A stretch of DNA of 64,000 bases, from positions 1 through 64,000 of the forward strand of contig NZ_SRIF01000011.1 of the NCBI RefSeq assembly GCF_004681185.1, in the 5' to 3' direction. The position numbers and the translations under genes were made by a program. Within the stretch, counting starts at the first letter, position 1. Each line of letters starts with the position of its first letter. A model generated the notes under the pieces. The model was given only the letters and a program-made list of their open reading frames with translations, was not told the DNA's origin and did no database searches. This document shows, one piece after another, positions 1 through 64,000 of the stretch. This DNA is from Haloarcula amylovorans (GTDB lineage: Archaea > Halobacteriota > Halobacteria > Halobacteriales > Haloarculaceae).

Positions 1-4
1 CCGC

Positions 5-157
5 ATGACTCGTGATACGTCGATACTTGGCCGATGTCCGGACTGCGATGAAGACATCACTCCAGCGTGGTTATTAGTCGAGTACGAGCAAGACGATGGG
101 ACGACGGGCATCTGGGCCGAATGTCCGGCCTGTGAAGATGTTGTACATCCCAAATAG
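5..157 (+). CDS. small two-CPxC zinc-ribbon protein
   Basis: A 50-residue ORF from ATG to TAG. It carries two cysteine knuckles, CPDC near residue 11 and CPAC near residue 42, spaced as in a single four-cysteine zinc ribbon, with an acidic, tryptophan-containing linker. Small proteins of this shape are common in haloarchaea and mostly uncharacterised. A role in nucleic-acid or protein binding is inference only. The gene starts four bases inside the window, so its promoter is not visible and a longer N-terminus cannot be excluded. Confidence 0.6.
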   Translation: MTRDTSILGRCPDCDEDITPAWLLVEYEQDDGTTGIWAECPACEDVVHPK

Positions 158-274
158 CGGCCAGTATGAGACTTTTCTACGTTGAACGTGGCTGCTAAGT
201 CCCGACAAGGGCTATAATACTGACCCTCATTGTGCTATGCTACGACCTAAAATCAAGAGTGGACCGAGATTGCC

Positions 275-1084
275 ATGGCTCATCAAAAGCACCTGACGAC
301 TGCCCTTATCGTCGTATTCCTCTCTGGAACGCTACTCCAGGGCGGACTGGCCGGTGTTGCAACGCCCAGTCTAACGGACGGCCAGTCACATCCAGGCTGG
401 CAGGACGCTGACGCAATAGAGCGCTCCTTGGAGCGGTCACTTCACGCTGCAAGTATAGCTCAACCGGGAGCGGATGACCGCGTCAGAATGCCTGAACTAG
501 GTGATGTCATGGCTGTTACCGAGACGGTCGACGAGATAACGACGCCTGGACTGGTGTTCCTAGCGGGATACAGTCGCTATGATAACTCCGATCCACTGGA
601 GAATACCGCTCGAAATCAGATTTACGACGTCATATCGTGGTCGCCTGGCACCTATCCAATGGAGATAGTAGACACGACATCGTTGTCGCGGTCGACGGTT
701 CGCTATCACCTTCGAATTCTCGAGGAAGAAGGCCTGATAGCCAGTGAAACAGTGCTTGGAAAACAGCGGTACTTCCAACCTGGGGACCAGCACATCGAAC
801 TACTGGTCGCACTGAAGACTGAGATGAGCAGGGCTGTCTTGACAGCCATCTACCGGTTAGAACCGGTTTCCGTCTCACAGCTGGCTCACGAACTTGACCG
901 CGCATCAAGTACCGTCTCTTATCATCTCTCTCGCTTGGTCGAGTTAGGACTGGTAGAGCAAGAGCGCGACGGGAGCACAGTCCTCACTCAGCTCACAGTG
1001 GAAACGGAGCTCGAAATGCAGCGTCACGTGAAGACCAGCGGCCCGGCGGAGATTGCTGCGTCGCTCTCAAAAACCGGTCGATGA
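275..1084 (+). CDS. exported or membrane-anchored protein with two winged-helix domains
   Basis: 269 residues. Residues 5-33 form a hydrophobic N-terminal segment that looks like a signal peptide or signal anchor. After a linker come two winged-helix units, about residues 115-170 and 190-245. Each has an ArsR/MarR-like recognition helix followed by a short wing (the second contains SSTVSYHLSRLVELGLV). Haloarchaea encode many such membrane-linked HTH proteins, and their regulons are unknown. A TATA-like box (CTATAATAC, near 211-219) lies about 60 bases upstream of the ATG, so a short leader is likely. The combination of an N-terminal membrane segment and a DNA-binding tail suggests membrane-tethered regulation, which is inferred. 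Confidence 0.7.
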   Translation: MAHQKHLTTALIVVFLSGTLLQGGLAGVATPSLTDGQSHPGWQDADAIERSLERSLHAASIAQPGADDRVRMPELGDVMAVTETVDEITTPGLVFLAGYSRYDNSDPLENTARNQIYDVISWSPGTYPMEIVDTTSLSRSTVRYHLRILEEEGLIASETVLGKQRYFQPGDQHIELLVALKTEMSRAVLTAIYRLEPVSVSQLAHELDRASSTVSYHLSRLVELGLVEQERDGSTVLTQLTVETELEMQRHVKTSGPAEIAASLSKTGR

Positions 1085-1210
1085 GTTCTGGCGTCGCTGG
1101 TACTTCACTACCATCTATTTACTGTCCACTCGTGAGATAAGGGGTAAAAAGCCGGATTTCGGGAGTTTGGCCATAACCCTTAGTCGTGTCTCTGACTGAG
1201 CCCGGGTACG

Positions 1211-1765
1211 ATGACCAACAATCCGACGCAAAGCAGTCAACTCCCGACACTCGAGTTCCGTGTCCGATCTCTCACGTCGGCCACTGCCGGGACTAAACAG
1301 CAGGAGGTACTCGATCGCCTTGACCAACTCGAGGCCGACGGGCTGATAGACGAGTATACTGTCTTGGTCTGGGGGAAAGAGTTCTGCCCCGAAACGGCGT
1401 CCGGGACGGATCATGGTCGCACCGTTCGCGACCGGCTGGCCGAACTTGATGAATGGGCTGCTCGTACTGGCTTGGCAGTCGCCCCCTTCTTTCGGTTTCG
1501 GACCGGTCACTCGGAGTTACTCGACACAACGCTCGGAACCGTCGTACATCCGACGATGATGCTCGCTGAATACGTTGGATCTGAGCTCAAGCACGTCAGC
1601 CCCTGTACCGACGGTGAAACGTGTCATGATATCGACGACCATTTGGATGCAATAGCGAACGAGACAGCACGCGTTCCAACAGCGCCGGGCTCTCGCCCGC
1701 AAAAAGTACCAGCGATCATGTCCGAACTTCGAGATGCGAAAACGAGCACCGCCGAAGTGGAGTAA
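1211..1765 (+). CDS. haloarchaeal HTH-domain family protein (hypothetical)
   Basis: 184 residues. The first half (about 10-60) matches a haloarchaeal pattern in which a beta strand such as LEFRVRSL precedes helices with the signature LDRLDQLEADGLIDEYTV, usually annotated as an HTH-domain protein. A mid-region of hydrophobic strands follows, then an acidic, cysteine-containing segment (SPCTDGETCHDID, near residues 136-148) and a disordered tail. The family is lineage-specific and its function is not established. The gene stands alone between two non-overlapping neighbours. Identification rests on recalled family resemblance, so the functional label is weak. Confidence 0.5.
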   Translation: MTNNPTQSSQLPTLEFRVRSLTSATAGTKQQEVLDRLDQLEADGLIDEYTVLVWGKEFCPETASGTDHGRTVRDRLAELDEWAARTGLAVAPFFRFRTGHSELLDTTLGTVVHPTMMLAEYVGSELKHVSPCTDGETCHDIDDHLDAIANETARVPTAPGSRPQKVPAIMSELRDAKTSTAEVE

Positions 1766-2095
1766 ATACGTGTCACTCCCAGATCGACTTGATACGCTCA
1801 TTTAGCTCCGACTCTCCCGACGCCTCAGTTCTCGGTGCCAGCATGGCTGTGCATGGACCGAAACGGAGTGCTGTGACTCTATGCGGCTGACGTCTCTGCA
1901 GACTCTACGTATATTCGACTCTAAGCGAGGATGATCCGCCGATTTCCGGAAAGCCACCAACGGGCCGGACAGATATAGAGAGAACCACACGACTGCGAAC
2001 GAATACGGTTCTGCAATTTTCAGTGAGCAGAGTGCTTTCCGGAAACGACCCGGCCACGCTTTTATACTTCGATGCGAATCTCTTCAGCAAAGCGA
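1766..2095 (+). other. intergenic region upstream of the orc gene with two identical palindromes
   Basis: 330 bases without a credible gene. It contains two exact copies of the 10-bp palindrome TTTCCGGAAA, at 1943-1952 and 2036-2045, 93 bp apart. A TATA-like box (TTTATACT, 2061-2068) follows, placed correctly for a leaderless transcript starting at the ATG at 2096. The palindromes could be binding sites for the initiator encoded next to them. They lack the 3-bp spacer and G-rich flank of classic haloarchaeal origin recognition boxes, so calling this an origin is not justified. Confidence 0.5.
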
Positions 2096-3124
2096 ATGAT
2101 CCGCGATGCTCGCGTACTTCGGGCTGGTTTTGTCCCTAGTGAAGTCCAGCATCGTGACGCCGAAGTCAATCACCTCTCCAGTGTCCTCGAACCGGTAACG
2201 AACGACGAGCCTGCCGACCCCGCTGTCGTCACTGGCCCCAGCGGTGCCGGAAAAACCTGCCTCTCACAGTTCGTCACCGAACGGCTTCGTGAGGAGGTTC
2301 TCGACGTCGAAGTGACCTATATCAACTGCTGGCGCAACTACACCCGCTTTCGAGCGGTCTATCAGCTACTGGACGATCTCGGTGAAACCCTCGACATCCA
2401 TCGTCAGTCGACACCGCACGATGAGCTGATCAACCGTCTGCAACAGTACGACGGCTCCCGCACAGTTGTTATCCTCGACGAAGTTGACCAACTCGAGGAT
2501 TCCGACGTCATCTACGACCTCCATAGTCTCCCACAGTTTGCGCTCATCTGTATCGCGAACGAGCAAGATGATCTCTACAATCGTCTCGACGACCGCCTCG
2601 TCAGTCGCCTCCGCTCTAGTGAACACGTTCGAATGGACCGATACCACGACGAGCAGTTACGCGATATTCTCGCAGCCCGTGCCAAGCGGGGCTTAGAAAA
2701 AGACGCCATCACGGACGATCAGCTCCATCGCATCGCCGATGCCGCGGCTGGCGATGCTCGCCTCGCTATTGGCATTCTCCGCACCGCGGCGAGCGCAGCC
2801 GACCGCAAGAACGCCGGGCAGATTACCAACGATATCTTGCTTGACGCTGCAGGGGATGCACGCGACCAAATTAAACAGAAGAATCTCGACTCGCTCACGC
2901 CACATCAACAGGTTGTCTACGATGTCGTTCGGAAACATGGGCCGGTTGGGCCAAGTGAGATTCACGACCGCTATTCGAACGAGGTAGACGACGCTCGGAC
3001 GAAGCGAACTATTCGGACGTATCTCTCGAAGATGAGTCAGTACAATCTCGTCGAAGCCGAGGGAACGAGTCGGGACCGAGAGTATACCATCGTCAACGGA
3101 TATCTGTCGTCAGCGGTTGAGTGA
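2096..3124 (+). CDS. Orc1/Cdc6 family replication initiation protein
   Basis: 342 residues: an AAA+ ATPase followed by a winged helix. It binds origins and is the archaeal equivalent of both ORC and Cdc6. Walker A is GPSGAGKT (about residues 47-54) and Walker B is VVILDEVD (about 124-131). The C-terminal winged helix begins near residue 265 (LTPHQQVVYDVV). I chose the ATG at 2096 over the in-frame ATG at 2072 because haloarchaeal homologues characteristically begin MIRDARVL, and the TATA-like box at 2061-2068 puts the transcript start at about 2090-2096. The protein is shorter than most chromosomal Orc1 proteins (around 400 residues), which fits an accessory-replicon or prophage-type paralogue. 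Twin palindromes lie just upstream. Confidence 0.93.
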   Translation: MIRDARVLRAGFVPSEVQHRDAEVNHLSSVLEPVTNDEPADPAVVTGPSGAGKTCLSQFVTERLREEVLDVEVTYINCWRNYTRFRAVYQLLDDLGETLDIHRQSTPHDELINRLQQYDGSRTVVILDEVDQLEDSDVIYDLHSLPQFALICIANEQDDLYNRLDDRLVSRLRSSEHVRMDRYHDEQLRDILAARAKRGLEKDAITDDQLHRIADAAAGDARLAIGILRTAASAADRKNAGQITNDILLDAAGDARDQIKQKNLDSLTPHQQVVYDVVRKHGPVGPSEIHDRYSNEVDDARTKRTIRTYLSKMSQYNLVEAEGTSRDREYTIVNGYLSSAVE

Positions 3125-3198
3125 TTCGAGGCCCACCGATAATAGCATGCAATAATATCGGAGTTAACTATAGGGTACTTGACGAGAGAAGCACATGT

Positions 3199-3342
3199 AT
3201 GGGTGAGTTAGGAGAGCAGCAAGATAGTGAGTATGAACAGGACCAAGAAACCGAAGAGGATGGCGAGCTCAGACAATTAGACGAAGCCGAGCTTCGGTGT
3301 GGGATTTCGTTGACCCCCCATCAAGCCGAAGACGACAGCTGA
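3199..3342 (+). CDS. small acidic hypothetical protein
   Basis: 47 residues from an internal ATG at 3199, almost entirely Glu, Asp and Gln in its first half, ending GISLTPHQAEDDS. The open frame extends back to 3121, but the extra part looks non-coding. The acidic composition suits a halophilic protein, yet there is no recognisable domain. It could be a small accessory of the adjacent orc gene or a chance ORF. Confidence 0.3.
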   Translation: MGELGEQQDSEYEQDQETEEDGELRQLDEAELRCGISLTPHQAEDDS

Positions 3343-3418
3343 TGGGGGTTATAAATTTCCGCTGTTTCAGAGAGGGAATTATCCCGCCCCGCTCGCTCAC
3401 GGTGAGAGGGATCGTCCG

Positions 3419-3871
3419 TTACGGAGTGGTTTTGTTCCTCGTACGCTGTATTGCTGCTGCCAGTTCGTCTGCACGCTGACTCCCGATGAGGAGGCCACGA
3501 TCGTCGCGTTTCGTCAGGAAAACGCCGTTTGATCCGCTGACGTTGTATGCGATGGCCCCCGAGCGCCAGCGGATTCCCCAGCCGCCATACTCACGGAGTG
3601 GTCGGTAGCTCACCGACTCGACGGATTCGATATCCGTCCAGGGCACTCGCCGGAACGACCTGTGAATCGGGACGAACCGGATGTAGAGCCCGTCGTCTCG
3701 CACCTCGGTAATCAGTCGTAGCGACCACAGGAACACGACAATAGAGCCAGCGATGACGATGCCGACGGGGCCGCCAGAAACGAACGACACGAGACTGACG
3801 ATCCCGAGAAGGAGCCAAAGCCACCACTGTCGAAACCGTTGGACCTCACGAAAGGGAATCGTCTGTGACAT
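3419..3871 (-). CDS. DUF6141-like small membrane protein
   Basis: About 150 residues from the ATG at 3871; eight further upstream codons are open, but the family start fits better here. Two hydrophobic helices, about residues 15-35 and 38-56, are followed by a soluble domain with the motifs LITEVRDDGLYIRF, YGGWGIRW and LLIGSQRADELAAAI. Those motifs are typical of DUF6141/YdeO-type proteins of bacteria and archaea, whose function is unknown. The arrangement resembles PH-like domains found in membrane proteins. Transcription is away from the neighbouring acidic ORF. No operon partner is evident. Confidence 0.75.
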   Translation of the reverse strand: MSQTIPFREVQRFRQWWLWLLLGIVSLVSFVSGGPVGIVIAGSIVVFLWSLRLITEVRDDGLYIRFVPIHRSFRRVPWTDIESVESVSYRPLREYGGWGIRWRSGAIAYNVSGSNGVFLTKRDDRGLLIGSQRADELAAAIQRTRNKTTP

Positions 3872-3991
3872 ACTCGCATATCGTTCCGGAAGCAAGTTAG
3901 TAGGTACCGTTCGACAGTTATCGCATCGAGAGAACGGACTGCCCTGGTACAGAGAGACTGGTTTTCTTGCCCCGAAACTTGTGTTCGAGTC

Positions 3992-6763
3992 CTACGGTCT
4001 TTCCTCTGAGTTAGTCTCGCGCTGCTCGGTGCGTTCCTCGTCGCTGTTCTTCGGGCCTTCGCCGAGTAATTCGACTGTGCCGCGGGTTCCGTCGATACGG
4101 ATCCGCTGTCCGGTCCGAATCCGTCTCGTCGCGTCCGAGACGGAGACGACGGCGGGGAGGCCATATTCTCGGGCCACGAGCGCCCCGTGACTGACAGAAC
4201 CGCCGACTTCGGAGACCAGCCCGGCAGCGTTCAGGAACAGCGGCGTCCACCCGGGGTCGGTTGACGGCGCGACAAGTATCTCGCCGCGTTCGACCGTTGC
4301 GGTCTTCGGGTCCCGGATAACGCGAGCGACTCCTTCGACGACGCCCGACGAGACGCCAGTCCCGACCAACGCGTTTTCAGAGGTGGGCTCGGACCCCGTC
4401 TGGCCACGAACGACCTCACCCTCGCTCGTCAGCACGGGCGGCGCGTCGAATTCGATATTCCGTGCGTGATTTCGGCGACGGGTATCAATATCGACGGCAG
4501 CGCATTCGCCATCCAGCGCGGCGAACAGCTCGTTCTTGCGAAGATACCAGACATCGTCCGGTCGGTCGAGTCGGCCCTCGGCGGCGAGTTGTTCGCCTGC
4601 ATCCAGCAACGCCGTCCGCCACGCGGTGAACGCTCGGGCGGCTTCCTGTTTGGGGTACTCCCGGAGGTAGACCGTGTCGCGGTACGTGCGGATCAGCCAG
4701 CGGACGTAGCGACGGCGAAGCGGTCCGAGTTGGCCCTGGTCGGCACGCGTTTCGAGACGTGCAGCGGCCACAGTAGCTTCGTTCTCGAGCCGTCGAATGC
4801 GTTCGCGGTGGTCGCCCCTCGCCTCGTCCGCGAGGTTCGCCCGAACGACGTCGAGGAGCATGGACGGGTCCTCGCGCCAGCGCGGCCTGCTGAGGTCGAT
4901 CTCGCCGGCGCTGCGGTGCCCGAACTCGTCGAGGTATCCCTCGAACGCCTCGATGAAGACCTCACCGCCCGCCACGTTCTCAAGTTCCGCGAGGGAGGCC
5001 CCGTCGCGGAGGGTCTTGGCAACAGGCGGGTGGTTCCGGGCGACGTTAGCGAGGTCGCCGAGGCCGAGGTTGATGCGCGTGACGACGTCGTGTTCGAACC
5101 CGCGACCGACCGCGTTCACGTCCTCGGCATGGTCGGGGAACGTTCTCGTGAGCCAGCCCCCGAGTGCGAACGCGAGAAACAGTGGGCTGATTTGCGGGTA
5201 GACCTCCCGGAGGAAGCGCCCGAAGTCGATACCCTCGAACACGGCGCGAGCCCGGGCTTCGGGAGTCGGAGCGTCGGTGACCTCCCCGACGAACAGGTCA
5301 CTCAATCGAGCCCACGACTCGTCGTCAGGAGTGGGCCCGTGACCGACCAGTGCACTAAGCAGGTTCCAAACGATGCGGGGGATCGCCGGGCCGAGCAGTC
5401 GGGCCACTCGCCCGGCCGTCGCGACGTAGTCGGGAAGCGCACCAATGGTGATGCCACGGGGTTCGAACGCCTCCGGTCGCCGAAAGATGATATCGTCGAG
5501 ACTGTCGGAGATGGGTTCGTTGACGGCGGCGAGTCGCTCGATCAGCCACGACTGCGTAGTGTCGTTCTGCAGAAATGGGGTAATATCGATATAGATCCGA
5601 CCCCCGGCCTCGACCGTTGGATTGCCCAGAGATGCGTCGAGACCGGCGGCAGAGAGCGCATTGCCAGTGTAGGTCCGCCAGACGTCCCGGACGAGTGGCG
5701 GCATCGCCTCTGGCATCGCCTGCATGTGACCCATGCTGATGTACACGTGGAGGCGATCGTCGTCGGGTGCCGGTGACGGACGGGGAAACAACGATGTGAT
5801 GGGACGGGACTGCAGCAGCACAAACTGACCGTCAGCGAGCGCCCATTCGACGTCCTGTGGCGCGCCGAGGAGCCGTTCGGCCCGCTCGCCGAGCCCGACG
5901 AGGGTGCGAAGTTGGTCGTCGGCAAGTACACGCGACTCCCGTCGATCCGGTGAGAGATCGACTCTTTGTGTGCCCCCCTCTTCGTCGGCGGTGCTCTCTC
6001 TGTGCAGTTCGACGGCGGCGGTCTTCGTGCCGATAGAGTACTCCAGTATCTCGCCGGTCTGGGTATTCACGAGCGCGTGGTCCGGCGTGACGTCGCCGGC
6101 GACGATGCTCTCTCCGAGCCCGAAGTTCGCATCGACCGACGCCATGTGTCGGTTCCCGGTCGCTGGGTCCGCGGTGAAGAGGACACCGGCGGCTGTCGCA
6201 TCGACCATCGGCTGGACGACGACGGCCATCTCCGCGTCGGCGTGGTCGACATCGTTACGCGCTCGGTAGGCCACCGCACGGTCGGTAAAGAGACTGGCCA
6301 TACAGTCCCGAATACGATCGAGGACGCCATCGCTGGCCACACCCAGGAACGTCTCGTGTTGACCGGCGAACGACGCGCTCGGCAGATCCTCGGCCGTGGC
6401 GCTCGATCGGACGGCAAACGAGTCGGCGTCGTCGAATAATGCCATCGCGTCGGCGACCGCTGCCTCGATAGGTGCATCGAACTCCCGACTCGCAACTAGT
6501 GATCGGAGTTCGGCGGCAGCCGCGGCAAGTGCATCGGTTTCGGTCGAGTCAAGCGCGCCCAGTTGGCTGATTGCGTCCTGAATTTCCGGTGTATCGACGA
6601 GGGCTCGGTACGCAGCGGTGGTGACGACAAACCCCGGTGGAACGGGAAGGCCAGCCTGTACCAGAGTGGCCAGATTCGCTCCCTTGCCGCCAGCTACGTC
6701 GATGTCTTCGGCATCTGACTCGTGTAACCACCGCACGATACTCCCAGTAGAACCTTCTCTCAT
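3992..6763 (-). CDS. PEP/pyruvate-binding ATP-grasp plus swivelling phosphohistidine protein
   Basis: 923 residues from the ATG at 6763. The N-terminal third is a PPDK/PEP-synthase type ATP-grasp nucleotide-binding domain, with AGGKGANLATL near residue 24 and VLLQSRPI closing the domain near 325. A long central domain is unlike PEP synthase. The C-terminus holds the swivelling phosphohistidine domain, with GGSVSHGALVAREYGLPAVV and the catalytic His near residue 859. There is no C-terminal PEP-binding TIM barrel. This three-part layout and length match rifampin phosphotransferase-like enzymes, which move the beta phosphate of ATP through His onto a small molecule. A plain PEP-synthase assignment is therefore unlikely. 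The substrate is unknown. The last 25 residues are an acidic, disordered tail. Confidence 0.85.
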   Translation of the reverse strand: MREGSTGSIVRWLHESDAEDIDVAGGKGANLATLVQAGLPVPPGFVVTTAAYRALVDTPEIQDAISQLGALDSTETDALAAAAAELRSLVASREFDAPIEAAVADAMALFDDADSFAVRSSATAEDLPSASFAGQHETFLGVASDGVLDRIRDCMASLFTDRAVAYRARNDVDHADAEMAVVVQPMVDATAAGVLFTADPATGNRHMASVDANFGLGESIVAGDVTPDHALVNTQTGEILEYSIGTKTAAVELHRESTADEEGGTQRVDLSPDRRESRVLADDQLRTLVGLGERAERLLGAPQDVEWALADGQFVLLQSRPITSLFPRPSPAPDDDRLHVYISMGHMQAMPEAMPPLVRDVWRTYTGNALSAAGLDASLGNPTVEAGGRIYIDITPFLQNDTTQSWLIERLAAVNEPISDSLDDIIFRRPEAFEPRGITIGALPDYVATAGRVARLLGPAIPRIVWNLLSALVGHGPTPDDESWARLSDLFVGEVTDAPTPEARARAVFEGIDFGRFLREVYPQISPLFLAFALGGWLTRTFPDHAEDVNAVGRGFEHDVVTRINLGLGDLANVARNHPPVAKTLRDGASLAELENVAGGEVFIEAFEGYLDEFGHRSAGEIDLSRPRWREDPSMLLDVVRANLADEARGDHRERIRRLENEATVAAARLETRADQGQLGPLRRRYVRWLIRTYRDTVYLREYPKQEAARAFTAWRTALLDAGEQLAAEGRLDRPDDVWYLRKNELFAALDGECAAVDIDTRRRNHARNIEFDAPPVLTSEGEVVRGQTGSEPTSENALVGTGVSSGVVEGVARVIRDPKTATVERGEILVAPSTDPGWTPLFLNAAGLVSEVGGSVSHGALVAREYGLPAVVSVSDATRRIRTGQRIRIDGTRGTVELLGEGPKNSDEERTEQRETNSEERP

Positions 6764-7068
6764 CGTAATTGCTAGGGCACTGATACGCATCGAGTAGCCA
6801 TAATAATAGGGCTCTCAGTTTCTCGTTTCGAACTGTGAGACAGTATACGCGGAATCGATTCCGGAAATACTTCTGGAAACACATATCAAGGAATGAAAAC
6901 CCGAAGACAGCGCCACCGTTCAATCACGAACGACCACTTTCCTGAAACCCGGAGACGGCACGTGGCGGCTTATACAGCGGGTTTTCGTCTAGTCGAGTAT
7001 GTCCGAAGAACCCAAGCTACCGTCAACGGGACAGCCGACGCGTGGTGCAGACCACAATCAGGCACTCC
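6764..7068. other. gene-poor stretch upstream of the PEP-domain gene
   Basis: About 300 bases with only short open frames. A 36-codon frame starts at ATG 6999 on the plus strand (MSEEPKLPSTG...), but it has no recognisable homologue and runs into the HEPN remnant. An AT-rich element near 6800-6808 is a plausible TATA box for the minus-strand PEP-domain gene. Nothing else is recognised. Confidence 0.4.
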
Positions 7069-7134
7069 TCACTCAAGACGATCGAAGGCAGCCTGAGCGT
7101 CATCGATGAGCTGTTCGATACGCGTACTACTCAT
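7069..7134 (-). pseudogene. N-terminal remnant of a HEPN-type toxin
   Basis: Only 21 codons survive (MSSTRIEQLIDDAQAAFDRLE, then TGA). The start overlaps the stop of the nucleotidyltransferase remnant just upstream in the GATGAGTAG manner usual for MNT/HEPN pairs. The helix pattern of the first 20 residues resembles the start of haloarchaeal HEPN proteins. Identification depends mostly on the pairing with the preceding fragment. Confidence 0.35.
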
Positions 7135-7281
7135 CCGCGAACACCGCCCTGCGGAGGGAATCCAGCTGGTCGCTGCCGTACACCGTGACTCCCTCGTCGA
7201 AAATATCTTGCAGCTTCGAGCTGGTTCGCTGGGCACTTGCGATCATTTCACCATATGGCTCGAATGCGAACCGATCTCGGT
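7127..7281 (-). pseudogene. C-terminal remnant of an MNT nucleotidyltransferase (antitoxin)
   Basis: An open reading segment of about 50 codons without a start, ending in TAG at 7127-7129. Its translation contains FEPYGEMIASAQRTSSKLQDI and FDEGVTVYGSDQLDSLRR, the characteristic C-terminal end of small haloarchaeal nucleotidyltransferases that neutralise HEPN RNases. The catalytic GSRARG-type N-terminal half is missing: the fragment begins immediately after the stop codon of the universal stress gene. This shows that a deletion joined the two. Confidence 0.5.
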
Positions 7282-7283
7282 TA

Positions 7284-7985
7284 CTATTCTCGGATAATCA
7301 GAACAGGGGAGTCCGTCTGCTCGGCAACTTGATCGTACGTTCGTCCAAAGATTCGCTCAGAGGGAGTCTCCTGCGTTTCACCCATTATAATCAGGTCTTG
7401 GTTCCGTGCTGCTTGACTGATCGAAGATGCGGGATCGTCGGAAACCTCCACTGTGATATCAATGCTTGGGCGGGAGAAACCCTCCTGAACGAGATGGTCT
7501 CTGATCTCGGTCAAGAGTTGTTCACCAACCGCGACATCATCTTCGGTTTCAGCGACGTGGAATAGCGTTGTTCGAAGGAGCACCTCCTCATTTATCGCAT
7601 CTAAAAAGTCAGTGATTGGTTGCTTGAATTTCTCCTCTCGCAACGCAACCAGTAGATGGCCAAGCGTTGTAATCGGGTTCGGTATGAGGAGGGCATCCAC
7701 ATCTCGCTCTTTGGCAACCGTCGCTGGCGCATCCTCGAGCTCGGTCCCCATCCTTAACTCAACCTCCGCTGTTTCTCCCTCTTGTACAAAACTGGACGCA
7801 GTGGTGTATAACGACCGATACGCTTCTATCTCCCGGCGTTGGCGTTCATCTGCTGACGTGTCGGCCGGTAGTTCATAGACCCCAAGCAGGATTACCTTGC
7901 AAGAAGTCAATGTGTCGATGAAGGTCGACGGGAGCGGGTCTGGGTCTGGGAACTCGATCGGGATCAAGACTGTTTGTGATGACAT
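7284..7985 (-). CDS. universal stress protein (UspA superfamily)
   Basis: 233 residues. The N-terminal half starts with the strand QTVLIPIEF and is followed by a degenerate Usp fold. The second half (from about 150) ends with DLIIMGETQETPSERIFGRTYDQVAEQTDSPVLIIRE, matching the Usp signature in which G-x2-G-x9-G-(S/T) is partly degenerate. This suggests a tandem-Usp protein with weakened ATP binding. Such proteins are thought to act in stress adaptation; the target here is unknown. A TATA-like element (revcomp of TTTATACGC) lies near 8036-8044. The gene ends three bases from the MNT remnant. Confidence 0.8.
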   Translation of the reverse strand: MSSQTVLIPIEFPDPDPLPSTFIDTLTSCKVILLGVYELPADTSADERQRREIEAYRSLYTTASSFVQEGETAEVELRMGTELEDAPATVAKERDVDALLIPNPITTLGHLLVALREEKFKQPITDFLDAINEEVLLRTTLFHVAETEDDVAVGEQLLTEIRDHLVQEGFSRPSIDITVEVSDDPASSISQAARNQDLIIMGETQETPSERIFGRTYDQVAEQTDSPVLIIRE

Positions 7986-8101
7986 GTGTGGAGACCTCTT
8001 CTCGTGGTATGATTCATCGAAGGATAGTCTCTTTGGCTTTATACGCAGGTCACTCAGCTCGGTTATCCTGTCTGAGTATACAGCGCCAGTAGCGAGCGGG
8101 C

Positions 8102-8252
8102 GTCATACCCCTTGTGAACAGGACCTCGGGACTGGTCGATCCATTCGTGTTACAGACACTCACTCCACTCCTGCAAAAAGGGGGGTCGCTTCCGGCTCCT
8201 GCAGCTACCACACAGCAATGTCAGCGGCGGCAGGGCACGTGCCACCGCGTCA
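8102..8252 (+). repeat. dispersed intergenic repeat, copy A
   Basis: About 150 bp matching copies C and D end to end and copy B over its first part. Shared blocks include TTGTGAAC near the start, a TCGTGT-ACACTCACT-CTCCTGCA middle section, and GCAGCTACCACACAGC with GCAGGGCA near the end. All four copies have the same orientation in this window. It carries no sizeable ORF. Together with flanking sequence it fills the 430-bp gap between the stress gene and the PIN toxin. Confidence 0.75.
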
Positions 8253-8417
8253 ACCAGATTAGTCCCGTATTGATTCGCCCCTCAAATCGTGCTTTCTATC
8301 GGAGCTAAAGTCTCTGGCGGCCCTGATTTCCACGAGGTAGAGTGGACAAACAGTAACCCGACACAAGACATCGAGGACGGCACTAAGCTGTGACACTCTC
8401 GAAGCCGATGGTCTCTC

Positions 8418-8885
8418 TTAGCCTGAACTCTCGAGCAGTTCGACGCCTCGTTCCACGACTGCATCGGTAACGAACAGACTGGTCTCAGCTTGCAGCGCTC
8501 GCATACGTTCGATTGCATTCGATTTCGAGAGTTCGCCACGCTGATATCCCAGAACGAGAATGCCGATTGACCCATGCACCTCGATATCACGGTCAGTCGC
8601 GGCCTCTCTTGCTGCAAGATCATCGGTCAGCAGGACAGCCGAGCGGTCAGCTGCAACTGCGAGTGCAGCAGTTTCGCCTGGATCCAAGTCTCCTGTGAGG
8701 TCGGCTGTGTCTGCTTCGACGAGTTCGTACTCGATGGTACTGAGAGACGGTGGAACCGTTCCGGTCTCGAGTTCATCGAGTACTGTCTCGGGAATCAGGA
8801 GGTCGTCGACGACCGAGAGCAATTCAAGTGCGTCGATTTCTGCGAGATGGATGAGTGGTCCTGTGTCCGCAACCGCGACGATCAC
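8418..8885 (-). CDS. PIN-domain toxin (VapC-like / DUF3368-like)
   Basis: 155 residues with a GTG start. It begins VADTGPLIHLAEID, the first acidic motif of PIN RNases. The second acidic cluster is DPGETAALAVA (about residues 67-77), and a further Asp pair, LLTDDLAAREAA, follows near 85-96. These positions fit the Mg-binding centre of a single-strand RNase. The GTG overlaps the stop of the upstream antitoxin gene by four bases (GTGA), so the two are translationally coupled. The C-terminal VTDAVVERGVELL helix is typical of this subfamily. Confidence 0.85.
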   Translation of the reverse strand: MIVAVADTGPLIHLAEIDALELLSVVDDLLIPETVLDELETGTVPPSLSTIEYELVEADTADLTGDLDPGETAALAVAADRSAVLLTDDLAAREAATDRDIEVHGSIGILVLGYQRGELSKSNAIERMRALQAETSLFVTDAVVERGVELLESSG

Positions 8886-9133
8886 GCATTGAGTCCCCAG
8901 TGGACATCGTCCTCGACAACCGATAGTTCGCGCTCTGCACGCTTGACACGGTCTCGGCCGACCAACTCGATTGCTGTCTCTCGATCGAGCTCCTCGTTCA
9001 CGTATCGGGAGAGAATCAGATCGACCCAGAGGTCTTCGACACCCCGTTCTAGCGCTTGTTCGAGGATCTCGGATTCGGGGACGTCTCGGGCTTCTGCGAG
9101 TTCTTGTACCCGCTCGGTGAGATCCGTCGCCAT
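8882..9133 (-). CDS. antitoxin, UPF0175-like helix-rich protein
   Basis: 83 residues, mostly helical. The N-terminus (DLTERVQELAEARDVPESEILEQALERG) resembles the ribbon-helix-helix-like start of UPF0175/CopG-type antitoxins. The C-terminal half (ETAIELVGRDRVKRAERE) would wrap the toxin. The start at 9133 is supported by a TATA-like AT stretch at 9155-9164, giving a leaderless message. It overlaps the PIN toxin gene by four bases. Regulation is probably autorepression, as in other type II modules; this is inference. Confidence 0.75.
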   Translation of the reverse strand: MATDLTERVQELAEARDVPESEILEQALERGVEDLWVDLILSRYVNEELDRETAIELVGRDRVKRAERELSVVEDDVHWGLNA

Positions 9134-9286
9134 GTCTGTATGAATACGCTGCGGTATCTTAAATCTCTGTGGCGCCCGCTCTTGTAAGTGAGACTGTGTT
9201 GTGGCCGCTCCGCTCTGGCAATTAGTGTAGCTGCTCGATATGGCAATGACGGTGGCCTGAAACCGGAACACGTTGCTGCGATATTC

Positions 9287-9375
9287 GTCACACCTGTTGT
9301 GAACCAGAGATTCAGGCTGGTCGCTCCGTTCGTGTGACGAACACTCACTCCTGCAAAGATGGGGTCGCTCCCGGT
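9287..9375 (+). repeat. dispersed intergenic repeat, copy B (5' part only)
   Basis: About 90 bp. It opens with GTCACACCTGTTGTGAAC, shares CTGGTCGCTCCGTTCGTGT, then ACACTCACTCCTGCA and a GGGGTCGCTCCCGG block with copies A and C. The distal GCAGCTACCACACAGC block is absent. The 9134-9517 gap that holds it contains no credible gene. Copies A and B bracket the PIN toxin-antitoxin pair as direct repeats. Confidence 0.7.
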
Positions 9376-9517
9376 TCGAAATGGAGGTCTGTCCAGCGAT
9401 GAGCAGATCAGGTCTGCATGGGGAACGGCGGAGACGTGGGATGAGAGGTCCACACTCCAGCTTTTCCACCGTTGCTCTGACTCACGGATACTGCCAAGAA
9501 AAATATACGAGAGTTCC

Positions 9518-11440
9518 TCAGACCGCCTCGTATGATGCTTCGGCGAGGACGATCCCGTCGTCATTAGCCACCAGGACCGTGTCGGGATTACTATTGTTCA
9601 GAACTGGACCGCCGAAATCGGCATAGCGCGTCGAGTCGGTAGCCTCACCGGTCCCGTTCCGGACGGTGATTGTTTCGCCTGCGTCCAGCGTCACGTCGTC
9701 AAACGTGTAGTTCTGGCTCCCGGCTTCGAAGCTCAGAATGTATCCTGAGAAGTCGATAGCAGTATCGCCCGTATTTTTCACTGTCGCGTACTCGTTGTTG
9801 AGGTCGCCATTCTGATCCGGGCGGACTTCGGTAATCTCGACCGCTGCCTGCTGGGGTTGAGCCGGTCGTTCCGAGGCCAGGTTCGCACCGGGGTCGCCAG
9901 CGTCGGTCGTGAAGGTTGCGACGGTACTGACCTCTGCTTCGGGTGCTTCGACAGTCGAGACGACCCGATAGTCGGTTTGCCACTGTTCGGGCGTAATCGT
10001 ACACCGGACATACCCTCGCTTGTCGTTGAAGAACCGCTGCCAGGGTTCCCCGAGCGAGGGTCCGTACTGCGTTATCCCGGACCCATCACCGAACGAGGAG
10101 GCCGACGTGCCGACGTACTCGGTTCCAACCGTCTCGGAGTCAGGATCCGAGAAGTCGGCTTTGAGATTGTACGCGTAGTTGCGATGGACATCTCCGGTAA
10201 TCACAACCGGGTTCAAGTCCGAGTCCGCCGCCATGACGTCGAGCAGCCGTTCCCGGTCAGCACGGTACCCGTCCCACTTGTCGCCGCCACCGAAATCCTG
10301 GACATCCGGATTCGGATTTTCGTCGGTCGCGGCGAATGGAACCTGATTTGCGAGAACGTTCCATCGAGTTGTGGAGTCAGTTAGCCCGTCGACCAGCCAC
10401 GTTTCCTGTTCGTCACCCAGAATCGTTCGCCCTGAATTGTCCGCTTCCTCGGAAGAATAGACCTGATCGTCACGGTACTGTCGCGTGTCGAGGACATTGA
10501 ACTCGGCTAAGTCGCCAAACGTGAACCGCCGATAGAGCGGCAGGTTTGGCCCGTCAGGCATCCGCGAAGGGCGCAACGGCTGGTGCTCGAAGTATGCTTG
10601 GTAGGCGTTCGCTCGTCGTTCGAGGAACTCCTCTGTGGGGGCGTTGTCTTCGGAGGTCGCATCGGCGTAGTTGTTTTCGACCTCGTGGTCGTCCCATGTG
10701 ACAAGCCAAGGGCAGGCAGCATGCGCGTCCTGAAGGTTCGAATCCGTCTTGTACTGTGCTTCGCGGATTCGATAATCGCACAGACTCTCGATTTCGCGGG
10801 GCGGTTCGTGACCGCGATCGAACGGGCCCTGTGACCCACCTTCGTAGATGTAGTCGCCGAGCTGAATGGCCAGATCGAGGTCTTCGTCGGCCAGATGGTT
10901 GTGTGCAGTATAATAGCCGAAGGGGTAGTTCTGACACGAAGTGAATGCGAACTGGAGTTCGTCTACGTCAGCGCCCACTTCCGGGGCTGTTTTCGTTCGG
11001 CCGACCGAGCTTTGGTCGGGGCCGACTTTGAACTGATAGTAGTACTCTGTGTTGGAGTCTAATCCTTTGACGTCGATATGCACTGAGTGGCCGTATTCGG
11101 GACGTGCCTTCGCGGTGCCCTGTCCAACAGTATTGTCCATGTCCTCGTCTGTCGCTATTTCCCACTGCACCGGCACTTGGCGGTCGGGCATGCCACCCTC
11201 TTCGGCGAGCGGTTCGGGCGCGAGACGAGTCCAGAGGACGACCGAATCCGGCAGGGGATCGCCAGAGGCCACACCAAGCGTGAACGGGTCGTCGGCGAGG
11301 GGGCCGCGGCCATTGTTCTCCTGGGCGGCAGCGCCACCAGCACTGGCCATGCCAGTTCCGGCGATGGTCACCGTAGTGATCGCGTTTCTGATGAACTCAC
11401 GTCGGCTGCTGTCGAGTGGGTGGGTGCTGCTTTCACTCAC
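9518..11440 (-). CDS. phoD: Tat-exported PhoD-type alkaline phosphatase with C-terminal lamin-tail domain
   Basis: 640 residues, GTG start. The signal has the twin-arginine motif SRREFIRNA (residues 12-20) followed by a hydrophobic core and an Ala-rich cleavage region. The PhoD N-terminal domain spans about 50-145. The metallophosphatase core shows TSCQNYPFGYYTAHNHLADED, LQLGDYIYEGG, TWDDHEVENNYAD and VITGDVHRNYAYN, which carry the expected metal-binding Asp, Asn and His. A lamin-tail-like beta domain (AVEITEVRPDQNGDLNNEYATVKNTG to the end) occupies the last 110 residues, likely for surface or substrate contact. The enzyme would release phosphate from mono- and diesters outside the cell. A TATA-like box (near 11462-11472) supports a leaderless start. 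Phosphate control is expected for the family but not demonstrated. Confidence 0.92.
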   Translation of the reverse strand: MSESSTHPLDSSRREFIRNAITTVTIAGTGMASAGGAAAQENNGRGPLADDPFTLGVASGDPLPDSVVLWTRLAPEPLAEEGGMPDRQVPVQWEIATDEDMDNTVGQGTAKARPEYGHSVHIDVKGLDSNTEYYYQFKVGPDQSSVGRTKTAPEVGADVDELQFAFTSCQNYPFGYYTAHNHLADEDLDLAIQLGDYIYEGGSQGPFDRGHEPPREIESLCDYRIREAQYKTDSNLQDAHAACPWLVTWDDHEVENNYADATSEDNAPTEEFLERRANAYQAYFEHQPLRPSRMPDGPNLPLYRRFTFGDLAEFNVLDTRQYRDDQVYSSEEADNSGRTILGDEQETWLVDGLTDSTTRWNVLANQVPFAATDENPNPDVQDFGGGDKWDGYRADRERLLDVMAADSDLNPVVITGDVHRNYAYNLKADFSDPDSETVGTEYVGTSASSFGDGSGITQYGPSLGEPWQRFFNDKRGYVRCTITPEQWQTDYRVVSTVEAPEAEVSTVATFTTDAGDPGANLASERPAQPQQAAVEITEVRPDQNGDLNNEYATVKNTGDTAIDFSGYILSFEAGSQNYTFDDVTLDAGETITVRNGTGEATDSTRYADFGGPVLNNSNPDTVLVANDDGIVLAEASYEAV

Positions 11441-11592
11441 ATATCATCGACCGTCGGTTGATGTATTAACTCCATATATGTGACATATGTATGAAGCCAA
11501 CCAGTACAGAGAAGAATATAAGCGGTATTCAAACAAGTGATTATTCTATAATAATAAAAAATAAATTGGTAAGAGCATACTCTCGTTGATCC
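11441..11592 (-). promoter_or_regulatory. AT-rich phoD promoter region
   Basis: A markedly AT-rich tract, including a run of TAATAATAAAAAATAAATT near 11549-11567 and nested CATATATG/CATATG half-palindromes at about 11473-11490. These lie just upstream of a TATA-like element 27 bases before the GTG. The half-palindromes are candidate regulator sites for phosphate-dependent control. No known consensus was matched. Confidence 0.4.
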
Positions 11593-11744
11593 GCCACACC
11601 TGTTGTGAACAGGCGTTCGAGACTGGGCACTCCGCTCGTGTTACAGACACTCACTACACTCCTGCAAGAATAGGGCCGCTCCCGAGTTCTGCAGCTACCA
11701 CACAGCTACGTCAGCGACAGCAGGGCAGCTCGTTCTTGGTGTCA
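11593..11744 (+). repeat. dispersed intergenic repeat, copy C
   Basis: About 150 bp and full-length relative to copy A: CCACACCTGTTGTGAAC, then TCGTGTTACAGACACTCACT, CTCCTGCA, GCAGCTACCACACAGC and GCAGGGCA blocks in the same order. It occupies much of the otherwise geneless 11593-11936 gap. The rest of the gap shows no recognisable feature. Confidence 0.75.
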
Positions 11745-11936
11745 GCGTTGCCGCTCGCGTTACTGGCAATACTGCCTCACTCGGTCAGTATGGTCGACCA
11801 GCACGTCTCGTGGGAAGTACAACCTTTGTGATACTCGGAATATACGTGACTTGGGACTCGCTTCGCTCCTTCAGAGATCTACCAAAAATCGCATTATTTG
11901 TCTGACACGCTACGACTACTCAAACTCCGTTCAGAG

Positions 11937-12197
11937 CTACGTCTCACAAGACTGTGAGTTAGTCAACAACCGGATAGCGATACCAACACTGCCGACTGTA
12001 ACTGCTGAAACGAGAATGCGTATGAGTCCACCACCAAGCGCTGCTGTTGTCCCACCGGCAACCGTACTTCCGACAGCAGTAGTCGCTGCTGGTGCGGTAA
12101 AGATACAACAGAGACTCACTGCACCGCCGAGTCCGAGGAGCGGCCATCGGCTCGTCGAGTTCGTCTCATCCGCCGAATTTCTGGACGCGTCTGACAT
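11937..12197 (-). CDS. small membrane protein (hypothetical)
   Basis: 86 residues from the ATG at 12197; upstream codons are open but overlap the preceding gene. Two hydrophobic stretches rich in Gly, Ala and Thr, about residues 18-50 and 52-75, contain an adjacent Cys pair (SLCCIF). It ends SCET. The size and Cys pair are reminiscent of small metal-handling membrane proteins, but no family is recognised. It lies 13 bases after another membrane protein gene on the same strand and is probably co-transcribed with it. Confidence 0.55.
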   Translation of the reverse strand: MSDASRNSADETNSTSRWPLLGLGGAVSLCCIFTAPAATTAVGSTVAGGTTAALGGGLIRILVSAVTVGSVGIAIRLLTNSQSCET

Positions 12198-12210
12198 CGT
12201 ATGAACTCTA

Positions 12211-12651
12211 CTAATGCGTTTTCGATTGTTGCGAAGTGACCTCACAGGAAGTGCAGGTTCGCTGCGAGCGGGCGTAGAGGAGACCGACAAAGAGTATGAC
12301 ACTCACGACCCCCAGGAGGGGACGGAGGGGGTTGAAATACGTCATGAGCGCAGAGCTGCTAAACAAGGCAAGCAAGAACGCATTACAAATCGGGCAGCCA
12401 AATGCCAAAAAGCCGAGGACGGCACTCGCGGTAGCAGTCTTCTCATCCGTGGACGCCCTGGTTGTTCGCTGGAGCGTATAGAAGCCCAGGAATCCAGCTG
12501 TGAGTGCGAGAAATAAATAATCTAGTACAGTCCGTGGGACCATCCGAACATAAATTGGATTGGGAAGTAAGCCAGTAACGACGCCAAAGAGTACGAATGA
12601 TCCCGCGCTAACGGCCGTCGCCTTGAGGTGTCGCCTCGAGGGTGAGTTCAT
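12211..12651 (-). CDS. membrane protein with CPIC motif (hypothetical)
   Basis: 146 residues with about four predicted membrane helices (near 10-28, 42-58, 72-92 and 100-125). A CPIC motif (LAFGCPICNAFLLAL) sits in the third helix, and a second Cys pair, CTSC, lies in the cytosolic tail. Paired cysteines in and beside membrane helices suggest metal or thiol chemistry; this is inference. The ATG at 12651 is the first start after a non-coding-looking extension. It is divergent from an HTH gene at 12817, with 165 bp between them. Confidence 0.55.
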   Translation of the reverse strand: MNSPSRRHLKATAVSAGSFVLFGVVTGLLPNPIYVRMVPRTVLDYLFLALTAGFLGFYTLQRTTRASTDEKTATASAVLGFLAFGCPICNAFLLALFSSSALMTYFNPLRPLLGVVSVILFVGLLYARSQRTCTSCEVTSQQSKTH

Positions 12652-12816
12652 TCGTCTCCCTGCTTCGTTCTGGAGAACGTAAAACAAACCGGCTGTTTGC
12701 TCGTTCGTAGAAAAGCCCCTGTCGCAGTCACAGCCTTCGATATCGATATACTGTATTCCCCACGACATTGGTGGGAGAACCACCGCTTCTTTACACATGA
12801 CGCGATAAGCGAGCGT

Positions 12817-13176
12817 ATGGAGAGTGGAGAGAACGATTCGTTTGCAACTCTCCTGCAAGTTTTTGCAGACGACTACTCGCGAATGATTTTGCTTGCAGCC
12901 GACAAAGAGCCACGAACGGCGAAAGACCTCAGCGGCATATGTGATGCATCACTAGCGACGATTTACCGTCGGCTCTCTACGTTACGAGAACACGACCTCG
13001 TTACGGTTCATTCGACGGTCGGCTCCGGTGGCGAACACAAGCAGCTGTTCGAAACGACGATTGACGCATTTCATGTGTCGATTTCGGAGGGGGATCTCAA
13101 CGTGTCCGTCGAGACGCGTGACGAACTTGCCGACAATTTCACCACACTCTGGGAAAATTTCCGAGAAAGTACATGA
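12817..13176 (+). CDS. winged-helix transcriptional regulator
   Basis: 119 residues. The winged helix spans about 10-75, with the recognition region GICDASLATIYRRLSTLREHDLV followed by a wing and a short dimerisation tail. A TATA-like box near 12788-12794 gives a start close to the ATG. The last codons overlap the next gene (ATGA), so the regulator and the DUF7521 membrane protein are coupled. That pairing recurs in haloarchaea. Given the divergent layout, the regulator may control the CPIC membrane pair too; this is inference. Confidence 0.75.
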   Translation: MESGENDSFATLLQVFADDYSRMILLAADKEPRTAKDLSGICDASLATIYRRLSTLREHDLVTVHSTVGSGGEHKQLFETTIDAFHVSISEGDLNVSVETRDELADNFTTLWENFREST

Positions 13177-13460
13177 TTAGTCTGCCAATAATTGTCATTA
13201 AACTGATTACGCTGTTACTGAGCTTTTCGGTTGCATATCTTGCTTTCTATGCATACCAGCGAAGTGACAGCTCCCCAATGTTCTATGTGGCAGTTGGGTT
13301 CGTTTTCATCGGTGTTGGTGCTATCTGCGAAGGTCTCGTCTACAGTGTACTGGGGACATCGCTGTTTTCAGCAGCCGTCGTTCAAGCAGTGCTCGTCTCG
13401 TTTGGGATGCTACTGATTTTACGCTCTATTCTGGCTGGTTCGGAGACACAGGATGTCTGA
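13173..13460 (+). CDS. DUF7521 family membrane protein
   Basis: 95 residues with three hydrophobic helices, about 5-24, 35-55 and 62-85. The phrase AYLAFYAYQRSDSSPMFYVAVGFVFIGVG is characteristic of DUF7521. The start codon overlaps the stop of the upstream regulator gene. The family accompanies HTH regulators in haloarchaea and might act as a membrane sensor or anti-regulator. No function is known. Confidence 0.72.
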   Translation: MISLPIIVIKLITLLLSFSVAYLAFYAYQRSDSSPMFYVAVGFVFIGVGAICEGLVYSVLGTSLFSAAVVQAVLVSFGMLLILRSILAGSETQDV

Positions 13461-13889
13461 TTCCTTACACAGATGTTCCAGATTGAGTTCAAGAACTTCC
13501 GTGTTCATAGCTTCAGGTTGGCCCTGACACCGCGCACTTCCGTCGACCGCAATGGTATGTAGTCGGGCAGTCCTGTTCCTGAACTCTGTTAGCTCATACC
13601 TCTCTTCGGTTCAGTATTGTCTTATCTATGCAAAATACATACGTTGGAGTGGTTCAACGGAGCTTCGAAATAGGGCTGAAGCGGACTGCTAAACGGCGAT
13701 CAATGGCCTCATGTTCGGTTGGATGCACTGGTCACTGACCTTTGGACTGCATTGACGTCCCAGGTTCCCGTGACCGGCCCTTAACCGAATTCCACTCCGG
13801 ATATGATCTCTTCGAGTCGCATAGCTAGAATTCTGCAATATTGTGAATACCGCGAAATACTTTTGGCTCTGCTGTACCAACCCCTAGAC
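13461..13889. other. intergenic region, nothing recognised
   Basis: About 430 bases with only short open frames. An AT-containing element (GAAATACTTTT, about 13855-13865) lies some 25 bases before the ATG at 13890 and is a plausible promoter for the thiol and redox genes. No repeat, RNA gene or gene fragment was identified in the rest. Confidence 0.4.
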
Positions 13890-15242
13890 ATGAGCGACAC
13901 GTTCGTGGTCGTCGGCGGTGACGCTGCGGGGATGAGCGCCGCAAGTAAGGCCAAGCGCGAAGACCCAGAGATGGACGTAGTCGTCTTCGAGAAGGGCGAA
14001 TGGGTGTCCTACGCCGCCTGCGGGATGCCCTACTACGTCAAAGGCGACATCGAGGACTTGGAAGACTTGGTCGCCGTCTCCCCCGAGACATTCCGCAACG
14101 AGCGGGACATCGACTTGCGAACCGGCCACGAGGTCGTCGGCATCGACCCCGAGACCGAAACCGTCACCGTCGAGGGTGACGGCGAGGTGTTCGAACAGCC
14201 CTACGACCACCTCCTCATCGCGACAGGGGCGACCGCGATCGAACCGCCGTTTGACGGTCTGGACCTCGACGGCGTATTCACTATCCATGATATGGACGAG
14301 GCCGACGCCATCGAGGACTACCTCACCGAGCACTCGCCGGACTCAGCGGCGATTGTCGGCGGCGGCTACGTCGGCATCGAGATGGCCGAAGCGCTGTCGG
14401 CGCGCGGCATCGACGTCCACCTCTACGAGATGCTCCCACACGTTCTCCAGCCGTTCGGCGAGGCGGTGGCGGAGGCCGTCGAGGACCATCTCCGAGAACA
14501 GGGTGTCCACCTGCACCTCGACACCGCTGTTTCGGGCTTTGACGGCGCGGAACGCGTCGAGCGCGTCACCCTCGACGACGAGTCCCATCCCGCCGATGTC
14601 GCCATCGTAGGCGTCGGTGTCGAACCGAACGCCGACCTCGCGGCGGACGCTGGCATCGAACTGGGCGAGACAGGCGCCGTCGCGACTGACGAGTACGGCC
14701 GAACGAACTACGAGAACGTCTACGCCGCGGGCGACTGCGCGGAGGCGCGACACGTTGTGACCGGCAACCCGGACCACGTGCCACTGGCGCTGACAGCCAA
14801 TCGCGCCGGCCGCGCTATCGGCCAGACTGTCGCCGGCGATCCGGAGCCGATCGGCGAGATCGCCGGGACGGCCATCGTCAAGGCGTTCGACCTTGGCGCC
14901 GCCCGGACCGGAATCGTCGACGAGGAGCGGGCTCGAGAGGCTGGCTTTGATCCGGTCTCAGTCACGATATCGGCGCCGACGCGGGCCCACTACTACCCAG
15001 GTGCTACCGAGCTCACCGTCACATTGCTGGCTGACCGGGACTCCGGTCGGCTGCTAGGTGGGAGCGTCGTCGGCCACGAAGGCGCAAAGCGCATCGACAC
15101 GGTCGCGACGGCACTCACGTCTGACATGACGGTGACCGAGCTCCGGAACGCCGACCTGGCGTACGCGCCGCCGTTCAGCCCTGTCTGGGACCCGATTCTT
15201 ACGGCGGCGAAAGTTCTCGAGGGGGAGTTAGAGACCGAATGA
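13890..15242 (+). CDS. CoA-disulfide-reductase-like FAD/NAD(P)H oxidoreductase
   Basis: 450 residues. FAD-binding GGDAAGMSAASKA (9-21) is followed by YAACGMPYYV with the single redox Cys near residue 44, the signature of the CoA disulfide reductase, NADH oxidase and persulfide reductase group. The NAD(P)H-binding motif GGGYVGIEMAEALS lies near 155, and the second FAD motif VYAAGDCAEA near 280. A dimerisation domain fills the C-terminus. Members reduce CoA disulfide, persulfides or polysulfide. I take the ATG at 13890 because it gives the family N-terminus and a leaderless start. The gene overlaps the M20 peptidase by four bases. Neighbouring thioredoxins and sulfur-carrier proteins make a persulfide-related role plausible. 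Confidence 0.88.
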   Translation: MSDTFVVVGGDAAGMSAASKAKREDPEMDVVVFEKGEWVSYAACGMPYYVKGDIEDLEDLVAVSPETFRNERDIDLRTGHEVVGIDPETETVTVEGDGEVFEQPYDHLLIATGATAIEPPFDGLDLDGVFTIHDMDEADAIEDYLTEHSPDSAAIVGGGYVGIEMAEALSARGIDVHLYEMLPHVLQPFGEAVAEAVEDHLREQGVHLHLDTAVSGFDGAERVERVTLDDESHPADVAIVGVGVEPNADLAADAGIELGETGAVATDEYGRTNYENVYAAGDCAEARHVVTGNPDHVPLALTANRAGRAIGQTVAGDPEPIGEIAGTAIVKAFDLGAARTGIVDEERAREAGFDPVSVTISAPTRAHYYPGATELTVTLLADRDSGRLLGGSVVGHEGAKRIDTVATALTSDMTVTELRNADLAYAPPFSPVWDPILTAAKVLEGELETE

Positions 15243-16489
15243 GCGACACGACTCCCCCGGAGTACGTCCGGGCGCACCGCGAGAAACTGGTCACGCTCGC
15301 TCTCGATCTGCTCACGATCGACACGGCGAATCCGCCGGGCGACACGCGTGGGATCGTCTCCAAGATCGAGCAGTTCCTCGAGCCACTCCCAGTAGACGTC
15401 GAGCGTGTCGTGGCCGATCCGGCGAAACCGAACCTCCTCGTTCGGGTCCCTGGCCAGGCAGGCCATACGCTGCTGTACAACGGACACCTCGATACAGTAC
15501 CGTTCGATGTCGACGCGTGGACACACGACCCACTCGGTGAACACGTCGATGACCGCGTCTACGGCCGTGGCGCGACCGACATGAAAGGGGCTGTGGCGTC
15601 GATGCTGTTCGCGATTCAAGCCTTTGCAGCCACTGATGCTGATCCACCCGTCGATCTCCTGTTCGCTTTCGTCAGTGACGAGGAGGTGGGTGGTGACGCC
15701 GGTCTGCCAGCGCTACTGGAGGGTAGACAGCTCGACGCTGACGCGTGCGTGATCGGAGAACCGACCTGCGAGGCGGGACGGCACTCGGTCACGGTCGCCG
15801 ACCGGGGGAGCATCTGGTTGACGCTCGAAGCGAGCGGTGAGGGGGCCCACGGCTCACGGCCACCACTCGGCATTAATGCGATTGACCGACTCTACGACGC
15901 GGTCGAGACCATGCGTGAACGGTTCGGCTCCAAGCGACTCGAGATTGCCTCTAACGTAGTCCCGATCGTCGATGAATCGGTCGAATACTACGCTCCGTCG
16001 ATGGGCGAAGATGTTGCTCGTAAGCTGTTCTGGTATCCCTCAATCAATCTCGGCGTCTTCGAGGGTGGCGACGCAATCAATAGCGTCCCGCAGTCTGCCC
16101 ACGCGGAGGTCGACGTGCGGCTGACAGCTGGTGTTTACACTCCTGACGTACTCACGGAGATTCGGGATTGTGTTGCCGACTGTGAGGGGATCACGATCGC
16201 TGATGTCTCTTGGAGTGTCGGCACCGCCGAGGCACCTGACAGCCCGCTCGTCGAAGCCGTCGCGTCGACGGCAACGGCTGTCACGGGCACGCGTGTCTAT
16301 CGCCGGAGTGCTACGGGCGGCGGCGACGCCAAGAAACTCCGGAATGCGGACATCCCCACTGTCGAATTCGCGCTTGGTACCGACACCGTCCACGCACCCG
16401 ACGAGTACGTCCCCGTTGACGTGCTCGTTGACAATGCAGTCGTCTACACACAGCTTCCAGCCGCGTGGCGGTTTCAGATGACTCAGTAG
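15239..16489 (+). CDS. M20 family metallopeptidase (ArgE/DapE-like)
   Basis: 416 residues. The zinc-ligand motif YNGHLDTVP carries the first His and catalytic Asp (about residues 79-87). GRGATDMKGAVA holds the bridging Asp (near 110), and SDEEVGGDAG the catalytic Glu pair (near 142). The C-terminal AAA-like dimerisation and closing zinc-site motifs TGGGDAKK and GTDTVHAPDEYV are present. The family removes N-acyl groups from amino acids or diamino acids, or cleaves dipeptides. It starts inside the stop of the preceding redox enzyme (ATGA), so the two are coupled. Cleavage of a thiol-containing N-acyl conjugate is one attractive but untested role. Confidence 0.9.
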   Translation: MSDTTPPEYVRAHREKLVTLALDLLTIDTANPPGDTRGIVSKIEQFLEPLPVDVERVVADPAKPNLLVRVPGQAGHTLLYNGHLDTVPFDVDAWTHDPLGEHVDDRVYGRGATDMKGAVASMLFAIQAFAATDADPPVDLLFAFVSDEEVGGDAGLPALLEGRQLDADACVIGEPTCEAGRHSVTVADRGSIWLTLEASGEGAHGSRPPLGINAIDRLYDAVETMRERFGSKRLEIASNVVPIVDESVEYYAPSMGEDVARKLFWYPSINLGVFEGGDAINSVPQSAHAEVDVRLTAGVYTPDVLTEIRDCVADCEGITIADVSWSVGTAEAPDSPLVEAVASTATAVTGTRVYRRSATGGGDAKKLRNADIPTVEFALGTDTVHAPDEYVPVDVLVDNAVVYTQLPAAWRFQMTQ

Positions 16490-16579
16490 TGATCCGGTGA
16501 CACGATGGGTCTGCCGGCGTAACGTCTCCAGCGGCAGCCTGTTCGTCGAGAAAGACTTAGGTATCTGTATTGTGTACTT

Positions 16580-16801
16580 GTGGGTGTGAAGAACAATATT
16601 AGCGCGACAGACAGGCGAGCTCGGCTTGTTGTCGGACTCGCGTTGGGGCTCATCGGCCTGGCGACACTCGGTGGCCTCCTGGAACTCGGGACGACGGTTG
16701 GCGTAGCCCTGTCCCTGTTGGGCTTCATCCTCGTCGGCACTGGGCTCATTCGAGTTTGTCTTCTGTACCGCCTGTTGGGCATCGATACATCCCGCCCCTG
16801 A
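16580..16801 (+). CDS. DUF2892 (YgaP-type) small membrane protein
   Basis: 73 residues from GTG (an alternative GTG lies two codons later). KNNISATDRRARLVVGLALG is followed by two membrane helices (about 18-36 and 38-58) and CLLYRLLGIDT, the standard DUF2892 pattern. In bacteria the domain is fused to, or near, rhodaneses in sulfur metabolism. That suits this neighbourhood of sulfur-relay genes. Confidence 0.85.
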   Translation: MGVKNNISATDRRARLVVGLALGLIGLATLGGLLELGTTVGVALSLLGFILVGTGLIRVCLLYRLLGIDTSRP

Positions 16802-16806
16802 TAGCA

Positions 16807-17400
16807 ATGGAACGGTTTCAGAACACTGGCCAGCCCGACTGGGACTGGTGGAGCAAACTCTGGCCGACGCCCGGTGCGACACTCTGGAAACTCGGCATCA
16901 AGTCCGGCGAGTCGGTCGCCGAGGTGGGGTGTGGAAGTGGGTACTTCGCGCTGCCGGCCGCCCGCATCGCCGAGCCCGGGTCAGTGTACGCGATTGACCT
17001 CGACGAGGCGCTGCTCGCCGAACTCGACCGCCTCGCAGATCAGCAGAACATCGGGAACGTCGTCCCAATTCACGGCGACGCTCGGAACCTGACCGCAGTA
17101 CTCCCCGAACGTGTCGACACACTTGTCGTGGCAAATACGTTCCACGGCATCGACGACCAGGCGGGGTTTGTCCAGCACGCATTCGACGCAATCGAACCTG
17201 GCGGGCGTCTGGTCGTCATCAACTGGCACGAGCGGCCGCGCGAGACGACGACTGTCGGGGGTGAGCCCCGTGGCCCTCCGACGGAACTTCGGATGAAGCC
17301 CGGGGAAACCGAAGATACCGTCCTCTCGGCGGCGGCGTTCGTGTTCGATCGGCAGGTCGATCTGCCGCCGTACCACTACGGGCTCGTGTTCGAGCGATAA
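16807..17400 (+). CDS. class I SAM-dependent methyltransferase
   Basis: 197 residues. Motif I is VAEVGCGSGYFALPAA (about residues 37-52), the acidic loop VYAIDLDEALL follows near 60, and motif II/III is EPGGRLVVINWHERP near 138. It resembles UbiE/Tam-type small-molecule methyltransferases of the group often found beside arsenic or sulfur genes. The substrate is not identifiable. The ATG at 16807 starts six bases after the stop of the DUF2892 gene, so co-transcription is likely. Confidence 0.85.
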   Translation: MERFQNTGQPDWDWWSKLWPTPGATLWKLGIKSGESVAEVGCGSGYFALPAARIAEPGSVYAIDLDEALLAELDRLADQQNIGNVVPIHGDARNLTAVLPERVDTLVVANTFHGIDDQAGFVQHAFDAIEPGGRLVVINWHERPRETTTVGGEPRGPPTELRMKPGETEDTVLSAAAFVFDRQVDLPPYHYGLVFER

Positions 17401-17401
17401 G

Positions 17402-17671
17402 CTCTCTCCCGACGAGATGGTCACGTCGCTGGCCGGCACCGGCGCCGCGCTTGGCGAGGTCGCCTAGACGCCCTCAGACGACGACACCCGTGAGAGTATC
17501 GAGACGCTGCTGGAGAGTGTCGGTGAAGCGGAGCTCGAACCGCCCGAGTGGGTCGGCCCCGTCGGCCTGCTTCGCGGGCTACGCGACCCGGACACCCAGT
17601 ACGGGCTCGGCTACCTACTGGCGCTTGCGGGCGCGATTGGCCGTGGGCGTACCACCGGGGAGTCGCACTAA
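17402..17671 (+). pseudogene. broken DUF1641 gene (in-frame TAG, no N-terminus)
   Basis: A single frame reads LSPDEMVTSLAGTGAALGEVA, hits a TAG at 17465-17467, and continues through an acidic linker to WVGPVGLLRGLRDPDTQYGL with GYLLALAGAIGR. That is the conserved core of DUF1641 proteins that accompany sulfide:quinone oxidoreductase, TusA and DsrE genes. The 5' end is missing and replaced by the methyltransferase gene. Base changes and the stop show decay rather than a second product. Confidence 0.7.
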
Positions 17672-17734
17672 CGGGCAACTTCCGATTCGCGTCACCCCAC
17701 CGCTCGTTTTCGACGGCGGAGTTCTGATTAGGCC

Positions 17735-17744
17735 TATATTATAT
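17735..17744 (+). promoter_or_regulatory. TATA box of the first thioredoxin gene
   Basis: TATATTATAT, followed about 25 bases later by an expected start near 17770 and the thioredoxin ATG at 17794, giving a leader of roughly 25-30 bases. It is the clearest archaeal core promoter in this part of the window. Confidence 0.5.
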
Positions 17745-17793
17745 TGTATGGTTGTCCCAAGACTATTACCCATCCGGTGCATAGTGTCTTCTA

Positions 17794-18132
17794 ATGGCAA
17801 CGCAGATCGCGACGACCGACAGTGTGATTCCGCTTGGCGATGACAAAATCGAGACGGTCATCGAGAACAGTGACGTCGCTCTCGTGGAATTCTACACGGA
17901 GTGGTGTGGCACCTGCCAGCGAATGAAGCCAATACTCGAAACAATCGCAGTAGACACGGATGCGGCGGTCGTGACGATCGACATCGAATCTCACCTTGAA
18001 ACAGCAATCGAGTTCGGTGCTCAGAGCACTCCCACGTTCGTCCTGTTCGTGGACGGCCAACCAGTGAAACAGCTCCGAGGTGGCCAGAACGAGCAGTCGC
18101 TCCGCGATCTGATCGCTCGGTACAGTGACTGA
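17794..18132 (+). CDS. thioredoxin (WCGTC active site)
   Basis: 112 residues with the thioredoxin fold. The active site is EWCGTC, with redox Cys at about 38 and 41. The cis-proline motif STPTFVLF is near 78 and GGQNEQSLRDLI near the end. The middle position is Thr rather than the usual Pro, which in related proteins shifts the redox potential. The gene is 17 bases upstream of the class V aminotransferase, on the same strand. A second thioredoxin and a thioredoxin reductase lie 3 kb downstream. Confidence 0.92.
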   Translation: MATQIATTDSVIPLGDDKIETVIENSDVALVEFYTEWCGTCQRMKPILETIAVDTDAAVVTIDIESHLETAIEFGAQSTPTFVLFVDGQPVKQLRGGQNEQSLRDLIARYSD

Positions 18133-18149
18133 TCTCCGGAGGACGACCG

Positions 18150-19268
18150 ATGAATCATAGAGAACTTCGCGCTGACACGCCCGCCCTGCACGAGGACGTC
18201 TACCTGAATTTCGGCGCTCACGGACCGAGCCCGCGGTACGTCGTTGAAGCCGCCGACGAGTTCGTGCGGTCACACGAGTACGAGACGGGCACTCGAAACG
18301 ACCCCTACGACGTAGCCTTCGACGCGTACGACCGGACACGGGAGCGTGTCGCCGACTTCGTCGGTGCTGACGCCGACGAGATCGCGCTCACGGAGAGTAC
18401 GACTGCAGGCATCAACGCCGTCGCGAACGCAATCGACTGGCAGCCCGGCGATATTGTCGTTCGGACCGACCTTGAACACCCAGCTGGGACGCTTCCATGG
18501 CAACGTCTAGAAGAGCAGGGCGTCGACGTTCGCGTCGTCGAGACTGAGGACGGTCGTGTCGATCTCGACGCGCTCGCCGCAGCCGTCGACGACGCGAGAC
18601 TGGCGTGTTTCAGTGCGGTGACGTGGACGCACGGCACTCGGTTACCCGTCGCGGACCTCGTCGACATCGTCCACGAGGCCGGCGCGTTCGCGCTTGTCGA
18701 CGCCGTGCAGGTGCCGGGACAGCTCCCGATGGACGTCACTGAGTGGGGCGCGGACGCCGTCGCAGCGGCGGGCCACAAGTGGCTCATGGGGCTGTGGGGT
18801 GGCGGTTTCCTCTACATCGATCGCGATGTCACCGAAACCCTCGAACCCAGGACGGTCGGCTATCGGAGTGTCGAGACGCCGACTGCAGACCCCTACGAGT
18901 TCGCGGCTGGTGCCCGGCGATTCGAAGTTGGCTCGGCGAACCCCGCCCCACATGTCGCCCTGGCCGAGGCAATCGATGCGATCGATGAGGTTGGGGTCGA
19001 TCGCATCGCAGAACAGATCCACCAACTGGCTGGACGACTGGCCGACGGTGTCCCCGACGAACGACTCCATAGCCCGATGACACCCGAGTCGGGTCTCGTG
19101 ACGATAGACGTCGATGACCCTAAAGCGACGGTCGACCGCCTCGCCTCGGAGGGAATCGTCGTCCGCGCGCTACCGGCGCCAAACGCTATCCGTGCATCGA
19201 TCCATGCAGTCAACACCCGGACCGAGATTGACCGGCTACTCGACGCGCTCGAATCGGAATGGGTCTGA
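18150..19268 (+). CDS. class V aminotransferase (cysteine-desulfurase-like fold)
   Basis: 372 residues, PLP-dependent. The phosphate-cup segment ALTESTTAGINAVANAI is at about 80-96, VDAVQVPGQ near 184 holds the PLP-stacking region, and AAGHKWLMG places the Schiff-base Lys at about 210. The family includes cysteine desulfurases, isopenicillin-N-epimerase-like proteins and others. No conserved Cys loop for persulfide formation is apparent after the Lys, so a true desulfurase activity is doubtful. Its position next to thioredoxin and near TusA and DsrE suggests sulfur or amino-acid chemistry, by inference. Confidence 0.85.
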   Translation: MNHRELRADTPALHEDVYLNFGAHGPSPRYVVEAADEFVRSHEYETGTRNDPYDVAFDAYDRTRERVADFVGADADEIALTESTTAGINAVANAIDWQPGDIVVRTDLEHPAGTLPWQRLEEQGVDVRVVETEDGRVDLDALAAAVDDARLACFSAVTWTHGTRLPVADLVDIVHEAGAFALVDAVQVPGQLPMDVTEWGADAVAAAGHKWLMGLWGGGFLYIDRDVTETLEPRTVGYRSVETPTADPYEFAAGARRFEVGSANPAPHVALAEAIDAIDEVGVDRIAEQIHQLAGRLADGVPDERLHSPMTPESGLVTIDVDDPKATVDRLASEGIVVRALPAPNAIRASIHAVNTRTEIDRLLDALESEWV

Positions 19269-19362
19269 CCCGACGCCGTTCCCAATCGGTGTTGAAAAAC
19301 CGATAGAGCAGCTATAGCCACTGATACGGAACCTCTGTGCGGCGAGAGAATGGCAGTCCGCC

Positions 19363-19584
19363 TTAGCTGACCTGCACGCGACCGCTTTCGTTGACGACAA
19401 CGTCGTGACCACGATACATGAAGTGAATTTCGAGATCAGACGCCGTCGTCTCTTCAACTAACGTTTCGAGTGAATTCGGATCGACGACATCCGCTAGCGG
19501 CGGGTCGAGCATGGGCGACTTCGCATCTTCTGCCTCGACGACGGCGTCGACGATTCGAGGTATTAGATTCTTGGACCCGTTCAT
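19363..19584 (-). CDS. stand-alone HalOD1-type output domain protein
   Basis: 73 residues with the pattern IPRIVDAVVEAEDA, DPPLADVVDPNSLETL, LEIHFMYRGHDVVVNESGRVQV, which matches the HalOD1 output domain found at the end of haloarchaeal response regulators and as free small proteins. Its start codon overlaps the stop of the DsrE-like gene (ATGA). It is therefore the third gene of a tusA-dsrE-halOD1 operon. The domain is a predicted signal-output module of unknown activity. Confidence 0.78.
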   Translation of the reverse strand: MNGSKNLIPRIVDAVVEAEDAKSPMLDPPLADVVDPNSLETLVEETTASDLEIHFMYRGHDVVVNESGRVQVS

Positions 19585-20162
19585 CGGGAATCAGACCAGG
19601 AGTTGGATGTCGGCGTCGGCATGTCCTGTAGGGCTGTCGCCGCACCGACGCCCGTGGTGATGTCATCATAGAAGTCGTTCTCGTCGTAGTCCATCAGGTC
19701 GATAGTCATCTGGCAGGCCTGGAACTCGACGCCCATGTCGAGACTCGTCTCGATGAGTTCCTCGATCGTCGCGGTGTCATTGTCCTCGATCTTCTTCTCC
19801 ATCATCTTCGTCGTCACGCGGTCCATCCCAGGGAGTGCGGCGACGGCGTTCGGCACCGGCATGTTGGGGTTGCCGACGGAACTCAGCTTGAGGTTCTTGG
19901 AGCGCTCCTCGTGGAGGATGTCCAGTCCCCAGAACGTGTGAAAGATCGTCACCTCGTAGCCGAACGCGGCGGCGGTGCTGGCGAGGATGAGCGGCGGGTA
20001 CGCCATGTCCAGCGTACCCTTCGTCGCGATGATGCTCATCTTCTTGCCGTCGTCCTCGTCAGTCGCCTCGGCGAGCGCGTCCTCGAGTTCGTCGACGCGC
20101 GCGGCCAGCTTCGTACGCGAGGGCGCGTCGTCAGCCGACGCGTCAGGTGTATCCGTACTCAT
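19581..20162 (-). CDS. DsrE/DsrF/DrsH-like family protein
   Basis: 193 residues. After an acidic N-terminal tail and a short coiled segment (ELEDALAEATDE) comes the DsrE-like Rossmann-type fold, starting MSIIATKGTLDMAYPPLILASTAAAFGYEVTIFHTFWGL. The conserved Cys of the family appears in FQACQMTIDLM (about residue 153). DsrE-type proteins pass sulfur between carriers. It follows tusA by two bases and overlaps the HalOD1 gene. The likely role is a sulfur relay with the adjacent TusA. Confidence 0.87.
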   Translation of the reverse strand: MSTDTPDASADDAPSRTKLAARVDELEDALAEATDEDDGKKMSIIATKGTLDMAYPPLILASTAAAFGYEVTIFHTFWGLDILHEERSKNLKLSSVGNPNMPVPNAVAALPGMDRVTTKMMEKKIEDNDTATIEELIETSLDMGVEFQACQMTIDLMDYDENDFYDDITTGVGAATALQDMPTPTSNSWSDSR

Positions 20163-20164
20163 CG

Positions 20165-20410
20165 TTACTCCGTCTTCCGGACGTAGTGTTTGTACACGTC
20201 GTCGCCTTCCGTCTGGTCGACGAGCTCGACACCGTTAGTTCCAGACGCCCAGCCGTCGATGTCGCTCATGCTCCCCGAATCGGTCGCTAGCACTTCGAGG
20301 ACCCCACCTTCGGCGAGGCCGTCGATGGGGGACTTCGTTTTCACCACTGGCATGGGACACGATGCACCTTTCACGTCGAGCGTCTCCGTGATGTCGACTT
20401 CAGCACTCAT
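20165..20410 (-). CDS. TusA-like sulfurtransferase
   Basis: 81 residues. The signature GASCPMPVVKTKSPIDGL contains the sulfur-accepting Cys at about residue 18 within CPMP. The alpha/beta two-layer fold follows with VLEVLATDSGSMSDIDGWA. It carries sulfur as a persulfide for tRNA thiolation, molybdopterin or dissimilatory relay. It is the first gene of a three-gene operon with DsrE and HalOD1 proteins on the minus strand. Confidence 0.93.
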   Translation of the reverse strand: MSAEVDITETLDVKGASCPMPVVKTKSPIDGLAEGGVLEVLATDSGSMSDIDGWASGTNGVELVDQTEGDDVYKHYVRKTE

Positions 20411-20660
20411 TGGTTATCTGCTCCGTTAGCCTGTATTGGAGTTATCGCACAATACCACCTGCCCAAGTAAAAGATTGTCGGCTCTTGTGGAAACTACAAA
20501 CTACTATTCATCGTAGCATGCGGGGTTAGAAATCCTATTCTCCCACCACTACGGGAAACTCTTATGACCGGGGGAGAATCTTCTACGATAGTATTGCTTA
20601 GAATTGGAACTACTATACAAGCGATTTTGTACGTCCATCCAGTAGAAGCGACTGCACAAC

Positions 20661-21014
20661 ATGAACGCCGACCACTTCCCGACTCCGGACGTCGACGTGG
20701 ACCCTGTCGACCCGGAAACGCTGAAGGACCGTATCGACGCCGGCGAGGACGTCACGCTCCTCAACGCGCGCATGCTCTACGAGTCCCTCCAGGAGCGCGT
20801 GCTGGCGCTGCCCGACGACACGCTGATCGGGGGTGCGCACTTCAGCGATGCCGCGGAGCCCGCCGACGACGGCACGTACACGGCACCCTTCTGCGTCGGA
20901 CTCCGATTCTCTCGATGTGAGTTGGATTTTGCGTGGGCACAGAGAGATATTTTCCAATATTCCGACTCGTCACCGGAATTGAACAATATTGTGTATATTG
21001 CCCACAACCCTTAA
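20661..21014 (+). pseudogene. internally deleted rhodanese/MBL-fold fusion remnant
   Basis: The ORF starts MNADHFPTPDVDVDPVDPETL and DRIDAGEDVTLLNARM, the N-terminal rhodanese start of haloarchaeal rhodanese/metallo-beta-lactamase fusions. It then jumps to LYESLQERVLALPDDTLIGG with AHFSDAAEPADDGTYTAPF, which belongs to the C-terminal half of the MBL domain. The metal-ligand HxHxDH region and the rhodanese active Cys are both missing, so this is a fusion across an internal deletion. The last 35 codons (from about 20905) look like promoter DNA of the next gene. The intact family is linked to persulfide oxidation. Confidence 0.65.
20991..20999 (+). promoter_or_regulatory. TATA-like box upstream of trx-trxB
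   Basis: GTGTATATT, about 45 bases before the thioredoxin ATG at 21041. It lies inside the 3' end of the decayed rhodanese/MBL frame, which supports reading that frame as dead. Confidence 0.4.
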
Positions 21015-21040
21015 TTAGCACTGGTGCGTACGAACTGGTG

Positions 21041-21400
21041 ATGGCAACTGATACTGCATCCGACGCTGGCACCGCCACCACGAACGAACCCCTCCACGTC
21101 GCCGGTCAAGCCCAACTCGACGACATCGTCGCCGAGCATGACGTCGTCATTACGGACTTCTACGCCGACTGGTGTGGTCCCTGCCAGATGCTCGAACCCA
21201 TCGTCGAGACGCTGGCTGCCGAGACCGACGCCACCGTCGCCAAAGTCAACGTCGACGCCAACCAGCAACTCGCTGCCGCCTACGGCGTTCGGGGCGTCCC
21301 GACGCTCGTCCTGTTCGCCGACGGTAAGCAAGTCGAGGAAATCGTCGGCCTCAAAGGCGAAGACGAACTCCGGGCACTCATCGAGACCTACACCGAATAA
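21041..21400 (+). CDS. trxA: thioredoxin (WCGPC active site)
   Basis: 119 residues. A 20-residue Thr/Ala-rich extension precedes the classical fold. The active site is DWCGPC, with Cys at about 45 and 48. The cis-Pro motif GVPTLVLF is near 87, and GLKGEDELRALIE ends the protein. The stop TAA directly abuts the ATG of thioredoxin reductase, so the two form a dedicated reductant pair. The ATG at 21041 gives the usual haloarchaeal length; the upstream frame is remnant and promoter sequence. Confidence 0.94.
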   Translation: MATDTASDAGTATTNEPLHVAGQAQLDDIVAEHDVVITDFYADWCGPCQMLEPIVETLAAETDATVAKVNVDANQQLAAAYGVRGVPTLVLFADGKQVEEIVGLKGEDELRALIETYTE

Positions 21401-22441
21401 ATGACTGAGGACATCCACAACCTCGTCATCGCTGGCTCAGGAGTTGCCGGCCTCTCGGCGGCGGTCTACGCTGCGCGCGCCGACCTCGACCCCCTCGTAC
21501 TCGAGGGCGACGAACCGGGCGGCCAGCTCACGCTGACGACCGATGTCGAGAACTATCTCGGCTTCCCCGACGGCGTCGGCGGTATGGACCTCATCCAGCG
21601 TGGGAAGGAGCAGGCCACGCAGTTCAGCGCACAGTTCCAACACGGTCGCATCGAGGACGCGGTTCTGGATGGGCAGCCGCTGGAGCTGTCGCTGTCGACT
21701 GGCGACAAGCTCTACACACGGTCACTGATCGTCGCGACCGGCGCGAGCGCACGCTGGGTCGGCGCCGAGAACGAAGCCGAACTGATGGGCCACGGGCTGT
21801 CGACGTGTGCGACCTGCGACGGTGCGTTCCACCGCGGGGATGCTGTTCTCGTCATCGGCGGTGGCGACAGCGCGATGGAGGAAGCGCTTTTCCTCGCGAA
21901 ATTCGCCGACTCCGTGACAATCGTCCACCGCCGAGACGAACTCCGAGCGTCAGAAATCATGGTTAATCGGGCGCGGGAACACGAGAACGTCAAGTTTGCT
22001 TGGAACTCGGAACTCGTAGAGATCGACGGGTCGCAGGAGGAGGGCGTGACTGGAGCGAAGGTCGTCTCACACCCAGACAGCTATCCGCGAAAAAAGTACG
22101 AGGCCGGCGAGGACGTTGAAGTCGAGGCGGTCGATGTCGGCGGTGTATTCTACGCCATCGGCCACGAACCAAATACGGACTTCCTCCAGGATACGGCCGT
22201 CGTCCTCGATCAGAACGGTTACGTACAGACTGCTCCCGCCGGAGATGCGTGGGCGACGACGGAGACGGCAGCCCACGGGGTCTTCGCGGCGGGTGATGTG
22301 ATGGACTCTGACTATCAGCAGGCAGTAACCGCCGCCGGCATGGGCAGCATGGCTGCCTTAGACGCAGAAGAGTGGCTCGAATCTGCTGACGCGGCAGTCG
22401 CCAGTGGCTCCGAACGAATTTCCACGGAGGCCGGAGACTGA
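21401..22441 (+). CDS. trxB: thioredoxin reductase
   Basis: 346 residues. FAD-binding GSGVAGLSAAVYAARA (about 12-27) is followed by GQLTLTTDVENYLGFP, typical of low-molecular-weight TrxR. The redox dithiol CATC is at 136-139. GGGDSAMEEALFL near 151 and HRRDELRAS near 175 form the NAD(P)H site; the HRRDE/R sequence is compatible with NADPH. GVFAAGDVMD near 290 is the second FAD motif. About 30 residues beyond the usual C-terminus are polar and variable. The gene starts with no gap after trxA and overlaps the next ORF by one base. Confidence 0.95.
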   Translation: MTEDIHNLVIAGSGVAGLSAAVYAARADLDPLVLEGDEPGGQLTLTTDVENYLGFPDGVGGMDLIQRGKEQATQFSAQFQHGRIEDAVLDGQPLELSLSTGDKLYTRSLIVATGASARWVGAENEAELMGHGLSTCATCDGAFHRGDAVLVIGGGDSAMEEALFLAKFADSVTIVHRRDELRASEIMVNRAREHENVKFAWNSELVEIDGSQEEGVTGAKVVSHPDSYPRKKYEAGEDVEVEAVDVGGVFYAIGHEPNTDFLQDTAVVLDQNGYVQTAPAGDAWATTETAAHGVFAAGDVMDSDYQQAVTAAGMGSMAALDAEEWLESADAAVASGSERISTEAGD

Positions 22442-22812
22442 TGGGAGCAACTGATAGACGGGAGATCAACACGACGGACCCAGATACCGTCGAGGATCAG
22501 GCGGAGCGGGTCATCGTCTCGTTTCGGTCGCCCGAGACGGACCCGAACCAGACCGACGACTGGTGGATCGCAGACAGCGAGTGGCTCCAGGAGAATATGA
22601 TGGAATACACGTATCGTCGCTACCTCCGATGGGCCCATGCAGGACCGGTTGCTGTCGGCGACGAATGGGACGAGTTCGTCAACTGCGGGTGTGCGAGTCC
22701 GGAGGACGTGATCCTCCGCGTCGAAGATATCGAAAGCGGAACCGCAATCGGTTCGGAGACGACGATCGAAGTGGTTCCACGGAAGACTGTCGTGGAAGAC
22801 GATATTGAGTGA
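22441..22812 (+). CDS. hypothetical acidic protein
   Basis: 123 residues, no recognised family. Features are a Trp-rich stretch (DDWWIADSEWLQENMM, about residues 40-55), Tyr/Arg-rich TYRRYLRWAH, and a CGC motif (FVNCGCASPED, near 90). The start overlaps the stop of trxB by one base (TGATG), which implies it is the third gene of the thioredoxin operon. The CGC motif could be redox active or bind metal; this is inference. Confidence 0.55.
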   Translation: MGATDRREINTTDPDTVEDQAERVIVSFRSPETDPNQTDDWWIADSEWLQENMMEYTYRRYLRWAHAGPVAVGDEWDEFVNCGCASPEDVILRVEDIESGTAIGSETTIEVVPRKTVVEDDIE

Positions 22813-22828
22813 GCAGTGGACTACGTCG

Positions 22829-22933
22829 AATAGTGACCTTTTTGGCCCGTTCGACGGTGTGGCCACGTTCTCGGAGCAGTTGTTCAAAGACCCGACCAAC
22901 GTGTTCGTCGAGCAGAATTTGCGTGCCCGTCAT
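22829..22933 (-). pseudogene. N-terminal fragment of a DUF5615 PIN-like toxin
   Basis: The frame reads MTGTQILLDEHVGRVFEQLL and RERGHTVERAKKV, the conserved N-terminal strand (LLDEHV, first acidic residue) and helix of DUF5615 toxins. It then diverges into sequence antisense to the preceding gene. The rest of the catalytic domain is absent. The start codon overlaps the TGA of an upstream partner frame by four bases. Confidence 0.6.
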
Positions 22934-23090
22934 TGCCCGGTTTCTTTGGGTTTCAGTAACGATTCCCGAACTCGATTAAGTGCTGTTTCGTTCTCGTTTT
23001 CGAGTTCGCGCATCTCGTCGATGTGCGTGTAGTTAAGAATGGCCACCTTGTCCGAGATCGACCGAGCGTCCTCCTGGTCGTGCGTGAGGG
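22930..23090 (-). pseudogene. probable antitoxin remnant preceding the DUF5615 fragment
   Basis: An open segment ends SISDKVAILNYTHIDEMREL and then ENENETALNRVRESLLKPKE before a TGA overlapping the DUF5615 start. No start codon is evident upstream, and the boundary near 23090 is approximate. The coupling and helical content suggest the antitoxin half of a type II module. No family name is claimed. Confidence 0.4.
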
Positions 23091-23150
23091 AACTATTCAA
23101 TCGTGGGCGGGGGGCGGGACTCAGAACACCGTCGGGAACACCATGTACAC

Positions 23151-23302
23151 GGCGATACGAGTCACTCTCCGTGACTGATGCGATTATCGTCGCAGCGATG
23201 CAGCGAGAGGAGATTGACTACCGCTACTGTTTCGACGGCGGATTCGACAGTGTCTCTGCGCTCACTCGCCTCACGACACCCGATAATCCGTTTGAGCAAT
23301 GA
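23151..23302 (+). pseudogene. C-terminal fragment of a PIN-domain (VapC) toxin
   Basis: The frame reads SLSVTDAIIVAAMQREEIDY followed by CFDGGFDSVSALTRLTTPDN and ends at TGA. The TDA and FD(x)2FD acidic motifs are the C-terminal half of a VapC PIN domain. No N-terminal half is present. The upstream 40 codons in this frame do not resemble a PIN protein. It faces the DUF5615 remnant, so two toxin systems have decayed within 400 bases. Confidence 0.6.
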
Positions 23303-23419
23303 CCGAGACACGCTGTGGAGTTAGTACGACGCTTGAAACCTCTCACCGCGTGCCAGTCTCAACAAGGCTCATCGTTTGTGCCGAGCGGCTCTCGCTTTGA
23401 GTCCTGTGTTGGGAGGTCC

Positions 23420-23520
23420 GTCACGCCCGTTGTGAACCTGACCTCGGGACTGGTCGCTTCCGGTCCCTGCAGCTAGCACACAGCAGTGTCAGCGGCGGCA
23501 GGGCATGTGCCACCGTGTCA
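23420..23520 (+). repeat. dispersed intergenic repeat, copy D (internally deleted)
   Basis: About 100 bp. It opens GTCACGCCCGTTGTGAAC, shares GACCTCGGGACTGGTCG with copy A, then skips the roughly 50-bp middle section and resumes at CGCTTCCGG, GCAGCTAGCACACAGC and CAGCGGCGGCAGGGCA. The remainder of the 23303-23593 gap shows nothing else. Confidence 0.75.
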
Positions 23521-23593
23521 GTCTGAGTTCTGTGCGGAACTGCTTACTTTGTTGATGGGGGTTTCCGATCTCATACTATTGATTCGGCAGATG

Positions 23594-24268
23594 TCACCCG
23601 GCCGCTGGTGACTGCTCTGTGGTACTCTCACCGCTAAGGCGGCCTTCAGCGAGCGCGAATAGCGAATCAAGTCCAATAGCCAACAGGGCACCTGGAATTG
23701 CGCCCGCCAGTAGCTGTGGGGTGTCAAACAGCGAAATGCCAGTAATGACCCAGACACCAAGACCGCCGCCACCAATGAAGAACGCGAGGTACGCAGTCCC
23801 CACGTTGAGGACGGCACTGGTCCGGATTCCAGCGAAGATAACGGGGAGCGCCAGCGGGAGTTTGATCTTTCGCATGATTTGGCGTTCCGTCATCCCCATT
23901 CCACGCGCTGCCTCGATCGTGTTTTCGTCGACATTTTCGAGTCCGGCGACCGTGTTGGTCAGGATTGGTAGCAGCGCGTAGGTGAACAAGCCAACTAGTG
24001 CTGGGAAAAACCCGAGTCCGAGGAGCGGAAACACGAGCGCGATGATCGCGAGCGTGGGAATCGTCTGGGAAATATTCCCGAGCCCCATGACGATAGACTT
24101 CGTCCGCTCGTTCCGCGTCGCAACGATACCCAGCGGGACGGCGACGGCGATCGCTAATCCAACCGAGACGAGGACGAGCGTCAGATGTTCCTGAAGGAGG
24201 CCAAGAAACTCGTCGAAGTGAGTCACCAGGTGGGTATACGCCGCGAAGAGGGTGTCGATGAACGTCAT
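23594..24268 (-). CDS. Opu-type ABC transporter permease (distal)
   Basis: 224 residues with five to six membrane helices. The conserved EAA loop is IEAARGMGMTERQIMRKIKLPLALPVI (about residues 117-143), as in OpuCB/OpuCD and ProW-like permeases for betaine, choline or carnitine. It is the last gene of a four-gene operon. The start overlaps the ATPase gene by four bases. A Ser/Thr/Ala tail follows the last helix. Confidence 0.9.
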   Translation of the reverse strand: MTFIDTLFAAYTHLVTHFDEFLGLLQEHLTLVLVSVGLAIAVAVPLGIVATRNERTKSIVMGLGNISQTIPTLAIIALVFPLLGLGFFPALVGLFTYALLPILTNTVAGLENVDENTIEAARGMGMTERQIMRKIKLPLALPVIFAGIRTSAVLNVGTAYLAFFIGGGGLGVWVITGISLFDTPQLLAGAIPGALLAIGLDSLFALAEGRLSGESTTEQSPAAG

Positions 24269-25341
24269 TGCGTTCCGGCACCCCCGTTGGCTTGATGCTC
24301 GCGAATGCCTTGCTCCGTGACGACTCCAACTGTCTCACCGTCGCTGACGACTGGTAATGAATTGGTATCGGCCTCGATCATTCGTGAAAGCGCAATATCG
24401 ACTGTCTCCGTCGGCTCGACGAACTGGTCGCCGGCTCCGTTCGCCATCGGCGTGGCGGTCTCCGCTGTATTGGTGGTATCCGACGCTTGTGTGAGTGTCT
24501 GCTCTGTGGGAGTGGTCTGCTCCTGCTCTTGCATGATCTCCCGGATCGGCGTTATCTGGAGGTTTTTGAGCGCTCGGTCGGCACCGATGAACTCCTCGAC
24601 AAAGTCGTTCGCAGGGTTCTCGAGGATCTCTTGTGGTGTCCCGTATTGTACGAGTTCTCCGACGTCAAAGATGGCGATCTTATCGCCCATTTTCAATGCC
24701 TCGTTGATGTCATGTGTGACGAAGAGAATTGTCGTGTCGATCCGGTCTTGAATCTCGAGGAATTCGTCTTGAAGCTCCTCACGCGTGATGGGGTCGAGCG
24801 CACCGAACGGCTCGTCCATCAGGAGAACGTCTGGGTCCGCCGCAAGCGCACGGGCAACGCCGATTCGCTGTTGTTGTCCACCGGAGAGCGCATTCGGATA
24901 CTGCTCGCGGTACGTCTCTGGGGGGAGCCCCATTAGTTCGAGTAGTTCGTCGACACGGTTATCGATGCGCGTTTGCTCCCACCCTTTAAGTTCGGGGACC
25001 GTCGCGATATTTTCTGCGACAGTCATGTGGTCGAAGAGACCGATCTCCTGAATGACGTAGCCGATATCCCGACGAAGGTCGACTTTGTCGAGGTCGTGAA
25101 CGTCGGTCCCGTCATAATAAACCGTCCCTTCTGTGGAGTCTTGCATTCGGTTGACAAGCGTCATCGTCGTGGTCTTGCCACAGCCGGACGGGCCGACGAA
25201 GACCGTCGTAGTCCCCCGCTCGACCTCGAAACTGATGTCTTCGATTGCGACCGTCTGGTCCGGGTAGACCTTAGTGACATCGTCGAACTTGATCATAGTA
25301 TCCGATGCGTCTGTCGTGGTTGTCGTGTTCGTGTGAGTCAT
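24265..25341 (-). CDS. Opu-type ABC transporter ATP-binding protein with CBS segment
   Basis: 358 residues. Walker A is GPSGCGKTTT (near 52-61), the signature LSGGQQQRIGVARALA (near 147), Walker B DVLLMDEPFGALD (near 168), and the switch His FVTHDINEA (near 203). The C-terminal extension holds a CBS-like module (FVEPTETVDIALSRMIEADTNSLPVV) after a Thr/Gln-rich linker. In OpuCA-type proteins, tandem CBS domains sense ionic strength or nucleotides; here only one clear CBS repeat is visible. The gene overlaps both permease genes by four bases. Confidence 0.93.
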   Translation of the reverse strand: MTHTNTTTTTDASDTMIKFDDVTKVYPDQTVAIEDISFEVERGTTTVFVGPSGCGKTTTMTLVNRMQDSTEGTVYYDGTDVHDLDKVDLRRDIGYVIQEIGLFDHMTVAENIATVPELKGWEQTRIDNRVDELLELMGLPPETYREQYPNALSGGQQQRIGVARALAADPDVLLMDEPFGALDPITREELQDEFLEIQDRIDTTILFVTHDINEALKMGDKIAIFDVGELVQYGTPQEILENPANDFVEEFIGADRALKNLQITPIREIMQEQEQTTPTEQTLTQASDTTNTAETATPMANGAGDQFVEPTETVDIALSRMIEADTNSLPVVSDGETVGVVTEQGIREHQANGGAGTQ

Positions 25342-26054
25342 GCTATCGACCTCTGGACGAGTCGCGTTCCGAGAGTCGGTTCGATTTCTTCGCCGTTCTG
25401 GAGTCTGAACATCTGTTCGAGAACTCGGAAGCCGTAATCGAAGGCCAGTGCCAGCAATGAGACGATTACCGTCGAAACAACGATGGCAGCCGGGTACGCC
25501 TCACTGATCCCATTGAATATCGGGTCACCGAGATTGTTCGCGCCGATGAACGCGCCGATGGCAGCGATACCGACCAAAATGACGACGGCGTTCCGGACGC
25601 CAGCCATGATGACCGGGATCGCTTGTGGGAGCTGGAGCCGCCAGAGCCGTTGTCGTTTCGTCATCCCCATGCCTCGGCCAGCCTCGATCGTGGCTTCATC
25701 GACCTGGGTAAGCCCGAGATAGGTGTTTCTGATAATAGGCAACTGTGCGTAGAGCACGAGAGCGATGACGACTGGGATTTCGCCGATACCGACTACGGGA
25801 ATCAGGAGTCCAAAGAGCGCGATGCTGGGGACTGTCATCAGCATGCTTGCACCCCAGAGAATGCCTTGTCCGAGGCGGTCATTGTAGGTACAGAGAACGC
25901 CCAGCGGCACCCCGATAACTAGTGCGAGCCAGACGGAGTCGACGACGACGATAATGTGGTTAGCGAGGAGCTCCCAGAGGAGGGATTCGTTCTTGATGAA
26001 GTACTCGACATAACTGTTCACGAACAACGGAAACAGCTCGAACGAGAGCGACAT
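25338..26054 (-). CDS. Opu-type ABC transporter permease (proximal)
   Basis: 238 residues with about five membrane helices. The EAA loop is IEAGRGMGMTKRQRLWRLQLPQAIPVI (about 134-160), closely paralleling the distal permease, so the translocator is a heterodimer. The N-terminal segment ELFPLFVNSYVEYF lies outside the membrane core. The ATG overlaps the TAA of the binding-protein gene by one base. Confidence 0.9.
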   Translation of the reverse strand: MSLSFELFPLFVNSYVEYFIKNESLLWELLANHIIVVVDSVWLALVIGVPLGVLCTYNDRLGQGILWGASMLMTVPSIALFGLLIPVVGIGEIPVVIALVLYAQLPIIRNTYLGLTQVDEATIEAGRGMGMTKRQRLWRLQLPQAIPVIMAGVRNAVVILVGIAAIGAFIGANNLGDPIFNGISEAYPAAIVVSTVIVSLLALAFDYGFRVLEQMFRLQNGEEIEPTLGTRLVQRSIA

Positions 26055-27007
26055 TAGAGCACCCCCGTTTCCTGCAGATACTCCTTGGCGACTGTCTGTG
26101 GGTTGATTTTGTCGAGTGCGACGCGTTTATTGAGTTTTCGCATCTGGTCAGTGGTGAGGCCGTTACTCGCCTTGTTCAACGGAGCGCGGATAGCGGGGTT
26201 CGCTTCCAGCGTCGGCATTCGCACCAGTGGCGCTGCGTTGTAGACGGGGAAGAACTTCTTGTCGTCTTTGAGTACCCGTAGATCGAATTGGAGGATACGT
26301 GGATCGGTGTTGAATCCGACCCCGATATCTGCGTTCCCCTCACCGACGACCTGATACAAGAGCCCGGAGCCGATGTTTTTGACCTGCATCTGTTGTTTTG
26401 TCTCCCCGAAGCCGTAGTGTTCGAGTAGTCCGGGCCACCCGTCCGACCGACTCTGGAACTCCGCGTTTAATGCGGCTGTAATGTTCTCACTCGATTTCTT
26501 GAGATACGAAACGAGATCAGAGAGCGTCTTCACCCCCGTCTTCTTCGCCCAACTCGGATTTGCCATAATGACGTAGGTGTTGTTGAGCGGTGCCCGCTGC
26601 AGGAAGGTGAGATTGTGTTCCGTTTCGAACTCCTGTTTCACTTTCTGGTAAAGTTTCTCGGGCTCGGTGATTACCGAGTCGTGTTTCGGTGGCAGCGTCT
26701 GCCAAGCCGTTCCGGTGTACTCCCAGTATAGCTGTATCTCGCCGGAATCCACTGCCCGAAAATTCGTCGTTGTGCCACCGAGACCAACCTGGTCGCCGAT
26801 ATTGAGATCCGTGTTCGCAGAGAGCGCCTCGTAGGCGAGATATCCGAGAATCTCCTGCTCGGTGAATCGCTTGGAGCCGACTTTGATCGAATCGCCCCGT
26901 AACTGCGTCGAAAGGGTGAGACAGCCGGATGTTCCCACGACGCCCGCTGTGGTGGCGATACCACCTCCTCGTCGTAGCAAGCCACGCCGTGTCACTTGAC
27001 TTGGCAT
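26054..27007 (-). CDS. Opu-type substrate-binding lipoprotein
   Basis: 317 residues from the ATG at 27007; 15 upstream codons are open, but this start gives a proper signal. The signal contains TRRGLLRRGGG, a twin-arginine motif, and the lipobox-like GTSGC with Cys at about 29, so it is probably a Tat lipoprotein. The mature domain (KVGSKRFTEQEILGYLAYEAL, GGTTTNFRAVDSGEIQLYWEYTGTAW) is the OpuAC/OsmX type II fold that binds quaternary amines through aromatic boxes. The ligand could be betaine, choline or carnitine, or a different amine. It heads the transporter operon. Confidence 0.9.
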   Translation of the reverse strand: MPSQVTRRGLLRRGGGIATTAGVVGTSGCLTLSTQLRGDSIKVGSKRFTEQEILGYLAYEALSANTDLNIGDQVGLGGTTTNFRAVDSGEIQLYWEYTGTAWQTLPPKHDSVITEPEKLYQKVKQEFETEHNLTFLQRAPLNNTYVIMANPSWAKKTGVKTLSDLVSYLKKSSENITAALNAEFQSRSDGWPGLLEHYGFGETKQQMQVKNIGSGLLYQVVGEGNADIGVGFNTDPRILQFDLRVLKDDKKFFPVYNAAPLVRMPTLEANPAIRAPLNKASNGLTTDQMRKLNKRVALDKINPQTVAKEYLQETGVL

Positions 27008-27056
27008 ACCCTCCCTTTCCGGAACGAGATACCTAATGATTGACTCGCACAAATCA

Positions 27057-27066
27057 ACTATTTATA
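27057..27066 (-). promoter_or_regulatory. TATA box of the ABC transporter operon
   Basis: On the minus strand the sequence reads TATATAAATAG, about 55 bases before the binding-protein ATG at 27007. It predicts a transcript start near 27033 and a short leader. A TTCCGGAAA palindrome (near 27016-27024) lies in that leader. Confidence 0.55.
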
Positions 27067-27142
27067 TACGGTCGGAAAGCTTGACCAGCTCTCTGCTGCC
27101 AGTCCGCATCGTGAACGTTCTCTATGTGGGTCGAGAGCGATA

Positions 27143-27928
27143 TCACGACCGGCCTGAAGCGTCGCCCTCGTCGCGGCGAGAGCGTCGAACCGGGTTCTTG
27201 GCGCGAGCAGCCTCTATTGCCTCGGGAACAATGTCGGCCGAGACGGTTGGCACACTGTCGGTCGTGGCGGCGAGAACGTCACCTCGGGGGCCAGCAACGA
27301 AACTGTCACCCGCGTGCTGGCGTCCAAGCTGTGAACCGAGGTGGTTCGCGCCAACGACATAACACGTCTGGTCCAGTGCACGAGCACGACAGAGGAGTCG
27401 CCAGTCACGGTCGAACGACTGCCGCCACGCTGCACTTACGGCAAGCACGTCACAGCTGGCCTCGCTGTATTCGAGTGCACGTTCCGGGAAGTTCAGGTCG
27501 TAACACAGGAGGAACCCGACGCGACCAATCGGTGTCTCGACCGTCGTGGGTTCGGTCCCTTCCATAAAGACCGTCGCTTCGTCACCCCACAAGTGTTGCT
27601 TGCGGTACGTCGCCTCGACGCCGTGCTCAGAGACGTATACGAGCGAGTTGTAGATATTGTCGCCCACGGCTTCGGGGATACCGACGACGAGGTCTACAGC
27701 CGTTTTCCGTGCAATTTCACTCACGCGCTCGGTTGTTGGCCCTGGGACTGGCGTCTTCGCGGCTGACGCAGTATCAAGATCGTAGCCCGTGACACACAAT
27801 TCTGGAAAGACGGCGAACGTGACAGGCTCCGAGAGGTCTCCGGCGAGTTGCTCGATACGGTCGAGATTCGCTTCAACATCGCCAACGGTCGGTTCGAACT
27901 GACATGCTGCGATTTGTGGGTGAGTCAT
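27143..27928 (-). CDS. carbon-nitrogen hydrolase (nitrilase superfamily)
   Basis: 261 residues. The catalytic triad is complete: Glu about 43 in VFPELCVTGYD, Lys about 110 in YRKQHLWG, and Cys about 142 in LLCYDLNFPE. The sequence places it in the omega-amidase/amidase branches that hydrolyse small amides, with an Asn/Gln-amide-like C-x-D-x-x-F-P-E motif, rather than the nitrile-specific branch. It sits 135 bases upstream of the importer operon on the same strand and head-to-head with the amidohydrolase. That links it to metabolism of the imported compound. Confidence 0.9.
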   Translation of the reverse strand: MTHPQIAACQFEPTVGDVEANLDRIEQLAGDLSEPVTFAVFPELCVTGYDLDTASAAKTPVPGPTTERVSEIARKTAVDLVVGIPEAVGDNIYNSLVYVSEHGVEATYRKQHLWGDEATVFMEGTEPTTVETPIGRVGFLLCYDLNFPERALEYSEASCDVLAVSAAWRQSFDRDWRLLCRARALDQTCYVVGANHLGSQLGRQHAGDSFVAGPRGDVLAATTDSVPTVSADIVPEAIEAARAKNPVRRSRRDEGDASGRS

Positions 27929-28045
27929 GGTCGCCTGTACTGCCTCTGAAGATCGCGCATACTCGATCTTCGTCCCGTGACTGGCCTAATCCTTGGCACC
28001 TACATTTCCTGCCCTTAAGTCACAGCGGGGATCGACGTCGAGGGT

Positions 28046-28055
28046 ATATATATCC
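28046..28055 (+). promoter_or_regulatory. TATA box of the amidohydrolase operon
   Basis: GTATATATATCC, about 60 bases before the amidohydrolase ATG at 28111, in the gap divergent from the carbon-nitrogen hydrolase gene. It implies a leader of around 35 bases. Confidence 0.5.
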
Positions 28056-28110
28056 AATACAAGTTTGCCCTGAAGTTTACTGGGGTCTCTCCGCTAGCGT
28101 CTCCTATACG

Positions 28111-29226
28111 ATGTCAGGACAGCAAGCCGAGCAGTCGACTGGATCAGAGGCGACAGCTCCGACACTCATCGACTGTGATATCCATCAGAAGTGGAAGGAC
28201 CCGCAAGAGGTCGTCGAATACCTCCCCGATCGATACAAAGACCGCGGTGTGCAGTCCCCCAACATCCTCTACGATAACGTTGCTGAGTTCTCACGCCGCG
28301 ATGCAGTGCCGGACGACGGCGGGCCTGCTGGGTCCAGTGTCGAGAAGATGAAGGAGCATCATTTCGAGGAGTTCGGGGTAGATTACGCGATTTTGACCGG
28401 CAACTCGTATCTCAACCTCGCTGCCCTACCGAACCGCGACTATGCCGCTGAACTCGCGGTCGCGAACAACAAATGGGCTATCGACAACTGGCTCTCGGAA
28501 GGCGGGCCGTTCGTCGGATCGCTCATCGCGGCACCACAGAAACCCGAGCGCATGGCGGAAATGATACGTGAACTCGGCGATCATCCTCGCGTCGTTCAGG
28601 TCGTCATGCCGATGGCGGCTCAACTCCCGTACGGCCACGAATACTACTGGCCGATGTACGAGGCGGCAGCGGAGATGGGGCTGCCGATCGCTATGCACCC
28701 CTATACAGAGGGACACGGGACGACGCGGCCAGCGACGGGCGCGGGGCATCCCAATACCTATTTCGAGTGGCATACTCTCTTGGGAACCTACGCGATGGGG
28801 CAACTCGTCAGCCTCGTCGCCGAGGGCGTTCTCGCGAAGTTCCCCGACCTCAATTTCGTCGTCATCGAGGGCGGGCTCAGTTGGGTGCCACATTTCCTCT
28901 GGCGGATGGACAAAGACTGGAAAGCGCTCCGTGCACAGGTGCCCTATCTCCAGAAACCACCGAGCGAGTATATTCGAGACCAGGTGCGCTTTACCACCCA
29001 ACCGATCGAGGAGCCGGAAGACCCCAAGCAGCTCCTCCAGATTCTGCAGATGATGCACGCCGAGGAGACGGTGATGTTCGCCAGCGACTACCCACACTGG
29101 GATACCGACTCACCGCTGTACGCGCTCCCGCCAATGCCCGAAGAGATGGAACACGCTGTGATGGCTGGTAACGCACAGGAACTGTATGGACTTCCGGACG
29201 ACCCCGCGAGTCTCCCAACCAACTGA
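28111..29226 (+). CDS. amidohydrolase family protein (ACMSD/COG2159-like)
   Basis: 371 residues. The N-terminus has the metal-ligand region TLIDCDIHQKW (about residues 16-26), where Asp-x-His replaces the classical His-x-His; that is usual for the DCDxH subgroup. Later motifs are PLIAMHPYTEG-like GLPIAMHPYTEG, NFVVIEGGLSWVPHFLWRMD and MFASDYPHWDTDSP, the last carrying the catalytic Asp. The group includes decarboxylases and hydrolases of aromatic or muconate-type acids. It is followed by the Rieske ferredoxin and MmgE/PrpD genes with almost no gaps. The reaction is not predictable. Confidence 0.85.
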   Translation: MSGQQAEQSTGSEATAPTLIDCDIHQKWKDPQEVVEYLPDRYKDRGVQSPNILYDNVAEFSRRDAVPDDGGPAGSSVEKMKEHHFEEFGVDYAILTGNSYLNLAALPNRDYAAELAVANNKWAIDNWLSEGGPFVGSLIAAPQKPERMAEMIRELGDHPRVVQVVMPMAAQLPYGHEYYWPMYEAAAEMGLPIAMHPYTEGHGTTRPATGAGHPNTYFEWHTLLGTYAMGQLVSLVAEGVLAKFPDLNFVVIEGGLSWVPHFLWRMDKDWKALRAQVPYLQKPPSEYIRDQVRFTTQPIEEPEDPKQLLQILQMMHAEETVMFASDYPHWDTDSPLYALPPMPEEMEHAVMAGNAQELYGLPDDPASLPTN

Positions 29227-29236
29227 GAGTGATTCG

Positions 29237-29704
29237 ATGCAGGAACGATTCGAAATCTGTCCGACTGACGAACTGCCACCCGGTGAACGAACTATCGTCG
29301 AGTTACGCGGCCACTCGATCGGCGTGTTCAACGTCGATGGCGAATACCATGCGTTGAAGAATGACTGTCCACATCAACGTGCCCCACTGTGTAAAGGGAA
29401 GGTGACAGGGACGACGTCTGCGGCAGAACCTGGTGACGTGGAGTGGAAAGACGATGGCAAGATACTGCGCTGTCCATGGCACGGTTGGGAGTTCGACATC
29501 GCGACTGGAGAATCAGTGTTCAACCCCCACCGGGTTCGAGCGCGGTCGTTTGATACCGCCGTAGAGCCCAGCAGCGAAGACGATAATTCGGCGGCCACCG
29601 CTACTGACGGGTGTGATTGCGGGGTAAATATCGAGGGCGACGAACCCCCCGTCGATACGTATACTGTCGACGTCGAAGACGAGCAAGTTGTCGTCTATCT
29701 CTGA
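29237..29704 (+). CDS. Rieske [2Fe-2S] ferredoxin
   Basis: 155 residues. The cluster ligands are visible in NDCPHQRAPLC (Cys 44, His 46) and LRCPWHGWEFD (Cys 79, His 82). The spacing between the two ligand boxes is longer than usual because of an insert (TGTTSAAEPGDVEWKDD). An extra acidic section with a CDC pair (DGCDCGVNIEGDEPP) precedes the last strand. It would supply electrons to an oxygenase, but no Rieske oxygenase alpha subunit is in the window. The partner is either elsewhere or a different redox enzyme. The start at 29237 leaves ten bases after the amidohydrolase stop. Confidence 0.9.
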   Translation: MQERFEICPTDELPPGERTIVELRGHSIGVFNVDGEYHALKNDCPHQRAPLCKGKVTGTTSAAEPGDVEWKDDGKILRCPWHGWEFDIATGESVFNPHRVRARSFDTAVEPSSEDDNSAATATDGCDCGVNIEGDEPPVDTYTVDVEDEQVVVYL

Positions 29705-30996
29705 TGAGTACGGCCCAAGCAGTCCGGTTCGTACAGTCGGCAACAGTCAGTGATACACCTAGCGTCGAGCGACACGTGAAAGCGCGCGTTCTCGACACGC
29801 TCGCCGCGATCACTGCCGGGTATCGACAGGACGGCGTCGACATCGTCCGGGACTATGCCCGATCCCGGCTCGGTGGAGACGAGGCGACGCTACTCGATGG
29901 ATCAGGAACAACGCTCACCACCGAAGGAGCGACCCTCGCAAACGGCATCGCTGCGAACGCACTCGACATCGACGACGGTCACCGTGAGGTCAAGGGACAT
30001 CCAGCCGCAGTGGTTGTCCCGCCCGCGCTCGCCGTTGCGGACGCAGTCGAAGCATCCATTCCAGAATTCCTCGATGCCGTCTTTGTCGGCTACGAACTCG
30101 CCGTCCGGGCGGGGTTGGCGATTCACGCGCTGGACGATGTGTATACCGGGACTGGGTCGTGGGGGGCAGTCGGTGCAGCCGCAGCGACAGCTCGCCTGTG
30201 TGAGTTTTCGGCCCAGCAGACGATACACGCACTCAGCGTCGCCGAGTATCACGCACCCCGAACACCCATCATGCGGGGCGTCGAGAAACCGGGGATGACG
30301 AAAGACGGTATCGGCTGGGGCGCGTATGCTGGTGTAGTCGGTGCACAACTGGCACAGGATGGCTTTACTGGGGCCGGGACTGTTTTCGATGACAGCGATG
30401 TGACTGAAACACTCGGAGCGCAGTTCCACGTAACGGATGGCTACTTCAAGCCGTATCCGTGCTGTCGCTGGGCACAGCCTGGTATCGACGCTGTCTCGAC
30501 ACTCATGTCACAGCACGATATCGATTCCTCGAATATCGAGTCGGTTCGCATCTCGACATTCGAGGAGGCCACGCATCTTCGCACTCGTAACCCCAGCACC
30601 CCAGAGGAGGCACAGTATTCGTATCCGTACCCGGTCGCGGCGACACTTGTCCGTGGACGGTTCACACAGGCCGAACACGCAGAGGAAGCCCGGACGGATA
30701 CAGAGATTCGTGCACTTGCTGACCGCGTCGAGTTCACCGTCGACGAGACACTCGATGCGCGATTCCCAAGTGAGTGTCTCGCCCGTGTGGACATCAAAAC
30801 GGATGATAAAACGTACCAATCAGATGTCACGCGGGCTAGCGGTTCCCGGGACTCGGCTCTGTCCAGTGCCGAGCTACGAGAGAAGACGAGACAGCTGGTT
30901 TCGCCGACGCTTCCACCAGGTGCGATCAAAACGATCGATAAAGCGCTTGATACTGATCAGCCGACCTCAGCACTCCTGGAACCGTGGTCGATGTAA
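29704..30996 (+). CDS. MmgE/PrpD family protein
   Basis: 430 residues. Family motifs are LDTLAAITAGYR at the start, GATLANGIAANALDIDDGHREVKGHPAAVVVPPALAVAD-type sequence near residue 80-115, GVEKPGMTKDGIGWGAYAG near 197, and the conserved FKPYPCCRWAQPGIDA near 248. The family includes 2-methylcitrate dehydratase, cis-aconitate decarboxylase and other dehydratases or isomerases of tricarboxylates. No prpB or prpC is nearby, so methylcitrate-cycle function is not supported. The start overlaps the Rieske stop by one base (TGATG). Confidence 0.9.
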   Translation: MSTAQAVRFVQSATVSDTPSVERHVKARVLDTLAAITAGYRQDGVDIVRDYARSRLGGDEATLLDGSGTTLTTEGATLANGIAANALDIDDGHREVKGHPAAVVVPPALAVADAVEASIPEFLDAVFVGYELAVRAGLAIHALDDVYTGTGSWGAVGAAAATARLCEFSAQQTIHALSVAEYHAPRTPIMRGVEKPGMTKDGIGWGAYAGVVGAQLAQDGFTGAGTVFDDSDVTETLGAQFHVTDGYFKPYPCCRWAQPGIDAVSTLMSQHDIDSSNIESVRISTFEEATHLRTRNPSTPEEAQYSYPYPVAATLVRGRFTQAEHAEEARTDTEIRALADRVEFTVDETLDARFPSECLARVDIKTDDKTYQSDVTRASGSRDSALSSAELREKTRQLVSPTLPPGAIKTIDKALDTDQPTSALLEPWSM

Positions 30997-31056
30997 GCGA
31001 ACGTGTTCGTCGTGAACACCGAGAACCTTTACCCGCGCTTTGTGTTGTCACTAGTA

Positions 31057-31752
31057 ATGCTCACAGCGAGGGTGTGCGTCCAGTACGCTGACGACTGGAC
31101 GGCCGAGCTCGCCAATATGGATGTCTTCGGTGAGTTCGTCGCGTCCACGTTCCGAAATAATCGCTATATCGGAATGCTTGCGATAGAATCACAGGACTGT
31201 GACGCCGTTCGGGACGTCATTCGGGCTGACGATACTGTCGAGACGATCGACCTCGTCGAAGAGTACGAAACCCACGACGGCCGCTGTGCCTCGACGATGC
31301 TGCTTCGAGGACGACTCACAGAAGTGACGCCCTTACAAGCACTCATGTACGACGGGTTCCTTCCCCTAGGTCCGACACAGTTAATTGATGGGCGTGAGTG
31401 TTTTGACCTCTTGTTGAACGACCGTGACGAGCTTACGGACGCGATCGATCTCCTCTCGGAGTTCGGTAATGTCACGGTCGAACGAATTACACAGGACTTT
31501 CGGCGAGAAATCATGCCGAGCCGAACTGAGTGGCAGTCGTTACTCTCGTCGATACCACCGCGACAGCGTGAGTTGCTGAACACGGCGGCTGAGCTTGGCT
31601 ATTTCGAGATTCCACGACAGGTGACTCTCGAAGAGGTCGCCAACGAGATGGATATCACGAAGACGACTGCCTCTAATCACCTTCGGAAAGTAGAGCAGGC
31701 GTTCGTTGAGTTCATTCTCCCGTATGTCAATTTAGCTGTTCAAGAGGATTAG
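31057..31752 (+). CDS. bacterio-opsin-activator type HTH regulator
   Basis: 231 residues. A variable sensory N-terminal domain spans 1-165. The HTH_10 domain is at the C-terminus: LLNTAAELGYFEIPRQVTLEEVANEMDITKTTASNHLRKVE (about 175-215), typical of the Bat/HTH-10 regulators of haloarchaea. It stands 60 bases after the MmgE/PrpD gene on the same strand, so it is the prime candidate for controlling the importer and catabolic genes. The ATG at 31057 was preferred over the upstream in-frame start, which would extend into non-homologous sequence. Confidence 0.85.
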   Translation: MLTARVCVQYADDWTAELANMDVFGEFVASTFRNNRYIGMLAIESQDCDAVRDVIRADDTVETIDLVEEYETHDGRCASTMLLRGRLTEVTPLQALMYDGFLPLGPTQLIDGRECFDLLLNDRDELTDAIDLLSEFGNVTVERITQDFRREIMPSRTEWQSLLSSIPPRQRELLNTAAELGYFEIPRQVTLEEVANEMDITKTTASNHLRKVEQAFVEFILPYVNLAVQED

Positions 31753-31961
31753 TTCGACTCTCCTCTCGTCTCGGTGGTGCTACGTTTCTCACGGATCGTT
31801 TCCCAAATTTCTGTGGCCTGCTGGAGCGGCTGACAGTCTGGATCCGTGTGGATATGGCTGCGAGTGCCGACGCCGACTGGCCCACGTTTCTTGATCCAGA
31901 GTATTTCGCTCGACGTTGGTACAGTATTATGGTCGTTTTCTATATAAGTGGATTTACGCAT
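31749..31961 (-). CDS. small hypothetical protein
   Basis: 70 residues containing WIKKRGPVGVGTRSHIHTDPDC, a mixed basic and His/Cys segment, and a polar tail. The ORF overlaps the end of the regulator by four bases in convergent orientation. It has no recognised domain and may be a fragment of a longer Cys/His protein. Confidence 0.35.
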   Translation of the reverse strand: MRKSTYIENDHNTVPTSSEILWIKKRGPVGVGTRSHIHTDPDCQPLQQATEIWETIREKRSTTETRGESN

Positions 31962-32075
31962 TTCGGCTGCCAGCGGGACCAGCGATCAAGAATGTTTTTG
32001 GTCTGTCTCCCAGCGTAGAACTGTCGTTCTCAACACTGACCACTAAGTCGTCCCCCCGAGTATATCCGTTAATTA

Positions 32076-34820
32076 ATGGCTGTCTCCGCTTCGACGGACA
32101 CCGAATCCTGGTATTCGCGGGGACTAAGCCAGATTTACGACACTCTTGAAGTCGATTCAGATGGCCTCTCGACCGAGGAGGCTGAAAGCCGACGCTCGGA
32201 ACACGGACCGAATCGCCTGCCGAAGGCGAAGCCGGTCACAGTCTGGCAAATCTTCTTCCGTCAGTTCAAGAACCCGCTCATCTATATTCTCGCCATCGCG
32301 GCAATCGTCTCGTTCGCCATCGGCGAGGAGACTGACGCCGGATTCATCGCTGCGGTACTCTTGGTCAATGCGCTAGTCGGCGGTATCCAGGAGTGGCGTG
32401 CGGAGCGCAGCAGCCAGGCACTCCAGCAACTTATCCGTACCCGCGCGACGGTCATTCGCGATGGGGAGACACACGACATCGATGGAGAAGATGTCGTCCC
32501 GGGCGATGTCGTGCTCCTCGAATCGGGCTACCGCGTTCCTGCAGACATTCGCCTGGTCTCCACGCATGGTTTGGAGATCGACGAGTCGGCACTCACCGGC
32601 GAATCAGCACCCATCCTGAAAGACGAGGAGTGGGCAGGCGACGACCGGGCCCCACTCGGAGATCGGCGCAACATGGCCCATGCCGGCACTGTGGTTAATC
32701 GAGGCCGAGGCCGCGGCGTGGTCGTCGAAACCGGTTCCAACACAGTCGTCGGCCGACTGGCGGAGGACGTCACGGCCGTTGAGGGTGGGCAGCCACCCCT
32801 CGTGACGCGCATGGAGCGGTTCACCCGAATCGTCGGCCTCGTCGTCCTCGTCGCTGCAGCGATCACCGCACTTCTCGGGATTTTCGTCCAGCAGTACGAC
32901 GCCGTCGAGATGTTCCTGTTCGCCGTGGCACTGGCCGTGTCGGCGATTCCCGAAGGACTTCCCGTCGGAATTACCGTCGCGCTGGGTGTCGCTAGCCGGC
33001 GAATGGCCAAGGTCGGCGTTATCGTTCGCCGACTGGTTGCCGTCGAGGGACTCGGAAGTTGTACGATGATCGCATCGGACAAAACCGGGACGCTGACCGC
33101 CAACGAGCTAACCGTCAAACAGGTCCAACTCCCCGATTCGAGCACATTTGAGGTGACCGGCGAGGGGTACGCACCAGAAGGGAACGTGCTTCAAGACGGG
33201 CATCCTCCGAAGCCAGACCTCGCGGACGAGTTGTCTCGTCTCGCCCGAGCATCTGTCCTTTGCAACGAGGGTCACCTGTCTCGACGGAACGACGAGTGGA
33301 CGTGGCGCGGTGATCCGACCGATATCGCCCTCCTCGCGCTCGGTCGCAAGCTCGGGTGGTCCCGCCAGTCGGCCCTCGATGCGCATCCACAAACCGACGA
33401 GATTCCCTTCGAACCCGAACAGCGTTATGCGGCTACGTTCCACCAGACAGACGATGAGACACAGGTATTCGTCAAGGGCGCACCCGAGCGCGTTCTGGAG
33501 ATGTGCACGGATGCAAGCGAGGGTGAATTTTCACATTCAGTACTCCAGCAGCAGGCAAACGAGATGGCTCACGAGGGATACCGTGTGCTCGCTGTTGCGG
33601 AAGGAACCGTAGAGACTGACACGGAACTGAAACAGCCGCCGTCCGAACCAACTGACCTGACGTTTCTGGGCTTTCTCGGGTTGATTGACCCGCTTCGGTC
33701 CGGCGTGGCGGAGGCGATTGCGTCGGCACAGCAGGCAGGTATCACAGTCACGATGATCACCGGTGATCATCCGGAAACGGCACTCGCTATCGCCCGGAAC
33801 CTCGGGCTTGCAGAGTCAGCGGACGAGGTTACCACTGGGACCGAGCTGATGGACGCCTCGCAAGAGAAACTCGCAGAGATCCTCGAAACGACCCTCGTGT
33901 TCGCACGCGTCTCGCCTGACCAGAAACTCAAGATCGTCGAAGCCGCACGCGGACTCGGTCACTACGTGGCTGTGACGGGCGACGGCGTCAACGATGCCCC
34001 AGCGCTTCGGCAGGCGAACATTGGAATCGCTATGGGAAAGATGGGTACAGACGTTGCCCGCGACGCGGCTGAACTTGTCATCAGTGACGACAACTTTGCG
34101 ACGATAGTCGCAGGTATCGAACAGGGCCGTGTTGCGTTCGACAATATCCGCAAGGTCATTTTCCTGCTCATCTCCACCGGCGCTGGCGAAGTCACCCTCG
34201 TCCTGTTGAGCTTGGCGGCGGGACTGCCCCTCCCATTGGTGCCCGTCCAGATCCTCTGGCTGAATCTCGTCACGAACGGGATTCAGGACGTCGCCCTCGC
34301 CTTCGAACCCAAGGAGGGAGACGTATTGAATCGGCCGCCGCGCTCGCCGGACGAGCGGATCTTCAACCGGATCATGATTGAGCGGACACTCGTTTCTGCG
34401 CTCGTTATCGGTGTGATCGGATTTGGAACGTTCGTCTGGTTACTGGATCAGGGGCTCTCTGAAGCCGCCGCTCGCAACCACCTGCTACTGCTGATTGTCC
34501 TGTTCGAGGTCGTCAACATTGGCAACGCACGATCCGAGACGACGTCGCTGTTCCGTCTGTCACCACTGCAGAGCCCGATCTTGCTTACCGGGACGATTGC
34601 AGCGTTCTTGGTCCACATCGGGGCGATGTACTTCCCGCCCGCGCAGGCGGTCCTCGGAACGGCACCTGTCAGTCTGGAACAGTGGCTCGTTCTCGGCGGG
34701 ATTGCCCTGACCATCGCAGTCGCTATCGAACTCCACAAACTGAGCTGGAAGGTGCGGTACCCCCCGCGCTCTGAGACAGCGGGACAGTCACCCTCGGAAA
34801 CTCACGAGAAGGAGGCATAG
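32076..34820 (+). CDS. P-type cation-transporting ATPase (type II, Ca2+/Na+-like)
   Basis: 914 residues. The cation_ATPase_N domain is at about 10-75, and the actuator motif is LTGESAP near 178. TM4 has SAIPEGLPVG. The phosphorylation motif DKTGTLT has Asp at about 335. KGAPERVLEMC marks the nucleotide domain, and TGDGVNDAPALRQANIGIAMG is the hinge. TM5-TM6 contain LWLNLVTNGIQDVALAFEP. The TM4 proline motif and the Asn/Asp of TM6 resemble PMR1/SERCA-type pumps, but one TM6 acidic site differs. Both Ca2+ export and monovalent-cation transport are therefore possible. The last 30 residues are polar. A truncated VTT protein and a small membrane protein follow. Confidence 0.93.
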   Translation: MAVSASTDTESWYSRGLSQIYDTLEVDSDGLSTEEAESRRSEHGPNRLPKAKPVTVWQIFFRQFKNPLIYILAIAAIVSFAIGEETDAGFIAAVLLVNALVGGIQEWRAERSSQALQQLIRTRATVIRDGETHDIDGEDVVPGDVVLLESGYRVPADIRLVSTHGLEIDESALTGESAPILKDEEWAGDDRAPLGDRRNMAHAGTVVNRGRGRGVVVETGSNTVVGRLAEDVTAVEGGQPPLVTRMERFTRIVGLVVLVAAAITALLGIFVQQYDAVEMFLFAVALAVSAIPEGLPVGITVALGVASRRMAKVGVIVRRLVAVEGLGSCTMIASDKTGTLTANELTVKQVQLPDSSTFEVTGEGYAPEGNVLQDGHPPKPDLADELSRLARASVLCNEGHLSRRNDEWTWRGDPTDIALLALGRKLGWSRQSALDAHPQTDEIPFEPEQRYAATFHQTDDETQVFVKGAPERVLEMCTDASEGEFSHSVLQQQANEMAHEGYRVLAVAEGTVETDTELKQPPSEPTDLTFLGFLGLIDPLRSGVAEAIASAQQAGITVTMITGDHPETALAIARNLGLAESADEVTTGTELMDASQEKLAEILETTLVFARVSPDQKLKIVEAARGLGHYVAVTGDGVNDAPALRQANIGIAMGKMGTDVARDAAELVISDDNFATIVAGIEQGRVAFDNIRKVIFLLISTGAGEVTLVLLSLAAGLPLPLVPVQILWLNLVTNGIQDVALAFEPKEGDVLNRPPRSPDERIFNRIMIERTLVSALVIGVIGFGTFVWLLDQGLSEAAARNHLLLLIVLFEVVNIGNARSETTSLFRLSPLQSPILLTGTIAAFLVHIGAMYFPPAQAVLGTAPVSLEQWLVLGGIALTIAVAIELHKLSWKVRYPPRSETAGQSPSETHEKEA

Positions 34821-34835
34821 AAACTGATGCATCGA

Positions 34836-35160
34836 CGACGAGGCGTTAGAGACGTTCGACGCGTTCGTCGACCGCCACGGACTTCTCAGTCTCATCATCC
34901 TGTTCTTGGTGCCGGGCTTACCGGACGGTGCGCTCTGTTTCGTCGGGGGGCTCACACCGATTCCGCTCTGGAAACTCGTCCCCATCGCGACCATCGGGCG
35001 AGCGCCCGCCTTCTTTCTGGTTAACGTCTTCGGCCATCTCGTTGCAAACGGCGACGTGTACGAAGCGATGGTTCTCTTGGCCCTGATAGTGGGATTCTCG
35101 ATTATTGGCTATCTGAACCGGGATCAAATCACCAGATTCCTGGATAGACGGTTTTCATAA
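34836..35160 (+). pseudogene. C-terminal part of a TVP38/VTT-domain membrane protein
   Basis: A frame without a convincing start reads FVDRHGLLSLIILFLVPGLPDGALCFVGG and continues to IPLWKLVPIATIGRAPAFFLVNVFG, then a last helix and the tail ITRFLDRRFS. That is the second half of a VTT (SNARE-associated) domain, with the FLVPGLPDG loop. The N-terminal helices are missing and a frame change occurs near 34832, directly after the ATPase stop. It may still be translated from the GTG at 34906 as an 84-residue peptide. Confidence 0.6.
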
Positions 35161-35298
35161 TGGGTTGACCATCGAGCGTCGTGGACGCCGAGAGAATCAC
35201 CGATCGTGGCTCTCAGACATTTCGATTCAGCCCCGGTACCTGCCGAGGGGGCTCCTCGAGGGGAGAGGGTATAAATCACTGGCAGCCATCATGTACGT

Positions 35299-35553
35299 AT
35301 GGCTGATGCCGAGTTAGGGGGAGAATTGTTTCTCTCACCGCTCGGGATGGTTGGCCTTGTCGTGATCGTCGCCAGCCTGCCGTTTTTCTTTCCGGCAAAC
35401 TCGAATCTCGATCAGTTCGTCCACTGGGGACTCTGGCTCTTCGCTGGCCTGAGCATACTCTATCTCGTGGTGACCTTCCGGCGGGTTTACAAGGAACACG
35501 GGCTGGCGGCGGCAGTGAAATGGGTCCTCCGTGGGACGTCCCCACGAGAATAG
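35299..35553 (+). CDS. small two-helix membrane protein (hypothetical)
   Basis: 84 residues. Two hydrophobic helices (about 12-31 and 40-60) are followed by a basic amphipathic tail, RRVYKEHGLAAAVKWVLRG. A TATA-like box (GTATAAATC, near 35268-35276) places the start at the ATG, a leaderless layout that supports a real gene. No family is recognised. Confidence 0.6.
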   Translation: MADAELGGELFLSPLGMVGLVVIVASLPFFFPANSNLDQFVHWGLWLFAGLSILYLVVTFRRVYKEHGLAAAVKWVLRGTSPRE

Positions 35554-35706
35554 AGACAGAGGAGCAACTCCACAACGAATGGAGACTGACGAGCGCTAGT
35601 TTTCCCAGGACATAGAGATCAAGGATCAGAACAATCGAGTGTGTTAGACGAATACGCACTCCGCTCGATAACGATCATAGAAGCTCACGAAACGTGCTCT
35701 ACCGTA

Positions 35707-36060
35707 CTATTGGTTGGACGAGGTTTCTGCACGGATATATGCGCCAATGGCCCCGCCCAACAACGGCAGTACGAGGAAGGATATTATCCCATTAATGGCT
35801 GGATGACCTAGACCGATCCAGAGATAATGCGCTATCCCATGGTTGAATGCTTCACGAATCTCGACCACCATCGAAAAAAGTAGCATTATTCCGAGTGCAG
35901 CTGCCCCTGCAATAATACCGATACGGGCTCCGATCCGAGGATTCTTAGATTCTAAGTATCCAGCTATTCCACCAGCTAATAGAGAGACTCCGGGGGCGCT
36001 CGCTACGACTACTAGTATAATTGTGCCAATGGAGGTGTTCAGAGCGGACTTTCGATCCAT
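35707..36060 (-). CDS. DUF5518 family membrane protein
   Basis: 117 residues with four hydrophobic segments rich in Gly, Ala and Ile. The motif LLAGGIAGYLESKNPRIGARIGIIAGAAA (about 27-55) is the hallmark of haloarchaeal DUF5518, and a second Gly-rich helix, LPLLGGAIGAYI, ends the protein. The function is unknown. It is a lone gene on the minus strand. Confidence 0.78.
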   Translation of the reverse strand: MDRKSALNTSIGTIILVVVASAPGVSLLAGGIAGYLESKNPRIGARIGIIAGAAALGIMLLFSMVVEIREAFNHGIAHYLWIGLGHPAINGIISFLVLPLLGGAIGAYIRAETSSNQ

Positions 36061-36180
36061 ACGAGAGATATTTCCTAAATCAATATCTTACTTTTGGTTG
36101 ATGTGTTTGTACTCATCGAAAAAATCACACATAGCAGACTGTCTTTCAGCACGCGACAGAGGCGTTTGCAAAGTTCGCAG

Positions 36181-36240
36181 CCTGTATTGACCACAATCGA
36201 GTCAGGACTTGTCACCTGCTGAGGGTTTCAACAGAGCCCG
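36181..36240 (+). repeat. diverged direct repeat, copy 1
   Basis: About 60 bp recurring at 36549-36610 with substitutions: TGTATTGACC, TCGAGTCAG, then GAGGGTTTCAACAGAGCC here against GGGAGTTTCATCAAAGCC there. The TTTCAACAGAGCC end also appears exactly at 47582-47597. The two copies bracket the membrane-protein gene at 36249-36452. The pattern resembles ends of an insertion element, but no transposase is present. Confidence 0.55.
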
Positions 36241-36248
36241 TTATACAG

Positions 36249-36452
36249 TTACTTTTTCCACCAGTCTGGAAGACGACGCCAGATTGGCATAAACACACCA
36301 TAGAATGAGCCAAAAATGAGGATACCCGCAACAACAGCCAGTTCTTCGCCTGAGACCAGTAGGACATCGCGGACGGCTCTAAGGACAGCGGTGACTGTGA
36401 TAACCCAGATTATGAGAGCTATCGACTCCTTGGCCGACATGCCCGGTTCCAT
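36249..36452 (-). CDS. small two-helix membrane protein (hypothetical)
   Basis: 67 residues from the ATG at 36452: MEPGMSAKESIALIIWVIT, then two hydrophobic helices and the tail RRLPDWWKK. A longer frame to 36581 runs into the direct-repeat sequence, so the shorter start is preferred. The positively charged, Trp-rich C-terminus is probably cytoplasmic. No family is recognised. Confidence 0.45.
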   Translation of the reverse strand: MEPGMSAKESIALIIWVITVTAVLRAVRDVLLVSGEELAVVAGILIFGSFYGVFMPIWRRLPDWWKK

Positions 36453-36548
36453 CTCTGGCAGGGTTAATATTTCGATAACGTCACGGCTGATGATTTTATC
36501 TTTCTCAGGTGGTATTCTATATCTCACAGAGAGCGTTACATCGTTCCT

Positions 36549-36610
36549 CTGTATTGACCGTATCGAGTCAGAACATATCATTTTCTGGGAGTTTCATCAA
36601 AGCCTATTGA
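36549..36610 (+). repeat. diverged direct repeat, copy 2
   Basis: Partner of the repeat at 36181-36240, with about two-thirds of positions conserved by eye. It lies between two convergently arranged short genes and overlaps only the unlikely 5' extension of the membrane-protein ORF. Confidence 0.55.
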
Positions 36611-36612
36611 GC

Positions 36613-37023
36613 CTATATTGTGTGAAGCGAGGTTGTGAGTTGTTGGTACGTGCTGAGTCCTGTCTGGAATCGGTCAATGAGCTGTGACTGATGGTCCTGA
36701 CAGGCAAGCACAGCAACTGCGCCATCCTGGACTGGAATCACGGGATGATGGGGATTGGAGGCTGCGAGGTGACAGCTGGGGCAGTTCACACCGCCAGCGG
36801 GGAGATAATCGAGCAGTTCAGCTGTGTCTGTGGTCGTATACTCACAGATGTCGGCGAACTGAGTGAGATGGGCGTCACAGCCAACAAGCGGAATGGTAAG
36901 CTGGTCGAGGAGCAGGAATGATGGTGTATCGCTCGACTGGAGCGCAGACTCACACGCAGGACACTGAACCGGCGGATGACTCGGGAAGTCGGCCGACTGG
37001 TGGGAAGACTCTGCTGGACACAT
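36613..37023 (-). CDS. hypothetical zinc-binding protein (CPAC/CPSC)
   Basis: 136 residues with CPAC at about 22-25 and CPSC at about 80-83, each followed at about 20-30 residues by a Cys/His-Asp-His pair (GCDAHLTQF and ACQDHQSQL). It therefore looks like two repeats of a CxxC...C-x-x-H zinc module. The internal duplication is visible: the two halves, CESALQSSDTPSFLLLDQ and CHLAASNPHHPVIPVQDG, align. The function is unknown. Confidence 0.55.
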   Translation of the reverse strand: MCPAESSHQSADFPSHPPVQCPACESALQSSDTPSFLLLDQLTIPLVGCDAHLTQFADICEYTTTDTAELLDYLPAGGVNCPSCHLAASNPHHPVIPVQDGAVAVLACQDHQSQLIDRFQTGLSTYQQLTTSLHTI

Positions 37024-37281
37024 ACTGAAGCGTATGACCCGTCTCGGTTCCCCACGTGGGTAAGTTCTGGGAACACGCCCGTGACTTCGTCCATCTGCTG
37101 AGCGGCTGTTTGCAACAACCGATACTATCGTTGCTGCTCTCGGCTTCGGGACGACTCAGACTGTCACTGCGGTGTGTCAGTCGCGGCCACCAGTTCGTCG
37201 GTAAGTAACGTATTCGCTTTTTCTCCTGCTATTCGCACCTGTCGTCTGCGATCACAGTGTCGGTCGGCTACAGGTTTGTGA

Positions 37282-37297
37282 TTTAGGCAGGCCTAAA
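37282..37297 (+). promoter_or_regulatory. DtxR/SirR-type operator 1 (TTTAGGCAGGCCTAAA)
   Basis: A 16-bp near-perfect palindrome of the form TTTAGG-N4-CCTAAA, which matches the half-sites of DtxR/IdeR/SirR iron regulators (TTAGG...CCTAA). It lies about 115 bases before the siderophore operon start codon, with a second copy 36 bp away. Confidence 0.75.
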
Positions 37298-37317
37298 AAT
37301 CGGAGGATTTACGTATG

Positions 37318-37333
37318 TTTAGGTGAGCCTAAA
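37318..37333 (+). promoter_or_regulatory. DtxR/SirR-type operator 2 (TTTAGGTGAGCCTAAA)
   Basis: The second palindrome shares both half-sites with the first, with a different 4-bp centre. The 36-bp spacing is about 3.5 helical turns. It overlaps the likely core promoter, so repressor binding in iron-replete cells would block transcription. Confidence 0.75.
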
Positions 37334-37396
37334 CAATGCATGGAGCAGAGACGGACTCGAACCCAATGGCGACAAAGTGACGAAATAACGCGATTC

Positions 37397-37403
37397 GGAG
37401 GTG
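37397..37403 (+). promoter_or_regulatory. Shine-Dalgarno site deciding the GTG start of dat
   Basis: GGAGGTG, seven bases before the GTG at 37411. The operon therefore has a leadered transcript, unlike many others in the window, and the GTG is the supported start. Confidence 0.6.
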
Positions 37404-37410
37404 TCTCCCC

Positions 37411-38778
37411 GTGAGCTACCACGACGCGGGCAACGGAACCATCCTTTCACAGCAGGCCAACCGGGAGTCGAACGCGCGGACCTACCCGCGCCACCTCCCG
37501 TTAGCTATCCGCGAGGCGCAAGGCGTCACCGTCACTGATATGGACGGGAACGAATACTACGACTGTCTAGCCGGGGCGGGGACGCTTGCACTTGGACATA
37601 ACCACCCGCGCGTCGTCGAGGCGATGGAACGCGTCCTTGACGCCGATCGGCCCGTTCATACCCTCGATATTTCGACGCCGGCGAAGGAACGGTTCGTCGA
37701 CTCACTGTTCGAGAGCCTCCCCGACGACTTTTCGGACTCCGCGAAGGTACAGTTCTGTAGCCCCGCAGGGACCGACGCCGTTGAGGCTGCCCTGAAACTG
37801 GTAAAGACGGCTACCGGGAACCGAAGTATCCTGGGCTTTCAGGGCGCTTACCACGGGATGACTAGCGGTGCTCTCTCGCTGATGGGCGACACCGACGCCA
37901 AGGAACCCATCTCGGGACTGATGAGCAACGTTCACCACCTTCCGTATCCCTATGACTATCGCTGTCCGTTTGGTGTCGGCGGAGAAGAGAGTCATCGCGT
38001 CGCCAGCACCTACGTCGAGAACCTCCTCGACGATCCGGAAAGTGGTGTCACCGACCCCGCCGGGATGATTCTCGAACCTGTACAAGGCGAGGGCGGCGCG
38101 GTTCCTGCCCCTGCCGAATGGTTACAGGAGATGCGTCGTATTACCCACGAACGGGACATTCCCCTTGTTTTCGACGAAATCCAGGCCGGCCTCGGCCGTA
38201 CGGGCGAAACCTATGCCTTCGAGCACGCCGACATCACACCGGATGTTGTGACGCTCTCGAAGGCCATCGGCGGTGGTCTCCCGCTCGCGGTCGTGGTTTA
38301 CGACGAGGAACTGGACGTATGGGAGCCGGGCGCCCACGCGGGTACCTTCCGTGGCAACCAGCTCGCGATGGCCGCCGGTGAGGCGACCATCGATTATGTG
38401 CTGGAGCACGACCTTGCCGACCACACTACCGCAATGGGTGACCGTCTCTGCGACCACCTCGAATCGGTTGCCCACTTCGACGCCGTCGGTGACATCCGCG
38501 GCCGGGGACTGATGCTCGGTGTCGAGTTCGTCGATCCCGAATCGGAGTGGCAGGGCGCCGGGCCGCACGCGCCGGCTCCTGATTTCGCCGAGGCCGTGCA
38601 GACCGAGTGTTTTGACCGCGGCCTTATCCTCGAACTCGGCGGGCGCGGAAGCGCCACAGCGCGCTTCCTCCCGCCGCTCATCGTCTCGAAAGAAGACGTC
38701 GACGATATCGGCCGCATCTTCGTTGAGGCCGTCGAGACCATCGCGAACGCGGCGTCCGGGACGGTGGTGGCCGCGTGA
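37411..38778 (+). CDS. dat: 2,4-diaminobutyrate aminotransferase (siderophore pathway)
   Basis: 455 residues, class III PLP aminotransferase. Motifs are FCSPAGTDAVEAALKL, GFQGAYHGMTSGALSLMG, the PLP-binding VFDEIQAGLGRTG and VTLSKAIGGGLPLAVV, in which the Schiff-base Lys lies. It converts aspartate semialdehyde to L-2,4-diaminobutyrate with an amino donor, the RhbA role. It is the first gene of a six-gene overlapping operon behind two iron-type operators. The start is GTG with a good ribosome-binding site. Confidence 0.93.
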   Translation: MSYHDAGNGTILSQQANRESNARTYPRHLPLAIREAQGVTVTDMDGNEYYDCLAGAGTLALGHNHPRVVEAMERVLDADRPVHTLDISTPAKERFVDSLFESLPDDFSDSAKVQFCSPAGTDAVEAALKLVKTATGNRSILGFQGAYHGMTSGALSLMGDTDAKEPISGLMSNVHHLPYPYDYRCPFGVGGEESHRVASTYVENLLDDPESGVTDPAGMILEPVQGEGGAVPAPAEWLQEMRRITHERDIPLVFDEIQAGLGRTGETYAFEHADITPDVVTLSKAIGGGLPLAVVVYDEELDVWEPGAHAGTFRGNQLAMAAGEATIDYVLEHDLADHTTAMGDRLCDHLESVAHFDAVGDIRGRGLMLGVEFVDPESEWQGAGPHAPAPDFAEAVQTECFDRGLILELGGRGSATARFLPPLIVSKEDVDDIGRIFVEAVETIANAASGTVVAA

Positions 38779-40271
38779 GCGACGCTGCAGACGCCGCCGC
38801 CCTCTTTCTCGGGTCGGAGGCTGGCGACGAGGCTTATCGCGCGGCGATGGAGCGCTCGATAGAGGCCGTCCTTGACGTGGTCGACGACGACCCCTTCTCG
38901 GGCGCGACGCCTACGGGCCTCGCCGATCAGTTCGACGACCCCGTGGTCCCGGAGGAGGGCGTGGGGCTGGACGTCGCCATCGACGAGGTAGCCGAACGCG
39001 TTCTCGCGAACTCGGTCGACCCCTCGCATCCGCGGTGTACCGCCCATCTTCAGTGCCCGCCGATGGTGCCGGGTCTGGCGGCCGAAGCACTGCTCTCGGC
39101 GACGAACCAGTCGCTTGACTCCTTCGATCAGGCACCCGCTGCGACCATCCTCGAAGAGCGGGTCATCGACGCGCTCGGCCACCTCTTCGACCTGCCGGTG
39201 GCAGCCGACGGTGTCTTCACCAGCGGAGGCACGCAGTCGAACTTTCAGGCGCTCCTGCTGGCCCGTGACCGTTATTGCGACCAGCGCTTCGGCCGTGATG
39301 TCCAGCACATGGGTCTCCCGACGGAGGCAGAGTCCTTGCGTGTCGTCTGTTCGGAGGCGGCTCACTTCACTGCTGAGCAGGCGGCCCACCATCTCGGACT
39401 CGGCGAGAACGCCGTCGTTACCGTCGAGACTGATGATACTTATCGGATGGACCCCGAGGCGCTCGACGAGACGCTGTCGGCACTCGACCGGCAGGGCCGT
39501 GAGCCGTTCGCTATCGTCGGCACCGCCGGGACGACGGACTTCGGGAGTATTGACCCATTGGCCGAACTCGCCGAACGCGCTGCCGAATGGGACGTCTGGT
39601 TCCACGTCGACGCCGCCTACGGCGGGGCGCTCGCGCTTAGCGACGAGTACGCCGACCGCCTCGCGGGTATCGAGCGCGCCGACTCGGTCGCTGTCGACTT
39701 CCACAAGCTGTTCTACCAGCCTATCAGCTGTGGAGCGCTCCTCCTCCGTGACGCCGACGAGTTCCGCTGGATGGCGCGCAACGCCGCCTACCTTAATCCC
39801 GAAGCCCACGACGAGGCGGGCGTCCCCAACCTCGTCGCAAAGTCGGTTCAGACGACTCGCCGTTTCGACGCGCTCAAGCCGTATCTCGCGTTCCGTGCAC
39901 TAGGTCGTGACCGGCTCGGGGGGCTCGTCGAATCGACGCTCGAGCTCGCGGACGACGCCGCGTCGCTCCTCGACGATGCCGATGACTTCGAACTGGTAAA
40001 CGACCCCGCGCTGAACGCCGTCGTCTTCCGCTACCGGCCTTGTGAGGGGCTGGACGAAGAAGCCGTGAGCGAGTTGAATGCCACCGTCCGTGAAACGATT
40101 CTACACGATGGTCGCGCCGTCGTCGCCCGTACTGAAGTCGAAGACGTGACGAGTCTGAAACTCACCCTGCTGAATCCAACGGCGACGCTCGACGACGTCG
40201 CCGAGACGCTCGAGGCAATTCGGGAGTGCGGTTCGACTGTCGAAGAAGTCCAACGCGAGGTGACAGCATGA
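38775..40271 (+). CDS. ddc: L-2,4-diaminobutyrate decarboxylase
   Basis: 498 residues, group II PLP decarboxylase. SGGTQSNFQALLLARD (near 150-165), GTAGTTDFGSIDPL (near 249-262), HVDAAYGGALALS (near 277) and VDFHKLFYQP with Lys 311 are the characteristic sites. It makes 1,3-diaminopropane, the backbone diamine of schizokinen and rhizobactin, the RhbB role. The start overlaps the dat stop by four bases. Confidence 0.93.
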   Translation: MSDAADAAALFLGSEAGDEAYRAAMERSIEAVLDVVDDDPFSGATPTGLADQFDDPVVPEEGVGLDVAIDEVAERVLANSVDPSHPRCTAHLQCPPMVPGLAAEALLSATNQSLDSFDQAPAATILEERVIDALGHLFDLPVAADGVFTSGGTQSNFQALLLARDRYCDQRFGRDVQHMGLPTEAESLRVVCSEAAHFTAEQAAHHLGLGENAVVTVETDDTYRMDPEALDETLSALDRQGREPFAIVGTAGTTDFGSIDPLAELAERAAEWDVWFHVDAAYGGALALSDEYADRLAGIERADSVAVDFHKLFYQPISCGALLLRDADEFRWMARNAAYLNPEAHDEAGVPNLVAKSVQTTRRFDALKPYLAFRALGRDRLGGLVESTLELADDAASLLDDADDFELVNDPALNAVVFRYRPCEGLDEEAVSELNATVRETILHDGRAVVARTEVEDVTSLKLTLLNPTATLDDVAETLEAIRECGSTVEEVQREVTA

Positions 40272-42094
40272 CCTCCGACGCTGCACTCCGCGAACGCGGG
40301 GCGAGTGACGGGTCCGTCGACCCCATCAAGTGTGCCGACGACGCCACCGTCCATGCCTTCCTCAACTGCTACCTCCGTGAGACAGGCGAGTACATGGTCC
40401 ACACGGATTCCGTGGCTGGCGTTGAGCCCGGTCCTGATGGGTTGCTCCGTGCCACCCTCGGGGCACAAGGCGCCGACTTGCTAGCACCGCTGGCCTACCG
40501 CTCCCCGACCGAGCGCCATCTCTTCGAGACGCCCGTACGTTACCGACTGCCTGATGGCCGAGCCGAAGCAGCCGATGCCGCCACCCTCGCGACGCTCGTC
40601 GTGAAGGATCTCACGCTCTCTGAAGGTGGCGAGGCTGTACCGGACGAACTGCTCCTCCGAGTACTCAAGAGCGAACGCAACGTCGAACGGTTCGTCGAGG
40701 CCCGGCAGCGGGATCAGGCGCGCCTGTACGGCGACGAGGTCTCCTTTCGCGACACCGAGCAGGCCCTTGTTTTTGGCCACCACCGCCATCCGACGCCCAA
40801 AAGTAGACAGGGCATCGCCGACCACGAACGCGAGACGTACGCTCCGGAGCTCCGCGGGTCGCTCCCGCTTCACTACTTCCGGGCCGACTCCGAGCTCGTC
40901 TCGCAGGACTCTGCGCTCGATGTGAGCGCTGCCGAGTGGGTGAAAGCCGAACTCCGAGAGGATCCAACCGTTCCTGAGTCGTTCGTCGCTAAACACGTCG
41001 AGAGCGAGGACATCCTCTTGCCTGTCCACCCATGGCAGGCAGATTACTTGCTCAACCAGTCCCACATACAGGACACACTCGGCGACGGGCTCGACCACCT
41101 TGGTGCAGTGGGGCGGGAGTTCTCCTCGACTACCTCAGTCCGAACGCTCTATGCCGAGGACGCGCCGTTCATGGTGAAGTCCTCGTTGAACGTGAAGATA
41201 ACCAACTCCGTCCGAACGAACAAGCGCCCCGAGTTAGAGCGGGGGGTCGCCGTCGCGGAACTCCTTGATACTGCGTTTGGCGACGAACTCCGTGACGAGT
41301 TCCCGGACTTCGAGATTATTCGCGATCCGGCGTACCTCGCACTCGACACCGGGGACGAGCGAGAGTCGGGACTAGAGACGCTCCTTCGTGTGAACCCCTT
41401 CCAAGGCGACGCCGCTACAAACGCGACTCCCGTCGCCGCGCTCTGTCAGGACGCGATTCGAGGCAAATCCCGAATCGGCCGCATCATCACGGGTATCGCC
41501 GAGCGCGAGGGCCGCGACGTCGCGGACGTGAGTTCGGAGTGGTTTCGTCAGTACCTCGAAACCGTTATTCGGCCCGTTCTGTGGCTCTACCTCGTGCAGG
41601 GCGTCGGCGTCGAGGCCCACCAGCAGAACTCGGTACTCACCCTCGACGACGGGGGCTACCCCGACGAGTTCCGCTACCGTGATAATCAGGGGTTCTACTT
41701 CCCCGAATCGCAGTACCCCCGCGTCGACGACTACCTACCGGGCGTCGGCGAACGGGCCGACACCGTCTGTGCGGACGCCATCGCCGACGAGCGCCTGCGC
41801 TACTACGTCGTCCTGAACAACGCGCTCGACGTCGTGAACGCGCTCGGCTGTGCGGGCGTCGCCGACGAGACGCGCTTGCTTACGCTCCTCCGAGAAGAAC
41901 TGGAGCGCGCCCGCGAGCACTACGACCGACCCTCTTCGAATTTCCTCGCCCCCCTGCTGGAGGACGAGACGATTCCGTGTAAGGCGAACCTGCTGACCCG
42001 CTTTCGCGGGTTAGACGAACTGGAGAACGATCTCGAGAACCAGTCGGTGTATACCGACGTGAAGAACCCCATCGTTACCGAGACTAACTCATGA
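40268..42094 (+). CDS. iucC: IucA/IucC family NIS siderophore synthetase (first)
   Basis: 608 residues. Family blocks are visible: GHHRHPTPKSRQGI (near 175-190, nucleotide and citrate binding), LPVHPWQADYLL, MVKSSLNVKITNSVRTNK and GVEAHQQNSVLTLDDG. It condenses a carboxylate of citrate with an acylated N-hydroxydiamine using ATP, the RhbC position of the pathway. The ATG overlaps the decarboxylase stop by four bases. Which of the two IucA/IucC paralogues acts first cannot be told from sequence alone. Confidence 0.92.
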   Translation: MTSDAALRERGASDGSVDPIKCADDATVHAFLNCYLRETGEYMVHTDSVAGVEPGPDGLLRATLGAQGADLLAPLAYRSPTERHLFETPVRYRLPDGRAEAADAATLATLVVKDLTLSEGGEAVPDELLLRVLKSERNVERFVEARQRDQARLYGDEVSFRDTEQALVFGHHRHPTPKSRQGIADHERETYAPELRGSLPLHYFRADSELVSQDSALDVSAAEWVKAELREDPTVPESFVAKHVESEDILLPVHPWQADYLLNQSHIQDTLGDGLDHLGAVGREFSSTTSVRTLYAEDAPFMVKSSLNVKITNSVRTNKRPELERGVAVAELLDTAFGDELRDEFPDFEIIRDPAYLALDTGDERESGLETLLRVNPFQGDAATNATPVAALCQDAIRGKSRIGRIITGIAEREGRDVADVSSEWFRQYLETVIRPVLWLYLVQGVGVEAHQQNSVLTLDDGGYPDEFRYRDNQGFYFPESQYPRVDDYLPGVGERADTVCADAIADERLRYYVVLNNALDVVNALGCAGVADETRLLTLLREELERAREHYDRPSSNFLAPLLEDETIPCKANLLTRFRGLDELENDLENQSVYTDVKNPIVTETNS

Positions 42095-42741
42095 CCGGAC
42101 CGGATGCAGTCGTTGCCAGCGACTACGACTATCAGACCTACGATCGGCACATCGGTAAGCAAATATCGCTCCGCCCGGCCACCGTCGAGCGCGATCTCGG
42201 CCGCCTTCACCGGTGGCTCGGGAGCAATCACGTGAAGCCCTACTGGCAACTCGACCTGCCGCTCCCCCAGTTCCGCGAGGCGCTCAGCTCGAAGGTCGCA
42301 AGCGACCATCTCACGCCCTACATCGGGAGTCTCAACCACGTCCCGATGAGCTACTGGGAGTGTTATTGGGCCGCCGAGGACGACGTCGCGAACCACTACG
42401 ACGTAGCGCCACACGACCAAGGCGTCCACCTCCTGCTGGGTCCCGAGGAGTATCTCGGACAAGGGTATGCGCTCTCCCTGTTGCGGGCCGTCGTCGCGAT
42501 GCAGTTCCGCCATCCCGAGACCCACCGGATCATCGCGGAACCCGACGCCCGCAACGAGAAAGCGGTCCACATCTTCGAGCAGTGTGGATTCGAGGCCGAA
42601 ACGGAGTTCCACTTCGACGAGGCCGAAAAGGATGCTGTTCTGCTGGTCTGCGAGCGCGAGCGCTTCGAGTCCGAGGTGCTCACCGACGCGACGGCGATGC
42701 CTGCGCAGGGCACCGATTCGGGGGTGGCTACTGATGACTGA
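42091..42741 (+). CDS. iucB: siderophore N-acyltransferase (IucB/RhbD-like GNAT)
   Basis: 216 residues in the GNAT fold. ISLRPATVERDLGRLHRWL starts the domain. The acetyl-CoA loop region is GVHLLLGPEEYLGQGYALSLL (near 112-132), then RIIAEPDARNEKAVHIFEQCGFEAE near 147-171. It would acetylate the N6-hydroxylated diamine, the RhbD role. It starts four bases inside the preceding gene and overlaps the monooxygenase by eight bases. Confidence 0.9.
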   Translation: MTGPDAVVASDYDYQTYDRHIGKQISLRPATVERDLGRLHRWLGSNHVKPYWQLDLPLPQFREALSSKVASDHLTPYIGSLNHVPMSYWECYWAAEDDVANHYDVAPHDQGVHLLLGPEEYLGQGYALSLLRAVVAMQFRHPETHRIIAEPDARNEKAVHIFEQCGFEAETEFHFDEAEKDAVLLVCERERFESEVLTDATAMPAQGTDSGVATDD

Positions 42742-44098
42742 CGAGGTACGGGACATCGTTGGTGTTGGCATCGGCCCGTTCAACCTCGGGCTGGCTGCCA
42801 TGCTCGACTCCGCTGAGGTGGACGTTGACGCCGTCTTCCTCGAGCGCGACGCCGAGTTTAATTGGCACGAAGGGATGCTCCTCGAAGGGACGACCCTCGA
42901 AGTGCCGTTCCTCGCGGATCTTGTCACTCTCGCTGACCCAACCAGCGACTACAGCTACCTCAACTATCTCCGGGAGACGGAGCGCATCTACGAGTTCTAC
43001 TTCTATGAGACGTTCCAGGTCCCCCGTCGGGAGTATAACGACTACCTCCGGTGGGTTGTCGATGAACTCGACACCCCTCAGTTTTCCCGAGAGGTCACCG
43101 AGGTGCAATGGGACGACGAGGCCGAGCACTACGTCGCCGCCGCCCATCACCCCGACACAGGCGAACGCTTCGAATACCGTGGCGAGCACCTCGCTCTGGG
43201 CATCGGCTCGCGCCCACAACTCCCCGAGCACCTCCGGGGCCACCCCGAGGAGGATGTCTTCCACACCGCGAAGTACCGCTACAACCGCGAGCGCGTGCTG
43301 GACGCTGACTCCGTGACTGTTGTGGGGTCGGGACAGAGCGCTGCCGAAGTGTTCGAAGACCTCCTCGAACGGCAGGTCGACCATGACTACCGCCTCGACT
43401 GGCTCACCCGGTCTGAGGGGTTCTTCCCGATGGAGTATTCGAAACTCGGCCTCCAGCATTTCACGCCCGAGTATGAGCAGTACGTCTACGACCTCCCTCA
43501 GGAGACGAAAGACGGCCTCATTCCGAATCAGAATCTCCTCTACAAGGGCGTCGATCCTGGAACGAGCGCCGATATCTACGACCTACTCTACCGGCGCTCT
43601 ATCGGCGACCGTGACCCCGATGTCGGGATGTTCGCGATGACAGAGGTGGGTGATATCGCTTCTGTCGGTAACGCCTACGCCCTCGACTGTCACCAGTGGC
43701 AGACCGAGGAGGACTTCGTTCACGAGTCCGAGGTCGTCGTCCTCGGCACCGGCTACGACCGCCCGATTCCCGCGTTGCTCGAACCAATCGAGAACGCCAT
43801 CCATTGGGACGCGAAGGGCCGCTACGAAGTCACCGAAGACCACCGCCTCGAAATCGACCATCCAGGTGACGTCTTCCTGCAGAACGCTGAACTTCACACC
43901 CACGGCGTCGGCGTCCCTGACCTCGGACTCGGCTGCTACCGAAACACGAAGTTCGTCAATCGGCTGGTCGGTCGCGAGGCCTATCCCGAGGATTCGGACA
44001 CCGTGTTCCAGGACTTCTCGCTCGACCAGTTCGTCGAGCACGCGCCCGACACCTCCCGTCACGGGAGCGAGACGACCGCACCTACGCAGAACGACTAA
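42734..44098 (+). CDS. iucD: lysine/ornithine-type N-monooxygenase (IucD/RhbE-like)
   Basis: 454 residues. It begins DIVGVGIGPFNLGLAAML (FAD-binding, residues 7-24). SVTVVGSGQSAAEVFEDLL near 195 is the NADPH-binding segment. VVLGTGYDRPIPALLEPIENA (near 336) contains the ATGY-like motif of N-hydroxylating flavoenzymes. It hydroxylates the free amine of 1,3-diaminopropane, the RhbE role. The two-base gap to the next gene points to a single transcript. Confidence 0.93.
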   Translation: MTDEVRDIVGVGIGPFNLGLAAMLDSAEVDVDAVFLERDAEFNWHEGMLLEGTTLEVPFLADLVTLADPTSDYSYLNYLRETERIYEFYFYETFQVPRREYNDYLRWVVDELDTPQFSREVTEVQWDDEAEHYVAAAHHPDTGERFEYRGEHLALGIGSRPQLPEHLRGHPEEDVFHTAKYRYNRERVLDADSVTVVGSGQSAAEVFEDLLERQVDHDYRLDWLTRSEGFFPMEYSKLGLQHFTPEYEQYVYDLPQETKDGLIPNQNLLYKGVDPGTSADIYDLLYRRSIGDRDPDVGMFAMTEVGDIASVGNAYALDCHQWQTEEDFVHESEVVVLGTGYDRPIPALLEPIENAIHWDAKGRYEVTEDHRLEIDHPGDVFLQNAELHTHGVGVPDLGLGCYRNTKFVNRLVGREAYPEDSDTVFQDFSLDQFVEHAPDTSRHGSETTAPTQND

Positions 44099-44100
44099 CT

Positions 44101-45963
44101 ATGGACGCTAACGATACCATCCGCGAGAACGCACTGACCCCCGAAATCTGGGAGACGGTTGAGCGCCGTCTACTCACGAAGATGCTCGAGGAGTTCAGCT
44201 ACGAGGAGATACACCTCCCCAAGCAGGTAGCCACTGGCGACGAACGACACACCTATCGGATTGACCTTGGCCCGGCGAGCTATCGCTTCGATGCCGCCGA
44301 GCGACTCCTCGACAGCTACTCCATCGACGGCGACTCTATCGAGCGCCGCGCAGCTGACACGGACGACGAGGACGAGTGGGAATCTGCCACTGACCCCATC
44401 CGCTATCTCCGCGACCTCGAAGCCACGGTCGACCTTGACGCACTCACCGCGGGGAACCTCATCCGCGAATACGAGCGGACGCTCCTCGCCGACGCGCACA
44501 TCGAAGCGAAAAAGCGCGACCGCGAGGGCTTCAACCCGACGGCCCTCGGCTACGCTGAACTCGAAGGTGAGATGGAGGGGCATCCGTGGATCACATACAA
44601 TAAGGGCCGCCTCGGCTGGGGGTATGATGACTACCGCCAGTATGCGCCCGAGTTGCAGGAATCGGTGACGCTCTCGTGGGTCGCCGTCAGAAAGGACGAG
44701 GCGACGTTTACTGGAACGCCTGACGTCGACCATGACTCGCTCGTACAGTCGGAACTCGGCGACTACTACGATCGCTTTCGGGACCACCTCCGCCAGCGAG
44801 ATCTCGACCCGGACGCCTACTACTTCATTCCAGTTCACGACTGGCAGTGGGAGAACAGCATCGTCCCGCTGTTCCCTGGCGACATCGCGAACGACGATAT
44901 CGTCCCGCTGGGTGAGGGGCCCGACGAGTATCTTCCCCAGCAATCGGTACGCACCTTTGTCAACGTTGACGAGGAAGCGAAACACCACGTGAAAGTGCCG
45001 ATGCGCATTCTCAACACGCTCGTCTGGCGGGGTCTCCCTGGGGAACGCACGGAAATCGCCCCCGCAATTACAGAGTATATTAAGGCAATCTACGCGCAGG
45101 ACGACTTTCTGCAGAAGCAGGGGCTCATTCTCCCCGGTGAAATTGCCGGCGTCAACTACAACCACGACGACTTCGTCGGCATCGAGGGATCGCCCTACCA
45201 ATACCACGAGTTACTGGGAGCGGTGTGGCGTGAGTCCATCTACACCTTCCTCGACGACAGCGAGGAGGCTGTCACCCTCTCGGCGCTGATGCACGTCGAT
45301 GGGGAGGGCGAACCGTACCTCTCGCGACTCGTCGAGAGATCCGGCCTCACCCTTGACGAGTGGCTCGAGACGTTCTTCGAGACGGTGCTTCCACCACTCC
45401 TCCACTTTCTCTACCGGTATGGGACGGTCTTCTCCCCGCACGGTCAGAATACTATTCTCGTCGTTGAGGACGGCCTCCCTGTTCGTCTCGCGGTTAAGGA
45501 CTTCGCCGATGACGTAAACGTGAGCGACCAGCCGCTCCCTGAACTCGACGCGCTTTCAGAGGAAATGGAGGCAGTCCTCCGCAAGGAGCCGCCGGAAGGT
45601 CTCTGCCAGTTCATCTTCTCGGGACTGTTCGTCTGTGTCCTCCGCTACGTCGCCGACATCCTCGAAGAGAAGAAAGACTACCCTGAAGAGGAGTTCTGGA
45701 CGCATGCGCGTGCGGCCATCCTTAACTACCAATCACAGTTCCCCGAACTGACGGACCGTTTCGAATTATTTGACCTGCTCCAACCAGAGTTTACGAAACT
45801 GGCGCTCAATCGCAACCGCATCCTCGATTATGGCTACGACGATGCAGCTGGTCGCCCGCACGCATCTGAGCACGGGATGGTCACGAATCCGCTCCACGAG
45901 GTCGCTGCGGGGGTCGCGGCACCCGCTGAGCGTGCCGACCCGCCCAGCGCGTCTGACAACTGA
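44101..45963 (+). CDS. iucA: IucA/IucC family NIS siderophore synthetase (second)
   Basis: 620 residues. Motifs are EGHPWITYNKGRLGWGYDDY (active-site His region near 160-180), IPVHDWQWENSIVP, QQSVRTFVNVDEEAKHHVKVPM, FSPHGQNTILVVEDG and the FhuF-like C-terminal helices. It carries out the final condensation that completes the bis-hydroxamate, the RhbF position. It is the last gene of the operon; no dedicated exporter or receptor gene follows in the window. Confidence 0.92.
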   Translation: MDANDTIRENALTPEIWETVERRLLTKMLEEFSYEEIHLPKQVATGDERHTYRIDLGPASYRFDAAERLLDSYSIDGDSIERRAADTDDEDEWESATDPIRYLRDLEATVDLDALTAGNLIREYERTLLADAHIEAKKRDREGFNPTALGYAELEGEMEGHPWITYNKGRLGWGYDDYRQYAPELQESVTLSWVAVRKDEATFTGTPDVDHDSLVQSELGDYYDRFRDHLRQRDLDPDAYYFIPVHDWQWENSIVPLFPGDIANDDIVPLGEGPDEYLPQQSVRTFVNVDEEAKHHVKVPMRILNTLVWRGLPGERTEIAPAITEYIKAIYAQDDFLQKQGLILPGEIAGVNYNHDDFVGIEGSPYQYHELLGAVWRESIYTFLDDSEEAVTLSALMHVDGEGEPYLSRLVERSGLTLDEWLETFFETVLPPLLHFLYRYGTVFSPHGQNTILVVEDGLPVRLAVKDFADDVNVSDQPLPELDALSEEMEAVLRKEPPEGLCQFIFSGLFVCVLRYVADILEEKKDYPEEEFWTHARAAILNYQSQFPELTDRFELFDLLQPEFTKLALNRNRILDYGYDDAAGRPHASEHGMVTNPLHEVAAGVAAPAERADPPSASDN

Positions 45964-46321
45964 CGCCGAGGAACAGATCGAATACTGTTCGGTAAGTCAT
46001 CTTATTGACATCGAACAGCAAGAACGACAGCTGATGGGCAAGAAAGTGTCATTCCGCTATCGAACGTTACAGGAGTCACCGACGGCGTCGTATCGAGGTG
46101 AGCGGCAATTACTCAAGCATCGCAGTACCCAGACTGCGAGTCACACTGGTAGTCGGTTACTAGCCAGATCAGTTCTTGAATAGTATCTGTCTCTATCATG
46201 GTTGGGCTGCAACCGATACCTCCAGCATACTGGGCCAACGATGGCCGCCACAAGTGTGCAGAGGCCAAGATCACCAGCAATATCGTGTGGACGATGCCAG
46301 CGAACAATAGCCAAGAGCGAG
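45964..46321. other. intergenic region, nothing recognised
   Basis: About 360 bases after the siderophore operon. Short frames on the minus strand contain hydrophobic stretches (for example LAIVRWHRPHDIAGDLGL), but two frames compete and neither has a recognisable family or promoter. No terminator hairpin of note was found. Confidence 0.35.
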
Positions 46322-46885
46322 TTACTCCGCGACGAGGCGGGTCTCAAGCGGGACTTCGTTCATAATGGCATCCATTACTGGCGAAGTCGCTTCAACGCGC
46401 TCGCGAAGTTCCGCGAGTTCCGCCTCGGAGGTGTCGGCGGTCACGTAGACCGTGCAGGTAATCGACTCGTAGCCGGGACGGACGTCCTCGGAGATACCGA
46501 GGAACCCGCGGAGATCAACGTCACCCGCCATTTCGAATCGGAGTTCCTCAAGCGTGATACCCATATGCGCAGCGTTGGCCGCGTAGCCGACGCTCAGACA
46601 CGACCCGAGCGCGCCGAGAAGTAGCTCGACGGCATTTGGCCCGGTGCGTTCGCCAAGAATCTGTTCGGGTTCGTCCCCCTCCAGCGTGAATTCTTGGGTG
46701 TGGATCGTCTCGCCTGCCTGGTCAAACTCATCGATCGTCGTTACGGACTTGAGCGCGTCCTGCCACGCTGTTTCGGCCCGGAATGTGAATCGCCCGACCT
46801 CGGGGTCGTCACTAATTGCTTCGACCGCGCCTTCCAGCGCGGAGACGTCGACGCCATTGACTCTCGTCGGTTCGGTGGTTGCCAT
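46322..46885 (-). CDS. OsmC family peroxiredoxin-like protein
   Basis: 187 residues. The OsmC pattern is GPNAVELLLGALGSCLSVGYAANAA with the first redox Cys near residue 94, and ESITCTVYVTAD with the second near 143. These two cysteines detoxify hydroperoxides in the family. An N-terminal extension of about 30 residues precedes the core. The gene is monocistronic on the minus strand. Reductant could come from the thioredoxins or lipoamide; that is unknown. Confidence 0.88.
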   Translation of the reverse strand: MATTEPTRVNGVDVSALEGAVEAISDDPEVGRFTFRAETAWQDALKSVTTIDEFDQAGETIHTQEFTLEGDEPEQILGERTGPNAVELLLGALGSCLSVGYAANAAHMGITLEELRFEMAGDVDLRGFLGISEDVRPGYESITCTVYVTADTSEAELAELRERVEATSPVMDAIMNEVPLETRLVAE

Positions 46886-47026
46886 TTTGAATCACCACTA
46901 CTAGAGTCAACTGCTGAGAGCATAACCGCATATCAGTGTCTACTGTCTAGTTTCGTGCCGACTCCTCCGAGATAGCTACTGTGTAGTCAGCCATCCCGTT
47001 TGCTGGTAGAGAATTTGTTGAAAACT

Positions 47027-47338
47027 TTATAGATTGCAAAGAAAAGCACTTCCAAGACGAACCAGCCACTCTGGATGACGAGAATTCACCAGTCCCCTGC
47101 TTTGACCCAGCATGTGATGAAACGTTCGTGAGCTAGCATGCTCGCGAAACTCTCCAGACGCTCGTTTTTCTGCCTCTTCTGGAGTCTCGTAAATGAGGGC
47201 GATATGGTCATTGGAGTTCTGCCCCTCGTGTGGCTCAACCGGGCCGCGGAACGCGGGGCTCGACCGGAGTGCTTCGAGGCTGCTCTCCACGCCGAGCGTC
47301 TCGGATTGGACGGAATCTGATGGTGAATTCTGACTCAT
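47027..47338 (-). pseudogene. N-terminal MEDS/DcmR-domain sensor fragment
   Basis: The first 55 residues, including LEALRSSPAFRGPVEPHEG and NDHIALIYETPEEA, match the start of haloarchaeal MEDS-domain sensor kinases. After PEEA the sequence turns into an unrelated basic stretch (EKRASGEFREHASSRTFHHM) that never re-enters the family, and the kinase core is missing. The piece is therefore a truncated sensor, possibly cut by the same rearrangement that set the divergent histidine kinase beside it. Confidence 0.55.
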
Positions 47339-47581
47339 ACTTATCAACCCAGAGAGATTGAAGTACTGCTCACGATTTTCAAGTGATCTACAAGCTGGAA
47401 TTGAGATACCTAATAGCTATGGAGCGATTGCGAGACTGTTACTGAAGTCGGGTTACTAAGGCAACAAAAAGGCGGCCGTGTTGAAACCATTCGTCGCTAA
47501 CATTTGGGAGAGGTTCTCTCTTGGCCGCTCACGACCAAAGCCACAGAAACTCGCCCTATACAAAACCGCAAGACGTGAAGA

Positions 47582-47597
47582 GGGTTTCAACAGAGCC
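47582..47597 (+). repeat. third exact copy of the GGGTTTCAACAGAGCC motif
   Basis: GGGTTTCAACAGAGCC, identical to 36223-36238 and similar to the 36590 copy. It sits 40 bases before the likely kinase start and inside the 5' extension of that ORF. It may be an insertion-element end scar. Confidence 0.5.
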
Positions 47598-47636
47598 AAA
47601 AAGGCTTTCTCAGTAGCCTATCTACGAAGTATCAGT

Positions 47637-48884
47637 ATGTACTCTTCTACGCCTCAAAATCCAATCGCTACCTTCCTCCACGATCTATTTTCGCGAGAGA
47701 GCCACATTGATCCAGCAATCCATGTTAGAGAGACGGGCCCGAACCCAACCCAACAACAGCATGTGTTAGCGGAAATTGCGCAGTTAGCGCTAGAGAATTT
47801 CCCCCTCGACGACTTATTTGACAAAACGGTTGAGCGCGTAGCAGACGCACTCGATCACGACTACTGCAAGATCTTGGAACTTCGGCCAGCCAATGACGAG
47901 TTGCTACTCCGGAATGGCGTGGGGTGGCATGACGGTATTGTCGGGACGGCGACAGTTGAGACCGAACAAAACTCACAAGCGGGGTACACTCTGCTCAGCG
48001 AAGAACCCGTAGTCGTCACCGACCTCCCAACTGAAGATCGGTTTACCGGACCGGAGTTACTCACGTCCCACGATGTCAAAAGCGGTATCAGCACTATCAT
48101 TGGCACGCCAGACGATCCATGGGGGATTCTGGGCGTCCATACCACGACCCCCGAAACCTACACCGACGACGATGTAGCGTTTGTTCAGAGCGTCGCCAAC
48201 ATCTTGTTCACCGAGATTCGGCGACAGCAACGTGAAGCCGAACTGGAGGCCCAAAATGAACGCTTAGACGCGTTCGCGAGCATGCTAGCTCACGAACTCC
48301 GCAACCCCCTCACCGTCGGCCAAATCTACAGTCAGCAACTCTCGGACGATCCAGAGACGGGCGCCGCAACACACGTTCGAGAGGCGTTCGATCGTATCGA
48401 GGACATAATTGATGTCCTACTAATACTGGCCCGTGGTCATGATGAAGTCTGCGAGAACGACACGGTTGTCCTCGCGGACGTCGCCCGCGATGTGTGGTCG
48501 CGTGTGAACGCTCCGGAGGCGACGCTAGTGGTAGACACCGACCGTGTTCTACAGGCCGAAGACACGTATGTTCGGCATCTCCTCGAGAACCTGTTCAAGA
48601 ACGCGGTCGAGCATGGCGGGGGTGATGTGACTGTCACGATCGGGAACCTCTCGACCGGGTTCTACGTTGCAGACGACGGGACAGGAATTCCCGCAGACAA
48701 TCGAGACGATGTATTCGACATTGGCTTCACGACGGCTGCTAAGGAAGGTGGAACCGGATTGGGATTGGCGTTCGTGCGAGAATTGGCGAATGTGTACAGC
48801 TGGACGTGTACGCTGACCGAGAGTGTCACTGGTGGTGCCCGGTTCGAGTTCGAGAATGTTGGTCTCCTCGAACAAGAGGATTGA
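47637..48884 (+). CDS. GAF-domain sensor histidine kinase
   Basis: 415 residues from the ATG at 47637. An N-terminal linker is followed by a GAF domain (about 45-200; TVERVADALDHDYCKILEL, EEPVVVTDLPTEDRF, DPWGILGVHTTTPETYTDDD), a coiled-coil helix, the phosphoacceptor HisKA segment SMLAHELRNPLTVG with His near 222, and a HATPase_c domain with LFKNAVEHGG, DDGTGIPADNRDDVFD and GGTGLGLAFVREL. It is soluble, with no membrane helix. An upstream in-frame ATG would add 53 basic residues crossing a repeat motif and is not credible. No response regulator lies nearby, which is usual for haloarchaeal kinases. Confidence 0.88.
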   Translation: MYSSTPQNPIATFLHDLFSRESHIDPAIHVRETGPNPTQQQHVLAEIAQLALENFPLDDLFDKTVERVADALDHDYCKILELRPANDELLLRNGVGWHDGIVGTATVETEQNSQAGYTLLSEEPVVVTDLPTEDRFTGPELLTSHDVKSGISTIIGTPDDPWGILGVHTTTPETYTDDDVAFVQSVANILFTEIRRQQREAELEAQNERLDAFASMLAHELRNPLTVGQIYSQQLSDDPETGAATHVREAFDRIEDIIDVLLILARGHDEVCENDTVVLADVARDVWSRVNAPEATLVVDTDRVLQAEDTYVRHLLENLFKNAVEHGGGDVTVTIGNLSTGFYVADDGTGIPADNRDDVFDIGFTTAAKEGGTGLGLAFVRELANVYSWTCTLTESVTGGARFEFENVGLLEQED

Positions 48885-48956
48885 GCGGTTAGCACCGCGT
48901 TTTATCCGATCTTCATTTGGCTCCTCGCAATCTCTACAGGCGGGGCAGGCCGAGTA

Positions 48957-49031
48957 CCTCGGGGTCGTACGGAAATCGAAGACGTCCGTGATGACGAGAC
49001 GCTTCGCGTCTCGAACCACTTGACCCCGAGG
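48957..49031. repeat. nested inverted repeat / hairpin
   Basis: Outer arms CCTCGGGGTC (48957-48966) and GACCCCGAGG (49022-49031) are perfect complements over 10 bp. Inside them CGAGACGC (48995-49002) and GCGTCTCG (49006-49013) form a perfect 8-bp stem with a TTC loop. The element starts 72 bases after the kinase stop. The rest of the 48885-49265 gap has no gene. It could be a foldback element, an insertion-sequence end or a structured RNA. Confidence 0.6.
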
Positions 49032-49265
49032 CGGTTGACAGACGTGCCGTCTTTCTCTCGGACTGTTGATCAGTCGTCGCGTAGTCTCTCAGTAGTGAGT
49101 CGTCTACGAATCCGCTCTTCACCTACTCCACTCTCACCCGTATTGAAACAGTGACAATAGGATGTATCTTATGCTGAACAGAAGTGGAGAGTCCGCACGA
49201 GAATCCATTCGCTTCTACAGATCACAACAGAACTTAGAGTTCGAATTTCGAGCGGCGTAGCTGTC

Positions 49266-49919
49266 TTATCCCGGTCCAAATGCTGCGATATCCGCTCCTA
49301 CTGTTGCCAGTGCATCGGCAGGGTTCGGGTCGCTGTCGGCTAGATGCGTGTACTGGTGGTCCGGGATATTTGCCAGGGCCACCATTATGGCCTCACTGTA
49401 CGCTTCGACGCCTGATACTGTTGGGTCATCCCCTCCCCAGACATCATGGATGACTGTCATCGAATCGATGTGAACGTCCAGCCTGCGTGGCTCGTAGCGA
49501 GTCAACAGTTCGGCAAGCCCGAGCTGAAGGGCGACGTACTCGGCAGTGTTGTTCCCTGTTCGGGAGCCAACGGGCCGGCTAAGACGGGCAAGTTGGTTCT
49601 CTTCAGCGTCCATAATGACCGCGCCCGCGCCCGCTGGGCCGGGGTTTCCACGTGAACTGCCATCGACGTAGAGAACAAAGGTATCGTCCGTCGGCTCGGG
49701 GATGGGTGGATGGGTGAGTTCCGACGCCAGCAGCTCTTCGAGTGCATCACGCAACTCGGTCGAAGAGGTTTCGGGGTCGAAGAGACCGCCGTGGCCGGGG
49801 ACAGCGTCGTTGATAGCGTCGGTGGCCGCCGGCATTTCGTAGCCGACGTCCGCGAGTACCTCCTCGATGAGCGTGGCAAGCGGCGAGAGGTGTTCTGCTG
49901 GGAGGGGGTCCTCGGTCAC
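49266..49919 (-). CDS. rnhA: ribonuclease HI with N-terminal extension
   Basis: 217 residues, GTG start. The RNase H fold starts at about residue 80: LYVDGSSRGNPGPAGAG (Asp 86), NNTAEYVALQLGL (Glu 127), VHIDSM (Asp 152) and the final acidic residue Asp 202 in SDPNPADALA complete the catalytic set. The 78-residue acidic N-terminal region (LATLIEEVLADVGYEMPAA) is a haloarchaeal addition of unknown purpose. It degrades RNA in RNA-DNA hybrids. Single gene. Confidence 0.9.
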   Translation of the reverse strand: MTEDPLPAEHLSPLATLIEEVLADVGYEMPAATDAINDAVPGHGGLFDPETSSTELRDALEELLASELTHPPIPEPTDDTFVLYVDGSSRGNPGPAGAGAVIMDAEENQLARLSRPVGSRTGNNTAEYVALQLGLAELLTRYEPRRLDVHIDSMTVIHDVWGGDDPTVSGVEAYSEAIMVALANIPDHQYTHLADSDPNPADALATVGADIAAFGPG

Positions 49920-50518
49920 GCTCTTTGCCTCGGCAGGCTTTGGCTCCAGGTCCGCACATCCTTGCTCTCTGAAGTGTTTAGTGACTGGTCGAACCGCTGC
50001 ATAGAGAACCTACGGTGGTCAGCGGCATAATATCTTCAGATGGCTCGGCACTCTTGCAACTCGCAATATAGGTGCCGGGGACTTGGATGGCCCACCACCC
50101 CACTGCATCTAGTGCTTGACCTTCAGAGCGGTGAGGGCAGTGACGCGACAACTTGGCTTCCCGAGGACAGTGTAACTCTCACTGTCGATTGCATGCGTAG
50201 ATCGTCGCGGCTGGGCACGCTCTCGGCGGTCGTCGGGCTCGGCAGACATCACTCATCAGAACGCGGTGGGGGTCGTCGGTGTCGTACCACTATCGAAGGG
50301 TCGCGATGTCCGCATCGCTGTCGACGAACGCTTCCAGAGGTTCACGGTCTAGACCTATCACAATGATGGCGTCAGGGTAGTTAGAAATAGGGTATTCGAT
50401 AATACCCAAGTTGCACTACCTTATTTGGCACTTTTGGGGGAGTGGGCCAGCACTGGACGGCAACGCTTGCTGCCGATATTCCCCTTAGCCTCTTATTCTT
50501 CCGGCGAGTATCTTCCGT
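49920..50518. other. 600-bp intergenic region with no credible gene
   Basis: Short open frames occur on both strands, but none has a recognised family, and codon usage looks irregular. An AT-rich stretch near 50386-50425 (GGGTATTCGATAATACCC, an imperfect palindrome) precedes the EamA gene by about 120 bases and may be regulatory. Nothing else is supported. Confidence 0.4.
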
Positions 50519-51514
50519 GTGTCGACTGCCCGCTGGTCACGAGTCGTCCGTTCTCCCCGGTATCGAGATACCGTTCTTTTCGTTCTCCTTGCCGCCCTCT
50601 TCGGTGGGTCATTTGTTGCGATAAAGGCGGGCCTCCGTGAACTGCCACCGATCTTGTTCGCGGGTCTGCGCTTTGATATCGCTGCCGTCGTCCTGTTAGC
50701 GTACATCGCTGGGACGAGCGAGCGATCCGCGTGGATACCGAGGACACGTGGTGATTACCTCGGGATTGGTGCCGGAGCGGTGTTTCTCATCGCACTCAAC
50801 AACGGCTTGTTGTTCCTCGGCCAAGTCACCACGACACCTGCTGCAGCCTCCGTCATGTACGGCCTCAATCCGATAGTGGCACCCATCTTCGCGTGGTGGT
50901 TGCTCGGCGATCGGCTCTCCCGACTCGGGGCAGTCGGGATTGGGATTGCGCTATGTGGTGTCATTATCATCGTACAGCCATCGCCGTCGACGTTTACTGA
51001 TGCGAGTGCGATCGGACAGTTGTTTGTCCTCGGTGCCGCTGGGGCGGTTGCCCTGGGAAGCGTGTTACTCCAGCGTGTCGGTCCGCGAATGGCGAGCAGT
51101 GCGTTGACCGCGTGGGCCATGGCTGGTGGTGCAGTGATCCTCCACGCGAGCAGTCTGCTTATCGGGGAACCACAACCGAATCTGCTCGCGCTCGAACCAG
51201 TGACGGTCCTGAGTCTGCTGTCACTTGGGATTCCATCGACAGCAGTCGCGTACGCGATTTATTTCGGACTCATTGGCCGGATTGGGCCAGTCCGTGCAAA
51301 TCTGGTGGCCTACGTCGTGCCTGTCTTCGCTTCGCTCACCGGCTGGGTCGTACTTGAATCGTCAGTCTCGGTCTGGACTGGCGTTGGATTTCTAGTCGTC
51401 GTTGCTGGGTTCGCGCTCATCGAACGACAGGTCGTTGGCACAGAACTTGCTCGTCTCTGGCGGCGATTCCGTGGCCCATCGTCGGATGGCGAGCGGGTCG
51501 ACGGTGATGACTGA
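50519..51514 (+). CDS. EamA/DMT-family transporter
   Basis: 331 residues with ten predicted membrane helices in two EamA repeats. The first has FGGSFVAIKAGLRELPPILFAGLRFDIAAVVLL and TTPAAASVMYGLNPIVAPIFAWWLLGDRLS. The second ends IGPVRANLVAYVVPVFASLTGWVVLESSVS. Drug/metabolite exporters of this family move amino acids, nucleobases or other small metabolites; the substrate is not predictable. The start is GTG at 50519. The C-terminal 30 residues are charged and cytoplasmic. Confidence 0.88.
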   Translation: MSTARWSRVVRSPRYRDTVLFVLLAALFGGSFVAIKAGLRELPPILFAGLRFDIAAVVLLAYIAGTSERSAWIPRTRGDYLGIGAGAVFLIALNNGLLFLGQVTTTPAAASVMYGLNPIVAPIFAWWLLGDRLSRLGAVGIGIALCGVIIIVQPSPSTFTDASAIGQLFVLGAAGAVALGSVLLQRVGPRMASSALTAWAMAGGAVILHASSLLIGEPQPNLLALEPVTVLSLLSLGIPSTAVAYAIYFGLIGRIGPVRANLVAYVVPVFASLTGWVVLESSVSVWTGVGFLVVVAGFALIERQVVGTELARLWRRFRGPSSDGERVDGDD

Positions 51515-51635
51515 GACGATCTCACAGTAGAATCCGTATTACACCACCTCTCTAAGTCGGATAGTTCCGGTATCTCAGTCGGCCTAAGAATCAAATCGGA
51601 AACTTAGAACGAATCTCGTCGTGGGACCCGAACAA

Positions 51636-52424
51636 TTACCGCTGAAGCCCTTCCCCGTCGGTTGCGACCGGGCGTTGTGTCCGGGTCAATTGCGCTTCGA
51701 AAGAGGCTGCCGATTCGGCGTCATCGCCAGCGAGCGCGCGCTGCTTTTCGACCTCCGAGTGAACGGCGTCCGTTATTCGTGGATGCGCTCCAAGCGGATC
51801 GGCATACTCGATGCCACCGCGTGCGAGTTCGAGTTCGTCGGGAATCCGGCTTTCGGTCGCTTCGGTTCGTGTCAGAAAGAGGGGGACAGCTACCGACTGG
51901 TTCTTGCTAGTATTGTACCGCACACATTCGACTGTGGGGTTCTGGAGGAGATAGCAGGTCAGCACCTCTCCGTACCCCGACTGTTCTCGAAGTCGAGCCG
52001 CGTGATAGTCGGTCGTTTGCCGGTGGTACGGTTTCGAACTACTCCCGAACCCAACGAGAATGAGAGAGACGTCGTCAGATGCCGGAATCAGACTTGCTCC
52101 TTTCTCTTTTATCACCTCGGTGATGGCCGGGTTCTGACCGAGTGGTTCGCAGTAGTGGACATCTCCGGAGATATAGGAGAGCGCAGCGGGGACACCGTCA
52201 ATCGTGTCGTGACTGTGTGCAGCACACATCGGGACTGCATACACTGTATCCGCAGAAATCCGCTCGAACTCCTCTTTGAGTTCGCGGATCGGTTCACTCT
52301 CGTACGTCGCTATCTCGACGTCGTCGACGACAGCTCGTCGGTTGAGACGGCCGGCGTGTGCTTCGAGCACTTCGTGAGCGTTTCTCGTATTACGGCCGAT
52401 GAGCAGGATTGATTCGGTTGTCAT
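51636..52424 (-). CDS. cbiX: CbiX-like sirohydrochlorin cobaltochelatase
   Basis: 262 residues in a tandem chelatase fold. The N-terminal unit has ESILLIGRNTRNAHEVLEAHAGRL, and metal-binding His residues appear in VPMCAAHSHDTID (near 68-80). The second unit carries VSLILVGFGSSSKPYHRQTTDYHAARLREQSGYGEVLTCYLLQNPT and VPLFLTRTEATES. The canonical HGS motif near the start is degenerate (GRN), so activity is less certain than for the CbiX-ferredoxin protein at the window end. It is on the minus strand, after CbiE. Confidence 0.82.
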   Translation of the reverse strand: MTTESILLIGRNTRNAHEVLEAHAGRLNRRAVVDDVEIATYESEPIRELKEEFERISADTVYAVPMCAAHSHDTIDGVPAALSYISGDVHYCEPLGQNPAITEVIKEKGASLIPASDDVSLILVGFGSSSKPYHRQTTDYHAARLREQSGYGEVLTCYLLQNPTVECVRYNTSKNQSVAVPLFLTRTEATESRIPDELELARGGIEYADPLGAHPRITDAVHSEVEKQRALAGDDAESAASFEAQLTRTQRPVATDGEGLQR

Positions 52425-52602
52425 GGGTCATCCACGCGCACAATTTCATTTGTGCTAACCCAATTCGGGTTGTCTTACCGGTCGAGACGGACTATCAAAT
52501 AAGTTTTGGTGAGGCCGATATCGTTCAGCGTGGGAGTGGCAATAGTGACACAGAATGGATCAGTAGCCCGTAGATAGCGGTAACAGTGATTAAAATGGCG
52601 CT

Positions 52603-53367
52603 TCAGTCGGACCGAACAGCTACTACCGACAGATCAGAGAATGGTGACGTCTCTCCATCTGATTCTTTCGTGAGTGCCTGGAGCTTCCCCAGCGTCGTCG
52701 TGGTCACTTCTTCGTTGTCGTGTGTCAGATGTTCTAAGACGAGAACCTCCAGTGAGTGGGAAGCGCCTGCATCGAGTAAGTCGGCGGCGATGTCTTCCGG
52801 CATCCAGTCGTAGGGACGCGGGAGTACAAGCAGGTGTCGCTCACCGACCGCGTCGCGGAGCCGACGGAGGTCGCGTGTAATATCCCCACTCTTGTGGAGT
52901 GTCACGAATACTGTCTCCTCCAGCGGTGTTCGTGCCCTGCTGGCGGCCACCTGCAGGGACGAGATTCCAGGGATGACCCGAACTGGCCGTTCGACAGCGG
53001 CCTGAACCTTCCCGACGAACTGGTAGCCCGAGTGGTTCGGATCACCCATCAGGACGGCCGTTCCGGACTCCCCGTCAGCCACGCGCTCAGCGAACGTCAC
53101 AAGCGTCTCGGCTTCATCACGATACCCACATGTGAGTAGGTCAGCGTTCGTCATCTCGCGGACGAACTCGACGACAGTCTCGAAACCCACGACGACATCA
53201 GCATCGCGGATTGCGCGCTCGCCGCGAGGGGTCAGATACTCCAGGTTACCCGGACCAATGCCGACTGCGTACACCGGGTTCTCCGCCGATGCAGACTCCG
53301 TTTCAGGGACCGACGCCGCCAGCGTCGCTGGATCGGGGCCGGCGTCCAAGTCGTACGTGTCGCTCAC
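52603..53367 (-). CDS. cbiE: cobalt-precorrin C5-methyltransferase (CbiE-like)
   Basis: 254 residues, GTG start. Tetrapyrrole methylase motifs are VYAVGIGPGNLEYLTPRGERAI (near 33-54), VLMGDPNHSGYQFVGKVQAA, RPVRVIPGISSLQVAASRART and LLVLPRPYDWMPEDIAADLLDAG, ending FSDLSVVAVR, which fits CbiE better than CbiH or CbiF. A 25-residue acidic N-terminal tail is lineage-specific. It overlaps the cbiC stop by four bases. No separate CbiT is present in the window. The exact position in the corrin pathway should be regarded as probable. Confidence 0.8.
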   Translation of the reverse strand: MSDTYDLDAGPDPATLAASVPETESASAENPVYAVGIGPGNLEYLTPRGERAIRDADVVVGFETVVEFVREMTNADLLTCGYRDEAETLVTFAERVADGESGTAVLMGDPNHSGYQFVGKVQAAVERPVRVIPGISSLQVAASRARTPLEETVFVTLHKSGDITRDLRRLRDAVGERHLLVLPRPYDWMPEDIAADLLDAGASHSLEVLVLEHLTHDNEEVTTTTLGKLQALTKESDGETSPFSDLSVVAVRSD

Positions 53368-54095
53368 GGGAGGTCGGCCTCTCCACTCCGAACATCGCTC
53401 GCCACGTGGACGAGTTCGTTCGTCAGGCCGGCTGCCAACCCGCTTCCGCCGCGACGGCCGACGTTCGTGATTGCAGGGACGCCGTAGGATTCAGCGACCT
53501 GGCGCAGCCGTTTCCGGCTCTCCGCAGCTTTGACGAAGCCGACCGGGGTGGCGACCACCACGGCAGGGCGCGTGCCGTCTGCGATGCAGTCTGCGAGGGC
53601 GAGTGCTGCGGTCGGGGCGTTCCCGATAACGGCGATGGCACCGTCGTAAGTCCCCTGTCGGTCGAGTTCGAGTACGGACGCAGCCGTCCGCGTCATGCCA
53701 GTCTGTTTCGCAAGTTCGGCACCGTTCCCGATGGCCTTCTGGACCGGACAGTCGTGACCGCGACCAGTAATACCGGCTTTGACCATCGTGATGTCGGTAA
53801 CGATGGGACGCTCGTCGAGGACCGCTCGTGCGCCGGCGACGACCGGTTCGTCCTCGGCTTCACCGGTGAACCGGACGAAGTACTGGAACTCGGAATCGCC
53901 CGTCGCATGGACACTCTTTTGCCGGATACGGTCGGCCAGCGTCTCGTCCGGGACGAGTTCGCGCACGCGATCCATACTCGTCTCGGCGATCTCCATCGCG
54001 TTCTCGGTCGTCGCACCGAGGTCTGCGTACTCCTCGACGTCGCTGACGTTCCTGTCCTCGCTACCGCCGTTTGTTCGGCTCTCGTCAGTCGTCAT
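53364..54095 (-). CDS. cbiC: precorrin-8X / cobalt-precorrin-8 methylmutase
   Basis: 243 residues from the ATG at 54095. The catalytic His is at about 63 in RQKSVHATGDSEF. PIVTDITMVKAGITGRG, IGNAPTAALAL and PAVVVATPVGFVKAAESRKRL are conserved substrate-binding segments. It moves the C11 methyl group to C12 to make hydrogenobyrinate or cobyrinate. It starts 11 bases inside the end of cobN and overlaps cbiE, so these three genes form one minus-strand operon. Confidence 0.94.
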   Translation of the reverse strand: MTTDESRTNGGSEDRNVSDVEEYADLGATTENAMEIAETSMDRVRELVPDETLADRIRQKSVHATGDSEFQYFVRFTGEAEDEPVVAGARAVLDERPIVTDITMVKAGITGRGHDCPVQKAIGNGAELAKQTGMTRTAASVLELDRQGTYDGAIAVIGNAPTAALALADCIADGTRPAVVVATPVGFVKAAESRKRLRQVAESYGVPAITNVGRRGGSGLAAGLTNELVHVASDVRSGEADLP

Positions 54096-57000
54096 CGCTG
54101 GACACCTCCGGTGCGTTCGTGCTCCCGGCACGTGCTTCGATGTCACCGTCCACTCGAAGGTTGATGTCCCGAAGCTCGTCGGCGGTCTCGTCGTCGGCGT
54201 CCCACAGTCCGCGGTCGATTGCCTCGAGGAGTGTGTCACTGATACTCTCCAGAGCCCACGGGTTCACGTCGCGCATCCACTCCTGTCGGTCCTCGTCGAA
54301 CGCGTACTTCTCGGCGACGTCGGCCCAGAGCGCGTCACTGACGACGCCTGTGGTCGCGTCCCAGCCGAGGACGACATCCACGGTGGTCGACAGGTCACCA
54401 GCACCCTTGTAGTCGTGGTCCGCCATACTATCGAGCCAGTCGGGATTGAGTACGCGGGCGCGCATCGCCTTGCGAACCTTCTCCTCGTTGGTGTACACGG
54501 AGACGTTGTCGGGGTCGCTTGAGTCACCGACGTAGGAGGCAGGCTCCTCGCCTGCGATCTCTGAAACGGCGGTGATGAACCCGCCGTGGAACGCGTACCA
54601 GTCGGAGCTGTCGAACTCGTCCTGTTCGGCGGTGTCCTCGATCTTGACCGTAGCGTCGACGCTACCAAGGCGTCGCTCGAAGGCGTCGTGCGCCTCCGTC
54701 ACCCGTCCTCGCTTCCCGAGTGCGTAACCGCCCCACTGCACGTACACGTCGGCGAGGTCGGACCGGTCGTCCCAGTTCCCCTCATCGACTGCTTTGTTCG
54801 TCCCGGCACCGTACCCCCCCGGTCGGGTCGTGAACACCCGACGTCTGGCCGCTTTTTCGGGGTCGTCGACACCCTGCTCGCTGAGTCGCTCGGCTTCCTC
54901 CTCGACGTGCTTTTTGACGTAGTTCATCTCGTATGGCTCGTCGAGGTCGACGACCGCGTCGACGGCGTCGTGAACGACACCTGCGGCCTGTGGGAAGGCA
55001 TCGCGGAACAGCCCCGAGACACGAGTCGTGACATCGATTCGGGGGCGGTTGAGTTCGTCCAATGGAATTGGAGCGACCCCGTCGATACGTCCGGCGTCGG
55101 TCCACTCGGGTTCGACGCCCATCAGCGCAAGCACCTGCGCGATGGTCTCGCCCCGCGTTCGAACGGTCGGCGTTCCCCACGCGACGACGCCGATCTCCTC
55201 GGGATACGCGCCTTCTTGATCGTGGTGACGCGCCGCGATGCCGTCAGCTATCTCCCGCCCGACGCGCCACGCGCTCTTGGCCGGTACCTTCCGTGGGTCC
55301 AGCGTGTAGAAGTTCCGTGCCGTCGGTAGCAGGTCGACCCCGCCTCGCGTCGGCGCACCGCTCCCGCCAGGCGGGACGTACTCGCCGGCCAGGGCGTCTG
55401 CCGTTCTCGGAATCTCGTCCTCCGCACCTCGCACCCGGGGGGCAACCTCCTCACAGATGAACGCCAGCGCGTCCCGAAGGTCGTTGTGTGCGCCGGATGT
55501 CGCACGTGTGTCCCCGAGTGGGTCGATGTCTACCACGAGGAGGTTCATGTTGACCTCGTCCGCCGGTCCCGCCTCTGCCTCCGAAGCCGGGATGTCGAAG
55601 TCGTGTGCGGCCAGCGTTTCCACGAGCGTGAGACTCGTCTCGTACACTTCGTCGGCAGCCTCCGAGAGTGTCGTGCCCAGTTCGTCGTCGTACGCCCCCG
55701 GTTCGTCGAGCATCCGCTGGTAGTCGACGCCGAGCACACCGGCCACACTTTCACGGAGACTTGGCCCGCCTGGGTTCTCTAGGCGCGTGAGTGCGACGAG
55801 GTACTCGACGAGACGGTCCGCCTCTGGGGGCTCGCTCATCGTGTGGAGCCCCATCCGAATCTGCGTCGTCTTCACGTCCGTGAGGTACTCGTGGACGCGT
55901 TCGACGAGTTCGTCCACGTCGACCTCTGCTCGCGGGTCGCTCTCTTCCCCGCTCGACCGTGCCGAGGCGCTGTGCGCCTCGCTCTCGTCGATATCGCCTG
56001 CGGTGCCGAGTTCGACCGCGAGGTCGAGGTCGTCGACTTTCTCTCGGAGAAGCCGTTCGAGGTGCTCCCCGTCGTCGGTGCGGGCGTCTTGCATCCCGGC
56101 TTCCCGATACTGGTCGGCGAGTTCCTCGAGTTCGGCCAGTTCGTCGTAAGTGCCGGCGTTGCGCATCACCGGCGTCAGGTAGTCGACGATGGCTGCGTAC
56201 GAGCGCCGTTTCGCTTGGGTCCCCTCGCCCGGATTGTTGATGATGTACGGGTAGACGTTCGGGATATCGTCGACGAGCTGGTCCGGAGCGCTCTCGCCGT
56301 TCAGCCCGACCGTCTTGCCGGGAAGCCACTCCAGACTTCCGTGCGTGCCGAGGTGAACGACGGCGTCGGCCTCGAACGCGTTTCGGAGCCAGCCGTAGAA
56401 CGCCACGTAGTCGTGGGGGGGCTGGAGGTCGGAGTCGTGATAGACCTTCGAGGGGTCCATCCCGAACCCACGCGGTGGCTGGACGGTGACGAGGACGTTT
56501 CCGAACTCGACGCCGGGGATGGCGAACGGACGGTCGGGCACTTCGCCCCATTCGTCGACGACGTTCGTCTGGAAGCGTTCGTCCATGTCCGCGAACCACT
56601 CGCGATACCGCTCCGTGGACACGACATCGACGCTCAACTCTCGCACGTCTTCGGGGGCGACCCAACGGTCATCAAGAGTGAGTTGTGCGGTCAGCCGGTC
56701 CACCAGGGCCTGGCCGCTCTTCGGGACCGAGCCGCCGAGGTCGTAGTCGCGCTCGCGAAGTTCTTCGAGGAGGTTGACGGTGCTCTCGGGACTATCGAGT
56801 CCGAAGGCAGTGCCGATGCCGTCGTCGCTCGGCGGATAGTTGTGCAGGACGACCGCGACGTTCTTTTCCTCGTTCGAGGTGTGCCGAAGAGTCGCCCAGT
56901 TGACCGCAAGCCGCGCGGCGTGGTTCACCCGATCGTCGATGGGGAAGTGCTGTTTCGGCGCGCTCCCGATACCGGCCTCGTCGTCGGTCCGTTCCTTACC

Positions 57001-57957
57001 GCTAATTGGATGCGTGATGACGTTGCCGTCGAACTCCGGGAGCGCGACTGACAGCGCGAGTTCGAAGCCCATGACGCCCGTGTCGCTCTTCTCGTACCGA
57101 GAGCGAGATCGCATCGTCGTCACAGTCTGGATGACGGGCACGCCGAGTCGGTCGAGGAAGACGTCTTCCGCGCTGGCTCCCTCGTCGTCGGCCGCCCGCC
57201 CTCGTTCGTCCATCGAGAGCGAGAACATGAACGACGAGAGCACGGCGTCGATGACCGGCTCGCCGTCGTCCAGCAGCCACTCCTCCGTCACGTGTTCAGC
57301 ATCCCACTGTTCGTCGGTGTCTGTCGCGGGATTACAGAAAATCGGGAGTGCATCTGCACCCTGGGCTTCGACGGCGCGTACTTGGGCGTCGACGTACCGC
57401 GTGTTCTCGTGGGTCCAGTGAGATTCGTAGAACCAGATAGCGACTGTCGGTATGTTGGGATCGAGGGTATCGGTCAATTCCTCGTACGACGCTCCGGGGT
57501 GGTCCGGATGGTAGACACCCTCCGTTGGAAGTGTCACCGGGTCGTCGTAGTCACACTCGCGTTCCCCGTACTCGTCGACGAGGAACCGAACACAGTTCGC
57601 GACGTTGCTGGTCCCACCTTTCTCCAGGTATTCGTAAACTCGATCGCGGTCTGTCGCAGTGACAGACGTATCATCCAGTGCGTAGGCGTCACCGGTGGAT
57701 TTGACGACCAGCGGGACGCCGGCCTCTTCCAGACGGCCGACGGCGTGGTCGTACCCTGGCATACTCTCCTCAGCGCCGTGGAGCCAGAAGATCGCCGCCG
57801 CCGCATCTTCGAGTTCGTCGAGGAACGCGTCGACGTCTGTCTGATCGTCGAGATCACTCTCCGAGCGAACGACCAAGTCGACGTCAACTCGCGCCGCCGC
57901 CTGCTGGACGGCTCCGAGCTCGTTCTCGGTCGCGGTGTAAAGGCCGATTGTTGGCAT
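54085..57957 (-). CDS. cobN: cobaltochelatase large subunit CobN
   Basis: 1290 residues, close to the usual CobN length. The N-terminal domain has TIGLYTATENELGAV and AIFWLHGAEESMPGYDHAVG. The core shows VAIWFYESHWT, VVLHNYPPSDDGIGTAFGLDSP, VVHLGTHGSLEWLPGKTVGL (metal-binding histidines near 570-575), NPGEGTQAKRRSYAAIVDYLTPV, and the C-terminal VVAWGTPTVRTRGETIAQVLALMG and TTRVSGLFRDAFPQ. It inserts cobalt into the corrin ring using ATP with an AAA/vWA partner, encoded divergently 34 bp away. A highly acidic insert lies near 640-690. The predicted promoter gives a leaderless message. Confidence 0.96.
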   Translation of the reverse strand: MPTIGLYTATENELGAVQQAAARVDVDLVVRSESDLDDQTDVDAFLDELEDAAAAIFWLHGAEESMPGYDHAVGRLEEAGVPLVVKSTGDAYALDDTSVTATDRDRVYEYLEKGGTSNVANCVRFLVDEYGERECDYDDPVTLPTEGVYHPDHPGASYEELTDTLDPNIPTVAIWFYESHWTHENTRYVDAQVRAVEAQGADALPIFCNPATDTDEQWDAEHVTEEWLLDDGEPVIDAVLSSFMFSLSMDERGRAADDEGASAEDVFLDRLGVPVIQTVTTMRSRSRYEKSDTGVMGFELALSVALPEFDGNVITHPISGKERTDDEAGIGSAPKQHFPIDDRVNHAARLAVNWATLRHTSNEEKNVAVVLHNYPPSDDGIGTAFGLDSPESTVNLLEELRERDYDLGGSVPKSGQALVDRLTAQLTLDDRWVAPEDVRELSVDVVSTERYREWFADMDERFQTNVVDEWGEVPDRPFAIPGVEFGNVLVTVQPPRGFGMDPSKVYHDSDLQPPHDYVAFYGWLRNAFEADAVVHLGTHGSLEWLPGKTVGLNGESAPDQLVDDIPNVYPYIINNPGEGTQAKRRSYAAIVDYLTPVMRNAGTYDELAELEELADQYREAGMQDARTDDGEHLERLLREKVDDLDLAVELGTAGDIDESEAHSASARSSGEESDPRAEVDVDELVERVHEYLTDVKTTQIRMGLHTMSEPPEADRLVEYLVALTRLENPGGPSLRESVAGVLGVDYQRMLDEPGAYDDELGTTLSEAADEVYETSLTLVETLAAHDFDIPASEAEAGPADEVNMNLLVVDIDPLGDTRATSGAHNDLRDALAFICEEVAPRVRGAEDEIPRTADALAGEYVPPGGSGAPTRGGVDLLPTARNFYTLDPRKVPAKSAWRVGREIADGIAARHHDQEGAYPEEIGVVAWGTPTVRTRGETIAQVLALMGVEPEWTDAGRIDGVAPIPLDELNRPRIDVTTRVSGLFRDAFPQAAGVVHDAVDAVVDLDEPYEMNYVKKHVEEEAERLSEQGVDDPEKAARRRVFTTRPGGYGAGTNKAVDEGNWDDRSDLADVYVQWGGYALGKRGRVTEAHDAFERRLGSVDATVKIEDTAEQDEFDSSDWYAFHGGFITAVSEIAGEEPASYVGDSSDPDNVSVYTNEEKVRKAMRARVLNPDWLDSMADHDYKGAGDLSTTVDVVLGWDATTGVVSDALWADVAEKYAFDEDRQEWMRDVNPWALESISDTLLEAIDRGLWDADDETADELRDINLRVDGDIEARAGSTNAPEVSSDDD

Positions 57958-57991
57958 AACGTTGTTAAACCTCCATTGCGATAATACAAGT
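57958..57991. promoter_or_regulatory. 34-bp overlapping divergent promoter between cobN and the chelatase ATPase
   Basis: The whole intergenic spacer is 34 bp. On the minus strand a GTATTATC element (57981-57988) lies 25-30 bases before the cobN ATG. On the plus strand GTTAAAC (57964-57970) lies about 25 bases before the ATG at 57992. Both transcripts would be leaderless, and the two core promoters would physically overlap, so expression in the two directions is probably mutually exclusive or shared by one regulator. Confidence 0.5.
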
Positions 57992-60139
57992 ATGGTTGAT
58001 TACGGCGAGGGCAAAAAAGCTTCGCACGGTCGGGGGACGTCGCTGGCCTTTTCGGAGATCGTCGGTCAGGAGGAGCTCAAGAGAGCCTTACGTGCCATCG
58101 CAGCGAACGGTAACTTGGATGGCCTCCTCATACAAGGTGAGAAAGGAACTGCAAAGTCCACGGCGGTGCGGGCGCTAACTGACCTTCTTCCGGGACAGGA
58201 CGCCATCGAGGACTGTCCGTACGGCTGCCCGCCGAACGTGCCTGAACAGCAGTGTGAGGCCTGCCGTGAGCGGGAAGACCCGCCGACGACCGAACGGTCG
58301 GTTCCTCTCGTGACGCTCCCGCTGGGGGCGACCCGGGAGCAGGTCGTCGGAACGCTCTCCGTGGCGGACGCGCTCGACGGCGACTACGAGTTCGACCCCG
58401 GACTGCTCGCCCGCGCGAACCGCGGTATCCTCTATGTCGACGAGGTAAATCTCCTCGACGATCACCTCGTCGACGTGTTACTTGATGCGGCGGCGAGCGG
58501 GGTCAACAGAATCGAACGCGACGGTATGAGTGTCTCCCATCCAGCCAGGTTCACGCTCGTGGGGACGATGAATCCCGAAGAGGGAGATCTCAGACCACAG
58601 CTTCGCGACCGTTTCGCGCTCCAAGCGACGGTCACCGCCTGTGAAGACGTGGATCGACGGGTCACTATCATCGACCGAGCGATCGGACGAACAGATCGTG
58701 ACGGAACGGAGCAATCGACCAACAAACGCTTTGAGAACGGAGACTTCCGAGAGCAGTTGTGGCAAGCCCGCAAACGGCTCTCCGAAGTCGATCTTTCGAC
58801 ACAGTTCGCCCGGGACATAGCGGAACTATGTCGTGACTCGGGTGTTGAGGGACACCGCGGAGACATCGCGACAGCGCGCGCCGCAATGACGTTCGCCGCT
58901 CTCGACGGGCGCTCGAAGGTCATCGAAGCCGACGTGCAGCGGGCGGCAGAACTCGCGCTCCCTCACCGGCTTCGATCTCGACCGTTCGAAGACGCGCCCG
59001 ATCCGAGTGAACTCATCGACGACCACTTCGATGGAGAGAGTGACGACGACGGACAGGGGGACCGAAACGACCGCCCCGACGAGGGACCCTCCGGCGACGA
59101 GGATACTTCGGACGGAATGGACGACGACGGAGATGCTGAAGACGCCGAGGGGACAGACACGTCGGACTCAACCGATTCCGGTCCGTCGGAAAAAAACGGC
59201 GAGTGCGACGGGGCCGAGACCGGCGCGTCGTCCCTGGAACGGAGTGACGAGGCGGGGACTGACGACGTCGAAGCGCAGGCGACGGACGAGAACAGGAAGG
59301 CGGACGAAAACGACGACGTGACGGAAGGGACGCCGGTCGTCCCTGGACAGTCCCGTGCTGACATCGGGGCGGGACGAGCTCCCGAACTGACCGCACCCGA
59401 AGCCATCGAGAGCGGGAGAGCAGGTAGCGGATTCCGGTCGCGGACACAGCCACACGCAGACACCGATGGAGCACGGATACGGAGTCGGCGGGCGGATTCG
59501 AACCGACGCATCGACGTTGCGGCGTCGGTTCGAGCGGCATCCGCCCGCGGTGCTTCGTCCGTCGAATCGCGTGACCTACGTCAATCTGTCCGCCAGAGCG
59601 AGTCCTCCGCGCTGGTGGTGTTCGTCGTGGACGCGAGCGCGTCGATGTTACCGGCGATGCGTGCAGCGAAGGGGACCGTCCTCGAACTCCTGAAGGACGC
59701 GTATCAAAAGCGCGACGAAGTCGCGTTCGTCGCGTTTGCCGGCGAGGAAGCAAACGTGCTCCTCCCACCGACGAACAGTGTCACCCTCGCCGCTCGACAT
59801 CTCAAGGATCTGCCGACCGGTGACCGGACGCCACTTCCGTCAGGTCTCCGCACGGCTGGCGACGTGCTCGATCGGGCCGAACCGAGTGCCAGTGTCGTTG
59901 TGGTGGTTACTGATGGGCGAGCGAACGTTGCGAAAGAGAGCCCAATCCGTGAGACGCGTGAAGCCGCTAGACGATTGAGCGAGTACGAGCCTCACGTGGT
60001 CGTCGTCGACGCGAGTGACGGTGACAGAACCGGTGTGACGGACCTGGTCGCCGACGAAACGGACGGCGAACGTGTCCCGCTCTCCGCACTGTCTGCCGAC
60101 CGAATCGAGGTGGCCGTCGATGTCGCACACGAAAGTTAG
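57992..60139 (+). CDS. ChlI/ChlD-type AAA+ vWA chelatase subunit (partner of CobN)
   Basis: 715 residues. Residues 15-335 are a BchI-like AAA+ module: FSEIVGQEELKRAL, Walker A GEKGTAKST, Walker B GILYVDEVNLLDDHLVDVLLDAA and NPEEGDLRPQLRDRFAL. An acidic, repetitive hinge of about 180 residues (GESDDDGQGDRNDRPDEGPS-type) follows. The last 190 residues are a vWA domain with the MIDAS motif VVDASASMLPAM. It contains both ChlI and ChlD functions in one chain, replacing CobS/CobT. It is transcribed divergently from cobN. I take the ATG at 57992 because the spacer places a TATA-like element correctly. Confidence 0.93.
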   Translation: MVDYGEGKKASHGRGTSLAFSEIVGQEELKRALRAIAANGNLDGLLIQGEKGTAKSTAVRALTDLLPGQDAIEDCPYGCPPNVPEQQCEACREREDPPTTERSVPLVTLPLGATREQVVGTLSVADALDGDYEFDPGLLARANRGILYVDEVNLLDDHLVDVLLDAAASGVNRIERDGMSVSHPARFTLVGTMNPEEGDLRPQLRDRFALQATVTACEDVDRRVTIIDRAIGRTDRDGTEQSTNKRFENGDFREQLWQARKRLSEVDLSTQFARDIAELCRDSGVEGHRGDIATARAAMTFAALDGRSKVIEADVQRAAELALPHRLRSRPFEDAPDPSELIDDHFDGESDDDGQGDRNDRPDEGPSGDEDTSDGMDDDGDAEDAEGTDTSDSTDSGPSEKNGECDGAETGASSLERSDEAGTDDVEAQATDENRKADENDDVTEGTPVVPGQSRADIGAGRAPELTAPEAIESGRAGSGFRSRTQPHADTDGARIRSRRADSNRRIDVAASVRAASARGASSVESRDLRQSVRQSESSALVVFVVDASASMLPAMRAAKGTVLELLKDAYQKRDEVAFVAFAGEEANVLLPPTNSVTLAARHLKDLPTGDRTPLPSGLRTAGDVLDRAEPSASVVVVVTDGRANVAKESPIRETREAARRLSEYEPHVVVVDASDGDRTGVTDLVADETDGERVPLSALSADRIEVAVDVAHES

Positions 60140-60197
60140 GTTTGGTTCGTCCGGAAGGTTTACAATCTTGCTTGATGTTGTGCAAGTGTGGTTTAGA

Positions 60198-60386
60198 ATG
60201 GCGACTGCCAATAACACCGTTCACGGTCGGATTGAACAGGCTCGCATGGAACTAACGTCAACGCAGCTGGCCGTCGGGTTCGCTCTCGTCGCGGCACTCG
60301 GATTCGCCCTCCTGTTCGTTCAGGAGCCGATGCTGCACGATTCGATGCACAACTTCCGGCACGCGGCGGGTATTACCTGCCACTGA
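60198..60386 (+). CDS. cbtB: cobalt transporter subunit CbtB
   Basis: 62 residues. One membrane helix (LAVGFALVAALGFALLFV, about 23-40) is followed by the conserved metal-binding tail EPMLHDSMHNFRHAAGITCH with several His and a terminal Cys-His. This is the CbtB signature. It lies two bases upstream of cbtA. Confidence 0.92.
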   Translation: MATANNTVHGRIEQARMELTSTQLAVGFALVAALGFALLFVQEPMLHDSMHNFRHAAGITCH

Positions 60387-60388
60387 TC

Positions 60389-61159
60389 ATGTTCGCCGAA
60401 TACCTGAAACGAGGCGTGAAGGCAGGAGTGATTGCCGGGCTAGTGTTCGGTCTACTCATGGCACTCGTCGCCAATCCACTGGTCGCGTTCGCTGACGAGG
60501 TCGGGCATGGGAGTGATCACGCTGTCAGTCAGCATCACGAGGAGGCGGGTAGCGAACACCACGACAGCGCCGTTTCGATGGTGGTTACGAACGGCGTGAG
60601 TGTCGTCTCCGGGGTTCTCTGGGGTATTCTTCTGGGTGGCGTCGTCTTTGGCATCGCGTACTACTTCCTCGAACCCGCAATCCCGGGAACCGGTGGAACG
60701 AAGAGCTATCTCTTGGCCGTCGCTGGCTTCATCACCGTCTCGGGGGCTCCGTGGCTCATTCTCCCGCCACAGCCACCGGGAGTGGAACAAGCGCTCTCGA
60801 CGGAGACGCGAATCATACTCTACGGGGGAATGATGGTGGCCGGTGCGCTCGTTTGTTTGTTCGCAGGATTCGTGTACGGTCGGCTCAGAGAGACACGCGG
60901 ACGAACGACCGCTTCCATCGTCGCGATGCTCTCACCCTGTCTGCTCGCGATTCCAGCCGCTCTCTCACCGGTGAACGCAGTAGAGAGCCCCCTCCCACCC
61001 GAGTTGGCCGCCGGGCTGATCGGACTGATCGTGTTCGGACAGGCGTTACTCTGGCTGCTCCTCGCGGGCACGCACGCTCGGCTTCGTCGTCAATCGGAGA
61101 ATATTGCAGCCCCGGCGGTCGGGACCGATCACACCGACAGAACTCTCGCTGCAGATTGA
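60389..61159 (+). CDS. cbtA: cobalt transporter subunit CbtA
   Basis: 256 residues with about five to six membrane helices. The start MFAEYLKRGVKAGVIAGLVFGL matches CbtA. A His-rich external loop (HGSDHAVSQHHEEAGSEHHD, residues 40-59) suits divalent-metal capture. LEPAIPGTGGTKSYLLAVAGF is a family motif. With CbtB it forms a predicted cobalt importer usually found beside cobalamin genes. Its stop overlaps the next ATG (TGATG). Confidence 0.93.
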   Translation: MFAEYLKRGVKAGVIAGLVFGLLMALVANPLVAFADEVGHGSDHAVSQHHEEAGSEHHDSAVSMVVTNGVSVVSGVLWGILLGGVVFGIAYYFLEPAIPGTGGTKSYLLAVAGFITVSGAPWLILPPQPPGVEQALSTETRIILYGGMMVAGALVCLFAGFVYGRLRETRGRTTASIVAMLSPCLLAIPAALSPVNAVESPLPPELAAGLIGLIVFGQALLWLLLAGTHARLRRQSENIAAPAVGTDHTDRTLAAD

Positions 61160-61563
61160 TGAGATCGCGAACCGAAGACGTCCACGAGAACGGGTTCTCC
61201 GATCATGTATTAGTCTGTACGAACATGCGAGACGCAGAGTACGCATGCTGTGCGGAGGCGTACGGTGAAGAAGTGTACGAGGCAGTGAAGTCGTGGTTGC
61301 GTGAACGGGGCGTCTTCTGGTCTCGCGTCCACGTCGCCGAGACGAGCTGTCTCGGACTCTGTAGCGCCGACGGCACCGCAATCGCAATCCATCCCCGAAA
61401 CCGGTGGTACTCGGACGTGCTCCCGGAAGATGTACCGGAGTTGCTCGAAGACGAATTCGGTGCCGACGCGTCGCGTTTGGGAATCAGCCATGGAAGCAAT
61501 GCCGCCGGTGGGTCAGGTGAGGAGCTTAAAAATTCCGTAGATGACGAGCACGCCCACGAGTAA
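61159..61563 (+). CDS. thioredoxin-like [2Fe-2S] ferredoxin
   Basis: 134 residues. The cluster Cys are in VLVCTNMRDAEYACCAEA (two) and ETSCLGLCSADG (two), as in 2Fe-2S ferredoxins of the CbiW/thioredoxin-fold type. VAIAIHPRNRWYSDVLPED is typical of the family. It is co-transcribed with cbtBA. A related domain is fused to CbiX at the end of the window, so electron transfer to the corrin pathway is plausible. The acidic tail (about 30 residues) is disordered. Confidence 0.86.
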   Translation: MRSRTEDVHENGFSDHVLVCTNMRDAEYACCAEAYGEEVYEAVKSWLRERGVFWSRVHVAETSCLGLCSADGTAIAIHPRNRWYSDVLPEDVPELLEDEFGADASRLGISHGSNAAGGSGEELKNSVDDEHAHE

Positions 61564-61667
61564 CGGAATCAGAAAGCGGACGACTGGCGGTTAGCGGTTC
61601 AAGGAGCAGCGTGGTCATTGGCAGGTCGGGCGCTCCGAAGAATCTTTGACGGAGTTCGAGTCGAGAA

Positions 61668-63026
61668 TTATCTGGCAGACGCTGTTCCGAGTAACAACCG
61701 ATAGGTGCCACGTTTCACTCCGTCGTCGTGATAGACCATCGGCTCCTCTACGGCAGCGAACGATTCACTGTCCAGTGCGACCGCTGTGACGATGCCATCG
61801 GTTTCGAGGGTCGTTTCGGGGCCAGTTTCCGTACTGAATATTCGCAAACCGTGAACCTCGGCATTGCGCGTGCGAAAGTGCTGCGCCCCGGGAATGGCTA
61901 CGCGGTCACCTTCGACACCAAGTTCGCTCGCGAAGCCACCCACCGAGGCTGTCCAGACGCGCTCGCCGTCCTGCGTGTACCCGAGAGCGGTATGCTCACG
62001 GGGATGCAGCGACGCTGTCTCGCGACCCTCCGTCGAATACGTGTTCCCCGTGATGAAGACCGCGCCGTCCGCCGTCGCGTGCACGTGGTTTGGATACGCG
62101 TACAGCGTTTCATCGTCGACTGTCGTGGGGGTTCCAAGGTTGACACACCACTGTTCGGCACCCCCGTCGCGAAGACGGTAGCCACAGTAGTCTCCGTGGC
62201 TGGCAACCACGACTCCATCTTCGACGAGCGAGACATCACCGACGCGTCGTTGGCCGTCGGTACCGGGATCCCATTCGTATCGCACAGCACCCGTTTCAGT
62301 ATCGAGGACGAGAAGGCCGTGCTGATGGGTGCCGGGACAGCGATTGTACGCAATGGCTAGGCGGCGATCTCCGACATCGAGACTAATCGGGGAGGCGTCG
62401 GTCTCGTGCGTCCAGACGACATCGCCCGTCTCGTCGAACGCGTAGACGACACTGGTAAACGATCGACGCACCCCATCGCGGCTCCCGGGTCGTTCTCGCT
62501 CACGGGTCGGGTCCGCCTCCCCGTTCGCTGTTCCGAGGCTCGCTTTGCTCACCTCGCTCTCCCCGCTCGCTCGTTCCGAGGGCTCGCTCCGCTCGCCCCC
62601 GCGTTCGTAGCGACGGGACGCAACGTACAACCGATCTCCCTCTGTCTCGATATCGGCAATGAAAGGAAGGAAGAACCGGGACGCTTTCTGCGGGGTCCCG
62701 ACGTCCGTCGCTGTGGCGTACTGCCACCGAAGTTCGCCGGTGTCCTGGTCGTAGAATCTAACGGTGCCCTCGGGACTGCGCTCGCCGACCGCGACGCCGT
62801 CCGCGAACGGCTCCGCTGCGACGACGGACGTCATCTCGGTTTCCCTTCCTGTGCGCCAGCGCATGTCGAGGGTGGTTCGATCGTGAGCGACCACGTCGCC
62901 GGTGGCCGTCCCAGTGACCACTAGTTCGTCGGCCAACGCGACTGCCGACCGTCTGCCTGCATGCCGTGATCGAGCTGGCGGTACGTCGCCGAGTCCGATC
63001 GCTCGCCGTTTTCGCGCGTTACTCAT
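61668..63026 (-). CDS. PQQ-like beta-propeller protein with low-complexity insert
   Basis: 452 residues from the ATG at 63026. Repeated propeller blades carry the pattern GTVRFYDQDTGELRWQYAT, VVYAFDETGDVVWTHET, LLVLDTETGAVRYEWDPG and HTALGYTQDGERVWTAS. There is no signal peptide. Between blades an insert of about 40 residues (residues 150-190), rich in Glu, Arg, Ser and Gly, looks like translated repeat DNA (62500-62620). It overlaps DUF3209 by eight bases. Such propellers recur in haloarchaeal cobalamin clusters; a binding role is inferred. Confidence 0.75.
   Translation of the reverse strand: MSNARKRRAIGLGDVPPARSRHAGRRSAVALADELVVTGTATGDVVAHDRTTLDMRWRTGRETEMTSVVAAEPFADGVAVGERSPEGTVRFYDQDTGELRWQYATATDVGTPQKASRFFLPFIADIETEGDRLYVASRRYERGGERSEPSERASGESEVSKASLGTANGEADPTRERERPGSRDGVRRSFTSVVYAFDETGDVVWTHETDASPISLDVGDRRLAIAYNRCPGTHQHGLLVLDTETGAVRYEWDPGTDGQRRVGDVSLVEDGVVVASHGDYCGYRLRDGGAEQWCVNLGTPTTVDDETLYAYPNHVHATADGAVFITGNTYSTEGRETASLHPREHTALGYTQDGERVWTASVGGFASELGVEGDRVAIPGAQHFRTRNAEVHGLRIFSTETGPETTLETDGIVTAVALDSESFAAVEEPMVYHDDGVKRGTYRLLLGTASAR
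62500..62620. repeat. GC-rich GCTCGC-type repeat tract inside a coding gene
   Basis: Repeated CTCGCT / GCTCGC / CTCCCC units (for example CTCGCTCTCCCCGCTCGCTC) resemble the short intergenic spacers common in haloarchaea, here inside an ORF in frame. It encodes the low-complexity region of the propeller protein. Confidence 0.5.
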
Positions 63027-63390
63027 CGACGGGGAAGGTTTCGTGGAGAACGTCGTGTGCCTCACCCAACCCGCCGAGAACACTCTCGCCCTGGTCGGTC
63101 AATCGGTGGACGGCACGCTCCGCGTCGCGGACGGCCACTAGCCGTCCACGCATGTACTCGTATTCCGGATTATCTGAATCGGTGGCAGCGATTTCCTCCT
63201 CAAGGTCGACGAGCGCCGCGTCGAGGTGGCGCTTGATCCCCGAAAGGGTCTCCGCGTTTGCCAGGGCCTCGATTGGGCCATCGAGGTGGCCCTCCAATTC
63301 TTTCTCCGCGTGTTCGCGCGCGCTCCGGTCTTCGGTCCCGAGCACGTTCATCAGCCCGAGTCGTAGGGCTTCGATTTCGTAGCAACTCAT
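63019..63390 (-). CDS. DUF3209 family protein
   Basis: 123 residues, nearly all helical: CYEIEALRLGLMNVLGTEDRSAREHAEKELEGHLDGPIEALANAETL, then a second helix pair and YEYMRGRLVAVRDAERAVHRLTDQGESV. This is the DUF3209 pattern, known in haloarchaeal cobalamin gene clusters and not characterised. It lies eight bases after the CbiX-ferredoxin gene and overlaps the propeller gene. Confidence 0.88.
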   Translation of the reverse strand: MSCYEIEALRLGLMNVLGTEDRSAREHAEKELEGHLDGPIEALANAETLSGIKRHLDAALVDLEEEIAATDSDNPEYEYMRGRLVAVRDAERAVHRLTDQGESVLGGLGEAHDVLHETFPVDE

Positions 63391-63398
63391 GAGTGTGG

Positions 63399-64000
63399 TT
63401 ATAGCGTCTGACCGACGAGGTTCGAGACGATGCGGCCCCGATCGAGGTGGGACGAAACGATTCGCTCCGCGCCGGCCTGGTCGACATTCCCGTACCAGAC
63501 ACCGTCGGGATAGACAGCGACCATGGGGCCGTCGCCACAGCGGCCGAGACACGACGAGCGAGTGATGCGGGCGTCACAAGCGTCGGAGTCCCGGGCCTCC
63601 TGTCGCAACCGTTCCAGAACGGCCGGTGAGCCGTCGGCGGCGCAGGTCTGATTCGTGCAGACCGCGACGTGCTTCTCCGGTGCGTCGTGCGCGTGGGGCT
63701 GGGCGTCCACGTCGTCGCGGTCTGCGTGAGATTCCTGGTGTGTCAGCGCCCGCAGCATCGCTCTCGCGCCGCCGACGTCTTCCTCGTACCCGTCGAGTTC
63801 CACCTTGTACTTGCAGGTGTCACAGGACATATCCACGCTGTCAGTTCGAGCTTCCTGCCAACGATCACCGAGCACGTCCAGAATTCGGGTGTCGGTCCCG
63901 AGCGGGTCGCCGGCCGCGGCGTCAACGTACGGGTACTCGTCGTCGAACTCGGCGGCATTGTCGCGGATCCGTCCGGTGAGTACGCCGTCCCCAAGCATGT
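63399..64000 (-). CDS. cbiX: CbiX cobaltochelatase fused to [2Fe-2S] ferredoxin (5' end beyond window)
   Basis: The gene runs off the window, so at least 200 residues are visible. The first visible part (LGDGVLTGRIRDNAAEFDDE to SCDTCKYKVELDGYEEDVGG with LRALTHQESH) is the C-terminal region of haloarchaeal CbiX with its CxxC motif and a His-rich linker. The rest is a thioredoxin-like ferredoxin domain: AVCTNQTCAADGSP and RSSCLGRCGDGPMVAVYPDG hold four cluster Cys. It inserts cobalt early into sirohydrochlorin. It opens the minus-strand operon with DUF3209 and the propeller. Confidence 0.88.
   Translation of the reverse strand, partial: MLGDGVLTGRIRDNAAEFDDEYPYVDAAAGDPLGTDTRILDVLGDRWQEARTDSVDMSCDTCKYKVELDGYEEDVGGARAMLRALTHQESHADRDDVDAQPHAHDAPEKHVAVCTNQTCAADGSPAVLERLRQEARDSDACDARITRSSCLGRCGDGPMVAVYPDGVWYGNVDQAGAERIVSSHLDRGRIVSNLVGQTL

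Follow-up and report, generated by a model that had tools for sequence, protein, structure and literature searches.

The cobN-chlID gene pair and its gap

The genes for two partner subunits of a cobaltochelatase, cobN and a chlID-type gene, run away from each other out of 34 bp of DNA, and this locus raises the question of what holds so short a gap in place and how both genes are controlled from it. The window, that is, the whole stretch of DNA analysed here, is 64,000 nucleotides long and lies on a contig (C3) of a 5.0-Mb haloarchaeal genome. The gene pair is arranged in it as follows.

54085..57957, minus strand: cobN, cobaltochelatase large subunit, an ORF of 1290 aa (TIGR02257, 900 bits; PF02514, 1271 bits)
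57958..57991: putative intergenic promoter/operator region of 34 bp, bounded by the ends of the cobN and chlID ORFs (32-35 bp in 53/53 loci)
57992..60139, plus strand: chlID-type AAA/VWA ATPase gene, partner of cobN, an ORF of 715 aa with its ATG at 57992

The CobN product exceeded the NCBIfam cut-off for TIGR02257 (cobaltochelatase CobN), and its gene is the first of a cobN-cbiC-cbiH-like gene row. The best NCBIfam model for ChlID was TIGR02442 (putative cobaltochelatase ATPase), which scored 674 bits and thus stayed below its cut-off of 779. In the excerpts of PMC8305020, the haloarchaeal CobN/ChlID chelatase itself is treated as an open question, with salvage as a possible role.

Orthologues of cobN were found in 53 of the 96 family genomes, our own included, and the start regions of our own locus and all 52 others were taken as the locus set. 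In every one of them chlID was head to head with cobN, and the gap measured 34 bp in 36 loci, 35 bp in 13, 33 bp in two and 32 bp in two. Both starts agree with the homologues in the gap length that they give. An earlier note on this DNA had described a 34-bp divergent gap between cobN and the ATPase gene and regarded the arrangement as unusually tight; the length proved exact, and since the arrangement recurs in all 53 loci, it is no accident of one genome. These observations support a strong constraint on the gap spacing. By annotation, the gap was also 34 bp in all five named plasmid loci carrying the pair (Haladaptatus, Halorubrum, Halorussus, Halobaculum and Halococcus), and the closest named plasmid match of ChlID was that of Haladaptatus halobius (80% identity). 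In a collection of named genomes, the 14 haloarchaeal loci in which both genes were matched were all divergent and had all kept the operator site described below; the gap was 34-35 bp in the eight with clearly aligned starts, and the starts of the other six were uncertain. The bacteria and methanogens in the same list show other cobN/chlID arrangements. A Haloterrigena match (H12) was excluded from the count, being an AAA/VWA pair without cobN.

As a separate observation on this region (54085-60139), the N-terminus of our CobN is 82-84% identical to that of some other genera and only 74-76% identical to that of seven genomes of the same genus. The cbiT-linked type of DUF7839 gene, which is dealt with below, is absent from these seven as well. 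With CobN identities closer to other genera, the cob cluster looks horizontally acquired.

Predicted core promoters within the gap

Both strands of the gap carry a TATA-like box.

57965..57969, plus strand: TATA-like box TTAAA for chlID, at -27 to -23 of the ATG, as read from the sequence
57982..57986, minus strand: weak TATA-like box for cobN, TAATA (TATTA on the minus strand), at -29 to -25 of the ATG, likewise read from the sequence

The region has the make-up of a divergent promoter, with head-to-head genes and the predicted core promoters of both within one short gap. The TTAAA columns were mostly conserved in an alignment of 35 loci having a gap of exactly 34 bp with CAT/ATG-or-GTG ends. 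From these positions, leaderless starts are plausible for both cobN and chlID, and the geometry implies that two transcription complexes would hardly fit at once. The boxes on both strands fit the claim of the earlier note that the promoters are leaderless and overlap physically; the start positions themselves stay predictions. A scan of 57700-58300 for bacterial promoters and terminators found none, as expected in an archaeon.

An operator-like palindrome in the gap

57974..57991: predicted operator core CATTGCGATAATACAAGT, a TTG-N8-CAA palindrome that extends over the presumed cobN TATA as far as the chlID start

The palindrome reads TTGt-N6-aCAA, and the consensus of the gaps is AACGTTGTTAAACCTC..TTGt..TAATACAAGT, followed by the chlID start. 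A palindromic weight matrix with the seed TTG-N8-CAA was trained on 48 upstream regions of cbtB alone, the promoters of which are not divergent. The best match of this matrix fell at the same place of the gap in 53/53 loci. The gap operators scored a median of 16.8 bits against 2.3 bits for shuffled gaps, and 38 of the 53 gaps were above the 99th percentile of the shuffles while 15 were not. Among 3636 other segments of 59 bp, the median was -8.2 bits and none reached 16.8. When the same matrix was run over the 64-kb window, the top three sites were the cbtB promoter, the gap and the promoter of a cbiX-type gene, all of which belong to B12/cobalt genes. Judged from the sequence, the most specific element of the gap is an operator-like palindrome, and the gap most probably serves as an operator in a B12/cobalt regulon, through which both chelatase genes would be switched together.

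The bare pattern TTG-N3-TA-N3-CAA occurred at 16 places in our genome, two of them at cob genes, and its reversed control occurred at 50. Over the 96 genomes, a tight form of the palindrome pattern was matched in 11 genomes and its reversed control in eight. Five of its places were B12-related, namely the gap in G066, G054 and G094, nrd in G046 and, presumably, one in G014 that is separated from the start of cobN by about 6.2 kb. This search was discarded as unspecific relative to the reversed control, and tests promoter by promoter were therefore used instead. A perfect palindrome, TTGGAATATTCCAA, was seen on three contigs of our genome (G000:C2:88988, C4:91261 and C6:1124), with near-identical flanks in two cases; these copies are probably part of a mobile element and not operators. 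The best remaining site of our genome (G000:C29:228510-228523, L114; 20.7 bits) has only short unannotated ORFs nearby.

The palindrome at other B12, cobalt and nrd genes

Two further copies lie in the window.

60170..60187: second copy of the predicted operator, GCTTGATGTTGTGCAAGT, in the cbtB promoter; no site of the window scores higher with the cbtB matrix
60199..60387, plus strand: cbtB, from the sequence; CbtB is annotated at the same place in relatives
60389..61159, plus strand: cbtA, following cbtB (the two are cobalt transporter genes), from the sequence; CbtA is annotated in relatives
52448..52465: third copy, ATTTGTGCTAACCCAATT, ahead of a gene for a CbiX-type chelatase; ranked third in the window by the cbtB matrix
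51636..52424, minus strand: gene of a CbiX-domain protein (PF01903, E 6e-16)

The second copy sits between TTTACAA (60160-60166) and the cbtB ATG at 60199. This promoter is 2.2 kb from the gap and non-divergent, and TTGt-N6-aCAA is found upstream of cbtB in most relatives. The third copy became the best site of the window when a refined matrix was used, from the cbiT part of which L077, L095, L099 and L058 had been omitted. Directly after cbtA, the frame at 60751-61563 contains a (2Fe-2S) ferredoxin-domain protein, as annotated in relatives.

At cbiT, which heads the corrin-ring operon, the cbtB matrix located a site in 33 of the 36 loci, at -56 to -53 relative to the start and adjoining a TATA-like TTTTA. 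Two of the remaining three loci have an uncertain start, and the third has a weak match at another place.

Class I ribonucleotide reductase requires no B12, and in B12 regulons its genes (nrd) are classically the B12-independent partner. Full-length NrdB (>270 bits) was found in 23 of the 96 genomes; the nrd set consisted of 21 loci (20 plus L082) and drew on G046 and 20 more of these genomes, with G084 and G089 omitted. A matrix trained on the gaps and cbiT, and not on nrd, gave a score of at least 13 bits in 19 of the 21 loci, and the two without a good site scored 3.0 and 11.2 bits. As controls, none of 32 natural 4-kb pieces reached 13 bits (maximum 8.3), and 3 of 420 shuffles did. One operator is accordingly found above chance at several linked promoters (the gap, cbtB, cbiT and nrd, with cbiX in the window), and as in a B12 regulon, its sites combine B12 synthesis and cobalt uptake (cobN, chlID, cbtB and cbiT) with a B12-independent isozyme (class I nrd). 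Since class I nrd is the B12-independent partner, B12 supply is what links the sites.

Phased half-sites and codon 2 of chlID

57996..57998, plus strand: outer half-site TTG within chlID codons 2-3 (53/53 loci)

The half-sites repeat every 10 bp. They were counted in the gaps, in the nrd loci with a good site, in the 44 of 48 cbtB regions scoring at least 12 and in 34 of the 36 cbiT loci. The distance between the inner TTG and an outer TTG was exactly 20 bp in 53/53 gaps and 34/34 cbiT loci. At nrd, it was within one base of 20 bp in 18 of 19 loci, 11 of them being one base short, and at cbtB, TT was present at the outer half-site position in 43/44. A further CAA 20 bp upstream of the inner CAA was observed at nrd (17/19), cbtB (36/44) and cbiT (16/34); the gap has it in 0/53 loci, and the chlID TATA occupies its place there.

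The outer TTG of the gap falls within the coding sequence. Codon 2 of chlID was NTT (GTT, ATT, TTT or CTT) in all 53 loci, which are related, so that these half-site and codon counts are not independent events; in the background, 804 of 8976 NTN codons end in T (past codon 10 in 134 annotated genes). The first base of codon 2 and its amino acid vary, and the TT is constant.

A candidate regulator beside cbiT

Our genome encodes a 271-aa protein in which an N-terminal winged helix is combined with a C-terminal DUF7839; its gene (G000:C3:70977-71792) is divergent from the adjoining cbiT. It scored 35 bits with PF12802 (cut-off 27). In its AlphaFold model (mean pLDDT 74.7, pTM 0.45), residues 7-102 could be aligned to MarR, PadR and CggR chains with Z of about 11-12; the domain hit and this model alignment suggest a MarR-like winged-helix DNA-binding domain. 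The fold search with the whole model placed only the winged helix and returned no match for the rest.

Relatives of this protein were found in 92 of the 96 genomes and in 71/71 of the high-quality ones; DUF7839 also occurs in Haloferax volcanii, Methanocaldococcus and Methanosarcina. The gene lies beside cbiT in 32 of the 54 cbiT genomes. The other 22 have the DUF7839 gene elsewhere or have only a type of 42-48% identity (17 of the 22), and those of the 22 in which gaps were read still keep the operator. In G046, which lacks cobN, the DUF7839 gene is divergent from class I nrdA, and two operator copies, one a near-perfect palindrome, lie between them. The search also took in nine loci of ~8 kb, each around a DUF7839 gene that lies away from cbiT; two (L082 and L087) do carry a site, and seven (L081, L083-L086, L088 and L089) had no site of at least 9 bits. 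One of these genes encodes a second DUF7839 protein of our own genome (G000:C1:726235-726996; L089:3736-4497), which is 44% identical to the cob-linked one, and no operator site of at least 9 bits was found in the surrounding 8.5 kb.

The HTH-DUF7839 protein beside cbiT is our leading candidate for the regulator and the least certain part of the reading; we put its chance at a little under even. It is a still more tentative proposal that HTH-DUF7839 proteins act as archaeal B12-sensing repressors, which would read the 10-bp-phased array and bring corrin synthesis, cobalt uptake and the ribonucleotide reductase switch under joint control.

Proposed regulation and its alternatives

It is probable that the compressed divergent promoter is an operator of a haloarchaeal B12/cobalt regulon that is repressed when B12 is plentiful. 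The transcriptional regulation may be as follows. A dimeric winged-helix regulator would bind the half-sites of TTGt-N6-aCAA, which recur with a 10-bp period. Bound in the gap, it would lie over the cobN TATA as well as the chlID start, closing both presumably leaderless promoters at once. The same operator would serve cbtBA, cbiX, the corrin ring operon headed by cbiT and also class I ribonucleotide reductase in genomes that have it. Sufficiency of B12 or cobalt would favour binding and joint shut-off, so that the genes are repressed while B12 is plentiful and released when it is short. The positions suit a repressor, because the operator covers the cobN TATA and chlID start in the gap, lies between TATA and start at cbtB, and abuts the TATA of cbiT. 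Against a repressor counts that, in the excerpts of PMC3794607, a second cob/cbi regulator of Halobacterium was deduced to be an activator. What the sequences show directly is the gap with its fixed length and the shared palindrome with its phasing; binding, ligand and direction of control are our inference from them.

The earlier note had suggested that competition of the two promoters for the same DNA may balance the chelatase subunits; in such a reading there is no dedicated regulator. Competition would agree with the constant length of the gap and with the distance of about 17 bp between its TATA-like boxes. However, the same palindrome stands at the cbtB, cbiT and class I nrd promoters, where no chelatase partner shares the gap and no cobN-chlID competition arises, and the claim gains no support as the main point; as a full account we consider it improbable. 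Joint switching by one regulator accounts better for the conservation, for which competition is unneeded, though cobN/chlID competition could operate on top of the operator. We attach even less weight to the idea that the conserved letters are just two core promoters, TATA and start codons, squeezed together without an operator. AT-rich starts are common, and the presumed cobN TATA is itself the TAATA of the palindrome, but at cbiT the equivalent site precedes the TATA, at cbtB it falls between the TATA and the start, and codon 2 is under constraint inside chlID.

Two alternatives accept the operator. The regulator may be a different protein, a cobalt sensor or an unrelated winged-helix protein responding to cobalt, with DUF7839 a mere neighbour. 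That cbtBA and the chelatases handle cobalt speaks for it, as do the 17 cbiT-bearing genomes having only the 42-48% type of DUF7839 and the absence of a site from seven of the nine DUF7839 loci away from cbiT. We nevertheless hold it to be rather unlikely, since class I ribonucleotide reductase uses no B12, which ties the set at least indirectly to B12 status, and the DUF7839 gene of G046 adjoins nrdA with the two operators. It is somewhat less likely again that cobN has a leader, in which case its transcript would start ~30 nt further upstream from a TATA box in chlID codons 8-9 (TTTTTT on the minus strand) and use a GGAGG that lies 12 nt before the cobN ATG on the cobN strand. The lysine codons among chlID codons 6-12 were AAA in 69/76 cases as compared to 14/28 in codons 2-12 of background genes, in keeping with a leader, whereas 12 nt is a long spacing for a Shine-Dalgarno site and GAGG is not conserved in all gaps. 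A leader would alter the promoter geometry and not the operator, and is compatible with the B12/cobalt regulon that we favour.

Relation to known systems

Bacterial vitamin B12 regulons are run by cobalamin riboswitches. MarR/PadR-like repressors have short palindromic operators. Rfam gave no match to a riboswitch or cobalamin family at E up to 1 in 44000-64000 of the window, and a cobalamin riboswitch was rejected there. In what the excerpts of PMC8123684 describe, bacterial cobalamin-riboswitch regulons resemble the B12/cobalt regulon proposed here in that a single signal governs the synthesis of B12, the uptake of cobalt and a B12-independent isozyme; unlike them, the present sites are DNA palindromes at promoters that would leave little or no leader. 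Riboswitches are reported to be rare in archaea in the excerpts of PMC3794607, which also describe transcriptional control of haloarchaeal B12 genes by TrmB in Halobacterium salinarum and deduce a second cob/cbi regulator besides TrmB, without naming the protein there. Membership of the TrmB regulon was rejected here, as TACT-N7/8-GAGTA had no exact occurrence in the window and was matched within one mismatch in 1 of the 53 gaps. CoaR of Synechocystis, as presented in the excerpts of PMC7689651, is similar in that it may read both cobalt and the state of the B12 pathway; it is a cobalt sensor of the MerR family with a tetrapyrrole-binding domain and activates cobalt export, whereas the candidate here is an HTH-DUF7839 protein. 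The candidate's modelled winged helix likens it to MarR/PadR-like repressors, from which it differs by the extra DUF7839 domains that follow.

The full texts searched held no account of the DUF7839 function or of the motif, the letters of which are not searchable. B12 regulons as such are already known; what would be new here is an archaeal one run by a DNA operator. The putative promoter-operator is packed into 34 bp and extends into the adjacent coding sequence. The common operator defines a regulon that can be tested, puts forward a candidate protein and predicts that B12 status is linked to the synthesis of DNA precursors. If the proposal for DUF7839 is true, these repressors would switch between B12-dependent and B12-independent ribonucleotide reductase and do in archaea the job that riboswitches do in bacteria. 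The operator regulon thereby bears on how haloarchaea control the synthesis of vitamin B12.
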